From Stercorarius parasiticus (taxonomy: Eukaryota; Chordata; Aves; Charadriiformes; Stercorariidae): 64,000 bases of DNA. The translations under genes and the position numbers were made by a program. Below the pieces are notes generated by a model. It was not told the DNA's origin, did not search any database, and saw nothing but the letters and a program-made list of their open reading frames with translations. Positions 1 through 64,000 of this stretch are shown one piece after another (the stretch's first letter is position 1; the number at the start of each line of letters is the position of its first letter). The DNA is taken from contig VWZL01000872.1 of NCBI GenBank assembly GCA_013396915.1, positions 45,506-109,505 on the forward strand, in the 5' to 3' direction.

Positions 1-3000
1 TGCTTTTTACAGAAACTGGGCCATACAATCCGAGAGAAGGATTCCAAGTCTGGCAACGGTTACATTTAATTACTAGATTTCCTCCCTAAGTATGGAAAAC
101 AAACGGCTGCTCTGAACGATTAGTTTAAAAATAGCAACATGCTGCTTAAAAGGCCGCCTCCTCCATCAGTTTTTCTTTAGGCTTTTTGTGAATTAAAGGG
201 AATTGGTCTTGTTTGAATGTGCTCTGGGCTGCGGCAGCGCTCTGGGGACGAGGTTCCCCCATGCTCCTCAGGCTTGCATTTGGGGCTATTCTGGCCTTTC
301 GCCTCATACAGGTTTTAGAGGGGGAAAAAAAAAAAAAAAAAAAATTAAACTCGGTAGATTTCTGTAAACTTAAACCAAAGGTTAAGGTTGTGCTTTATAG
401 CAGACTTTTAGATTGGGTTTTATCAGCTTAATTGTAACCTCTTCCTTGCTGGGAAATACGCATTTTTGTGGAAAAGGGGTGTTCCGTTATTAATAATTGT
501 AAATAGATACAGAGGCCAATACCTGTATTGCACCTTTGTTTTTCAAATAAACGTCCTTACTGTGTTCCCCCTGCTCGGGACCCAAGGCTCGTGAAATGCT
601 TGCTGACTGGCTGGAATGCCATCTGCATCGGTAGCTCTGAAAGCTGAGAAGACAGCTTCTTTGCTTGGCACGAGCCGGTTTTGAAAGAGGTTGGTGCTTT
701 CCTAGGGATGCAGCTTATAGCACAGAATTCCTGTTTTCTGAAAACCCGCTGACTTCCCAGCTGGGAATAAAAATATTATTCTCACCGGGCTACATACATG
801 CGTTATTACTAAAACAGAAATGGCTACTTTTTGTAACAAAGAGAGGATGCTTAAAAAAGGGTTGTCTTAAGCAGGAATTGAGCATGCATAACCATGCTTT
901 CTTGCAGCTCACAAAACAACTTGCTTTTTGTTTCCCCCCCTCTCTGTTACGATAAACTAATTGTTTGCTGCTCTGTGGTGGTCAATATTTCTTTTAAGTT
1001 TCTCTCTCCCCGTGCCTTCTCGAATCCTTCATTCTAACTGCTGGCTCCAGTAATGTGCGTTTTTAGAACTGCTGTGGCTTTCCTGAGCTACGGCTTATTT
1101 GGCTTTGGAAGGTTGGGTTGCAAACGGCGTGGCCCGGCCTGCTGTGCGGTAAACCCCGAGCAGCAGGGGAGAGGTGGCAGAAGGTACCAGGTAAAAACGC
1201 ACGCTGTTTACGTTTGGAAAACTTTCTTTACAGTTGCAGGTCTCAAAAATATAACTGTTAATGAAATTAAAGCACAAGCAGATGGTGCTCAGCCCACAAA
1301 GTTTCTTACTTATTTTGTTGTCTCTTAAAAAATTGGCGATGAAAAGGGCTCAGCAGAAACTGTTCTGACTTGAGTGAATACAGTTGGGTTTTTTAATAAG
1401 GCGGAAAGTATTATGTTAAATAGTGTGCTTTAGAAAAAATACACTTTTAATAAAATTGTATGTAGTTTTTTTCATATTTGAACATTTTTGTCACAATTTG
1501 GGGATTAAAATTTGCTTTGCTTTTAACCTGTAGTAAAAGATTTGCCTTTTAAGGATGACTAAAAACCCAAGCAACAGCATTTCTATAGGGCTGAAGCGTA
1601 GCAGCACCCCAGTTTTTTTTCTCAGTTCCTGCCTTTATGGAGTTGAGATATTTAAGCAATGTCTTTGTTCTTTGTTTTGAGCTAGTTAATAAGAATTCTA
1701 GATATGTCAAAGAAAGAGGTATTTATCAGTTTACGTTGGCTGTCGAAAATGCCTCATCTGTAATAACGTTTTGAAGCAAAACTAAAAAAGTAACCAAGCG
1801 ACCCGTTAAAAGCGTCTGGGATGGTCATGTCGGGGGTTTTCTATCCTTCCTACGGAGGAAGGAAGACCAAGAAAGACAATATTGAGATAACGTGTTCTTC
1901 AGAGAAAATAAATTATTCTCTGCATGCTGTAGTCTTGGAACAAGATTTGCTACACTCTAAATGAGGCCTTGAAGTCAGCTCTTCAGGGCTCATAATATAT
2001 GTCTTTATAAGCCCTCCATGTGTCAGTGGTGCATTTATCACACACCTGAGACTGCTTCACCTGCTCCGGCTCTGCTAATCCATCTCCCGCCGGGTTATTC
2101 GAACATGCCAGAGCCTCTGAGAAGCTCTGAACAGCAGCTATGAAATATGTTGGGTTTTTTCTCACCTATTCCATGTTTTCCACCCTTATTTCCCTGCCCT
2201 CTATGAAACACGTTCCTCCTGCACAGAACCAGGACCTTCACCAGTGATTAGCTTAAAAACAATACCGCGGTGATCTGCAGAGGTGGAGAGGGGTGGGAGG
2301 TGGGGGTTGCTTGTGTGCTTCTTTTGATGGAACATGAGCTTTTTGTGATTGTCTGTAAGTGCATCACCTGCCTGCGACCAGAGAGTCCCAGCCAGCAGCT
2401 CTCCAGCCCAGGAGGACGGTGCGCAGGTGTCCTCTGGCCCTGCTCCTGCAGGGGAATCTTCTGCTGCCTCGTGTATCGCTTTTTGGAGATCCTCACCTCC
2501 AAATGCTGGTATATCACCCCATGTAAGATACTCCTATGGCATGAGGTTTCCTGAGGGTGTACAGCGCTCTTGAGTGCTCTCTGTGGAAGTGTTCCAGCCC
2601 TGGGTGTCTGAAGTCAGATTGCAGATTAGTTTCTGGGATGCATTTGTGTGATCTCAGTGGCTACGATTTGAAGACCCTTTGTGTCTTCTGTCCCTCTCTA
2701 TGGTTTCCAATACTAGTCTGAAATATTTGTCTTGAACACTTGCTTGCCTTTTAGTGATGTAAGCAGTACAAGAAAGGTTGGGCTAAGGAAGACCAAGAAG
2801 CCTTGACTGGACAGTGAGGTGGTGAAGCTCTTTGAGCAGGTCCAGGCGTGAGCTCCTCCTTCGGGGTCACCAGCAGAAAAAGCATCCTCAAGGAAAGCAT
2901 CTATCCATGGCTCTGGAATCAAGACTGGGAGAAGACTTTGAGGTGAAACCTGGGGCAAATGGTTCCTCTGGCCCAGCTTTGGCAATGATGTGTGGTGAGA

Positions 3001-6000
3001 CCCATGAGTCCTCATATACAGAGCCATGAGTAGGTGTCCACAGCGTCAGGACCATCACCGTTATGTTGTGTAGAGAAACAGAGGGAGAAAATCCGTAAGA
3101 CACGTGGTCGCCGAATGAGAGAGCAGACTTACCTTTTCCACGAATAGTCATGTCAGTCACCTGTCAGGAAGTTAACACGTTTTGCTGCTGTTATTATCTT
3201 CTGCCGAGGCTGCTGATGACAGGGGAGTTGTCAAGCTCTTGTGATAAAAGGGAGCAGACTGCCAGGATGGTTCGTGTAGCCTTTAATCTTTGTGTATGCC
3301 TGAGGGGCCTGGGGAAGAGAGGATGGCGGAGCGCAGGCTGGATTAATTTTTGTGGATGAAATGGATATGTCCTGGGGGTTGGCCTACTTTAAAAAACAAT
3401 TAGAGTTCTTTGAAATCTGCTGTCCTTGAGCACACGTCATCTGGCCTGCCTCCCCTTTCTCCCGTTCCCACGTACCTTGCAGTTGAGAGACACCTTGTGC
3501 CCCTTCGGGAGGTGTTTGTTTTGGCGACGTTTCCCAGGGGTGCCGAATTTCTAACCCCGAGCTGAGCTGGGTACCTGCGCGTGGGGAACCGCGCGGGGAC
3601 GGCGGGGAGCCACCTCGGTAGGTTGTTGCTGCTGGGCTTACAGCCAGGCATACGAGACACTGTTTTTCACATCTTAACATAATTTTTATATTTACTGGAA
3701 ACAATACAGTATCTTTTTAAAAAAAAAAAAAAAATTAACTTTTTTAAACAGTCCTGTATGTTTGCATTGGGTGATGAAGGTACAACTGGATCCTTACCAG
3801 GAGGCTTGATGATGATCATGGAGTGACAAGTCCACGTTAGTGTACTGAGGTGTATGGATCTCTGTTATTCCAGGTTCTTATTCCAGTCTCATCCTCAGCT
3901 GAAGGATGAATGCCTCACTTACTGTATTTCCTTTTTTCCCTGGTCATTTTTTTTTCCCCTCATTCATTCTTTGTGGGAATTTGGGGAGTTAATTAGGCTT
4001 ATTCTCACGACTCACTGTTCAACAGCTTAAGAGTTTGCTTGCTTTGCTGTAAGATATTAAGTGATACAGATATCTGGAAGTAAGGAAGAAAGAGAAATGA
4101 TCAGACTGCTGCTCTTGACTTTATCCTCTGTAATAGCTTGGGCAATCTATCTTCTAACTGGTTTGTCATAGGATATAAAATGCTAAGGTTTTTAGAGGGG
4201 GGGAAAAAAACCCTGTTTCATTTTAAACTGTATAATTCAAGTCTACGATTAAAGAAGTCTTCACAGCCTTAAACGCTAAGCACCAAAGCTTCCAGCAACA
4301 GACTTGGCCAGTTAGCGTTGCTGCAGCGGAGAGGCAGCTTGCACGGGTTTTTGAACAGGTTTTATCTTGCACGGTATTTGCAAGAATTTAGCCCGTACTG
4401 ATAACTTGTCAAAATGCAGTTTGCAGTCTAATCCCAGCAATCCTAAATTTCGGGAATGGTTCACAGCTGTTAATTTCTAAGAAACAGGCAGAACTTTTAT
4501 CTATTAATATGGATTATCTGACCACCATAATGTACTGCTTAATGTTACCAACAGCATAATGCTGCAAGCAGAATTCATTATACTTTTTAGGTCAGTGCTT
4601 TAAAAATACATTTTAATAGCTTAACTGAATAATCTTGACTCTGATGCCTTAAAACGTTCATCCATGAGAATGCTTTTGCGTCCCAGAAATAATTGCATTT
4701 TATCGTCCTCCTTTTTTCATTCTCAAACCTGAGATTTCCTAAGTCCAGAGCAATATGCTTTTTACACATTTACTAAAATGCACAGGCACTTTAGTAAATC
4801 AGTTTTACTGAGGAGGAAGCGAAGGTTTCAGAGACAGAACCGGTGTTACGGCTGAGCCCGTTAAGCGTCCCTGGGTGTAGCTGTCGGTAGCTGACTTTCT
4901 GTAGGTCACTTTGGCTGCACAACTGGAAACCTTCCAGCAGGGTATATTTGGGAGGTCTATTCATAGCCTAACACCAAACCCCAACAACTTTCCTCTAGGA
5001 AATCCATTTTCTCCCCTACATGCATTTGTTAATTTTATCAGAGCTTAACGCCGCTTGACTGCTTTTATACTCTGTCGGCTATAGCGCTCACAGAAACTTT
5101 AAACCGTGTGAAAAAGCCCCGTTAGGGCAGCTGTGATGTTTTATAACCAGTGCTGGCTGTATCCCAATGCGCGTTAATCTCTGCGACGGTCCTCTCCCTT
5201 GTACATCTGTGCTTTTAAAGTGTTGGTTTCTTACCTTATTGTGATTTATTTTCTCCGTAAACTGAAGAAACGTGGCCAGCACCAGTCTGGCACGTTCCCC
5301 AATACCTTTTCTTACCCAGCTGTAGTGGCACACACGATTGGGTGCCAGAGGGAGAAAATACTTCCATGGAAGGGAGTTCTGCCTGACATTTGGGTGCATT
5401 TTCTAAGGAAAGAGAAGTGAACTGGGTGTAGACATGATTCCATCCTACTCTGGAGCATCAGGTTGAAAAATCCAGCACCCAGCAGAGGGTTAAATCCACA
5501 ACAAAGTTGTGAAAACAAAAACATAAAGGCAGCTCGTCTGCATCAGCTAAAAAATATAGTTTTCATTAATTTTCTGCAAGAGCTAGGTGCGTCTTGTGTT
5601 CCTGGTATCCCACAGTTCACCTTGCAGCAGAGATGAAGAATATCACCCTCAGGTTTTACTGTGTATCTGCAATCTTGGGAAGATAAATGTCAATGTAATG
5701 CATCATACTATTGACATTCAGAAGTCTTCCAAACTTTGCTTTTTAAATAAAACGTGGAAGCCAGCCTTGAGTCCCTTTACTCAGTAGGAAGAGTAGGCAA
5801 GTAATTATTTTTTTTGCCACATCTTATCTAAATCTGACTTGCTATACACATCTACAGTTGTCATGCTGTCAAGAATTATAGAACTAGAAATGCCATACTA
5901 AACAATAGGAAAATACGCTGTTTCCAGGTAAAATATTATGTCTGAAGTGACTTTTATTGCTTGTGACTTTCAGCTGCTCTCAGCTGAAGAGATGCACAGT

Positions 6001-6789
6001 TTCTGCTGTTCATGTTCTGCTGAAATTATTAAAAATGGAAAGCTGAATAGTAGCTTAGATTTAAGCTTTTATATCTTTTAATTTAAGGGAGTTGAAAAGT
6101 CAAAAAAGTCCAGCTTTAGTGATGTCGAAAAGGCTATCCAAATGTCTTGCGTAAGACATAGGGTAATTCAGGCTGGGAGGGAGCTGGTGGTCCTCAAACC
6201 AGGACAAGGAGGTCAGACCAGGGACCTCCCCAGGTCCCTTCCAGCACCTGCGCTCAGCTGGGCCCCGCGGCCTCGAGGGAGCCGGCCACGTCCTGCTCCT
6301 GGGCCCTGTCACCGTGCAGGGTCTCTGCCCAGTTGGGTATTGCCACCAGTTCCACTGGAGAACACACTCACGCCGCCGTCGCCGGCCCTGGGATTTTCAG
6401 TTTGCCGTGAGACTTAAAACTGCAGAACTGTTTAATTGTAATTTAAGGCGGGGGGAGGGGGGGGGAATAGTGGGTTTTCTCTTTGGTTTTTGCATTGGAG
6501 TTTTTTTGTTTATTTTGCTTTTTGGATTGTTTTAGTTTCCTGGAACTGCCAAATGGGGTCGTGGCTCAGTCTGGTTTTCCCTGACTTAGCTTGGAAGCTT
6601 TGTCCAAGCCTACACTGTTTGATAAGTAACGTATTGAGAGAACGTTGATTTGGGTAACTCAAGCATGACAGTTTTAAACAGAGCGTATACCTTTTGTGTT
6701 GTGCTGTTGCCACTTGGGTGCAAGAACTTTTAAACAAGACCGCCCCTCATCTCAAAGGGCAACTGATTAATGACAGCAATAATCATAAA

Positions 6790-7325
6790 ATTATAGAATC
6801 ACAGAATGGTTTGGGTTGGAAGGGACCTTAAAGATCACCTAGTTCCATCCCCCCTGCCCTGGGCAGGGACACCTCCCACCAGCCCACGTTGCTCCAAGCC
6901 CCGTCCAACCTGGCCTTGAACCCCTCCAGGGATGGGGCAGCCACAGCTTCTCTGGGCAACCTGGGCCAGGGGCTCACCACCCTCACAGCAAAGGATTTCT
7001 TCCCAATATCTCACCTAAATGTCCCCTCTTGCAGTGTAAAACCCTTCCCCCTCATCCCATGGCTCCCCTCCCTGCTCCAGAGTCCCTCCCCAGCTTTCCT
7101 GGAGCCCCTTTAGGGACTGGCAGGGGCTGGAAGGTCTCCCCGGAGCCTTCTCTTCTCCAGGCTGAACCCCCCCAGCTCTCTCAGCCTGTCCTCCCAGCAG
7201 AGGGGCTCCAGCCCTCCCAGCATCTCTGGGGCCTCCTCTGGCCCCCTCCAACAGCTCCATGTCCTACCTGTGCTGAGGACTCCAAAGCTGGATGCAGTAC
7301 TCCAGGTGGGATCTCACGAGAGTGG
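6790..7325 (-). mobile_element. CR1 LINE, 3' end (about 535 bp)
   Basis: Antisense CR1. It begins ATAGAATCACAGAATGGTTT, the complement of the ATTCTGTGATTCTAT tail, and passes through the conserved AACCTGGCCTTGAACCCCTC block. It runs on to the GCAGTACTCCAGGTGGG segment of the ORF2 end. It is 5'-truncated, as is usual for CR1. Confidence 0.93.
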
Positions 7326-10227
7326 ATATATTGGTTTGCTTGACAACCACATGAATTTATTTCCTCTCACAGAAGAGGCTCTTCTATATTGCTTTTCCTT
7401 ACCATTTTCAATAATGTTCTCATTATTTACACGGAGGATCTGAATTTCCAAGACTTCTGATTTCATAACAAAAATGTTTACAAGGAGTGGACGTGTGTTG
7501 GAAGGATTCCAGTGTTTTGGAGAAATGCCTGTTGTGAAGCTGTCTGTGCGTGTGGGGTGTCCTGCGGAGAGACCCGGTGCTGAGGACACTGACTTCCATT
7601 CCTTGCCAGCAGGAGGGATCCTCACACATCTTTGTGTGTGCTGTATGGCAAATAATTTAAACAGCGGAATGCGCCAGTCCCTTGCAGAGGAATCGGTGCA
7701 CACGGGAGGATGATGCTCATTTGCATCTTCTCCAGGCGTGTGGTCACAACTGCTGGCCAGAGCCCACCAGAGCTGGAAACACCAGTCGTCAGGATCTGAT
7801 GGATGCGGGTGGGTCCCTCAGAAGATGTCCAGGGCTAGAGGCTGGTCCTTGGTGCCACGTTAAGAGAAAACAGTAGGACGTTGGTTCCCAAAGTTGCCTT
7901 TGAGAGTAACGCTTTAAGCGTTGGTCTGGGGCAGCCTTGGTTTTAAATGAGCCATGGATCACCTGCGCCAGCACAGCCAGTGTCAAGACTGTCCCTCCGC
8001 TGGCTTCCACCATCAAAACAGAAGATGCTGCAGAGCGAAGGGCGAGGCTGGAGGTGTGGTGGGGAGCAGACAGCTTTGCTGGAGCCCATCTCAAGAAGTT
8101 TGCACGTTATATTACATTGGGCTCACACAAGACATGGCTTCTAAAGCAAAGCTATGACATAGGTTTTGACATTCATCGTGTTCACTCCCAGCAAAACACG
8201 TAATGTCACTAGCTGTATGTGTCGCAGAGAGTACTCAATTTACTAGGATTGATCTGTTCAGTTTACTATTGTTGCAGATCTTTTTTCTTTATGCTTCAAT
8301 GTATTGTGTTGATTTTTTCATTTTTTTTAAAGTATTTAGGACAGAGAAGAACTTACCTTACCTCAGCAATTCAGTAGAATATAACTAATTTATTGGCAAA
8401 TACCACACAGATTCTCTTTAATATCCTGCGTAGAAAAGATGCAGGAACAAAGGGGTCAAGGCAAGGTGAGATGGAGAACACAATTGATCACAACAAGTGA
8501 TTTCCCTTCACTCGGCTAGTCAAGCAGTACACAAGGTGATTGCGTAAATACTCTGAATTTCTGAAATCTTTTGGGAGTCCAGATGAAACTTTCAGAAGGG
8601 GGTTTTAGGCTGTATGCGTAATGTTCATACAATGCAGCTTTTGGCTTCAGCCGGCTGTTTCTTTGAAAAAGCTTTCAAAACGGTAGGGTTGATCAAATGG
8701 TGAAATGTGATTTAAAAAAAAAAAAGACAGAAATAGGCTGTTGTAAAGCTGGAGAATGGTAACAATATTTCGAGATAAATGAAAATCTAATCATGTGGTT
8801 TGCTTCTTAATAGCAAGAAAAATGAAATGAGATTGATGTATGTGTCTTTAAAAATTGAGGCAGACGAGCTACAGCACAGAAACCTGCATCCCTTGATCAG
8901 GCGTGTCCATCAGTGATGGATTTATTGTATTGTAAATGTCATTTACTCGCTGAGGTATATAAAACAAATGCATGATTTTTAAATGTCCGTCTGTCTCAGG
9001 CGACTGAGAAATCAGGATGAAGTTCTCTGCGGGCTTTAACCAGCGCAGTGTTCATAGCTGATGCCTGGAGGGCCAGAAAAGCTGTCCTCGGCCGCTTACA
9101 ACATGAGGACTGATGCGACGTTTTGTTTCTTTCTCAGGCTTTTTCCCTCTGGAGGGAAAAATAATAGAAGTTGGATATTTTCAGTAGCAAAGTTAGGAAT
9201 TATAAATTGTAACTCTTTGGTCTCTTTTTAAATTCAAAGCATATGCTTGTTTTTACCTGCTTATCTCTACAGCTTAAAATTTGATTACCTAAATTCTGAT
9301 TGTTTAAATCCAAAAGAAACAGCTTCATCTGTTTCTTCAGTCTACAGAGAACGTTCTAAAAGTTGCTTGGCTTAGTGAAATGGAAAGCCTTGCCCCCTCG
9401 TAGCCCGGGCTACGCAGGAAAACGAGAATAACCATTCCTTTGTGGAAAGCAATGAAACTGGGCAGAGGGCATCTTGGAAGTCCTTAAGAATCTCTAATGT
9501 CCATATGAATAAACATGAGTTCTATTTTTAAAATCTCATTCAAACATATGCATAAAATGAAGGCTGTTCCTGGGGTGAGATGGAACGTGGAAGGAGCAGT
9601 GACTTGCCAGGAAGGTCACCAGCTCCACTGGACGGGGAAACGGATGAGGAGAACAAGTCTCGTGCTGAACCTCTTCAGCAGTGCTGTGTTTTAAGCCTTT
9701 CACCTCGGAGGGCACGACTTCCCCGGGGGAAAAGAGATGGAAGCGGTTTTGGGGTTGGGAGAGAGATGGTTTGTTCCTGCTGAACCGTCAAGGGCTGTGG
9801 AGGGAAGTTCTGGGTGGTCGCAGCAGTGCCTGGAGTGTGGGCACGGGCCTGGACCAGCCCGGCCACTGGCACGGTGCTGCTGAGCATCACCCGGTGCGGG
9901 AGGCAGGTGAGGAAGTGCCAGGGAGAAGGTCTGGGTGATGGAAATGAGAGTGTTCTGGACTGTGGCAGTATTGCAGGGAAATAATTCATCCTCATGGCTG
10001 TTTTCTCTGTCTCTATGTGACTGCAAAAACTGTTGGAATCGTTTGCCAGGCACTTGGAAGCGTGTGCGTGTAACGGTAGTAGAATACTACTGGAGAAATG
10101 GTTAAACTACAAGACATCAATACAACACTGTATTTTCAGGTATTCAGGATCGTTTGCTCTCAGTTTTTACTAATTGTTAAAGTTGAATAGTCTTAGGGAT
10201 GTACAAGGGAAGGAGGTCAGTGTGAGG

Positions 10228-10289
10228 CTGATGGTTGGACTCAGCGATCTACAAGGTCCCTTCCAACCTTGGCAATTCTGTGATTCTAT
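10228..10289 (+). mobile_element. CR1 LINE, very short 3' fragment
   Basis: TGATGGTTGGACTC, then AAGGTCCCTTCCAACC and GTGATTCTAT: the sense CR1 3' terminus only. Confidence 0.8.
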
Positions 10290-10459
10290 TTAAGCTAAGA
10301 AAAGGGACCTGCTTTCCTGGGTGAATACTGTTTTACTAATCTATCTTACTAACAGAATATCTGCTATTCTGCTGGCCTCTAATTGGCAATACAGAGGAAA
10401 ATGGTAAAGCTCAGACGAAAAAATCAATGCTTTCTTTTTTGAAGAAGGGAAGAAAGCTG

Positions 10460-10562
10460 AGCAACCTGGTCTAGTGGGAGGTGTCCCTGCCCAGGGCAGG
10501 GGGTGGAACAAGATGATCTTTAAGGTCCGTTCCCACCCAAACCATTCTGTGATTCTATGATT
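10460..10562 (+). mobile_element. CR1 LINE, short 3' fragment
   Basis: Sense copy from CAACCTGGTCTAGTGGGAGG to the ATTCTGTGATTCTATGATT terminal repeats. Confidence 0.88.
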
Positions 10563-13329
10563 AAGTAGTCCAAGAGTCCCAGATAAGGACCTGATACCTG
10601 GAGGCCCTTTTGCATCTTGCAGTCGGCTCTGATGGAGATGATGTCTTAAGCAATTGTCCATTTTGTTCTTAATACTCATAATTTTCCCAGCCAAGCATTT
10701 ATAAAATCCCTCTAGAGATAGAAATTGTGGACAGTTGTCTAATGATGGCGGGCTCCTCTTTTTCCTTGTATCCTGGGGAAAAACTTCATAGGCCAGCAAG
10801 GTGCTGGTTATTCAAATTAGTATGAAGCAATTTATTATAGCCCAAGTAGGCTTCTGACTAATTTTATTGTAAATGTGTGATAATAAATTCCTTTATCTTC
10901 ACTCTGGTTTGCTGATCTTGACTTGGAAGTCTATTTTTCTATTAACAAAAAATGGATTTCAGTTTATCGGGCTGCACGTCTCTTAGGAGAAGCTCAGGGA
11001 AGAAGGAGAAAAGCATCTAATACTTGACTCCAAAGCCCTTGTATGCAAGTAGAAGGGCAGAGGTATGTTTTCCTTTTTTGTTGATGATTTTCCTGTTTTC
11101 TAGGTGTGTTATGTGAGCCATTCAGCGCCGTTCAGAAAATCTGACGGAATACGTAGCATTGCTCCAAAGCACATAGCCGCGTGCCGGTGGGGTGCTCCTA
11201 AGCGCTTGGGGGAGGGACATGGGGGAAAAAAATCTTGCAATTTCTGCCGTCCATTTCTGCAGTCCATTTTTCAAAAGGGATTTCCTGATACTCAGCTTTT
11301 GTCTAGAAGAAAGAGTTGGAAAAAATGTTTGCCTCCACCTTCTGCCCCTCTAACATAGGGTAAGCAATGGCAGCATCTTAGTGAAAGCACCGTAAACAAA
11401 ACTGGAAAAGTGAGAGAAATTAAAAGGAGAACAGGAGGTTGCGTTTGAGCAAAATGCATAACAACAAATGTTTACAGAAATGAGAGATGGTAATATTGAT
11501 TAGAGCCAGCCAGAATTCTGAGCATTTGGAGACTTCCCACGGCCTTCATCTGCTTAAACATTTTTCTGGGCTTGGCTGTGTCCCTAGAAGCCAGTTTGTT
11601 CCCCTTTTTGTGTAGAAATGCATCACTTCTGCTGCCGCTTTGCTCCTCCTGTGGTACCTGCAGCAGCCGGCACATGTGCTTAAGGAACAAGTCACCTTGC
11701 TGAACCTCTAGCACAGCAAGGTCCCCCATGGATTGCCGCCAGGCTGAGAAGCTGAAAAAGAATTATTTTCATTAAGTTTCTTAAGAGAAAACAAGGTTTA
11801 ACTTCCGAGGCAATAAGTGTTGTCTTTCCTGCGCGTAGGTGCAACTTGACATCTCCCTAAGACTTCAGTGGAGAGTTGCTTCAGGAAAACAGGGAAAATG
11901 GAAAGCAATTGGATCATTAGAGTGTCTGCTCTCAAGACCAGACAAGAAAATAGACTTTTCTTTAGAAAGAGAGGGGTCAGCGTGGGCTTTGCTCACCTGG
12001 GATGGGTTTTTCTCCTTGGTGCCGCAGTAGAATGACAACTGTGCCCCAGGGCTTGGTGCTCTCCTTGCTCGTGGAGCTTGGCTGTTACCGTATTAGCATT
12101 CTGAACAACTAAATTACAATAAAATATTTTAAATGGGTTAATTTAGCATGAAGTGAGACAACTGGCATACAAATTTGATTATTTTTTAATTTTTTTTTTA
12201 CATTTGTAAATGTATGGTATAGCATCTACGGTATAGCATCATCTGTGTTATAGCAACCCATATGGTGCATTTGAGGGTAAACACACCAAAGGGGTGCTGC
12301 TTTGTTGGCACGGAGGTCGGAGTCGCTGCCATCTCTGTTGGAGAATGCATTACTGTGGATGATGCTCTCTGGGAGTTTGCCGTTGAAATGCCATGCTGAA
12401 TACAGGCTGATGACAGTGTTGGCTGCAGGACGTTGGAATGCGTCTGTTGTGCAGAGAAAGAAGGAAGGTCATGGGCCTTCATGAGAAGCAGGTGAGTTGC
12501 AGCACAGTCTCCGGGTCAGCGGGCGGTTGATTAGACCAGTCTTGAGTACTGACCCTGTACTGCCTTCCCACGTGTGATGTGCAGTATTTGTCTTTTCTCC
12601 ATTGTGGCACGTTCCGTTGAGAAGAGCGGGCTGGGCTCTTGCAGGCAAGGAAAGAGTGTGGTCTCTGGTGGTCTCTGGTTCTTGGGGACCGGGGAAATGG
12701 TGCTTTGATGCAACAGAGAAAGCCACTTCATCCACAAGAAGCAAAAAAACACCTGAAAAGATGAGTGGTTAGGGAGATACTTGCTTTTAAGCTCTTTTAT
12801 TTATGTTCTGTCCCACTTGATCACTTTGGCTTTCTTCCACTGAAAACATTGATTATTCTACTTGTAATAAACTTGTAACCAGTTCTTGCTGTTCTGAGTT
12901 TAAAAGCCTTTCTGTCACCTTTGGTGTGCTGCCTGGAAGGAGAGGATCTAGGAGGCTCTGGATCATTCTTCTGTCTTCCCCAGGGTCCTCTAACAACTTT
13001 TCCATTATTCTGCAGCAAGCAGCTACAAATGTGGTTTGGTTTCTGTTTATTGTACAGGCTACTAGTGCCAACATCTTTCCATTTCTAGAACATGGGAGAG
13101 GCTAAAATATAACATTGCCTTAGATAATGCAGCAGCTTCATTTATAATTCAGTTTAAGAGTATTTGTGTTACTTGAAAATGATTGTAATCTTAATGGTGA
13201 GGCTATTTTTCCTGCTTGAAGACTAGCCTTAAGTTACAAAGTTAAGCAGAGATTTCTTTGCTCTCTGTGTATTCAGGTATTTATCTGGGTGTTTCTAGTT
13301 TAGATCTCCTTAATTACTATCACAGATGA

Positions 13330-13900
13330 CATAGAACCATAGAATTGTCTAGGTTGGACCTTTAAGATCATCGAGTCCAACCATCAAAACCCCCACTGCC
13401 CCATGTCTCTCAGCACCGCGTCTGCCCGGCTTTTCAATCCCTCCAGGGATGGCGACTCCACCACTGCCCTGGGCAGCCTCTTCCAATGCTTGACAGCCCT
13501 TTCCAGGAAGAAATCTTTCGTAATATCCATCCTAAACCTCCCCTGGCGCAACTTGAGGCCGTTTCCCCTCGTCCCATGGCCTGTTCCTTGGGAGAAGAGC
13601 CCGACCCCCCCTGGCTCCCCCCTCCTTTCAGGGAGCTGGAGAGAGCGAGAAGGTCTCCCCTCAGCCTCCTTTTCTCCAGGCTGAACACCCCCAGCTCCCT
13701 CAGCCGCTCCTCACCAGACTTGTGCTCCAGACCCCTCCCCAGCTCCGTTGCCCTTCTCTGGACACGCTCCAGCCCCTCAGTGTCTTCCTTGTGGTGAGGG
13801 GCCCAAAACCGGACACAGCCCTCGAGGTGGGGCCTCACCAGTGCCCAGTGCAGGGGGACCATTGCTGCCCCAGTCCTGCTGGACACGCTGTTGCTGATGC
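13330..13900 (-). mobile_element. CR1 LINE, 3' end with ORF2 C-terminal remnant
   Basis: Antisense copy of about 570 bp. The complement still reads the CR1 ORF2 tail ([50 protein letters not shown]). It belongs to the same subfamily as the copies at 23390, 25552 and 37105. Confidence 0.93.
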
Positions 13901-16900
13901 AGAGCTGCAAGGAGAGGTGTGTTGTGTTGCCTGTGGTCACCTCCACAGAGTTCTCGGGCATCTCCTAAGCGGAGGTTGTGAGTGAAGTGGATCCCTGGCC
14001 AGGCTTCTTCAACGCAGCCGCTGGGCCCAGGGCTGCGTGGGACAACAAGCTGTGACGGTACCAGGAGTGGAAGGGTGGGACGTGTAACAGCTGAGTCAGG
14101 GCTGAATCTCGGGCCACAAGGAAGGCAAGTTGGGAGGTTTAACAGCTGGTTCGATATTCCCCAAACACTGAGTGCCAGTAAAAATGAGGACAATAAAGGA
14201 CTGCTATTTTTGTCCGTAATTTGTTCTGAAGCGCTCAGTGCCTCTGTTTTCACTTGCTTTGGGTCAGAGAGAGGAGTCGCATTGTGAAACTGGCAGTCGC
14301 AGAGGGATTCGGGCAGCTCTGCACCTCTCTGGAGGAGGCACCACCCAAGATAGGTCAGTATGGGCCATGTCTCCACTGTCCTTTTCGTAGTCTTACATCT
14401 CACTGAAGCTGAGAGAGACAGAGAGAAGTTTGCGAGGTTTGGGTGGCCAGTAGTGTTCCCCAGTAACAGACTGGTCTGGCTCCAGGTCCGTGGGTAGTCT
14501 CCGCTCTTGAGCGAGGTCACTGAAACTTGCTGGGTGAAGGCAGTTGCTGGGTCTGGACCAGATGCATGGGAGTGCCACCATGGTGTTCACAGGTGATCTA
14601 GAGTCCTGCAGGAGGCTGTGGGGGAGCAGGGACATGAGAAGAGTGGAGGAGGCGGCGGGGGGTGACGCAGGACAAGCTGAAGCGGCACGTGGGTCAGGAC
14701 TGCGTTGCTCTGCGGGACCTCCAGAGATACGTGCCAGCGGTGCCGTCAGCTCAGAGCAATTCCCCTTGCCAGTGAGAGAGAACATTGCAACAGAACCGTT
14801 TTGTTTAAATGGGGTGCTCAGGTGGGTATCACATTGACTTACCTACATGTGGATATAGATCTTTAAACACAGTGCTCCGCAGGTAAACAGGTAAAACTCA
14901 GTGTTTATGGCGTTCCCATCCGTTAGGCAAATAGCTGAGCAATCAAGTTATTTCAGCTGCAAATACGTGTTCTTGCACTGCTAGAAATGTGAGTATCATT
15001 GGAGTTGCTTATATTTACAGATACACCACAAAAAAACCAAACCCAGAAGGTGAGGAGGGGGAGGCAGTCTCCATAGGAGTCGTTACCTGAGGACTCCCAC
15101 AGCTTCCTACGGCGTTGTACGCAGCGGCCGTGGGAGGTGTGGGCAGTGGCCATGGCAGGGGACACGCAATGGCCTGGGGCCACTGTCCCAGCTGGACGCT
15201 GCTGCTGTGACAAAGCAGACAGGACCCTCGCAGAAATCCAAGAGGGCAGGAAGAGCTGCTTGGTCTTTTTGCCCAGGGAACTCTTTAACAGCAACCTTTT
15301 AAAAAATGAAATAAAGTTGAGAAGCTGAGCCTCATCTTCCCCAGTGGCTTTCTTCCACTCAGAGGCTCAAACACCAGCAGAGATGACCTCTGATGGTAGT
15401 GAATATTGGTAGGTTTTTTACTAGGTCACAAGCAGTTGGTTCTACTGTTTCTTTGAATCAGTGATAGGGATTAATGCAAGTCACTTGCAACTTGAATGCT
15501 AAATTCTGTCAAACTCCGTTGTCATAGCAGAACATACACCTTTTGCCAAAGGCACATTTTTACAAACAGTTCCTCTCCCTTTTTTTGTGTGCCCTGCTTA
15601 TTTTTGAAGGTGCCACTTGCTTTCCCATAAGCGATGCTCTCAAACCTCAGGAATGGCAACCATAAGATAGAAGAAAATCGTTGATTTTACTCCCCTCAGT
15701 TGTTTTGCCTGAGCTAACTCGGGGAATCTGGGGGCTCAAAGATGCTGCTACTTCGTTATTTTTTTGTCAATGGGCTGAGTTGCTATTGATGACTGGGGTC
15801 TGCTGGTATCTATTGAAAACTAGTAGAAGTGTGAACAGCAGTGATTGTCCTGTTCTGCCTTAGCAGAGACGACGTATGGAATGAGTGGGAAAAGGGGTTT
15901 TCCTCAGCGCTGCTGACTAGCGGTTTTATTGCAGGTATCTCTCCCTGGCAAAAGAGTTGCCTCTCGGGGAGCTCCTTGGGAACTGCGAGAAACGGGGCAA
16001 GGAAGCGCACGCTGGGTAAAAGATGCTGCAGGGCAGAGAGTAACGCATCGACTGGCTTGAGTGGTGCTGTGAGATCTAAGAAGAAAGGGAAGGGGGAAAT
16101 TTCCTTGCTTTTTTAAAAGCAATAATTAAAAAAGCCATTTTATTTTTTGTTCTTTGGCTGTAGGAGGGAGTACAGTGCACAGTAGTATAAAGCTATTGCT
16201 GAACACACATTTCTCCAAAGCTGCTTGTGGCCCTTGTTACCTCAGTTACACTTCAGAGTTACACAGTTTTTTTTAGTTAATAGAATATATATAAAAATTA
16301 TGGATGTAATGACTGCCTATTTATATCATCAAGTTCTTTTTAATACTGGGGGGAATTCTCTTTGTGGCCTGTAAGTGGCTTCTGACCAAGTCTTGTGTAG
16401 AACCCTCCGAAAAGTAGACGGCCTGGTAGGATTGCTTGGTCTTTGGAGATGGCACCGCAGTGATGTGTCTGTGATGCCAGCCCGTAGTCAAGTTCTGCCT
16501 TCCAAAACTTACTCCGTGTTGGTATAACGTGACTAGCGCAGTTTTAGCGCTAATAGGTATGATATAGGTCTTGTATAAGTACATTTTGTTTCCTCTAGAC
16601 TATTTAATGGGGCAAAAGTTTACTATGGTGAGCTGGCATTGGCTGCATGATGGACTTTCACCCTGTCTATGTATCTGTCAAAATTGAGGGCAGCTGTGGA
16701 CACAGGAACATAACTTATGGACCCACATTTTCCTGGAAATGCTGGTGACGAATACCACCAACAGTATGGTTTTTTCACTTGGGTTGCACAAAGCATGCCA
16801 TTACAGTGATTTAGCAATCTGTTCTTTTTCGAGCACATGTTTTTAAACTTCTGAAGTTTTTTATAATTTAGTGTAAAATTGTAATTTCTCTCTGTGTTTC

Positions 16901-17284
16901 TCCCGTTCCCATAAGTGCTCTGTTCTAAGGGCACACGAGTTTTAAAAGTCAGGGTAGGAGCTGCTGAGCTCCGTTGCCGTCGGAGCGGCTCTGAAATGGG
17001 CTGCCAGAAGAAGCCAGAGCAGAAGGGCCAGTTTTGCCCTGGCACGGTGACAGTGAGTGCCTGCTGCAAGCCAGGTGGCTTCGGTGCCACTGCTCCTATT
17101 CGACAGAAGAATTCTCCTGGTCTAGCTTCTGCCCCAACCTGAGTCGAGGCGGTTGCCTTGTGATGAAAAGGTTTGATGGAAGGTTTTGCAAAATATGACT
17201 TGAAGGCAGTTGCTGCATGTGGAGCTTAAAACAGACCTTTTTGTGCAAGAATTTGTGATCATTACAAAGGGCTTTTTTATTATT

Positions 17285-17431
17285 TCACAGAATCCCAGAC
17301 TGGCCAGGGATGGCAGGGACCTCTGGAGATCGCCCAGTCCCACCCCCTGCCAGAGCAGGGTCACCCAGAGCAGGTGGCACAGGAACGCCTCCAGGCGGGG
17401 TTGGAATGTCTCCAGAGACGGAGACTCCATT
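17285..17431 (-). mobile_element. CR1 LINE fragment, divergent subfamily
   Basis: CACAGAATCCCAGACTGGCC, then GGGACCTCTGGAGATC and CCAGTCCCACCCCCTGCC: the antisense 3' end of a different CR1 subfamily from its neighbours. Confidence 0.82.
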
Positions 17432-17779
17432 TATTTATTTATTCTCTGAAGTGACGCGGTTGTGCCATAACTCTTTATCCTTGTTTGAGAGGCTGTGTTT
17501 TTCCATCTGTGTGCGCTTTTGGTTTTGGTTTCCCCCCTGCAGCCGCCAGGGCTCCTGACTGCTGGGGTGGAGGTCACCACGGGTGGTGGCAATGGCGGGA
17601 GTGGGCGATCTTCTGGGGTCCCTTTGCCAGTCAGCCAACTGGGCTGTGGGAATCATTGCTTGCTTTATTTATCCTGAAGGCTGTCTGGAGTGAAACCTAT
17701 TCAGAAATAAGTTGTTGGATATGTTGATTTTCCTTGTTGTCTGTGTTTGACCCTGTATACTGAAAAGTCTTCTAGATTT

Positions 17780-17941
17780 GCCCAGAGAAGCTGTGGCTGC
17801 CCTATCCCTGGAGGCGTTCAAGGCCAGGTTGGACGGGGCTTGGAGCAACCTGGGCTGGTGGGAGGTGTCCCTGCCCAGGGCAGGGGGTGGCACTGGGGGG
17901 CTTTAAGGTCCCTTCCCACCCAAACCACTCTGTGAGTCTGT
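17780..17941 (+). mobile_element. CR1 LINE, 3' fragment
   Basis: Sense copy from CCCAGAGAAGCTGTGGCTGC to CCAAACCACTCTGTGAGTCT. Confidence 0.92.
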
Positions 17942-20900
17942 TTTTGGTCATAAGAGTGTTGTGGAGTCTTTTTCTACCATGTGGCACAAAAATAGTTGCA
18001 GGACTATGTAATTCAGTGTGGCACTTTATTCTTCCTGTCTTTGCCCTGAACTGTAGCCTGGTAAGTAAGACCCACATATAATGATTCAAAGCAAACCAAA
18101 ATGTACTGCGTGTTGGGGTTTTTTCCTCTCTCTCATTAGCTGGTAGAGCAGAATCACGCTAGAAGCCTGGCTGAGAACAGGCATTATTTTAGTATCTTCC
18201 CAGCATGAGTCTAGTCAGTAAGGAAATCTGTGAATGCAGCTTGTAGTCCTTTTTTTTTTTAACAAGCTAACTGAATAAATTAAACCAACTGCCTCCTGTT
18301 TTCTCAAATAATTGAAAATAACAATTTTTCTCAAGCGGCCTTTTTTTCCCCCCCATAAACTAGGAGTGGGGCTGCATTAAGTCAAGGTAAACAAAGCCAA
18401 ATCTTTTAAGTACGTTGAAGTCCTTGCTGAAGCACCAAACTGAAACCGATAGCTGTGTGGTCTCCGACGGAGTGTCTGTGACGGGCTCTATTCAAAATGC
18501 TTCTCTCCTGTGTAGAAGAGGAACTTGTGTCAGGGGAGCTCCGAGCTCTATTGATTCATCCCCAGTTGAGAGTCCTTGAACCCTTCCGTACGGTAGAAGA
18601 AGGTACATCATTGCATTTGCCTTCCGTGGTGAGTGGAGATGCAGCCAAGAGCTAAGGAAGGTAAAAGCTGGATTGGAGAAAATAGAACTACGTAGGGATT
18701 GGCCTACTGGGTTGCTAAAATATTAAAGTGTATCCGTTTTTACCATTTTCCATGAGGAACGCCAAAATATTGCAACGCTCAGTATCGGTCTTTAATCAGC
18801 TGGGCATGAACGTGCATATTCCGAGAGAGTAAGGTTTTTTTTTCATTTCCTTTTGCACCATCGGTAATGAGAATACCGCTGGATTCTACTTAATTACTCC
18901 CCTTTTCAGTGTTTGTGCATCAGTGCTTTTTGTCTAGATGAGCAGGTTGCTTTTATAGACATCACTTTGAACTAGCAAACTTTTCTCGGTATGATAACCT
19001 TCCATTTTAGAAATGAAGCAAATCTGCTTATTTAACACCAGTTAGTACTTGAGACATTATTTCATAGGGAGTTGCAGGGAGTTGCCAGTCTTGAGCTGGT
19101 TGACTGAAGAAAAGCAGATTGCGCAATGCTGACATGCTCAGTTTTATTGCCGGCTGGCCGACCTCGCGGCACTGTGCTGGCCTCTCCCGCGTTCTTTTAG
19201 TTTGTGTAATTTAGAAACGCATTTCCAAAAGGCTGCAGTTATACACTTTTAATTGCATTCCTCTCTTTTGCAAAAAAGGAAGAACCTAATTTGAAAAAAA
19301 AAAAAAAAAAAGACACCAACCACCTCCTTTTTTTATATGGGGATCGACTGTATTGATATTGCCTCAGTGTTTCCGAACCACCCGTTGCAGTGACTCATAC
19401 GTCGTTCCCCAGGGAGTGGAAAGAACATTTCAAAAATGGAGAAGCTCCTGAACTGGAGCTGGAAAAGCTGGCAGGCAATCCCAGCTCTGGCCCTATAGAA
19501 AAAAACAATCTGTGGAATAAACATTTTTCTGTCTTACTGTATGTAAATGGCTTACTGTGGGTCCTTTGTGAAGATATAATGAGATTATTTTGTTGTTTGT
19601 CTCCAGATGTGAGAGAATTCGCAAAGTTTTTCTTCTCTTCCCTCACCTTTGGGAAACCCAGAAGTGCAGGGGTCAGATGTGTGTGGGGCTCTGTCTTCCC
19701 AGGCCTCCCTTCACCTTCGCGTCATTGGCTTGGCCTCTCCCAAAGTTTTTCAAATTATTTTAAGACTATCTTGTTTTTTCCACTCAAGAAAGGTTGTTGC
19801 GACTTTTTTTTTTTTTAATATGCCTTCCAGTTTGACTGTCATTGTTTTATTAATTGTTTAGAAGTTTGCAGATTTTTAGCTCAGCGGAACTTCTAATCAA
19901 TGAGGCACACTGATTAAAAATTATTTCAATTTTGCAGGTATGTCATTAAATCTTTTTTTTTTTTTTTAAAAGTAGGGCAAGTCATAATTCATAAAAGAGA
20001 AGAAGCTCTAGAAGCTCCTAACCGAGGCATTGTGGCTCATATGATGGCAAAAATAGTGCTGTCATTGTGGTTTGACTTTGCTTTTATTCCAGACAGCATT
20101 TGGAAAACCTTTGTCTTGGTTATCTCTGGAGAAACCAATAACCTCCCGGAGCTGTGGAGCGCACCATGCGCTTAAGCACTCTTAGTTCCTTTTTTTCTGT
20201 GTTTGTTTGGTTGGTTTTTTTTTTTTAAAAAATGCTGAGATGGAGTTAATGTTCTTCGTAGGGCTGAGGGGGGAGGCGGGAGCAGCTGTGTGGTGCCGCA
20301 GGGTTAGCCCATGGCAATCAGATTTGTCCCAGGCACAGGGAAATTGGGAGAAAGAAGTGACAGGCTGTCGCTCTGTGTTTGCGTGTAATTTTCCTGCTTT
20401 AGGCAATATTTTCCTAGGCCTGAAAAAAAATGGAATGTATTTAGTGTCTGGAAGGGAACAGCAAATAAATGCATTATAATGCAAATTGTGCATAACCGTT
20501 ATAATGAGGCTGAATGTAATACAAGTCATAGTTCTGACGGCGGCAAAATAAACACGTTACTTGGAGAAGTGCTGCCTTTCAGTCGGAGGACTGGGGAAGC
20601 GGCAGCTCGTAGCTGTTTTACAGCTGGTGGAGTGGAAGGATGTTTAATCTCGTACGGAGCACAGGCGTCTCATCCGGACCAAGGGCCGGATTCAGCCTGG
20701 GGACATGGGGGTGGCTGAGAGCCTGGCTGCCCGCCGTGCCCCCCACCTTGGGCTCCTCCAGCTTCCACAACTGCTCAATTTCAGTTTTTTGAAGGTAAAA
20801 CTCTTTTTCCCTGCCCGGTCCTTTTACAGTCCACTCATGGACCCGTCATCCATCACAGTGTCTCATCCCACTTTCAGCCATTGGTACCGTCTCTCCCCAT

Positions 20901-21149
20901 GGCCTCCTGTGCGCCAGGAGGTCACTGAGCAAAGAACAGTTTTTGGTTCACCTCCTATCAATTTCATCAAGCGCCCCCAGTTGTTGTATTTAGGGTAAAC
21001 TGGCTTTCCACTCAATTTATCCATCACCTTCACGATTTTCTGAACTTCAGTCGTACGCCCCTCAGCCATCACCTCTCCAAACTGCGGTCTTTAAGATGGA
21101 GGACGAGCCTTTCTGGTCCAGTCTTTCTGGTGTTAAGGTCCACCCTCCT

Positions 21150-21330
21150 TCCTTCTGGCTGCCCTACGCCGTACCTTCTCCAGCTCCAAAATGTCCTTTT
21201 GAGATGCAGAGACCAGAACTCAGTACTACTGAGGGTGTGAGTGCATCAAAATTCTGTGCGGTCAAAATGACGCTCTCTTGCAGCATCCTTCCTGATGATG
21301 CCCACCGTTTCCTTGGCTTCTGTAGGAACG
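21150..21330 (-). mobile_element. Possible old CR1/L3-type LINE fragment
   Basis: CTTCTCCAGCTCCAAAATGT, GAGACCAGAACTCAGTACT and later CAGCATCCTTCCTGATGATG resemble the antisense tail of older CR1/L3 elements. The match is diffuse. Confidence 0.4.
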
Positions 21331-22935
21331 GGATGCGAGCTGGTAAGAGCTGAGTGCTCAGCAGTGTTCTGGCAGTCAAGTGGCACAGCCTTCCTTTTCG
21401 TTTCTAGGGTAAGTGAGAGATGATGCTCTGTTCAAAAGGCCTCTCAGGGCTTTATTTAGATCCATGGCAGCCTTCTGCCTCCTGGCAAAATGTTGCTTTT
21501 TCCCGTGCCCTTGTCCTCCCCTTTCTCATGCTGGCTTTTCAGTTCCTCAAAAAATGGTGATGGAAGAACAGAATAACGTAACACTTCTGCATTTTGTGCG
21601 TCTTCTCTGTTTAAACTAGAACAAGCAGAGAGGTCAGAAAATTTCTTGAATAAACTTGATTATTTTTGAATTAGTGCCAGTCTGACTCTAGCTGTTATCA
21701 TGTCAACCTAGACATATCTTATACCGTGTTTTCCTTAATTTCTGCAGTGCAGAATGTGAGGAAAATGCTGTAATGTAGTAGTAAGTATTGTGTGGTTTAA
21801 TTAAAGGCGGAGATGAGTCAGCATTGCGCCCTTGGTGCAGTAGAGGTGCACCACATGATGGCTTACATCAGGGAAGGCTTCACCACTGAGCCAAGGGATG
21901 GGGACTGGTTCCCAAACACTCCTGCCTCTGGAGCACCGTGGCTGTGTCTCCTCCAGCGCTGCCTGGCACAGGAGAGGTGTTAACAAGTGGAGGGGACCTG
22001 GCAAAGACATGCCGAGGAGGTGGGAGGGCTGCCACAGGTGAGACGGTCATGGACAGGGGAGAGGAGCTCGGCTTGGTTTGGCCGGAGAAAAGTCTAGCGG
22101 GGAACCTAATTGCATCTTCTCACCCTCAAAAGTGAGGTTACAGAGACAATGGAAATAAAATCTTCCAAGGGGTGCACACTGAAAGGACAGGAGGCAACGT
22201 GAGAAACTTTTACTGAGGTATGAGGAAACACGGTCGCTGTGAGACCTGTCGAGCAACTGGAGGGGTGTTCTAGAGAAACAGGAGGATTTCGGGGCGCGAG
22301 TGGATGAGACCTGCTCTAACTCTGCAGCTCTCCTGCTGCTGGCGAGTCTGAATAGGTGACACCCTCCTGGTCTGTTTTCTGTTTGATCCTGTGTTTGTGA
22401 ATAGGTAGTGAGACGTTGCTGAAACGTGTGTGTTGTTCGCTGTAGATTTCGGTCTGATCCAACATCTGTCCTGCTTACAAAGAGAAATCTGAACTTTCAG
22501 CAGCATTTCCCTGTTGTCCTCTTGGACAGCAGTACTGGAAAAAGCAGTGTTTGTTCTGGGGGGCCATTCATGGGTGGGTTTGTGGTACCCTGCAGACTTC
22601 ACACTCAGATGTTTCAGAGCCTTTCTGCCTGGGTTCTTCAACATCACCCACCCTTGTTTGAACGCCACCACCCTCGCTGATGAACATGCCGAGCAGTTTT
22701 CGAAATCCCAGCCTTTCTTCTCAGTGAGAACTTCATGTCTCTCGGTGGGGAGGCAGGGAGGAGTGCTGTAGAATGGTGAAGTTGTTCTAAACAGGGATGC
22801 AGGAGGTGCCAGTTTGGCAGCTCCTTTCCCCAGGCGGGTCGGTGCCTCTGGCTATGCAGCAGAGCAGATCGGGGCAGCATCTTGGTTTGGCCTGTGGCTC
22901 TCCGCATGGCTCCCAAACCATCGCAATGGAAGGAG

Positions 22936-23008
22936 CCATGGCTGGTGGGAGCACGTTGGGGACGGAGGGAGCCAGGGCTGGTGGGAGCACATCGGGGATG
23001 GAGGGTAG
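22936..23008 (+). repeat. Two-copy 36-bp tandem repeat
   Basis: GCCAGGGCTGGTGGGAGCAC-type unit twice in a row with a few mismatches. Confidence 0.7.
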
Positions 23009-23389
23009 GGATGAGATGACCGGTGTGCTAGGGGACATCTAGTCATGGCACCCGTTCCAGCACAGGAGCACATTGGGGCTGTAGCTGGTGACCACCAAGG
23101 CCCTGCAGTGGCCTTGGGACGCCCTGTTTCCAGGCATGTCCCCAAGGTGCCGTGCTCCACACTGCGTCCTTGTCCCCTCCATGCCCCCCTGGCAGGCTCG
23201 GCCATGCTCCCGGCCAGGGCAGTGGCTCTGGTGCAGCCTGGGCTGGGCTCCAGCTGACACGTCCGAGGGGGCGCTGGTCTTTGGGGGTGTTGTGGGCATT
23301 AGGCCATTTCCATGCCTGCTCACCAAGGTAAGGGTGGACACCAGCTGGGGATGTTATCAAGGTGCTGGTTTCTTTAGTAAAACGTGTTC

Positions 23390-23812
23390 ACAGAATTATA
23401 GAATCGTTTTGGTTGGAAAAGACCTTTAAGATCATCAAGTCCAACCGTTAACCCCGCACTGACAAGTTACCACTACCCCATGTCCCTCAGCGCCACGTCT
23501 GCCCGGCTTTTCAATCCCTCCAGGGACGGCGACTCCACCACTGCCCTGGGCAGCCTCTTCCAATGCTTGACAGCCCTTTCCAGGAAGAAATCTTTCGTAA
23601 TATCCATCCTAAACCTCCCCTGGCGCAACTTGAGGCCGTTTCCCCTCGTCCCATGGCCTGTTCCTTGGGAGAAGAGCCCGACCCCCCCTGGCTACCCCCT
23701 CCTTTCAGGGAGCTGGAGAGAGCGAGAAGGTCTCCCCTCAGCCTCCTTTTCTCCAGGTTGAACACCCCCAGCTCCCTCAGCCGCTCCTCACCAGACTTGT
23801 GCTCCAGACACC
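23390..23812 (-). mobile_element. CR1 LINE, 3' end, just upstream of exon 2
   Basis: Antisense copy beginning ACAGAATTATAGAATCG and running through TGCCCTGGGCAGCCTCTTCC to the ORF2 end (CCAGACTTGTGCTCCAGAC). It is very close in sequence to the copy at 13330. It ends about 120 bp before the exon 2 acceptor. Confidence 0.93.
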
Positions 23813-23934
23813 TCACCCCTTTAACAGGGACTTCTCCCTTCTTGCTTAACATATATTTTAAGGTACTGGATTTAAATAAATAAAGGGTCATAAATTCATA
23901 TGATCTCCTGCTGTTTCTCCATGTATATATCTAG

Positions 23935-24392
23935 GATGACAACGAAGCCAACAGACCCATGCCCAACAAAGGAGACCATGGACTAGGAAACGAGAAGTTC
24001 AAACCTGTGGTACCTTGGCCTCATGTTGAAGGTGTGGAAGTGGACTTGGAATCCATTCGAAGGAAAAACAAGGCCAAAAATGAACTAAATCATCATGGTG
24101 GTGGTGATAACAAACAGCAAAACATCATCCAGAGGCAGTATCTCACATTTAAGCCTCAGACATTTGTATACCGAGATCCTGTTTTACGACCCGGAGTCCT
24201 TGGTAATTTTGAACCCAAAGAGCCTGAGCCTCACGGAGTTGTTGGTGGCCCTGGAGAGGAAGCGAAGCCATATGTTTTAGGACCGGATTACAAAGAATCC
24301 ATTCAAGCCAGCATTAAAGAGTTTGGGTTTAATATGGTGGCCAGTGATATGATCTCACTAGATCGGAGCGTTAATGACTTGCGTCAAGAAGA
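23935..24392 (+). CDS. GALNT7: GALNT7 exon 2: stem region and start of catalytic domain
   Basis: This 458-nt exon follows a TATATATCTAG acceptor and ends CAAGAAGA before GTAAGC. It encodes residues 1-152 and two bases of a Glu codon. Its landmarks are PMPNKGDHG, a basic-acidic stem, the Pro-rich [17 protein letters not shown] segment and the [13 protein letters not shown] run that leads into the catalytic domain. It is the largest exon, and its length is not a multiple of three, so skipping it would shift the frame. The start of the window's coding sequence is a splice junction, not a start codon. A CR1 copy ends about 120 bp upstream of the acceptor. Confidence 0.96.
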
Positions 24393-27300
24393 GTAAGCAA
24401 ACTTTTTTTTTCCTTTTAGTTCTGTTTTTATGGGATTTAATTATTTTCTTTCCATATAGCTTAATCAATAGTTAAAATAATATTATTAATTAGGCCAAAT
24501 ACTTAAGGCTTCTTGTCCTGACAGGCAAGAGTGCTGTACTGTAGCAAATGTTTCCATATATTTTTCTTAATGCTGTTCCAGTTATTCCTTTCATGAATAC
24601 TTAATCTGTATTGATTCATCTCTGAAGTCATCCCTTTTAGTGTCTAATTGCATGTGTTTGCATGTTCCAGGTCCAGCCACAGTCTTCATGGTCATATCTG
24701 TTCTTAATCCATAACTTCTTGAGGCTTGTTTTTAAGAAATAATGATTTTGCTCTATTGTGTCTTGCAGAAGTTCCTATACTGCTCTTAGTTTTTCCAGTT
24801 TTGTTTTCCCTCCAATGCTTTAAAATGTTTGTTAAAAAAAAAAAAAGAGAGAGAGTAGAAACAAAGAGATATTATTGCCTTTGAACAGCTCTGCGTAATT
24901 ACCTGCATTAACAGGAGTATAGACCTGCCCTAGTGGTGTTTGGGGTTTGGAGCCGATGGGAGAGTCGTCTTCTAACAGTTTCTCACCGCGTTTGTCATAA
25001 AGAAGGAAGCAATATCTCAGAAAAAACATTTTTTTACTTGCTGGGAGGGTGTCGACTTTGGTGTGGGGAAATTCTGGGAAGTTACTAACATTTGCTCGAT
25101 AATTACTAACAGGTTTATGCCGTCTCTTGTGATCTTTGGTGTACGCTGGAGCCAAATTTGCTGTCAGGCTACTCCACAGTTGATATAATTTTCCTTGTTA
25201 AATATCAGCTGAGGACGGGTCGCTGAGCAAACTGATGGACTGGCAGGGTTTTTTTGGTTGGGGTGTTTTGGAGGGGTTTGGTTGGGGTTTTTTTGCATGT
25301 GGAAGGGAGGATATATGGATTTAAATACGACATGAGGTACTTGCCCATTTTCCCTTCGCTCTCGTCCCCGGCAGTGGAGCTGTGCCAGCCCCTGGACTGG
25401 GTGCCAACCTCTGGGCTGTGTGCGTCCAGCTGTGCCAGCTGTTCTTTGGTCGGTCACTGCCCGGTTCATGGGCTCTGCCGTGGCCCGTCGTAGTGGGTGT
25501 TTTTCCATTTTTCAGGGTAGGAGAGAACGGCCAGCTGTGTGACTCAGCCCACTTGTGCCGGGGGAGGTTTAGGATGGATATTACGGAAGATTTCTTCCCG
25601 GAAAGGGCTGTCAAGCATTGGAAGAGGCTGCCCAGGGCAGTGGTGGAGTCGCCATCCCTGGAGGGATTGAAAAGCCGGGCAGACGCGGTGCTGAGGGACG
25701 TGGGGTAGTGGGGGTTTGGGCAGGGTTGGGTTGATGGTTGGACCAGATGATCTGAAAGGTCCCTTCCAACCTGGGCAAGTCTGTGATTCCCCAAGGGGGA
25801 GGGCATCAGCAAGCATACAGACAGATCCACACCTATAGCTTACTGAAGTATTTTTGCCATAATCTCAGAGTTTGTCTTTGCTCTCCTTCAGAACAGAACT
25901 AATAAACAGAAATTCCTGAAGAATAATTAATACTTCGCATACTTTGAGGAATAGGAGGGACAGCCATGTGACCGATCAGAGCAGAAAAGATGGATTTTAG
26001 AAACAGTTTCCTCCAAGCACACCTGCAGATAAGTCTTCCATGAAGGTCAAAGCCAGCAGCTGAAATCAAAGTTCAGTTTTATTATTTAATATTTTAAGCA
26101 AGCAATCAAAATAGCATGAAAAACAGTGTGAACAAAAGGCATCTTTCAGACAACTTTATATCAAATATATTTATATATATTTATATTTTATATTTATATC
26201 AAATATTGGGGTATCGGCATCCTCACTTTCCTGCTCAGCCCCGATACCAGCCAGAAATTATTGCCTGTTGGATGCGCTAGTTATTTTCCTCCCACTGATC
26301 TGTTTAGTACATTCCTTTAATATTTTGGTTGATAAAGCTGGTTAACATTCAGTTTAATCCCCCCGAAGAGCAGTATAGTCATCTTTTTTTGGTTAATGGT
26401 ACCTTGGCATTGCTAGTTGAGGAAGATCTTCCAGGCAAAGACCGTGTTACTCATTGATAGACATTCAAATCCAGGTAGACCTCACCTCAGCCTTCTCCGC
26501 CTTTAAGTGTTGGAATTCTCAGGCGTTAGCCGAAGCAGCCAGGTTTGTTGGGCAGAGGATGCCGAATGCTCTCCCCAGCAGTGCCCGGGGAGTGAAATGG
26601 TGCTGCAAGAGCTGTCTCGCAGCTGAAGAACCCCGCAGGGCTTGTCCCCGCCGGAGGGGGAAGAGGGAAGAAAATGCCAATAAAGGGGGATCAGTCCTGC
26701 TGTGTTTAGATTTGACTTTGGAGTGGGACGCGTTGCCGAGAGGATTTGCTGACTGCCTTTATTGATTCAGTAGGAGCTTTGCTGGTCCTGGGAGCCTCAG
26801 CTACCCTGCAGAGCCTTAGCTCCTGCTGTGCCCTGCAGCGAGGAGTGACGTTGGGAGGCCTGGGGACATTGTTTGTCAGGTACATCAGAATGTTTCCGTT
26901 TTGCCAGCACTGCATATTCTTGCCACGTGAATTTTAACCGATCTATTTCGAGGTTGAAGCCACGCCGTTCTGTTGGCGTACAGCAAATCATAGGTTTGGT
27001 TAAACAAAATCAAGAATGCATTGCGGGTACGTAGAAGTCAGTGTACAGCATTTCAAAGGCGGCATCATAGAATCCCAGGATGGTTTGGGTTGGAAGGGAC
27101 CTTGAAGACCGTCTAGCGGGTTGGAACTGGATGATCTTTAAGGTCCCCTCCAACCCAAGCCATTCTATGATTCTGTGATCCAGTGCCACCCCCTGCCACC
27201 AGCCCAGGTTGCTCCAAGCCCCGGCCAACCTGGCCTTGGACCCCCCCAGGGATGGGGCAGCCACAGCTTCTCTGGGCAGTGGGGAAGAAGCATCATCCCA

Positions 27301-30300
27301 CCGCAGCCTTTCAGCTCGCTGCAGGGGACCAGGGGGGCATGAGCTGGGTTTAGGTGGAGCAATACCCGTTTTTCACCTTATTTCTAGTTGCAGAGAAGTA
27401 CAGTAGGCATTGCAGGCCCTGTCTGAAACCTCTGTACAGTTGCTGGCAGAAAACTTTTTCTTAAAACTTGGTGATTTTTACCATTTTTGGATCTTTTTTT
27501 ATTATCCTGATAGGTGGCAGCCTTTTACTTTTAAGGACAGTCATTAATATTGAATTTTACATGTTGTCCCTGCCTCCTAGCAGACCTGCGATAAAACTAA
27601 TGTTAGCTTTAGGGAAGAAGGATATTGATTTGATTGCTCCCTGGATTCTGGGGTTTTTTTTGTTTGTTTGTGATCAGGAGTCTGCACAGAGGTAAAGCTG
27701 AAGTAAAAATAGAGTGATAAAGTCTCTGGATGATCTTAGATTCAAGATAAACACGCCATGCTAGGGAACTGAAAAACAGACCTAGGTGTGAGGATGAATG
27801 CTGGCAGGTAACGAGGTGCGTTCCTCTCAAAAAAAAAATGGTAACTGAAGAGAATTGCTGCTCGGGAGAACAAGAACCAAGGTGTTTTTCCAGCATAATG
27901 AGCCACTTGTCCAGAGCACTTTAAAATAAAACGAAATTGTAAAAATACAGCTATACTGAGTCTGACCAGAGACCGTTTCTCTTGACAATCTTGTCTCTGG
28001 CTGTGGCCAACAACACTTGCTTGGGAGAAGACATACAAGAATGGACAAAGTTTCATTCCTGGCAACCAATGGGCTGGGACACTTGAACCAAAAATGGCAG
28101 CAGGATTGTCATGCTTCAGGGACCTTTATCTGTGCACAGACTTGTCTTTCAAATGCGTTTACACTCTTGGAATTAATGACATCCCGAGTCAGTGACTTTT
28201 TCCTGGCTGAAGAAGACGGTGTTTAACCTCCCCCCGGGTGCTGCCACGGACCTCTGTTACGCTGCCATCCCGTGACACGGGAGCATCAGAGATACCGACA
28301 TCAAGCAACCGTATGAATGTTTTATATTCCTTCCTTGTTATTCCTGCCATCCTGTTTGCCCTTTCACTAACTCTGAGCTAAAGTGCTCGAAGAGCTATCC
28401 ATGTTTGACTCCCAAGAGTGGTTTTTTGAGTGCTAATGCCAAGGTTTGGGTCTATCTGTGAGTATACGCTGTAAGAGTGGTCTGATGCTCCATACGCATT
28501 CATTTGCTCTCGCAGTGAGCTCTCCTGCCTGAACTAAAATACTCGTTTTAATTGCGACTACCAAGAACTGTTTTTATTGTTCAGTGGTGCCCTGGAAGAG
28601 GAGGGTGGACAGCTCGGATCCCAGCACAGACATGCTGCTACAGTCACAAACTCCCTTAAAAAATTGGAATTAAGAGGTAGTTTTTACACTTTAGCAGTTA
28701 TTAATCTAAGAGATCTTCCATCTTACCCTGCCATATTTTGATGAAGAACTTTGCTTGTAAAGAAAGCAAAGAACCTCATCAAAGGCTTTGGAAATTCAGT
28801 TACTCTGTTAATAGCCTCACCGTGTCCACATAGGTTTTGATTTCTCCAAAGGATGATGGTATGATTCTGCTGGATGGCTTTCTTCCACAAAAGCTGTGTC
28901 TATGGCTTACTAATTTTGTTATTTATTACTAGCATCTTTTCAACACAGAAGCCTGACGGAGTGGTTGGCAATTCTTTAGCTCCCCAGGGCCCTTTTATAA
29001 AAATTGGTGTCGTGTTTTCTTCCTCCTGTTTGCTTGATAACAAGGCTGGTGTCGGCAATAGTTTGTCAATTTATGTTGCATTATTTTGGAAACACTGAGT
29101 TTATTAAAAAAAAAAAAAAAGAAAAGAGAAAAAATCAATTAGGCTATTCATGGCAGAAGAATGCAGTAGGAGCCATCATGTGGATGGATATCTGTTATCT
29201 CCGAATTACAAAGTCCCTAAGCTTTAGCTGGCTGAAGAGAGGAGCATATAGAGGGGAGAATCACTGTCTGCTTGCCCTGGTTTTGTTCTCTTCCCTGGGT
29301 ATCTGGCGTTGGTCGCTGCGAAGAGTTCAATGGAAATCCTTAATTTAGCTTTCCTGCTTCTGAAGTGGTCCCTTTTCATTTTGATCCTCTATCAGCCCAG
29401 CAGACTTGCTGGCAGGCATCCTACTTGTGGTGTTTGAAAAGGATATTTCCATAGCAGCTTTTATACTTCAGTAAGCTATTTCTCAACCTTCTTTTTTTTT
29501 TTTTTTTAAATCATATTATTTACATCCAGTTAGCCTGAATTAGTGCTCATTTCTGTTTTCCTGGTTTGAACACCACCCTATGCATTTAAAGAACGTCTAC
29601 TGCTCACAGCATCGGTTTCCCAATCCCGCTGGCTCTCCCTGGTTCCTGTCCAGGCTTTTTTATGGTTAATGGTAAATGCTCTCCGCTTCTGATGCGGTGT
29701 CTTTGAAAAAGCTCCATGCTACCTGAAAGCCTTTTACCCTTAGTTTAGCTCTTCAGTAAGCCTGCTCCGTTCTCTATCGCTCCCCTTTGGAAGACGAGGT
29801 GTTACTTGGACGCCTCTCTTGAGGCATTACAACTTCAGTCCTTCCTGGATAAAGTTCATCAATTCCAGAACCCTCACCAGGTACTAATGAATTTAAAACA
29901 CGCTGCTCTGCACCATTTTCTCACCCAGGCACTGAAGCTCTGCTTCTTTTTTTTTTTTTTGTTGCCATAGCTGGATTTACCAAATTTCTGGGCAATTTTC
30001 TCCCTCTTTCCATCTGGAAAAAAATGAAGAAGTAAATTGTCCGTATCCCCTCAGCCCCGTGACTGAGGGTATGAAATGCTGAACGAGTCCTTGGGGGGCC
30101 CTCTGGTTTAGAATCGTAGAATGGTTTGGGTTGGAAGGGACCTTAAAGATCACCTAGTTCCAACCCCCCTGCCCTGGGCAGGGACACCTCCCACCAGCCC
30201 AGGTTGCTCCAAGCCCCGTCCAACCTGGCCTTGAACCCCTCCAGGGATGGGGCAGCCACAGCTTCTCTGGCCAACCTGGGCCAGGGGCTCACCACCCGCA

Positions 30301-33300
30301 CGGCAAAGAATTTCTTCCACTTTTGCTTCTTCCAATCTGTTTATTGCTTTCCATGGCCTAGCTGAAGACAGGCATGGCAGAGCAGGCACCTTGCTGGCCA
30401 AAGGGGCCCTGGCGTTTGGAGCTGTGGGTAAAAGCCTGGCTGAAGGGATCTGTTACTGCAAAATCAGTCCTCCAGTTCAAGAGGTTTTAAAATAGAGACC
30501 CAAGTGAAGTGATCATCGCTCTTTGAAGTCCAATTGCATGAAGCCTGTGGTTAACTGTCACGTCAAATCAGTGAAAAATGTCCTTTCCTACATTCTCATG
30601 GAAGACATTAGTTCTGCTGCGGACTAGATGACCTTTAAAGGTCCCTTCCAACACAACACATTCTATGATTCTATGACTCTCTGAGCAGAAAGTGTTATAT
30701 AATAATCTCAGTGTGTTTAAAAAATACTGGTACAAATCCCAGTGCCGAGTGTTGTCATTGTGCATTGTCCTCCTCCTGACGAGGAAGTGTCAAACTGCAT
30801 TTTGCTTTTTAGGTCATTATCCTAAAGGGATCCTTGCAGGACATAGTCTTGTGCTTTTTATTCCTGGTGCTGCTGTTAATAGGTGGTTTGTGGGGGGAGA
30901 AGGTGTTTGGAGTTGGAAGCTTTTTCACGGTCAGGGTGATGGATGTGCCCTTGGTAAAACCATGTTGGCTGTTCCCAATCACCTTCTCCTTTGAGCACTT
31001 GGAAGTGGCTTCCAGCAACATATGCCCTGTCGTCTAGTCCAGGAACTGAGATTAGGCTACCTGGCCGTAGTTCCCTGGATCATCCTTCTTGATGGTGGGC
31101 ATGGCATTTGCCTTTCCCAGTCCTCAGGAGCCACCATCAAGCACCAGGACATTGTAGAAGACGGCAGGGACTTGGGAGGTATGACAGCAAACCTTGCCAG
31201 TAGAGACTGAGGGAAATCAGGTGTTGAGTTTCTCAGGCTTCTCTGGGTCATTTGACTCTAAGTCGCACCTCATTCAGCAGTACACCCGGGTTTTCTTTAG
31301 TCTTCCTTTTGCCTTTAAGCCCTTCTCGCTGCCCTTCCCATCTCACAGATTTCAAATCCACCAGAGCTCTGCCTTTCATCCTCTCTGCGTGTGCTCGGGC
31401 AGTGTTTCTGTACTCCTCCTAGGTGGCCAGGCCATGCATCTGCCTTCCTGACTCTTCCTTTTTGCACTGGGGCTGCATCAGAAGGTCCTGGTGGGGCCAG
31501 GTGGGCTTTCTGCCGTGCCTGTTTGACTTACTGCAGGTGGGAAGGGGCTGTGCCTGGCTTTTGGGGAGGTTGTCCTCAAAGAAGACATTCCTCGGTCCTT
31601 TTTGGCAAAGTTGTAAGATCTAAAATCATTAACTTCTCATGGCAAACGTTAGGAAACATTTCGATAAGGGCTTCTCTACGAAAGTGTAAAAAATGGAGAG
31701 AAAATTGCCTGATGGAGGAAACCGCTGATGACGAGGAGTGTGGAGCTGTGAGAAGAGCCTGGCTGGTGGGTGGCTTGTGTCAAGAGCCGCACCTGGTTAT
31801 ACAAGACCAAAGCAATGCAAATTGCTGCAAAAGATCTGCAGTCAGTATTTCTAAAAATTGCATGCCCTCGACACGTTAGTTGCAGGAGTCTCTTTGCGGT
31901 TTCTCGTCTCTCAAAACCACTAAGCAGCAATGCGGGTTTTTCCTTTATTTTCCCAGTAGAACTCCCCCATCGGTAGCTTTTGCTGGGCTTGGGTCATGCT
32001 TATTGCACTTTGGGTTGAAATTTAAGTGACGAAGCGTTCTCTTAAAGTGTATTTTGAGTGATGCTCTGTGACGTTCCCTGTCTGTCCTGTTGACTGAGTT
32101 ACCTTGCTGTAGAACCCTTGAGCCAGGGGTGTTCCCGCGGTTGGTCTCGTTTCATGCCGGGGTAATTAGCGGTGTGTTGGCTGTAAGAAAGGATGGGTGC
32201 TCGGCGTGTTTTGCTCAGCCGTGATGCGCTGGCGTTATCCAGCCCGTGGCGGACTGGCTTACAAATTATTCTTACTGACGCAGGGGGTTTTACTCCTATG
32301 ACTCTATTTGAGCTAGGTTTTTTTTGACAGCTTCTTTTGACAAATGTTGCGGGAATTTCATCCTGAGGAGTTTGACTGGGAGAGGAAGCATCGTGACTCT
32401 TTGTGAATGTTTATGACATGAGACAAATTAATCTCTTACTGGATTATTATTTTTTTTTTTTACAATATGACAATAGATGACGGCTGTCTCCCCGCCAGCG
32501 TGAGCCAGGATTTCAGCTGCATCGCCCCCACACATCTGTCAGTCTGATCAGGGCAAAATAAATATTTTTGAGTGTTTTTTCCTTCCGTGGATTATCCAGT
32601 TTGACTTTTCCTTTTTAATGACGTTGTTGCTGTTACAGGGCATGCCCTCTGGGCCATACAAATTTGTGCTTGAATAATTGGATCTGTTGTCACGGGTCAC
32701 CGTTTTACTTCAAACAGAAAACTGGCAATAAGCTTGTGTTGAAAAAAACCTGGAAAAGTAGCTCTTCCTTGCTTGAGTACAATGCGCCTGTGTACAGAAA
32801 TGTATTTTTGGACAACTGTTTTTGCATCTCCCGACACTTTATAAAACACACCAGCAGTGAAAAAGACTTGGCTTGTTTTTAAAATCATACATGTAGTTTT
32901 GAAGGGCGTCAATCCTGGTTTTTATTTATTTTCAGTACAAGCAGAGGAGGGAATTCTTGCCAAAATAAAGACTTCTGACTTACTTAAGGATACGCACGTG
33001 CAGAGCTGTGTGTTAGTAAAGCGACGCTGTTAGAAAAGGTATTTTTCCTATCGTGGTTTGATGGGGACAACTTCGACCCTTTAGTTGGCCCAAGTGCTAT
33101 TAAAAATATCAAACTATAGAAAATTTTTAGTGCTGGGCTTGAGTTGGAAAAAATACTGGAATCTTTAGTTATAAACAATTAATCAAGGTTTGAAATAAGG
33201 CAGATGAATCATGGCTGCTTATTAGAAGTGGATTGTCCTTTTCCTCTGGGCGAACAACATGAATTTAATACGTTCTCTTACAGTACGTGGTTATTTGCCC

Positions 33301-36300
33301 GGTCACTCCTGTCGCAGCTGAGGAGACTGAATAGGAAAGCTCTGGAGGGGAGCCTGCTTTCTCCAGGAGTGTGATTAGTTCCTTAATTATAGCACTGTGC
33401 AAATTACATATTTGATACCGTTATACGAAATAAGCTTTCAGTAATTACCCTTGGTATCTGTGTCATTGGAAATGGAGCATCAGGCGCTTGGTTTCATCGC
33501 ACAGGGTACCTTGGGAAAACCTCCTGTTCGAGTGCCGCGCACTGGAACTGGTCTGTAACCAGCAGCGCTGATTTTGTAGTGTGTGCGTAAATCTTGGTGT
33601 GCCTCACTGCGACTGGGCTTGAGAAACCAGGTGAATTACAGTGGTGACACTAAATCGGGGCGGCTGGCTTCCCACTGCAGCTTCTCAGCTGCCTGGCTGC
33701 TGGCAGGACTCCTGGAGGGAAAGAAACGCATTTAAAATGCAATTAGCTGTGTATTGTCAGAGCTTCTCCTTGTGGTCAGGAGAGATCTGAATGCCAGGCA
33801 TTGTACTTAAAGCAAAACCAGGCGTCTTCTGTTAACGTTTCGGATCTCAGTAGCGAAAACTACAGTGAAGGTGGATCCTGCGCCTCTTTGGTGTTGGCTG
33901 CTAGCGTTTCAGTTTTTAAGTTTCAACAGCAAAATAGTTTACCCCAAGAGTATGAGGACAGAGGCACCAGGTGTGTTGGCTGTAGCTGGATTAGTTGGAT
34001 TTACTCTTTTTTTTCTCCTGCAATGAGAAGCCCAAGCTCTGAGCGGGACTTCTTACTCCACAAAAAGGTGTAGCGCAGCACCTGGAGCGTATTGAAACTC
34101 TGCCTTAAGCCCTGACCGTGGAAGAGGGGGCAGAGAAAAGTCTGGGAGTTTCCTGCTGCGGCCTGTGTAACCCTCGGGCGCCGTCCTGCACCGTAGGAAT
34201 TTGAGGGCAAATGGATGAAGCGTTCTGTCAAGTGAATTGTAACCTGCATGCAAAACTGAAAAATGAAATTAACTTCTTATGCTCTGTCTTGTTCCTGTTA
34301 ACGAGGACTTACTGTGGTAGAGCATTTGCGTAAATTTGTTGTGATACAATTCAGTCCAACTGAGCATGGGCTCTTCAGGGTTTCGTATCTGATGAGCAAG
34401 GCGTGCTGGAAATAAAGTATTGCTGTGGGTCTGAGCCCACTGCCCCAAGCTTCTTCCTAGCCTTTGGTTTATTATATTCGGTAAAACTTGTCAGTGTTTA
34501 ATAAATCCAAAATTATGCACAGCGTAGACTCTCCTGAGCTGTACGTAAGGAAATCCATCAAGCCACAGCTTCCTAAAGCGGTGGCCACCTCGATGGAGAC
34601 TTGACGAGACTTGCACTGCCCAAAAGCTGCTCTGGTGCCACCGACCCACGTCAGTGTCCTGCGCCAGGGCCCAGGGACCTGCTTGTCCCATCCCGTGGTA
34701 CAGCACGGTGTGTCATGGGGCAGCAAAAGGACTGGAGACCTGTGGGGAAATACTGCACCAGTTCCAATGAAAACAGGGAAGAAGAGGGGTTTGGCTCTGT
34801 CTCTCTGTAAGGTGGCTTCCCCCTCCCCGAGGAAGGGAGTTTATTTTAGAACCATAGAATCACAGAAGGGGTTGGGTGGGAAGGGACCTTAAAGCCCCCC
34901 CAGTGGCACCCCCTGCCCTGGGCAGGGACACCTCCCACCAGCCCAGGTTGCTCCAAGCCCCGTCCAACCTGGCCTTGAGCCCCTCCAGGGATGGGGCAGC
35001 CACAGCTTCTCTGGGCAACCTGGGCCAGGGGCTCACCACCCTCACAGCAAAGGATTTCTTCCCCATATCTCATCTGAATCTCCCCTCTTTCAGTGTAAAA
35101 CCCTTCCCCCTTGTCCCACGGCTCCCCTCCCTGCTCCAGAGTCCCTCCCCAGCTTTCCTGGAGCCCCTTTAGGGCCTGGAAGGGGCTGGAAGGTCTCCCC
35201 GGAGCCTTCTCTTCTCCAGGCTGAACCCCCCCAGCTCTCTCAGCCTGTCCTCCCAGCAGAGGGGCTCCAGCCCTCCCAGCATCTCCGGGGCCTCCTCTGG
35301 CCCCGCTCCAACAGCTCCGTGTCCTTCTGCTGTTGGTGGCCCAGAGCTGCCCGAGCTCTTCTGCCCTGTGGTGTTTATTGCTGCAGCTTCTTCAGTGATG
35401 AGCAAGTGATACTATGGGCAAGATTCTTGTGATTAAAAACAATGCTAAGTTTATGCCTTTAATTTTCCTATTAGCCCAAATGCTGTGTCTCTGTGCAAGC
35501 CTTGCCCTGAATTTGGATCATGGCACTTTGAGAGGTGACAGGAGCTGTAGCTTGTGCTTCCAGGGGCGCTGGTGACAACGTTCCGTCACATAGCCGTGCT
35601 GGCAGCTTCAGGAGCGGAAGCAGACAAAGCTTGTAGCTATTGTAAAAGTAGGAAATGCTGTTTCAGCAGAGGCTGAAGGTGTTGGGTAGTGTGCAGTAGA
35701 GGTTTTGCTGCTGTCTGCTGAAGGGAAAAACCCACTCAGCTGAGCAAACCGTCCTTCTTGGGCCATCTCTTCACTTCTCTTCCAGAGCCCCTCCTTTGTA
35801 AGCTGACTATCTGATTAATGTTGATGATGCGTAAAAGCATCTTGTAAGGATTCATAGGTAACAAATGCAGTATTAACCTTAGATTTACTTACTCGTGTCT
35901 TAACAAAATCACCTTCTGGCGACTCTAGACTTGAGCAATGATCCCCCCGTCCTGCAGGTGGCCAAGCAGCCCGTCTCAGCCAGGACCTTGGGGGTGTCAA
36001 CAGCGTCGATGGCCAACTCTTGAAGGTGTTTGGGGAAAGAAACTCCCATCCATCATCTTAGGGGGTACATGCCATTTACTGTGGTAGTCATAATAAACCG
36101 ATGATTTAAAATAACAAGCAGCCCTGAGTTCAGTATTAAGCTACGTAAACAGCGTGCTGCGTGCCGAGCGACTGTGTCCTTAGGAGATAAGCATGGGGCT
36201 TACTAGAAAAGGGCGCTGCAAATGAAAACAGACCTCCTAACTTATTTTTGGGCTCTGCTGGTGCTAGAGCCCCTCAAAGAGTGAGAAAAAGGCACGCACT

Positions 36301-39300
36301 GTAAAGCAATTATCAGTAGGTGATAATTGATATCACTAGGGATCTCGTAAAACTTAAAACACAATTTTAAAATGCGAACAGTTTTATATTAATGGAGAAG
36401 AAAGATTCCATTTTTTAATGTCAATTACAATTTCAGGATAAATGCTGAATCGAGACCTTCAGCTTTGTACTGATTCGGGGCTCTCGGCTTGAACCAGCTG
36501 ACTTCAGCTCCTCCGGAGCAGGAGTGGGACGGCAGCTGCCTAATGTCCTGGATAAATTGGGTCTGAGCACACAAGTCCAGTGGGGGGACCGTGTGCCTTT
36601 GGTAAGCACCGGTGCGGGTTAGATGATGGTTGACCTGGTGAAGATCGTCTCAGGAAGGAGACTTGGTTGCAGCCACAATACCTCTTACTTTTCCCCGGAG
36701 CTTAGGTGCTGGTATGCCAAGGAAACTGGAATTCAGGATGACGCGAGGAGCCCTTCTGCTGGCTCCGGATCTCAGATTGCCCTCTCAGTGTCTGTCTGAC
36801 TGGGGCTCGCCCTTAAATTGCAGTGGCGGTGCTCTCCTTGATCACTTCTTGCATTTCTGCTTGATGGCTGGAGCACTTCTCCAGCAGCAGTCTCTAGCCT
36901 GGGCTTTTTGTAGCCTGAGGAGATTTGAGGCTGTGTCTGCAACGCTGTGGCTGCTAACGGGGAGGCCGTAGGGCCATCCCGTCCCCGGACCATGCACCCA
37001 CCACCACTCCTGTGGGGCTGGGGGTCTTTGGCAAAAGCAAGACAATTAATGGGAACAAAGCTGTAAGAACAGAAGCATCCCTAAGCCAAGGAGAGAGCTC
37101 CAGCCCTGGCCTGTATGAGGAACAGCGTGTCCAGCAGGACTGGGGCAGTGACCGTCCCCCTGCACTGGGCACTGGTGAGGCCCCACCTCGAGGGCTGTGT
37201 CTGGTTTTGGGCCCCTCACCACAAGAAAGACACTGAGGGGCTGGAGCGTGTCCAGAGAAGGGCAACGGAGCTGGGGAGGGGTCTGGAGCACAAGTCTGGT
37301 GAGGAGCGGCTGAGGGAGCTGGGGGTGTTCAGCCTGGAGAAAAGGAGGCTGAGGGGAGACCTTCTCGCTCTCTCCAGCTCCCTGAAAGGAGGGGGGAGCC
37401 AGGGGGGGTCGGGCTCTTCTCCCAAGGAACAGGCCATGGGACAAGGGGAAACGGCCTCAAGTTGCGCCAGGGGAGGTTTAGGATGGATATTAGGAGCAAT
37501 TTCTTCCCGGAAAGGGCTGTCAAGCATTGGAAGAGGCTGCCCAGGGCAGTGGTGGAGTCGCCATCCCTGGAGGGACTGAAAAGCCGGGCAGACGTGGTGC
37601 TGAGGGACGTGGGGTAGTGGGGGTTTGGGCAGTGTTATGTTTACAGTTGGACTTGATGATCTTAAAGGTCTTTTCCAACCAAAACAATTCTATGATTCTG
37701 TGATTCCGAGGTCCCCCGTAGAAGGGCTCCTCTCCTGCTGGGGGGGCACAGCTGCGTGGTGGGGGGACAGGGAGGATGGCATGGCAGGGTCTCTGGCAGC
37801 GCTGCTCCCTCCCCGGGTGGAGAGGGCGTAGGACTAACTCACATCTTAAGCATGTCGGCTAATCGTCAGAAGCAACGTTACTCACTCCGTTTCTCCATGA
37901 GATCACCACTGTATCTTTTGAACAGTTTCCTCTCGCTCCGGTGATGAGTCAGCCCGTGTTTTTCCGCAGCGATAGTGGTGCCGAGTTGGGAAGACGCAGG
38001 TTTTGCTCAGGGGCTGCTCCGCAGGCCCTTCCTTTCACCCCGGAGCTCCCCGAGGAAGGGCAGCAAAGGGGGCTGCTCTTCATGGGGGTCGGGACAGGCG
38101 GTGGGAAGCATCCAGGGGCCGGGCTGGCTAAAGGATGCTGCCCTCTCCTTGCTGCACGCCTGCCGCAGCGCGCCGGCCTCCCGGCTCTGCCAGTAGGAAT
38201 TCAAATTAATGGTTTTAAGGGAGTTTGTTTGCCGGTTTGGTTCCTGGTATATCGCACACCCTGTGCCGAGCGTGGGCAGGACAGAGCACCACGGGGGATG
38301 AAGCCAGAGGTCGAAATGTATTGAAATCCCCGTTGTCGCAGCCCCTCTGGCACTCTGAATGTGCCCCTGGCCAGCTTTCCATTGCTTTCGCGTGGACACC
38401 CATATCTACATGACTCTATCTTTCAAAACCGAAGCATGAGTGTGGAATTTCAGGCTTTTTCCCCTTCTGGTGCCTAAAACTTACTGGGAAGCTAGTACTG
38501 TAAAATTCAGCTTCAACCCCGAGGAAAATACGTATGGTGTCGTGGTGTTCGGTTTGCCGGCCACTGGATGTCAGTGCTGCTCTGCCGGAGAAAGGCTCTT
38601 CCTTCCCGCTGGATGCGAAGTGTCCTGATTTTTGCCGCTCGGATAACTGAGTGATGTTTGAATTTCTTGGGAAAATTGCCCCAGAGATGAAAATACGCGT
38701 TAATTGCATGTATCTTCAACCCTCCGATTCTCCCTGCAAGCCGAGGGAGTTCCTGCAGTCTGCGGGAGCTGCTGGGCTGGGGGACTCAGCTGCCGACTGT
38801 CCAATAACTGCAACAAAGCCGCTGGAAAAAAACCTAAAAGTATGATCTTACTAGAGGTATAAACGTAGTGCTTTTACGGCTTGCAAATGGCACTTTTAGC
38901 GACACATGATTTTTCAAGTTTAAAAAGTAAAACGTGCTGACAGATTGGAGGAGATTAAGTTGGATATGTAGCAAAAAGCCTGTCTAGACCTCTGGTTTTA
39001 TGTTTTAAAAATGTATTAAATACAGATCAAAAAATGCTTATAAATTGCTCACAGATGTGTTGTTCAATTCAGGCTTTTGTAATAGGTTTGGCTTTTTCAA
39101 ATTATATTAAGTTACTTACTGTCTTTCATTCTTATGCTTTTCACCATTTTGTTCCTAAATATGACTCACCTGCGGTACAGAAAGTGGGAGGAAAAGGCAA
39201 GCAAAAGATTTGGGTTTTTTTTGCAGCGTTTGCTTTGTTTCTGTTGGTGAAGGCAGTCTGAAATGTTGTGGCGCTCTTTAACTGGAGAGCAAAAAAGTTT

Positions 39301-42300
39301 CCTTGTGGAAGGTGGGGGTCAGTGGCACAGTGCAGCCCGTGTCGGGTGCTGCCCCCTCCTTCCAGGGAAAAAGTCATCGAATCACAGAGTGGTTTGGGTG
39401 GGAAGGGACCTTAAAGCCCCCCCAGTGCCACCCCCTGCCCTGGGCAGGGACACCTCCCACCAGCCCAGGTTGCTCCAAGCCCCGGCCAACCTGGCCTTGA
39501 ACCCCTCCAGGGATGGGGCAGCCACAGCTTCTCTGGGCATCCTGGGCCAGGGGCTCACCCCCCTCACAGCAAACAATTTCTGCCTCAGATCTCATCTCAA
39601 TCTCCCCTCTGTCAGTGTAAAACCCTTCCCCCTCGTCCCACGGCTCCCCTCCCTGCTCCAGAGTCCCTCCCCAGCTTTCCTGGAGCCCCTTGATGGCCTG
39701 GCAGGGTCTGGAAGGTCTCCCCGGAGCCTTCTCTTCTCCAGGCTGAACCCCCCCAGCTCTCTCAGCCTGTCCTCCCAGCAGAGGGGCTCCAGCCCTCCCA
39801 GCAGCTCCGGGGCCTCCTCTGGCCCCGCTCCAACAGGTCCAAGTCCCATTAATGGCCACTGCCTTGGCACGGAGCTCTGGAATGGCACTCAACTGGCATG
39901 CCCAGTTTCAACACGTAACACCCCATTGTCCTCCATTCTAACAGAACCGTATCACCAAAATTAATCCAGATGAACATACGTTCTGTTGTTAATCCATTAT
40001 TAAAGATGCAATGGAAAAATCTTTCTGTACCCATCCGACTCAGCACACCCAGGTCATGTATCCGTTGTGGCTCTGCAAATCGCCGACTAACTGGTGGGCA
40101 TCTGAAACGCGTGTGCTGCGGGTGCAGCGGGGCAAGCTGTGGTCACCTGGAGCCGCCGGAGCCGGAGCTGGGGCAGGAAGGCGGCATCCATCTGGCGCCT
40201 CTCTAGTGCTAGCTTACAAATACGATTAGCCGTGGGTACTCCAGGCATAACAACAATGGAGCGGAGGATTTTAGGCAGTAAACCATACTTGTAGTGATGG
40301 TGCTGTTTCAGAGGTCGCTTTCACCATGCCCGACCAAGAGAGAAAATGCCTTATTAGATCGGTCTTAAGTTATAGACCCCTTGGATGCTGTAATTTTCTT
40401 TTCCCACAGGACCAAAATGAATAGTATGTTTGTACCAATTTCTTTTCTTTCTGGTGGTTTGAAAGCATATATTGATGCTGTTCCTTGACAATAGGTGAAA
40501 TACGTCCTTCTCCACCAAAGAAACGCTCTTTAAATACCTGTAGGTCTGTTACGCAGGTTCTTTCCCATTTCACGTAGTTTGGTTTCAGAAGCGGTGGTTT
40601 CTTTTCAACCACAGGAATGTTTCTGTGCATTCAAGCTTTTCATCGTATATAGAGAAACATAACTATGGAAGCTGGTGCATCCCCAAGTTTAAAAGCTTCT
40701 GTTTGTCAAGAGTAAATTCTTAAGACACGATCGCTGTCTTTGAAAAGCCAGGTTCTCTCCAGGCGAGACCCGACTTGCTGAAAGATGAGGAAAGGAAGTC
40801 GTTAGCCCACTGAAACCAAACGTGCCGTGTCGCTGGGTCTGCTGGTAGGAACTGTGTTGTTGCAGTTGAAGGTGGTCGGGGGGAAGCTCCCAGGCAAGGA
40901 AATACCCGGGCTGGTTGGAATTAGGGCAACCAGCAACACTCTCCGTTAGGGATGCAGTTGGGGGAACGGACATTACAATTGCAAATGAAATGCATCGTTG
41001 ATACATGTGATGAGTAAACATCGGAAAGTGTGGACTGAATTACGCCTATTTCTTGTTCCTAAGTCATCTGTAATACCTCAGGAAAAAAGACCTGAGTCCA
41101 GGGCCGCGGTGAAACCGAAACTCAAAACTCGGATGCAGAAGTGCTTTTCATGGCGTGCCAAACTGGAGCCCTGGGTGGGTTTGGTGTTTTTTTAATGTTT
41201 TAGCTCCATTTGTTATACCTAGAAGTTTAGCCGTGAATGATGAGCAGTACAGATCACGTCTCGTCTGCCGGGGGATTACGTGTTTCCCACGAGCAGCTAT
41301 GCTTTTCTGACAGCCTTTGCAAACGGCGATAGTTTTATGCAGAACAGCTGACAGGAGCATTCCACGCGCTGCTGCTCCACTTCCAGCAAGTCACTTACTA
41401 TGTTTAGATCTCTTTTATTGTCAAAGGGCAGAACTTAATGGCTTCTGATTGCCTTGCCACAACAATGTTTGTAACTTTGCTAATTATGCAGATTCTGCAT
41501 GTGGACTGTGTAAAGCCAACAGAAACACTTCACAGACAGTCCTTCTACCGCGTAAATCTGATTTATAGAGGCTTAGAAAAAAACCCAGCAGTCTTAGGGC
41601 GTGTTATGCAGTAGGTGAGCCCAATGGCCAGCCCCTCCTAAGTCCTGGGGTCTGATGGTTGGAAGAAGACCCCCATCTTGGCAGCCACAGTTTGGGGCCT
41701 TTCTTGTGCTGTTCTCTACTGGTGGCACAAGCAGCATGGTGGTGGAGGTGGTGGTGGTGGTAGTGGTGGAGGTGGTGCTGGTGGAGGTGGAGGTTGTGCT
41801 GGTGCTGCTGGTTGCGATGGTGCTGGTGGTTGTGCTGGTGGAGGTGGTGCTGGTGGTGGTGGGGATGTCTCTGGTTGGTGTCCCTGGAATGCCATCCACC
41901 TACGCAGGAGGAAGCATGGAGCTGTAGAGTTGTCAGTCATTGTTCACCAGGGACATCTCCTCTCTCTCAGGAGGAAGCGGGCTCGCTGGCTGGGAGCGAG
42001 CTGCTCTTTGGGCCTTGTACCTCTGTGGTGCACCTAAACTATGTCACCTTTAATATCCTGTTTCTCTTTAGTCGAAGGAGAGCCATCGGTGGAGACTTCA
42101 TTTGCACAAAGATGTTGTTAAGTGGCTCTGTAAATCATAATGTGAAAACTAATAAAAATCCAATCTTTTTACAGATGCAAATACTGGCATTATGATGAGA
42201 ACCTGCTCACCTCCAGCGTTGTCATTGTCTTCCATAATGAAGGATGGTCCACGCTCATGAGGACAGTCCACAGTGTCATTAAGAGAACACCAAGGAAATA

Positions 42301-45300
42301 CTTGGCAGAAATTGTGCTCATTGACGATTTTAGCAACAAAGGTATATTTGCAATATTAACAGGCTACTTGCAGAAAAGGAAACTTCATTTGTTTTGGAAG
42401 TAGCTCGCTCTTGATTTATTACCTGCCACGGATTGTGTTGACTCGGCAAGAAAAGTAAATCGCTTCTTCGCAGCCCTGGCAGTTTTCAGGGAAGGGAAAG
42501 CTCTTTTCCGATGGTTTCACAGAGGTGCAGTCGTCGCTGTGGATTCAGCTGTGTGACAGACGGGGTTTGTGGTGAGCTCTCTTCCACAGCTGCCGAGTTT
42601 TATATAGTAGAAAGCTGGGATAACCACTGCCTCGCAGCCCTTGTGAGAAAAAGCAGTTTTAAGAGCGCTGAAGGAGTTTGAGTTCAGTCTGTTAGGAATA
42701 AGTTCTTTCTTTATTCCATATAGGAATCCAAATTATTTTTTCTTTTTTTTTAATACTATAATAAATATGCATCTAAGGTTAGAGAATTCTTCTGATTCAT
42801 TTTCACTGTCTTTTTAATTATTAACATCCTTTTTTTGTATTGAACATCACGTTGATGGGGTTATTGTTTCTTATTGTGGGGAGGGGCTTTTCAGAATTTA
42901 AGTGCATTTTAACTTCTGCCTTTCTTTGAGTCCTGCCTATCAACATTTTCAGAAGTCCGGAGGTTTTTCTCTTCCTTTGCAATATGCATTTGTGGTCTTG
43001 GTTTATAGTCATGGTGTATGTGCTTATGTGTGATTCTTACAAATCTAAACACACACGGACTTTTTTCCTTTGATGGTGGCATCTTCCGTGTTGCTGCAAT
43101 TGGAGGCTGAATACAGAGAAGGACCGAAAGTGCTTTGCTAGAGATATCGGGTGATTTATGTAGAGGAAATCGGTCTGGTTTTAAGCTTTAAACAAATTTC
43201 AAAACGGTGCACCAAAACTGCACGTTCTGCAAGCTTTTACTGCAGCCCGGAGCTCTGAGTGCGCAGGGTGAGAGTCTCTCTCTTCTCCACAGCCAGGGCG
43301 ATGGCTTTGGGGAGCCCGGGCGCGTTTGGGCTGGCCACAGGGCACATCCCCTCCAGCCCCCCGCTCCGGTTTGAGCGTGGCCGGGTTGGGCAGTGGCACG
43401 GAAAGCTCTGAAACTCCCCGCTTTACCCAGCGATCTGGGCTTCTCCCACCTCCAGCTTAACGGGAGGAGCCGTTTTCTGCAGGATTACCCGCTATAAACT
43501 TTAAGCCCAGCTCATCGCATAGTCAGGGTTGCCTTTTTTGAGTATAAATCACTATTAAAAATAATTATTGTACGTTAAATTTTCCAGCGTACCTGTAGGT
43601 AGGGTAGGTATCGTTTTCTGTTTGTTTTTACAGGGGAGGAAAAGTTACCTGTGTAGTAAACCTGCCTCCATCTGGCTGACTCTAATAAAGACGCTGAACA
43701 CTACATTATAGTCCCCTGTATCCCTTTACAGCTTTTGAGAATTTGGCTTAGAGACGCACACACGCTATAAAACAAAAATACCTCCTCTCCTAAGGGATAT
43801 CATTTTAATAACTCAGGCAGCAGACATGTGCTGTGTTTCTCCTTTCCAGCTGGGATCCCAGCTTTCCTCAGAGCTGCTCAAGGACCGAGTTAGCGGCAGA
43901 AAATAGGTGTGACACTGACGCTCGCTGCAAAAACTGCCCGATCTTGTTTTGCTCATGGCTGGACTCAGTACTGGGGTTTCATGTACGCTGTAGCTGACTC
44001 TCTGCTACGCGTATGTGATTTGTGGAATGAATTTGTCTGGCATAACAACTCGTACGACAGTTGCCCACTACATGATGACTGTTAAATAGAGGCAGTCTTT
44101 TTCAAGAAATTTGTTCTGAAATACACAACTTTCCTTACGCTCTCTGCTCGTGTGTGAATAGTGAGCAGATAGAGCTAGCCTGGACCTACCATCCAGCAGA
44201 CCCTCGTCCCTCTATTTCCCACACTTCATTTTCCCAAGTAACTTTTCTTGAATCAGAGGATTGAGCAAAAGGTGCAATTTTCTCACGTGTGAGCGGCTGG
44301 AGAACAAGCCCGGACTGGGACGGCTCTGAACACCTTGCTGCAACTGCGCTGTTTCGCCGCAATATTTCTTCAGACTGCTTCAGGCTATTACTTGGTAAAC
44401 ATAATTAACTTAATTTCAGTAATTCAAGTGAAGAATGGCCGAGAGGGCAGACTCGTGCTCCACCCCTTCTCCCGGAGAGGAGCAGGAGGGAGGAGGGTGG
44501 TACAGCACAAGTGCTCCGAACCGTCGTAGAGCTGCTCTTTGGGTGGATCTTGGCTTTTCCAGCCGGAAAATTGGCCATGCTGGTGGCACAAACACGGGGT
44601 TTTCTCCTCCCCACCTGATTTCAGTCTGCACACCCCCTGTCTGCTTTTCCAGCCTGTAACGAGTGTCTGACCAGTGCGGAGGGACGGAGATGCTGGGCTG
44701 GTGGGTGCTTGCTCACGGCGTGGCTGGCCTTAGGCTTACCAGCCGTGTGACAGTTGCAGTGCTTGGGAAATGTAATTTTCATTATAATTCGTTGTATAGA
44801 GTCAGTCGGGAGCAGTCCTTTTGCTGCACGGGGTTTTTTCCCCCCCAGTTTTTCTGGTGTTTCTTGATGGAATCGGTTTATTTTGCTGTGAGCGCTGGCT
44901 GTGGGGAGGGTACGGCTGTTCTGGACGGGCCATGAGAATTCGTAGCACCGGATTTTCTGAAGCTCCCTCCAGTTGCAGTTGTGTATGTGGGTCCTCGGTG
45001 ACGACTGTTTAGGTTCTGTTTAGGTACCAGCTTTATTTTGGTCGAAGCGCAGAGGTCAGGATCGCATGGGGTGCAGCTCCCTTTGTAGTCCGTGTACCTG
45101 CAAGGAGAGACTGCGAGGGAGATCCCGGCGTCCCACCAGCCTGCAAAGGCTTTTGCATTTACTGATTTTTTCTTTATCACTATCTGTATTTCCCACCGAC
45201 GCAGCAACCCATCAGATAACCAGAGGGGAGGCGTTAATCCCTGCCGGCACTCAGCTGCACCTGCGTTCCTGGAGGCACAGAGCTGCTCTAGGGCTTCTGA

Positions 45301-48300
45301 CACCCGTTTTCTCGTTCCCAAACCAACATCCACGAGTCGAGGGGAAAAACTGCTTTCCTGCTCCTCCTCCCTCCTCGTACTCTGCCGCGCCTCAGGGCTG
45401 TGGGAGAAGGGACGTGTTTTTAAAACCCGTCGATTCGTGCTTTGACCATGCACTGAGACGTGGGAGAAGAACCTGGACGAGGGAAGACCAGATTGGTGCT
45501 TATAGTATTTTGAAGGGTAAAATACACTTTTTTTTTTTTTTTTTTAAACAAGGACCAGAATGCCGCAAGGCTGCTGACAGCTATCGTAAATACACGTTCT
45601 AGGTGAACAAAATTTAACGCTGGCCAAACAGTGTCTCTAACTGTAAAAGTATCAGGATTTTACATACACTCCTGTCATGCAGCCTTTGTAGTATGGGGAG
45701 GAGGGAAAACGCAGTTTTCCTGTGGGAATAGCGCTTGCCGCTGCCCCTGGCATGCTTTCAGGTAACGGACTGCAAAGCCCCGAGACTCGTGCTGCAGAAA
45801 AGCTTCACACCCTCGGTGCGATGGGGTTGCACAGCTCCCCGCGAGCCCGGCGTGGCTGGGCGTTTGGGAACTGAAACGTTTGGCTCCACGGGCAGGAGAG
45901 CTGGAAATAATAGCTTCAGGATTTAAATCCTTCAAACATTCCTGACAGTCCTTCTGTAACATGTACTTGGAATCTGCAGAATAAATAATGGTGTGGTATG
46001 AAGATTCTCTTAGTTCCACTTCAGTATGACCTCATTACTCTGATGAATTTATCCTACAGAAATTTATATCACAGCTATCCTATCAGGTATTCTATAGATC
46101 TTACACGACATGTTGTTCTATGCAGCGCATGTGATGAAATTGCTCTTTCTCTAGTTCCATATTCATTTATCCTTGAGGTTTTCCTAATGCACGAGGATTT
46201 ACAAAAGAAATTGTAAATGCGTGTGGGAAAGGAGAAGAGGATACGTAAAACTTCTAGTTGAGAAAACTTAGTCTGTTATAAAGGTAGAGGAGGGATAATA
46301 AGAGTATTAAAAGATAGTGGTTTCAGAAGAGTGTTCTATGGGAGAATTGCTGAGTTTTCACATTTGGAAACTCTGTTTCCAAAAAACACCATTTCCATTT
46401 CAATTATTTATAGGTAGCTTTTGCTTAAACTAGATTAGATTATTTTTTTCTTTAATACTGTTGGCAAGAATATGAGCCAGTCTGAAATGTTAAGTTGCAG
46501 CAAGCTCCAGACTTGAATTACTTCTATTCGAGGTGCGGAAACTGTTGCTGCTGGGGCAGCCCCATGGCTTGTTGGTGCTGAGTGGGACATCGTCCTTCCT
46601 TGAGCAGGGACATCCTTCTCCTTCCCTCAGCGGGGACATCCTTCTCCTTCCCTGAGCAAGGACATCCTTCTCCTTCCCCAAGCGAGGACATCCTTCTTCC
46701 CTCAGCGGGGACATCCTTCTCCTTCCCTCAGCGAGGACATCCTTCTCCTTCCCTCAGCGGGGACATCCTTCTCCTTCCCCGAGTGAGGACATCCTTCTCC
46801 TTCCCTCAGCGAGGACATCCTTCTCCTTCCCCGAGCGAGGACATCCTTCTCCTTCCCCGAGTGAGGACATCCTTCTCCTTCCCCTGCTGCACATCCCACC
46901 CTGTTACTTTGGTTCCCAACTGAGAGAAACTGAGGCTGTCGGCAATCCTTCCGAGCCTTTCAGTACAAAACCAGGTTTATAATGAACAGCAGCGGCTCGA
47001 TGAGCAGAGCCTTGAACAGCCAAGCGGCCTTCTGCCCTTGTGCGTCCTCAGCAGCAGCATCTGGGCACAGATACCCTCCAACACTGGGCTCCTTTTTTCA
47101 GATTGTGTGCTAGGAGTGGGGGTTCCAGATCAGTTTAGCGGAGCCATGTGCAAATAGAAATCTGTAACCATGTAAGCGTAGCCCATCATGATTCTTAGGC
47201 GGCCACTGGTCCCTTTGCCGACCGAGTCCCTGTGGCTAAAGGTCTCTGTTCACCATGGGGTCCATAATGTGCTCAGCAGCATGATGTTCCACAGCTCGCT
47301 CTGCTGCTATTCTGCCCCTCCACTTACTCTTATTAATGTCATCAGAAGATCAGCATAAGAGCACCCCAACGCCAAGGGGGGAGAGGTCTGGGTGAGGGAG
47401 GGCAATAATTTGAGTGTGGTGGGTTTCTGTCTTGGGTTTCCAGTTTTGATTGACTGACACAAAAAAATGTGAGGCAAAAAGAGAGTGAAGAGAAACGTTT
47501 AACTGCAAAGTCATGCCTTCAGCTGTCCGTGTGCCATGGCCCGATGGGGAAGGACCATGTGTTGAAGCGTCGAAACTTCTCTGCCTGGTTGGAATCCAGG
47601 CAAAGCCCTGAAAGCCACTCTGATCTACTGATGTGAGGGGGAATTGCCCACCCAGGTCCCCCGTGGAGTGGCCGACCACGTCCTCTGCGTCTCTTCAGAT
47701 GTGCCATGGAGTCAGAGAGCTCCCAGTCTTCATCTCCTCACCGTCAGTGGTTGGGAGGGGGCTGCCAGCAGCTGAGATAAAGGATGCGGAGTTGGAAGTA
47801 GAGTTGGATTTGGGTTGTGTTAAGAGCACGAAGCTGTTTGTTGCCAGACCTCACCCAACATCATTTTTTCTCTCTGTTATTTGACAGCACACTTAAAGGA
47901 GAGGCTGGATGAGTACATTAAGCAGTGGAACGGCCTCGTGAAGGTGTTTCGAAACGAGAGGAGGGAAGGTTTAATCCAAGCGAGGAGCATCGGAGCCCAG
48001 AAGGCGAAACTTGGGCAGGTAGGAGCCAGTTCACGCACAAGTCTTTCTTTTTTTTTTTCCTTTTTTGGGGGAAAAGGTGGTGGTGGTTCTATGTCCAAAT
48101 CGACGTGTAGAAATGTGGTATTGTATTATTGATGCTGTTTTACGAAGAAATTAATTTTACTCATTGAAGCTTCATTTTTTTTTCTTTATAATATGAACGT
48201 ATTTCAATGTCAATAAGCTTAATTAAATCATTGTGATCTCATATACAGAAATATAAATGACTTAGGTTTTCTTTTCCTTTTGAAGGTTTTGGTTTACCTT

Positions 48301-51300
48301 GATGCCCATTGTGAGGTGGGAATTAATTGGTATGCGCCACTTATAGCTCCTATATCTAAGGACAGGTAATGTTCTCCCGTTATTTCCAGTGTCTGGCCTC
48401 TTAGGAAGAAAAAGTCACAGTAACATTCTTCACTTTTCAAATTATAGTCAGTATGTTTTATATCTCTATCGATATATAGCTATATCAAACTGTATCAATA
48501 TTTGCTGTATGATGATTTTATTGTCTCCCAGGGTAAAAGCAATGTAAGGAGGAAGGAGAATGGTCGGCTGAATAAATCTAGGGCAGTTTATTTCAATAGG
48601 CATACGGAATATTTTGCTTAGTGTAGACTGAATGTAAGGCAGCTCTTGTCTTTTGCAACAATCTGAGGGGCTGTTGTAAGAATGTTCTGTTCTAGATGAA
48701 TAAGGGGCCTGATTAAAGAAAATAGCTGAACAAAACGGTGATTTTTGGGAGAGGAAAAGTAGCAGGAAGTGTTTTGGTTTAAGAGAGAGTTAAAGCCCCC
48801 GGGATCTCAGGAGTTTTGTAACGTTCCCACCCTTGGCCTTGCCGCACGGCGTCCCGGGGGCCGTGCTGGAGGTGCTGGTCTGGGGGACGGGCAGAGGGGG
48901 AGCCCCGGGGGCCGTGGGGCCTCCCCGGCTCTAAGGGCTGCTGAGCCCTGTGCTCCGAGCTGGGGGGGGTGTCGAGGAAACCATGTGCTGGTTTGAACTC
49001 TTTAATCCCATAGAACAACTGCTTAATCCTAAAAACTATTTGCTAACCTGACGTACTACCGGGACTTCCCTCAAGAGGTTCTTTCTGTGTGTTCTAAAGG
49101 CTGTAACTCAGCTTAAAGACTGTATTTGTCCCTGCTGCCCCCGCAGTCCCGAAAAACCAGCACGGCATTAGCGTTCCTTTGCCCCCCACAGATTCCTCCA
49201 TCTCATAGGACTTGACTTAAAGATGGAGATGCTCCACGTTTGGTCACCGGGAAGCCCATTTGGAAAATGTGGGGAGAATAACGAGATAAAGTCTTTTCCT
49301 TGGCTAATATTGTATGTGATAGATCACAACGGGGAGCATATTGCAAATCAAACAGGAAAACTTCTGCTGAAGCCCATTGCCAGGAGAGCACCAGCAACGT
49401 TTTGTACCCGGAGAGGCTGGACTTGGGCAGCTGAATAGGACAGAACAGTGAAAATCCAGTAAAAGCTCAGAGCTTACCTTACTTGTTGACAGCTGAGATC
49501 TGATATGAACAGAAATTAGGGGAAATAATAATAATAATGAGGAACCCCGGCCCTCTACAGGCTCCTCTGTTGCCTCCGGCAGCGTGTTATTAGAAGACCG
49601 ATGTCAAGAAGTGCACGTAAAGGAACAAGTATTGAGAAACGAATTGATATATTAGCATTTCAGTCCTAACTTTTCTGCTTTCAGAACCTCTTAAAACGAC
49701 ATAAAGGAAGGACTGTCTCTTTTCTCTTCTAATGAGGCTTCATTCTTTAATAATATGGTTACAAGTGACTTTTCATATACGCTGCTCTGTAAGGTGAATG
49801 ATTGATGGTGTGAATTTCAGATTAGACAGATTACTCTTCTGAAATTGTATTTTGCTCTTTCTTTCCCTTCTATAAATGTTTCAGAACTACATGTACTGTA
49901 CCTCTAATAGATTACATAGATGGGAATGATTATTCCATTGAGCCACAACAAGGTGGGGATGAAGATGGTTTTGCCAGAGGGGCCTGGGACTGGAGTTTGC
50001 TGTGGAAACGCATTCCGTTAAGCCACAAGGAAAAGTCCAAACGAAACCATAAAACTGAGCCTTATCGGTAAAGAGAGCTGTTTACCTACTGTGAACCGTA
50101 ACGAATAATTGTCTAAACCCTCTCGTTTTTCCCTCCCCGCCTCTTTTCCCTGCGGCCGGTGCCCGCGTGCCGCCGGGTCCTTGCCCGTAACCGCGTCCTC
50201 GCTGCCACCGTGCCGCCCGGCAGAACCACATGCACCGTCCCGCTCATAGATGTCATAGAGGGACACACTTTTAAGATTGTGCCGCAAGGGGGTGGTGACG
50301 AAGACGGGTTTGCTAGAGGAGCGTGGGATTGGAGCATGCTATGGAAGAGGGTTCCCCTGACCAAGCGAGAGAAGCAAAGCAGAAAGACAAAAACTGAACC
50401 CTATCGGTAATCACTAAGTCACTTACCCCTTTCTCCTCTGCCGGGGCCCATGTTGAGCCACTAAAACTTGCATGTGCTCTTCGCCTGAAAAACCTCCCTG
50501 TTTCTAACCGCCCCAGCTGCTTCGTTTCACCCGACCCTTTGCCAGCGCTGCCTCTGTGCTCACACCACCTTTGCCGCCTTGCGCTTTCTCTCCGCTCCTG
50601 CTCTTGGGCGCTTAGAGGGCTGCGCAGGGGAGCGATTTTGTCCGGCAAAATAAAACACTCCATGACTTGGTTCCCAGGGAGAAATTCTGTTTAGCTCTGA
50701 TACTTCTTTAAAAGTAGCGTTGGAAACAACAGTGCTTATTTAACCGTTTGAGTTGAGATAACGAGCATGCTGCGAGTATTTATAACAGCCCGTAACGCAT
50801 AAAACCTGTAGCCCGCGGCCGTGGCTTGGTGCATGCATACAGCTCCTGGGTTGTGCATGGGCATCCCAAAAAACCCCCTTTGTCATCTCTCTCCCACTTG
50901 CTTCATAATAGATCACATCTGAGAGAGAAGCAGACGATTTAAGAATCTGGGCTAGGTATTTTCTAAGGTCGCAGTATGCGTAGGGGTTTTAATTTAATAC
51001 ACATCGCATGAAAAACTAAGAGGAAAAAAAAAAAGCCACCTTAGTTTCTGGGGAAAAAAAGGAACCCCCACCACTGTGCTGTAACTCCGGTAACTTCCAC
51101 ACAAGTCCCACCTTTTTCTTTCGCTTCGGGGCGGGGGGGGAATGTTTTCTTCCCAGCAAGGAGAAGCTGGCTGGAGACCCCGCGCGGGAGGGAGGGTTTC
51201 TGGATGGCTTTTCAAGGCCGGGGGACTGTGGTTCTGCTGTTTTTTATTACTTTCCCCTTCACACTTAACTAATCGCGTTACTGCATTTGAAAGCAATCCT

Positions 51301-54300
51301 CACATCTCCAGCATCTAATGTCTTCTCTTGCTCGTGTGTATGATTTAAACATTGTAAGAGCCGCTGTCGGTAATTCCCTATCCTCACCCCTCTGCTAAAA
51401 TGGCAACACATGCAAGGAAGTTCTGAAGCTTTGATCTGTTTTGTGTACAGTATAAATAATAGCATTTTCTGACAAGGCTGTCCACATTGGAACTTTAATA
51501 CTCGCTTAGAGGGGGATAAACTATTTCAAGCATTGCTGTTGCGTTCTGTGTTTACCAGCCAAACAGGTCTTAAAATCCTTTAAACCATTCCCAGAAACAT
51601 GGAACACATGTTCGCAGAATGGTTTAAAAGATGACTTTATTTTTAATAACGCTTTCAGAGTTACAGTGCTGCTTCTAAAAAGAGACATTCCCCGCTCGGT
51701 TCCTGTCCCGGCTGCGTGCCTTTCCTTGTGGCAATGCCAGGGCAAGTAAGACCGAGTAAAAATCTGCCAAAACCTTCACTGGGTTTAAAAAGAAATCAGC
51801 CAACCAACCAACCAAACCTCCGCGGCTTAAAGCACAGAAACAAACTTTTCCTAATGTGAGAATTGCCCCAGGACTGAACCCTCCTTGCGGAAATACCGCG
51901 CTCACCTCTTCGTGCCCTGTAAAACAAACCTCGGAGCTCTTGCGGGTTTTAAAGTGTTCTCGAACACATCCGACNCAAGGGGACGTTGAGCAGTAACTGG
52001 GCGCCAGGCGATGGGAGGGCGGCTGCGCCCGTAGCCACGGCGCCTCAGGAAAATCCCCTTCCTCGTGTCTCTCCCACTTGCTTCGTAACGGATCGCATCT
52101 GGGAGAGAAGCAGGCTATTTCAGACTCTGGGCTGCGTGTTTTCTAAGGTGGCAGTTTGTGTTGGGATTTTAATTTAATACACATCACACACCAAAAAATT
52201 AAAAGAAAAAAAACCACCACCTTATTTTTCTGGGGAAACTCCAATAACTGTTAAAAGGAGCATCACAAAGGTAAAAATCTAATGGAAATGAGAAGAATTT
52301 GCCCCGTCTCTCACTGCTTTCAAGAAGGAATACCTGAAGGAACATTCAAGAAGGAATATTCTACTTGTGTTTCACCGGGCTCACCGGAGCGATCCCGACT
52401 CGGATCCTCCTCCCTTCGGTGCTGCGCAGCATCTGAAGTCAGAAAGAATTCACTTTTTCCTTACCAGCTTTTTGGTTTTTTAGATTGGCAACTTGGTGGG
52501 GACTCCAGCTTTTACCCATTTGGGTAAATATATATTTATTGATCACCACGTGAGAAACGCTTGGTACGTGCGCTGGAAATGGCTCAACGCATCCAGCGCT
52601 CGATGGCAGCAGGAGGGAGCTACCGGGGAATCTTGGTCAGAGCCGTTCCGCAAAAACGCTCCGATCCAAACCACAGCGTCTTTTTGACACATTAAAACTG
52701 GCTAATTGAGCCCTGGCGTACGTGGAGGGGTTTACAAAGCTGTTTTAAAAAAAAAAAAACAAACCTAAACCAAAAGGGAAACCCTTGCACAGCTTGATCC
52801 AGGCCCTTTTAAACATTTCACTGGGCATAAAGAAAAAGTGTCTCGTAGGGCAGGGGTAGGAAAAGAGCCAGAGGGAGGAGACAGAAAGGTGTCATTTAGC
52901 TGGAAAAACTCTATTCCTTGTTTGATAGACAATGAGTTTCAATGTGGCAGCTCCTCAGAACGTAAAACCCAGTCTGTTCCGCGGCCTCAGCTGTTCTCTC
53001 AGCAGCTTGAACGACTTTAAAGTGAGAAATGTTTTGTCACAACGAGTCTTACCTTTTCCATTTTAATAGAAACCTGCTGAATGGGTATTAAATGCATTTA
53101 GAAAAATTAATGAATTTTAAAAAACCCCATAATCTGTGACTTCACTAGAAATTATACAGACCGCTTCAGAAAATTGCTGGAAGCTGATGGCAAAGCTTTA
53201 TGATTTTTCAGTGTATTGCCATTTACCTGATCTTTATTATGAAGTTACGGGTGAATTGCTTCCTTAATTGCCGCTTTCCCGCGTGTTGTTGCTCCCCGTG
53301 GCAGAAGGAGTGACGCCGTCTCCCTCTTGCAGGTCCCCGGCGATGGCTGGTGGCCTCTTCGCCATTGAGCGCGATTTCTTCTTCGAGCTGGGGCTCTACG
53401 ATCCCGGCCTTCAGATCTGGGGGGGCGAAAACTTCGAGATTTCTTACAAGGTAACGCCAGAAATTGAAAGCCGGTTCCGTTTAGTAGGGCTGGTTTTCTG
53501 TAAGTGCTTCTCTCTGGGGTTCGGGTGGGTTTGCAGCCCCTCGGGTGCTGTGGCAGAGATGTGTCCTCCCGTGTCCCCCCTGTTTCCCTGGGGGCTCTGG
53601 GCAGGGGGGGTCCGGGAGGTGCCTGGTGCTGAGACATGTGGTTTTGTGAGTGGTTTGGGATCACACACACCTCCAACTGTCTAATTTGGAAGCAGACCGG
53701 CACATCTGAAGGTGGGAACGGAGGCGCTCTCAGCGTAGAACAATGTCCTTATTGCAAGTGATTCGAGCAGCAGCGCTGGGTTTAAGCAGAGACGCCTGAA
53801 AAGTATGTAACGATGCAACAAAAAGGAATCCGCTTTCCTCCTCCCTGCCGTTTTTCTGGGTGAAAAAATGATCTCCTACCCTTTTCAAAATTTCAAGAAC
53901 GTCTTTCCAAGAGAACCCTTCACGATGGAACCGCGAACTGCATAATTCATAACCACCGCAGAAGGTTTTATTTTCAGTGCTAGGCACATGCATGCCCTTC
54001 CCTTAGCAGGAAGCATAAGATGATAATCATCAGCTTCTTGTAGCTCCAGTTGTAGTAACGACACGAGCGCAGACAGCAGGAATCTGTCCCAGTTAACCAA
54101 CACAAGTGGAGACACCTCATTTCCTCGGCAGCGATCTGGATTTTGCTGGAAGCGTGTTCCGAGCGCTCCTGCTCGCGGGGATGCGGAGGAAGCTCCCAGG
54201 GCACTCGCTCCGCTCTGAATCCAGGCGCAAAGGGTGGCGACTGAGGACGTTCCTCGCCCGGGGGCTTTATCCTTCTCCTTCCCCACCGCGCTCGGAGCGG

Positions 54301-57300
54301 AGACGTCATTGCAATTGCATACGGTGGTTTGGTTACTGAAGCGCCAATGACGTGGAGACCTCCAGGTTGGCTTCAGCAGGTCACACCAGGCTTCAGAAGA
54401 ACTAAATAACATTCCTCAGTCTTGCACACCGACTCGAGTCAGCAAATAGAATGGCCTTGCATATCTGAGGGGTTTTTTGATAAAACTTAAGAAAATTAAT
54501 ACGAGGATGCAATGAAGGAAGGAAGCTCTTCCGCCCACCTTTCCTAATACTAAGTCGTATTTTTAATCTGGAGTTCGGGCTAATTTAGAACATCCCCAAA
54601 GTTAGCTTGAGTTTGGATTTGGTGCTACGTTTCAAACGCGGCAAAACTACGAGCAACTAAATTCAGATTTAGGTATGTTTGCTTTTCCCCATAAATGGAT
54701 TATCCAAGGACGTGTGGGAGGGAGGGAATTTCAGAATGGTGGGATGTTTTAGCCATTTTTTATTCTCGGCTACTGTAGTTAAGGCAGAAGCTGCTTGTAC
54801 TTGGAACAATGGATTACCAAGGACATCCTTATCTCCTGCTAGTCCTTATTGAGAAACACTTAGATGTGATGGGCATCTAACCAAAACCCACCCTAGTGAT
54901 GGTAGGTGAATTGCTTTAATAACATCAAAATATTATTAATTCTGTCATAATAAAAATTACCCGGTTCCAGATTGTGTGCACTCATTCATTCCTGTTGTTT
55001 TAAAATAGCAATGGGATGAGACGGCAAACTTTTTTCAAAGCTTTTTTCAAAGGTAATTTAGTTGAGTAATTTCATGGCTGAGTTGAAGATGTACCCAAAT
55101 ACAGCCTGTCATCTCAGACACTTCTTATGTTTATGCTCACGTCTGAAACAAAAATATTTAAATGTATCACACGGTTGGTATAGTAAGAAAAAGTAGTTGA
55201 CATTTCCTCCATAATTTATTACCTATTTGTCTGTCTTCAATGACTGTCTCCGCCTTTGCTTTGACTTGTAGATCTGGCAGTGTGGGGGGAAGCTGCTCTT
55301 CGTGCCCTGTTCTCGTGTTGGACACATCTATCGGCTCCAGGGCTGGCAAGGGAACCCGCCCCCCGTCTACGTGGGGTCATCTCCTACGTTAAAGGTACTG
55401 CTTTGCTGCGGCCTTGCAGCTGCTTTTTCATTTTAGATAACAGCGGTCTTAGATAAATCTGTTTAAATTATCGGTAGCAACATAGAGAGCACTTCATCTA
55501 AAGCTGTTTATTGCCTAAAGCTAAGATGGTCATGGCCACGAGAGGGAAATCCTTGTGCCAGTCCCACTGTCCCTAAGAGCAGAGATTCCTGGAACCCATC
55601 TTCTCGCTCCACCTCCCTCCCAGCCGGCAGAGAGACAGCCCTCCTGCCAAGGGTTCCTCTTGCCTAGTTTAAGCTTCTTCCTGTGCAGTGTTTTGGCATT
55701 GGTAAATCACGTTCCCGAAGACCCAGTTCTTTGTAAATTCCCATCCCGGAGCCATCTTCCTAGACGTTACCTGGGACGATGGCCACTGGTGGGGTTACAG
55801 AGTGTGGCTTGAGCCAAGCTGGCAGTTGGGTCTGTTGAAAAGGGAATGTCCCAGCCCAGCTTAATAGTAGAAAACCAACCTGGCACCCAAAAGAAGATTT
55901 AAAAAGTCCTCTGTTAGTAATGTGAATTGATTCACATTTTGATCAAAGAAGGACTAGGGCCAGGACAAGGGAGGGCAGGAGCAATGGGAGTAGCTGGGAG
56001 CAGGGACGGAGAGATGGGAGACAGGATGGCAAGTGATGGCTCCATTGCTCAGGGCGGGCCTTCGCCGGAATGATAACAGACATTTCACTCTTCTGAAAAG
56101 CTGATCAAAAATACTTGCTGCATATCGAAACAGCTTGTGTGAGGCTGCTCCGCTGCTTGCTGAATACAGCAGAACACTGCTGAGCGGTCTGAAATACGAA
56201 GTTCCTTCTCTGCTTGAGGTGGGAATTCTCCCTCCCCGGGCACTCTCCAAGCTTTTTGATAGCTTTGTTCAGTTTATGCTGGATGGGGATTAAAGTAAAA
56301 CTCACAATAACGTGTGCCTTTAGTCAGATCTATTGAGTGGTTTAACGCCGGGCCGTTAGTGCCAGGAGAAGTGCACAGCGAGGTGCGCATCTAGAAGACG
56401 TACCGGTAACATGGAGAGAAGAGCGTGCTCACCAGACGAGCTACCCATTTTCCCCTTCTCCCAGCAGCAATAAACTGCTTCACTTAGGAAGATAAAATCT
56501 CCTTGGTGTGTCATAGCTGACCCATTTAAAACTTAAATTTTTCCACCCTCCGTGGACTAGCGCGCAGCATTCTCCCTGCTAAAGCTGCGGAAGGTGAACG
56601 CAGTCTCTGAAGTGCAGCGCTGGTGCGCAGCAAGCGACTGCGACGTTTTATTGAAGAGTCTTTATTTTCAAATAAACGTCCTCTAAACTTAGAAAAAAGA
56701 CTTGGTGCTCTCCTCAAGCAAGCCAGTTTAATTTGCTGGCTTCAGTCCTAAGCCGTCACTTGAAAGTAACACACAGGCGGCTCGTGTAGTCTGCTGAAGG
56801 TGACTAATGATGACGTAACAATTTTACGCTGTCACTTTTTGAGGAGAGGTCCTTAAATTTCTGCAATGAACACGCAGTTGCGCCTCAGCCTCTTCCTCCT
56901 CTGTCCTCCTTCCTCCCAGAACTACGTCAGGGTTGTGGAGGTGTGGTGGGACGAGTACAAGGATTATTTCTACGCCAGTCGGCCGGAGACCAAAGCGCTG
57001 CCCTACGGAGACATATCTGAGCTGAAGAAATTCCGCGAAGATCACAGCTGCAAAAGCTTTAAGTGGTTTATGGAAGAAATCGCATACGATATAACTTCAT
57101 ATTATCCGCTACCACCTAAAAACGTGGACTGGGGAGAGGTAAGTACAGCACGTAACCTGCATTTACTTTAGGAGCTTTTTTTAAAAAAACTGGGAATTCC
57201 AAAGGAAGCGGTTGTTAGTTGACATCGGTCTGGGAACAGGCTCTTTGGTTACTGCTATACTGAGGTGTACGATACTAGCCAGAGAGCTACGGAGGTATAA

Positions 57301-60300
57301 CCCTAGGGAAAAATTCTATCTTCTCTAAGAGGTGTGATTTTTTTTTAATTAGCTGCATAGTTCCTTGAAGGATTATTTTATCTCTAGCCCTGTCTAAAGC
57401 TCCTTTTTCCATAATTGGAATTCAGATATTTATTTTTTTTAAAGAAAAAAAACGCCAATCCTGTGTGGGTAGGAGTATTGGCGAAGATTAATAGGTGAAA
57501 AATGTTTTTCTGAGAGGGCCTAGAGAATGGGTGGTGAAAGGCAGGTGGGGTGCACCCTGCCCGCGTCTGCTGCCTGGGATGTGCCCGCAGTCTCCCAGCC
57601 TCGGTAAAGCCCTGCTCTGCCTGGAATAAGGAGGTAGGATCCCGCACCAGCCATCTCCAGCATTAGTTGTATGTCTCTTGGTGCCTGTGGCTTTGCTAAA
57701 TTAAGAATGTGGTCACGAATTCAGCGGTTTCCTGTGGTTGTCACCGGGCAGGTGGGGGGACACCTCGCCGAATGCTGCCCTGACGTTCTCCCGTGCCTTG
57801 AGGAGCTCTTCCTGCAGGGCTCCTGCCCGCTGCCAGATTTACTTCTTTTTGCCCTTTTCAGTTGGCTCCAGCCTTGCCCCGTCTCTCCGGGTAGTTTCGC
57901 TTTTGCAGATTGCGGAAGCAGCATCAGAAAGTTACCTTGCCAGCAGAGGAGGAGCCCTGTGTCCCACCAGATTTAACAACCTCCTTTCCAAGATGCGATG
58001 GACCCGTTTTTCTCACTTCGCAAGAGCATTTGCGAAGTCCAGATTTTATAAGTCCAGGTCTCTGCTGTTCCCTAGGGCCAAGGAAGTGTCACTTTTAACT
58101 TGCTGAGGAATTGGCGATACAGAGCGTGGGGCTGGTGGAAGGGGCATGAATAGTCTTGCATCTGAGGGACCAGCTGAATGATGGCACCTTTATTTCTTAC
58201 CCAAAAGCTCGCACAAAGCGTCAGTTCCTCCATCAGCCCGAGACCTCCTTTTGGAGCCACGGGAGGGGTTAGGCAGGATGGTTGCACATCGCTGTTCACC
58301 CGGGTGAAAGGGTCTGAAGAGAATAAAATAATAACGGCAGCTTGCGGGAAGCCATCCCTGGTAAAAGCGAGCAGCTCTGGGGCGGCAGCAGGAGAGTTGG
58401 GAGTTCAGAGACGTCTCTGAAGTTTCTTCAGCTCCTCTTCGCTGGCTGATGGTTGTCCTACACCTGGGACAGTTTATCCCCACCTCTTTGTAACAGCGCA
58501 CTAATGGCATTTCCAAAGTGTCGGGAAGGACAGTGTGGGGTTCAGCTTCCCGAACACTCCCTGGAAGTCAGGGCTAAGCTCAGACCTCCAGACGTTCTTC
58601 TGCCATCACGAGGAAGAAAGAGGCTCTGCCAAAGGAAATAGAATCATGGAATCATAGAATTGCCTAGGTTGGAAAGGACCTTTCAGATCATCGAGTCCAA
58701 CCAAATCAGTCTGGAAAGAATGTTATTTGTGTCAGAAGGTCATTGAATCACAGAGTGGTTTGGGTGGGAAGGGACCTTAAAGCCCCCCCAGTGGCACCCC
58801 CTGCCCTGGGCAGGGACACCTCCCACCAGCCCAGGTTGCTCCAAGCCCCGTCCAGCCTGGCCTTGAACCCCTCCAGGGATGGGGCAGCCACAGCTTCTCT
58901 GGGCAACCTGGGCCAGGGGCTCACCCCCCTCACAGCAAACAACTTCTGCCTCACGTCTCATCTCAGTCTCCCCTCTTCCAGTTTGAAGCCATGACCCCTC
59001 GTCCCACCACCCCATGCCCTTGCTGGCCCTTCCGAGAAGGGAGTGGGATCACCAGCCGTTGAGGCACGCTTCCTGACAGGACTTTTGCTCTTTATCCCTG
59101 GGCCTGTGTGTGCCCCTCATCAATTCTGTCTCGTTTCCCATGTAACTGGGGCTGCAGACGGTGGGTTGAGCAGCCGGTCCGTGGGCTGTGCCCGGCTGGG
59201 CGCAACTTCTCTGCAGCACCTTTCTCATCCAGAGGATGAGAGCAACTTAGCTGAGCTCCTGCTTAATTTGCGACGACCTGGGAGCCTGAACATGCTTTGG
59301 TAGGAGATCGAGTAAATTAAAATACTCGGAAGTCCTACGTTTCGGTGTCATTAATTTGGAGCTGAGCTTTGCGGCTCTACCCTTATCAGTGTGCTCTAAC
59401 TCACGTAAGAGCCCGCCCATTAATCGGGGCAGGTAGAAGCTCCGTCTCCCAGAATGGAGAACATCAGTATTTACCTTCAATACGCAGGTCTGTCTCGTAA
59501 CCCCTCTGGCAGATGCCTGCTTCTGGTTTGAAAGATAAGTGGGAATTTCCCGAACTCCTCATTTTTCTCTTATTTTTCCCTTGCAACTGAGTTATACTGC
59601 AAAACCTCTTTTCCAGATCAGAGGCTTCGAAACCGCGTACTGCATCGACAGCATGGGCCACACCAACGGCGGCTTCGTGGAGCTTGGCCCGTGCCACAGG
59701 ATGGGGGGCAACCAGGTGAGGAGCCAGGGGGCCAGGCTGACGGAGAATCACTTGCCGCAGGTGGCAAAGGGACAGGTTTCTCTGTGAAAAGTCGCTTTGG
59801 TGCCAGACATAAAGACGGGAGTTGGGGGTTTTCCATAAGCGCACTGACGTCGTGAAAATACGGGGATCTGAAAATACCATTTCAAACACAAACTGAAGGC
59901 AAATCGGTATGTGAGGAAGCGAGGACTGTGTTTAAAGCAAGCATGTCACGGCATTGGAACAGCTGCTGCTGAGTCAGCGCTTAGCATCTATCTTCATAAT
60001 TCGTCCTTCAGCGACAGCCCCCTGCTCACCTCGGCTCCGTTTTACTTCACAAAGTTGACTTGCTCTAACGGAGGGGTGAAACACCTTCGTGCAGTAACTC
60101 ATCTCCCACCGCAGGGGACGAGGAGTCGAGTACAAATTTGTCTCCGCTTCATTTACAAACTAGTTGGCAGACCGTAAAGGCTAGTAGGGGGTTGCAGGCC
60201 AAGCTGCCGTCGTGTTTGACCTGTGTCTTCACAACCCTCCCCGCGCTGCCACGCAAACGCGCTCTTCTCTCCTTACAGCTCCTTTTTTCGGCTGCGAAAC

Positions 60301-61176
60301 TTTCCAGCATTTAAAGCCCTTGTTTATGCTGAGGACGACTTGAACCGGGCAAGTTTTGTCACGGCAGCCATGAAATCACCTGCGGGACGATGCCTTTAGA
60401 AATTGTGTTTGGGGTTAGCTCTTAGTAGCCCTGGGAAATTTCTCTTTTATTTTGATATTTCATTAAAAAGTTCCCCAAGCTACTTTTTCGGTATAGGTTA
60501 CCCCAAAAAACCCTGTAACAATTATAAGAAGTAGCCAGGATAATCTTTTTGTGTCTGGATGCAGTAGTTTGATTTTCCCCTTGGGTGAAACGCCGGAGTT
60601 TTACTGTCGCCACATGAACTGAGTGGCCAGGAGCAGGGACTTGCTGCCGGCCCTTCAGAGAGAGCGTGGATTCCCTGGCCGTCAAATCGGGCAAGGGCTT
60701 TTATCAGACGCTTCCAGAAGGCTCCCACATCGGCATCCCTGTATTTTGTGTAATTTGTGTCTGGCTGGGTGAGTTTCTTACCCTTCGAAATCTCCATGAA
60801 GTTCGTGTCGTGACGGTAAAAGCCCGTTACACCGTGTAAATAAAGAGCCCTCCTGCAGGGCCGGGGTGACACCACCAGGCAGCGTTCGCAGTGATGCCAC
60901 TTCATTGGTACGTTCAGTTGACTCTAAAATGCTCGTCGTTTTGAGTCAACTGTTAAAAAGGTGCTTTTTTTTCTTTTCGCCGTCAGCTGTTCCGAATCAA
61001 CGAAGCCAATCAGCTCATGCAGTACGACCAGTGCCTGACGAAAGGGCCGGACGGATCCAAAGTCATGATTACGCACTGCAGCCAGAACGAGTACAAGGAC
61101 TGGCAGTACTTCAAGGTAGGCAACGCAGGTAGAGCAGGAAAGAAACGGTAACTTGCATCCTGGAGGGTTTTGCACC

Positions 61177-61230
<54 letters not shown>

Positions 61231-63023
61231 TTATGCGCATCTGAAAATAAAGCCCTGCGACAAGGTTAGCTGAACCAAGGAGGGCGAGTTGCTAATGGCT
61301 CATTCCTGGAAATCCGCGCCTGCCGGGAACAGCTCCTCTAGGGAAGGATGCTTTTGCCAGCGGCCCTCGTTACCTGGGACAGTTTCTGAAAGCTCTTCTG
61401 TGCCGTCACCCTCTCTGCTTCTCTGCTTTCCAGCGGGAAAATGTCTTTAATGGCCACCGTAAGATTAATGAGATGCTGAGGCACGTGTAGCAGCTAGGGT
61501 TGATGTTATATCTAATTTTGGGAGGTCTAAATTGCAGCGTCACTCTCTTTAAAGACAGAAGATTCTTTTTAAGCCTACAGGGGAATAGGTAAACATAGCG
61601 TTACTCTGCCTTTTTGGGTTGTCTTTGCCTTCTTCGGTGTTTCTTTTTCCTGTTCATTATCCGTCCACTGATAACACGCTCTGTGGTGAGTTCTGGGTGT
61701 GGTGCCATTACGATGCTGTTGCAAAATCTATGAATTTTTAATAAAGGCTTGGAATGTTGGCCGACGTACGTGCACGCGGGCTGCTGCAGTCCCTTCACTC
61801 GCTACGTCTGCGAGTCCTCTGTTCTGCTTTTGAAAGGGTTATTTTAAAAAATGTCTACGGTTATATTTCTGTTCGTCTCTTAAAGAATGAGACTGAATAG
61901 CCTCAGGGTGACGTTAGCCTCGGATGTGGCGACACGGCGCTTGGGTCTGTGTCTGAGACGCTTTTCTGTGTTGATTTTTCTTCAGTCCATCTAGCGCGTT
62001 GCGTGTGTATCAGTTCCTTAGCGGGGTGTCCGGGGTGTGTTAATCTGGCAGATGCAGGCACTGCTGGGTGCAGCCAAATCTCTCTGTTCTCCCTGAAGCC
62101 ACCCCACTTCTGGTACTTGGCTGTGCCAGAGCTGGGAAACCCCGAGCCCCGCCGTGCCGTTTCCCCCCAGCTCTCTGGTGCGTGTCGGCAGCTAAAAGTC
62201 TTTAAACCTGAAATTTAAAAATCAATAATGTCTGTGTGCCAGTTGGGTGAGCGTGGTGCCAGTGCTGCTTGAGCAGGAGCCGAGCCTCGGTGGCCACCAG
62301 CAGAGCCCCAGGGCTTCGGTGGCCACCAGCATAGCCCTGGGGCTTTGGTGGCCACCAGCAGAGCCCCAGGGCTTCAGTGGCCATCAGCATAGCCTCGGGC
62401 CTTTGGTGGCCACTAGCAGAGCCCCAGGGCTTTGGTGGCCACCAGCAGAGCCCCAGGGCTTTGGTGGCCACCAGCAGACCTCTGAGGTTTCGGTGGCCAC
62501 CAGCAGAGCCCCGGGGCTTTGGTGGCCACCAGCAGAACCCCAGGGCTTTGGTGGCCACCAGCAGAGCCCTGGGGCTTTGGTGGCCACCAGCAGACCTCTG
62601 AGGTTTCAGTGGCCACCAGCAGAGCCCTGGGGCTTTGGTGGCCACCAGCAGACCTCTGAGGTTTCAGTGGCCACCAGCAGAGCCCCAGGGCTTTGGTGGC
62701 CAGCAGCAGAGCTGATAATACAAAGTCTGGGAAAGTCCAGGTTTAACAAATAATAAAATGAGTAAGAACTGATGTGTGCTGGGCCCCTGAAACCTGGTTT
62801 TGTAAATTGCTGTATTACAGTTATGAAGAAAAACATTAAAAAACAGCCCAACCCACCACATGTTCCTGATGGTTTTGTTTTCCAGAACCTGCACAGATTT
62901 ACCCACATTCCATCAGGGAAGTGCTTGGATCGCTCCGAAGTCCTCCATCAAGTTTTCATTGCCGAGTGTGACTCCAGTAAAGCATCGCAAAAATGGGAAA
63001 TGAACAACATCCTGAGCGTGTAA
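23935..63023 (+). CDS. GALNT7: GALNT7, polypeptide N-acetylgalactosaminyltransferase 7 (spliced, 5'-partial: exons 2-12)
   Basis: This Golgi type II membrane enzyme of family GT27 (EC 2.4.1.41) transfers GalNAc from UDP-GalNAc to Ser/Thr. T7 is known as a follow-up enzyme that prefers peptides already carrying GalNAc. Seen here: eleven coding exons in order, with exon 6 present in two versions. All have GT-AG introns and compatible phases, giving 1845 nt (614 residues plus TAA). Numbering from exon 2: stem about 1-110; GT-A catalytic domain about 120-480 with DAH at 258-260, WGGEN at 369-373 and the metal-site His in SRVGH at 397; ricin-B lectin domain about 494-614 with its Cys pairs and a C-terminal QKW. 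The family is about 657 residues, so only about 42 N-terminal residues (tail and anchor, exon 1) are missing upstream. GALNT10 is the closest relative, but the exon 2 stem and the [12 protein letters not shown] stretch identify T7. No frameshift or stop was seen in any exon. Confidence 0.97.
25552..25790 (+). mobile_element. CR1 LINE, 3' fragment, downstream of exon 2
   Basis: Sense copy: GGGAGGTTTAGGATGGATAT, TGGAAGAGGCTGCCCAGGGC and AAGGTCCCTTCCAACC. It is the reverse complement of the same subfamily segment as the copy at 23390. Confidence 0.93.
26150..26206 (+). repeat. AT-rich palindromic patch
   Basis: TTTATATCAAATAT occurs twice around a TATATTTATATATA-type core, making a potential hairpin or cruciform. 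Confidence 0.7.
27065..27283 (-). mobile_element. Composite CR1: antisense 3' end interrupted by a sense CR1 tail
   Basis: The antisense start (ATAGAATCCCAGGATGGTTT) stops at about 27116. A 63-bp sense CR1 tail (GGAACTGGATGATCTTTAAG to ATTCTATGATTCTGTGAT) fills 27117-27179. The antisense sequence resumes at about 27180 (CCACCAGCCCAGGTTGCTCC). It is either a nested insertion or a rearranged pair. Confidence 0.82.
30109..30318 (-). mobile_element. CR1 LINE, 3' fragment
   Basis: Antisense copy from TAGAATCGTAGAATGG to GCACGGCAAAGAATTTCTTC, highly similar to the copies at 6790 and 34847. Confidence 0.93.
30619..30677 (+). mobile_element. CR1 LINE, very short 3' fragment
   Basis: GCGGACTAGATGACCTTTAA, then GGTCCCTTCCAAC and ATTCTATGATTCTATGA: a sense terminus. 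Confidence 0.82.
30930..31170 (-). pseudogene. CR1 ORF2 reverse-transcriptase remnant
   Basis: The complement reads VAPEDWERQ, then [16 protein letters not shown], stops, and then [20 protein letters not shown] followed by FTKGTS. This is the order seen in CR1 reverse transcriptase ([29 protein letters not shown]). In-frame stops and a small deletion make it non-functional. It is an internal piece without the usual 3' tail. Confidence 0.75.
34847..35350 (-). mobile_element. CR1 LINE, 3' end (about 500 bp)
   Basis: Antisense copy from AGAACCATAGAATCACAGAA to the ORF2 end (CTCAGCCTGTCCTCCCAGC), with the tail CTCCAACAGCTCCGTGTCC. Confidence 0.93.
37105..37706 (+). mobile_element. CR1 LINE, 3' end (about 600 bp) with ORF2 C-terminal remnant
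   Basis: Sense copy. The reading frame at 37115-37579 preserves the ORF2 tail ([32 protein letters not shown]). The element ends ATTCTATGATTCTGTGATT. It is the longest CR1 copy in the window. Confidence 0.94.
39374..39846 (-). mobile_element. CR1 LINE, 3' end (about 470 bp)
   Basis: Antisense copy from TCGAATCACAGAGTGGTTTG to CCCCGCTCCAACAGGTCC. Highly similar to the copies at 34847 and 58739. Confidence 0.93.
41737..41868 (+). repeat. GGT/GGA/GCT trinucleotide-type repeat
   Basis: An imperfect repeat of GGTGGTGGAGGTGGTGCTGG-like units over about 130 bp, close to exon 3. It has G-quadruplex potential on the + (transcript) strand. Confidence 0.9.
42175..42341 (+). CDS. GALNT7: GALNT7 exon 3: N-terminal part of the catalytic domain (UDP-sugar site)
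   Basis: The acceptor is CTTTTTACAG and the donor is AAAG before GTATAT; the exon is 167 nt. It completes the Glu codon left by exon 2 and encodes residues 153-208. These include [11 protein letters not shown], the [14 protein letters not shown] strand-turn that is hallmark GT27 nucleotide-sugar-binding sequence, and VLIDDFSNK, the second strand of the Rossmann-like fold. Confidence 0.96.
42342..47887 (+). other. GALNT7: GALNT7 intron 3 (5.5 kb)
   Basis: GTATAT donor to TTTGACAG acceptor. It holds a 26-bp minisatellite at 46581-46886 and a modest GC-rich patch at 43230-43420. No CR1 copy or other gene was recognised. Confidence 0.9.
46581..46886 (+). repeat. 26-bp minisatellite, about 12 copies
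   Basis: The unit is GAGGACATCCTTCTCCTTCC followed by CTCAGC or CCGAGC variants. One copy is 3 bp short (near 46690-46707). It is strand-asymmetric, with the + strand pyrimidine-rich. Confidence 0.95.
47888..48018 (+). CDS. GALNT7: GALNT7 exon 4: catalytic domain, [12 protein letters not shown] segment
   Basis: The acceptor is TTTGACAG and the donor is GGGCAG before GTAGGA; the exon is 131 nt. It encodes residues 209-252, including [23 protein letters not shown]'s helix and strand and the conserved [12 protein letters not shown] helix that precedes the DxH strand. The codon joining exons 3 and 4 reads Ala here; I recall Glu at this place in mammals, which I could not check. Confidence 0.96.
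48286..48365 (+). CDS. GALNT7: GALNT7 exon 5: DxH metal-binding motif
   Basis: This short 80-nt exon lies 267 bp after exon 4 (acceptor TTTTGAAG, donor GACAG before GTAATG). It encodes residues 253-278 and two bases of an Arg codon. YLDAHCEV places the catalytic DxH at Asp258 and His260, which in this family bind Mn2+ and the UDP diphosphate. The split Arg codon (AG + A) can be completed equally by either exon 6A or exon 6B. Confidence 0.96.
48366..49884 (+). other. GALNT7: GALNT7 intron between exon 5 and exon 6A (1.5 kb)
   Basis: It contains a compact GC-rich, CpG- and G-run-rich patch at 48840-48975. A strong pyrimidine tract (CTCTTTCTTTCCCTTC) lies before the 6A acceptor and could bind PTB-type repressors. 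When 6B is chosen the intron would run to 50223 and include 6A. Confidence 0.88.
48840..48975. other. Small GC-rich, CpG- and G-run-rich patch in intron 5
   Basis: CCCGGGGGCCGTG occurs twice about 65 bp apart, with several runs of four or more G. The length is below a usual CpG island. No promoter element was recognised. Confidence 0.5.
49885..50067 (+). CDS. GALNT7: GALNT7 exon 6A, alternative (acidic-loop) version
   Basis: A 183-nt open segment follows a strong pyrimidine-rich acceptor (TTTCCCTTCT...GTTTCAG) and ends CCTTATCG before GTAAAG. It begins with the base that completes the exon 5 Arg codon and ends with two bases that exon 7 completes, exactly as exon 6B does. It reads [20 protein letters not shown], then [17 protein letters not shown], then [13 protein letters not shown] up to TEPYR. 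It matches exon 6B at 43 of 60 full codons. In GT27 structures this region, between DxH and WGGEN, holds the strand and loop beside the acceptor groove. The intact frame and functional-looking splice sites argue against a decayed duplicate. No transcript evidence is available here. Confidence 0.9.
50068..50223 (+). other. GALNT7: 156-bp intron between alternative exons 6A and 6B
   Basis: This very short intron changes composition sharply. Its 5' half is AT-rich, a CU-rich block follows at about 50117-50151, then a CpG-rich stretch of about 70 bp leads to the GCCCGGCAG acceptor. It would be removed as an intron only if both exons were included. Confidence 0.85.
50224..50406 (+). CDS. GALNT7: GALNT7 exon 6B, alternative (neutral-loop) version
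   Basis: The second 183-nt version lies 156 bp after exon 6A. Its acceptor is GCCCGGCAG, with a poor pyrimidine tract next to it; the donor is CCCTATCG before GTAATC. It reads [20 protein letters not shown], then [17 protein letters not shown], then [13 protein letters not shown] up to TEPYR. From memory, the usual human protein carries this version; I could not confirm that here. It spans residues 279-340 of the spliced product. Three TGCATG elements follow within 453 bp of its donor. Confidence 0.92.
50469..50474 (+). promoter_or_regulatory. GALNT7: TGCATG, RBFOX-type splicing element 1
   Basis: UGCAUG lies 63 nt downstream of the exon 6B donor. This position is known to promote inclusion of the upstream exon when RBFOX proteins bind. 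Confidence 0.55.
50830..50835 (+). promoter_or_regulatory. GALNT7: TGCATG, RBFOX-type splicing element 2
   Basis: UGCAUG lies 424 nt after exon 6B. A secondary GCATG occurs at 50765-50769. Confidence 0.45.
50854..50859 (+). promoter_or_regulatory. GALNT7: TGCATG, RBFOX-type splicing element 3
   Basis: UGCAUG lies 24 nt after element 2, so the two form a close pair. Confidence 0.45.
50885..51095 (+). repeat. Intronic direct repeat, copy 1
   Basis: The core from CTCCCACTTGCTTC through TTTTAATTTAATACACATC to an A-rich tract and CTGGGGAAA recurs 1180 bp downstream. I judge the core about 80% identical by eye. It is not a recognised family and not tandem. Confidence 0.75.
52065..52250 (+). repeat. 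Intronic direct repeat, copy 2
   Basis: Same order of landmarks as copy 1 (CTCCCACTTGCTTC, GAGAGAAGCAG, TTTTCTAAGGT, TTTTAATTTAATACACATC, CTGGGGAAA, AACTCC). The ends fade rather than stop cleanly, so this looks like an old duplication. Confidence 0.75.
53333..53450 (+). CDS. GALNT7: GALNT7 exon 7: WGGEN catalytic motif
   Basis: The acceptor is CCTCTTGCAG and the donor is TACAAG before GTAACG; the exon is 118 nt. It completes the Arg codon of either exon 6 and encodes residues 340-379: [16 protein letters not shown], then [21 protein letters not shown]. The WGGEN motif (369-373) is the Gal/GalNAc-T signature that contacts the donor sugar and acceptor. Confidence 0.96.
53451..55271 (+). other. 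GALNT7: GALNT7 intron 7 (1.8 kb)
   Basis: GTAACG donor to TTGACTTGTAG acceptor. I saw no repeats or other features. It is moderately GC-rich at 54100-54310. Confidence 0.88.
55272..55394 (+). CDS. GALNT7: GALNT7 exon 8: third metal ligand and catalytic loop
   Basis: The acceptor is TTGACTTGTAG and the donor is TTAAAG before GTACTG; the exon is 123 nt and in frame at both ends. It encodes residues 380-420. [21 protein letters not shown] contains His397, the third Mn2+ ligand. The following Gly/Pro-rich [11 protein letters not shown] corresponds to the mobile catalytic loop of GT27 enzymes. Confidence 0.96.
55395..56919 (+). other. GALNT7: GALNT7 intron 8 (1.5 kb)
   Basis: GTACTG donor to a pyrimidine-rich acceptor (CTTCCTCCCAG). 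I saw nothing recognisable in it. Confidence 0.88.
56920..57138 (+). CDS. GALNT7: GALNT7 exon 9: C-terminal part of catalytic domain and linker
   Basis: The acceptor is CTTCCTCCCAG and the donor is GGAGAG before GTAAGT; the exon is 219 nt. It encodes residues 421-493: [48 protein letters not shown] and the linker [12 protein letters not shown], which leads to the lectin domain. The EVWWDEYK and CKSFKWFM segments are strongly conserved in the family. Confidence 0.96.
58638..58707 (-). mobile_element. CR1 LINE, very short 3' fragment
   Basis: ATAGAATCATGGAATCATAG, then GGTTGGAAAGGACCTTT and ATCGAGTCCAACC: an antisense terminus of the subfamily seen at 13330. Confidence 0.85.
58739..59048 (-). 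mobile_element. CR1 LINE, 3' fragment (about 310 bp)
   Basis: Antisense copy from TCATTGAATCACAGAGTGG through CCACAGCTTCTCTGGGCAAC to CCCCTCGTCCCACC. It lies 31 bp from the preceding CR1 fragment in the same orientation but belongs to a different subfamily. Confidence 0.92.
59617..59715 (+). CDS. GALNT7: GALNT7 exon 10: ricin-B lectin, alpha repeat
   Basis: The acceptor is CCTCTTTTCCAG and the donor is AACCAG before GTGAGG; the exon is 99 nt. It encodes residues 494-526, the first of three lectin repeats: [14 protein letters not shown], then [16 protein letters not shown]. The Cys pair is the expected disulfide. The lectin domain of GalNAc-Ts reads pre-existing GalNAc residues at a distance on the substrate. 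Confidence 0.95.
59716..60986 (+). other. GALNT7: GALNT7 intron 10 (1.3 kb)
   Basis: GTGAGG donor to a T-rich acceptor (TTTTTTTCTTTTCGCCGTCAG). I saw nothing recognisable inside. Confidence 0.88.
60987..61115 (+). CDS. GALNT7: GALNT7 exon 11: ricin-B lectin, beta repeat
   Basis: The acceptor is TCGCCGTCAG and the donor is TTCAAG before GTAGGC; the exon is 129 nt. It encodes residues 527-569: [40 protein letters not shown]. It carries the second Cys pair and a WQYF element in the QxW-like position. Confidence 0.95.
61184..61232 (+). repeat. (TTA)n microsatellite, about 16 units
   Basis: An uninterrupted TTA/ATT run follows a T-run in intron 11. Confidence 0.95.
62289..62712 (+). repeat. 29-bp minisatellite, 14 full copies plus a partial
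   Basis: The unit begins GGTGGCCACCAGCAGAGCC and ends with a CCAGGGCTTT-like segment. The period is exactly 29 bp with no indels that I could see. Two unit types occur (AGAGCCCCAGGGC and AGACCTCTGAGGT), and they alternate near the 3' end. Because 29 is not a multiple of three, long open frames appear on both strands; they are artefacts. Confidence 0.95.
62886..63023 (+). CDS. GALNT7: GALNT7 exon 12: lectin gamma repeat, C-terminus and stop
   Basis: The acceptor is GTTTTCCAG. The exon holds 135 coding nt plus TAA, and encodes residues 570-614: [20 protein letters not shown], then [21 protein letters not shown]. The Cys pair and QKW are the third lectin repeat. The length and ending match the family C-terminus, so the stop is the natural one. 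A 29-bp minisatellite ends about 170 bp before the acceptor. Confidence 0.96.
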   Translation, partial: NLHRFTHIPSGKCLDRSEVLHQVFIAECDSSKASQKWEMNNILSV

Positions 63024-63187
63024 CCAGAGGGAACCTTCCGATGGACACGTTGAGCTTGGACGGGACTGAAAATAGCCTGGAAACTGCTGCAATTACGAAC
63101 TCTGTACAGCCGCCGGCCGCCCGGCTGGGATGAAGGACGTAGAGGAACTGTGATTATTATTACAATAACATTATCATCCGCAGTTAA

Positions 63188-63195
63188 TGTTTACA
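63188..63195 (+). promoter_or_regulatory. GALNT7: miR-30 family 8-mer seed match, site 1
   Basis: TGTTTACA is the full 8-mer target of the miR-30 seed (GUAAACA plus A opposite position 1). It lies 165 nt after the stop codon. Confidence 0.6.
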
Positions 63196-63223
63196 AAACT
63201 GCTTTACCTTAAAACTCCGTAGA

Positions 63224-63231
63224 TGTTTACA
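63224..63231 (+). promoter_or_regulatory. GALNT7: miR-30 family 8-mer seed match, site 2
   Basis: A second TGTTTACA lies 36 nt after the first (start to start). Pairing extends two bases further (GA before TGTTTACA match miR-30 positions 9-10). This spacing is within the range reported for cooperative miRNA sites. Confidence 0.6.
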
Positions 63232-63448
63232 TCCTTTTGTTTTAAGATGTTGGTAAATTAATGTGCTGTTAGCTGTGTTTCCTGGGAACATGGTTAAAAG
63301 CGTTGTCGTCTTCTTTGGGATTACACTCAGGGGTCTGAAGGCAGTTTTTTTTACACACACTTGAAAAGGTTGGAGTAACCAGATTTTCATAGAACTGGGT
63401 GATTATCAACCTGTTGTATATTTTTATTTAATTTTACATCTTACCAAG

Positions 63449-63456
63449 CACTGCCA
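63449..63456 (+). promoter_or_regulatory. GALNT7: miR-34/449 family 8-mer seed match
   Basis: CACTGCCA is the 8-mer target of the miR-34/449 seed. There is one copy in the 3' UTR. Confidence 0.45.
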
Positions 63457-63838
63457 CAGGTTACTAGCCAGGGTGGCCTTCTCTCACAGTCATGCTGCTT
63501 TTTTGGAAGGTGAATTTCAACATATTTAGTGCCTCTTTCATTTCTCTCTTTCACAAGGAGCGCGTTTGTCGGAAATGATAGAACGGAGTTTTCTGAGCTG
63601 TCACCGGGGGTAGGGACCGACTGTACCGCCCCCAGTAATTATTGCGTTGCCGAAGACGAATTTCTGTGGCCAGTTTGGCCGCGGCTGCGGTGCGAGGAAG
63701 GGCTCGGTGCCCGGCTGAGCGCTCGGCTGCTTCGTTTTCATGGGAATAAGCACCCTCGCGATCCCAGCTGAGAATTTATAAGCACTAACTCGCTTGTTTA
63801 AACCATGCCTTACCTGAAAATAACTTAAAAAAAAGAGG

Positions 63839-63849
63839 AATAAAATAAA
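63839..63849 (+). promoter_or_regulatory. GALNT7: Overlapping polyadenylation signals AATAAAATAAA
   Basis: Two overlapping AATAAA hexamers (63839 and 63844) lie about 820 bp after the stop codon. They are the best candidate signal for the GALNT7 mRNA 3' end. Confidence 0.65.
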
Positions 63850-64000
63850 GCTGCACAATTATGTAAAAATTAGAAAGAATCCAATGCTTTATTTATACTG
63901 TTATTTTAAATGGAAATTAAGAGGAGGACTAAAACTTTTAATTAGGAAAAGGCATCCAGCTCCTTAACCCATCTGCGTAACTCCCTGCAGGGGCAGCTGT

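Follow-up and report, generated by a model that had tools for sequence, protein, structure and literature searches.

GALNT7 in the window

The window, a stretch of 64,000 nucleotides from the bird Stercorarius parasiticus (contig VWZL01000872.1, positions 45,506 to 109,505), carries exons 2-12 of a bird-like GALNT7 on its + strand. When spliced with exon 6B, the encoded protein aligns end to end with the GALNT7 structure chain 6iwq_A (597 residues aligned, 1315 bits), far above other GalNAc-transferases, with GALNT10 next at 424 bits. We take the structures 6iwq and 6iwr to be of human GalNAc-T7.

Exon 2 (23935..24392, +), the first coding exon located in the window, encodes the stem and the start of the catalytic domain. 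Exons 3 (42175..42341), 4 (47888..48018), 8 (55272..55394), 9 (56920..57138), 10 (59617..59715) and 11 (60987..61115) are likewise on the + strand and contribute to the spliced protein that aligns to 6iwq_A. The DAH motif is encoded in exon 5 (48286..48365, +) and the WGGEN motif in exon 7 (53333..53450, +), and exon 12 (62886..63023, +) includes the stop codon. For exon 1, a search of the window with five motifs gave no convincing match, and three motif hits were judged to be due to chance.

Some of the GALNT7 introns contain tandem arrays. A 26-nt unit is repeated 11.3 times in the intron between exons 3 and 4 (46593-46883), and the last intron holds 14.6 copies of a 29-nt unit (62289-62712; alternatively described by a 116-nt unit), ending 173 nt 5' of exon 12. 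An interspersed repeat family with copies ~87-97% alike is found on both strands (6787-7320, 34853-35343, 39370-39846, 58736-59007, 30109-30318, and 17778-17939 on the opposite strand). A second, related family occurs at 13330-13902 and 23388-23817, and on the opposite strand at 37111-37705 and 25553-25789; its members are ~86-94% alike and match the first family at 67-69% over longer matches. Rfam returned no matches at the gathering score across the whole window.

A tandem pair of homologous exons

Between exons 5 and 7 are two adjacent exons of 183 nt each on the + strand, 6A (49885..50067) and 6B (50224..50406), exactly as originally predicted. They are of equal phase, and both are preceded by AG and followed by GT. 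Either completes to Arg the codon that exon 5 leaves unfinished (...AG|), and either passes CG| to exon 7, whose first G completes the next Arg codon, so the shared junctions described earlier are borne out. Homologous, neighbouring, matched in length and phase and with their splice sites intact, the two exons have the anatomy expected of a mutually exclusive pair.

The two encoded segments are identical at 45 of 62 residues if the two shared Arg codons are included and at 43 of 60 if they are left out, the latter agreeing with the earlier count. Of the nucleotides, 123 of 183 are identical, and chance similarity is ruled out by a BLASTP E value of 1e-35. The same codon is used at 19 of the 45 residues in common. 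Within the invariant DEDGFARGAWDW core, codons differ at 7 of the 10 positions with a synonymous choice, so the core does mostly use differing synonymous codons, as had been noticed. The suggested comparison of dN with dS between the copies could be made in part: pS is 0.79 and pN 0.19, and no numerical ratio is given because synonymous differences are saturated. Third-position GC is 0.39 in exon 6A versus 0.55 in exon 6B.

Spliced together, exons 2-12 encode 675 amino acids with both copies, 614 with 6A, 614 with 6B and 553 with neither, and the frame is kept in all four forms. The original prediction that each copy gives a complete GALNT7 of the same length therefore stands for the equal 614-residue frames; completeness applies to exons 2-12 only, because no convincing exon 1 was found in the window. 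Neither double inclusion nor skipping breaks the frame, so nonsense-mediated decay cannot enforce exclusivity, and the reading frame is ruled out as its enforcer.

The intron between exons 6A and 6B

At 156 nt, the intron that separates the copies (50068..50223, +) is the shortest of the 11 GALNT7 introns measured, the other 10 being 267-17782 nt long. The AG that precedes the exon 6B acceptor is 146 nt upstream of the exon, compared with 20-75 nt for the 11 other acceptors. No AG-free run on either strand of the window is longer than the resulting one (~145 nt), the next in length being 98 on the + strand and 130 on the - strand. Given how few adenines it contains, the run is unusual to a moderate degree only: 242 of 20000 letter shuffles are likewise free of AG. 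A long AG exclusion zone and a short intervening intron, the layout of pairs kept apart by steric interference, thus occur together here. The intron is also CpG-rich, with 17 CpG in 156 nt and a GC content of 0.62.

The intron has no adenine from +51 to +121, every adenine being ≤50 nt from the 6A donor or ≤35 nt from exon 6B. The branch point is therefore predicted to lie no farther than +50 from the 6A donor or at -35/-34 from exon 6B (50189..50190, +); an adenine at -17 was judged too near the acceptor to be considered. The candidate distant adenines, predicted from sequence, are at +34, +41, +49 and +50 (50101..50117, +), and directly 3' of them is a polypyrimidine tract (50118..50151, +) with C or T at 32 of 34 positions. 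Their rival at -34, in GTAAC, is followed by a T-poor tract with C or T at 19 of 29 positions, 4 of them T. Branch-point scores, computed with our own weights, place +50 and +49 first and -34 fifth.

The steric limit quoted in PMC7969005 is ~50 nt from donor to branch point, and 57 human clusters of potential steric interference are described in PMC5740500. Exons 4a and 4b of vertebrate OGDH, including that of chicken, are kept apart by this steric limit and resemble the GALNT7 pair in being tandem and homologous, with a short intron that contains an extended AG-free zone and a large pyrimidine tract and has its branch points, in GALNT7 predicted ones, close to the upstream donor (PMC7969005). 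Mapping in OGDH placed the human branch points 25-41 nt from the donor, and branch points were mapped in chicken as well (PMC7969005), whereas those of GALNT7 are predicted, at +34 to +50. The combined length of 4a and 4b is not a multiple of 3 (PMC7969005), whereas both 6A and 6B are multiples of 3.

Should no more than ~50 nt separate the 6A donor from the branch point of exon 6B, U1 and U2 snRNPs would be unable to co-assemble on the 156-nt intron, and the joining of 6A to 6B would be blocked. The layout of the intron may thus be a credible reason for exclusivity.

Both versions in database proteins

Searches of protein databases with the exon 6 segment were inventoried for the best 120 of 282 and the best 120 of 334 matches, with 23 proteins common to both. 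The 217 distinct proteins were classified by a filter that combined the core motif (a pattern close to GAWDW) with an alignment score. Among these matches, largely gene predictions, a lone A segment occurs in 98 and a lone B in 97, and the other 22 have an A followed by a B. The near-equality of the first two numbers arises because the best 120 were taken from each search, so the counts are not frequencies, and since proteins with both segments score highest and rank first, their share is inflated among the matches listed. One protein (P0010) scored like a double protein and passed the filter once.

Both versions are represented in birds, mammals, turtles, alligator, snakes, amphibians, ray-finned fish, a shark and skates; in turtles and alligator, A was seen only within double proteins among the matches listed. 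One shark and three skates carry both versions. Isoform pairs of A and B within one species are named as such by the source in Heterodontus, Leucoraja, Amblyraja, Rhinoraja, Callithrix, Megaptera and others, the pairs of Callithrix and Megaptera being examples of the mammalian sequences with either version that the original prediction mentioned. Bird proteins with 6A were found in Eudromia, Cygnus, Hirundo and Mimus.

Three proteins that are 99.8% identical to the A and B forms of Leucoraja come from contigs that are 2153, 3691 and 3741 nt long and contain reading frames of 651-666 amino acids, each with a single A or a single B. Because these contigs are too short for a gene with long introns, they are probably cDNA. 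Their proteins are probably the closest thing here to transcript evidence, and would attest single inclusion of A as well as of B.

Age of the duplication and constraint on the two copies

We compared the two versions in 28 hand-chosen species: 15 that have an A protein and a separate B protein, 12 represented by double proteins (of the 22 listed), and the bird in the window. In an unrooted tree of the 56 segments (48 of them different, 62 columns), A and B fall on the two sides of one branch with support of 99/95, in a tree whose bootstrap is not fully settled; the rows nearest to those of the window are from Mimus, a bird. Because cartilaginous fish have both kinds, and A and B lie on opposite sides of that branch, the duplication is placed before the split of cartilaginous and bony vertebrates. 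Sharks and bony vertebrates parted more than 400 million years ago. By these sequence comparisons the duplication predates the jawed-vertebrate ancestor, the shark and skates having both versions, and is older than amniotes, as the original prediction had thought possible. A recent duplication is ruled out by the species comparison and the tree, and the old duplication that was originally proposed is upheld.

A third protein search, aimed at a lamprey or invertebrate outgroup, used as query the segment of a shark protein that is intermediate between A and B. Among its best 120 of 326 matches, the named ones are all from jawed vertebrates, and thus the pair was not seen outside this group; two proteins (P0218, P0219) were new relative to the earlier searches.

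The mean difference between two species is 8.3 residues for A and 12.0 for B. Of the 378 species pairs, which are not independent of each other, 336 are more alike in A, 19 in B and 23 equally so in both. Marmoset, humpback whale, red deer, two turtles and alligator share one and the same A segment. Exon 6A is the slower-evolving copy. The pS and pN values, the species table and the tree agree in showing both copies kept by selection across jawed vertebrates, and the purifying selection earlier proposed for each is upheld.

Consequences for the enzyme

The ARGAWDW centre is identical in 239 of 239 segments, an invariance due in part to the classification filter, which required a pattern close to GAWDW. 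Around it are residues that nearly diagnose the version (120 A and 119 B segments). Y11 occurs in 119 A and no B segments, D13 in 120 of 120 A and also in 21 B, and M39 in 119 of 119 B and also in 9 A. Residue 23 is Q in 118 of 120 A versus G in 109 of 119 B, and residue 16 is D or E in 110 of 120 A and T or K in 91 of 119 B. E20 is present in the A segments of all 28 rows of the species table; in the B segments of that table, tetrapods have V or I at residue 20, cartilaginous fish S, A or T, and most teleosts E. Because many teleost 6B rows also have Glu at this position, the contrast in charge is smaller in teleosts. In the window, exon 6A is of the Y11/D13/Q23/L39 type with an acidic patch (D13-D16-E20) and exon 6B of the V11/G23/M39 type. 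Over residues 11-23 the bird's 6A has three acidic groups, and its 6B has a net charge of about zero.

In GalNAc-T2, the residues that bind the acceptor peptide include Val255, Leu270, Phe280 and Trp282, and replacing Trp282 with Ala nearly abolishes activity (PMC4432651). GALNT1, 9 and 10 were aligned to the exon 6 stretch when placing the groove residues in GALNT7. By motif alignment to the GalNAc-T2 sequence, the equivalents of these four residues presumably fall within the exon 6 stretch, and Phe280 and Trp282 presumably match the two Trp of AWDW, which are kept in 6A and 6B. We infer that exon 6 encodes a stretch of the catalytic domain that aligns to the acceptor-peptide groove, and that the versions differ around shared Trp residues. 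The swap would then exchange 61 residues of the catalytic domain, giving GalNAc-T7 enzymes that share their length and catalytic core and differ in the groove rim, predicted to be acidic with 6A (D13, D/E16, E20) and, in the window bird, near neutral there with 6B.

A natural guess is that the charge may change acceptor preference. Drosophila pgant9 is also a GalNAc-transferase gene with two versions of one exon, 8A and 8B, that change charge beside the substrate path, are used tissue-specifically and differ in substrate preference (PMC6115407). There, the swap concerns ~30 residues of the alpha subunit of the lectin domain (PMC6115407), whereas that of GALNT7, a different gene, concerns 61 catalytic-domain residues. 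By analogy with fly PGANT9A/B, the two GalNAc-T7 enzymes may differ in the (glyco)peptides that they prefer as acceptors. The crystallised GalNAc-T7 (6iwq/6iwr) is the same enzyme, but with the 6B segment only, so the more conserved 6A version is absent from the solved structures. Against the GALNT7 structure chain, exon 6A scores 92.9 bits and exon 6B 111 bits.

Is the pair mutually exclusive?

We consider it likely that 6A and 6B are ancient homologous exons that are alternatively used and mostly mutually exclusive; they would give two GalNAc-T7 enzymes that may differ in their acceptors, with a distant branch point as the proposed block to joining 6A and 6B. Because evolution has retained both versions from a time before the shark lineage split from that of bony vertebrates, one GALNT7 gene very probably makes two different enzymes. 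Transcripts would usually carry one of the two exons. The 22 listed proteins with A then B mean that exclusion may be leaky or that some gene models are wrong. Reduced inclusion of human GALNT7 exon 6 is reported in PMC13039441, where it is treated as a skipped exon and not as a swap.

The double proteins could instead mean that 6A and 6B are neighbouring in-frame cassette exons, included singly or together, with the double form a real third isoform and exclusivity only a tendency. Double inclusion keeps the frame, and the double proteins include a turtle isoform X3 of 718 amino acids, 61 above the usual 657. Yet 195 of the 217 listed proteins have a single copy, several of the double models come from one source only, and double inclusion would place 61 extra residues within the catalytic fold, which is unlikely to be tolerated; free combination of the exons is, on this evidence, improbable. 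Far less probable still is that 6A is an unused relic in the window bird and 6B alone is spliced in. In favour of a relic, the solved structures have the 6B form, but 6A has an intact frame and splice sites in the window, and its slower evolution, its identity in six amniotes and the four 6A-bearing bird proteins all argue against disuse. A dead 6A copy is ruled out by the database proteins that bear it and by its conservation.

Exclusivity may also be real and have a cause other than steric interference. Pyrimidine tracts are the sort of site bound by regulatory RNA-binding proteins, and the distal tract could be such a site. Exclusivity might then be set by such proteins or by RNA pairing, with the adenine in GTAAC at -34 of exon 6B serving as a normal branch point and imposing no steric block; this would replace the steric part of our reading and leave the rest. 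However, the tract beside this adenine is poor in T, and the tract with 32 pyrimidines in 34 instead comes right after the distal adenines, so we regard regulation of this kind as possible and rather unlikely. The steric model with a distant branch point is our first choice among the mechanisms, with a roughly even chance of being right.

Significance

Exon pairs of this tandem homologous kind are well known, 236 such events being annotated in human (PMC9741552), and the GALNT7 pair is itself already annotated, because databases name separate A and B isoforms. A tandem duplicated exon event is named for another GalNAc-transferase gene, GALNT13 (Pgant5, gly-5), across vertebrates, arthropods and nematodes (PMC9741552). 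GALNT13 is the sole 'GALNT' word in the main text of that paper, which does not name GALNT7; its supplementary list of the 236 events may include GALNT7. Among the top-listed matches in the main texts of the open-licence literature, we found no description of the GALNT7 6A/6B pair, and no enzymology of its two versions was found there. The pair is of interest because of where it sits in the acceptor groove and how old it is, because the version with no solved structure is the more conserved one, and because it raises a question about knockouts. A GALNT7 knockout of HEK293T cells was made with guides to exon 6 (PMC11099032), and exon 6 CRISPR of GALNT7 was also used in PMC13039441. If the guides match only one copy of exon 6, could the other GalNAc-T7 isoform persist in such knockouts? 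We raise this as a question and not a claim.

GalNAc-T7 acts as a follow-up enzyme, with a preference for substrates that already bear sugars (PMC8472655). Jawed vertebrates may have two such enzymes, one with an acidic (6A) and one with a more neutral (6B) groove, kept separate by a splice lock that relies on a distant branch point and dates back to the split of sharks and bony vertebrates, a combined picture that we put forward tentatively and at somewhat less than an even chance. If the two acceptor grooves are real, work on one cloned version of GalNAc-T7 would cover half of its action.
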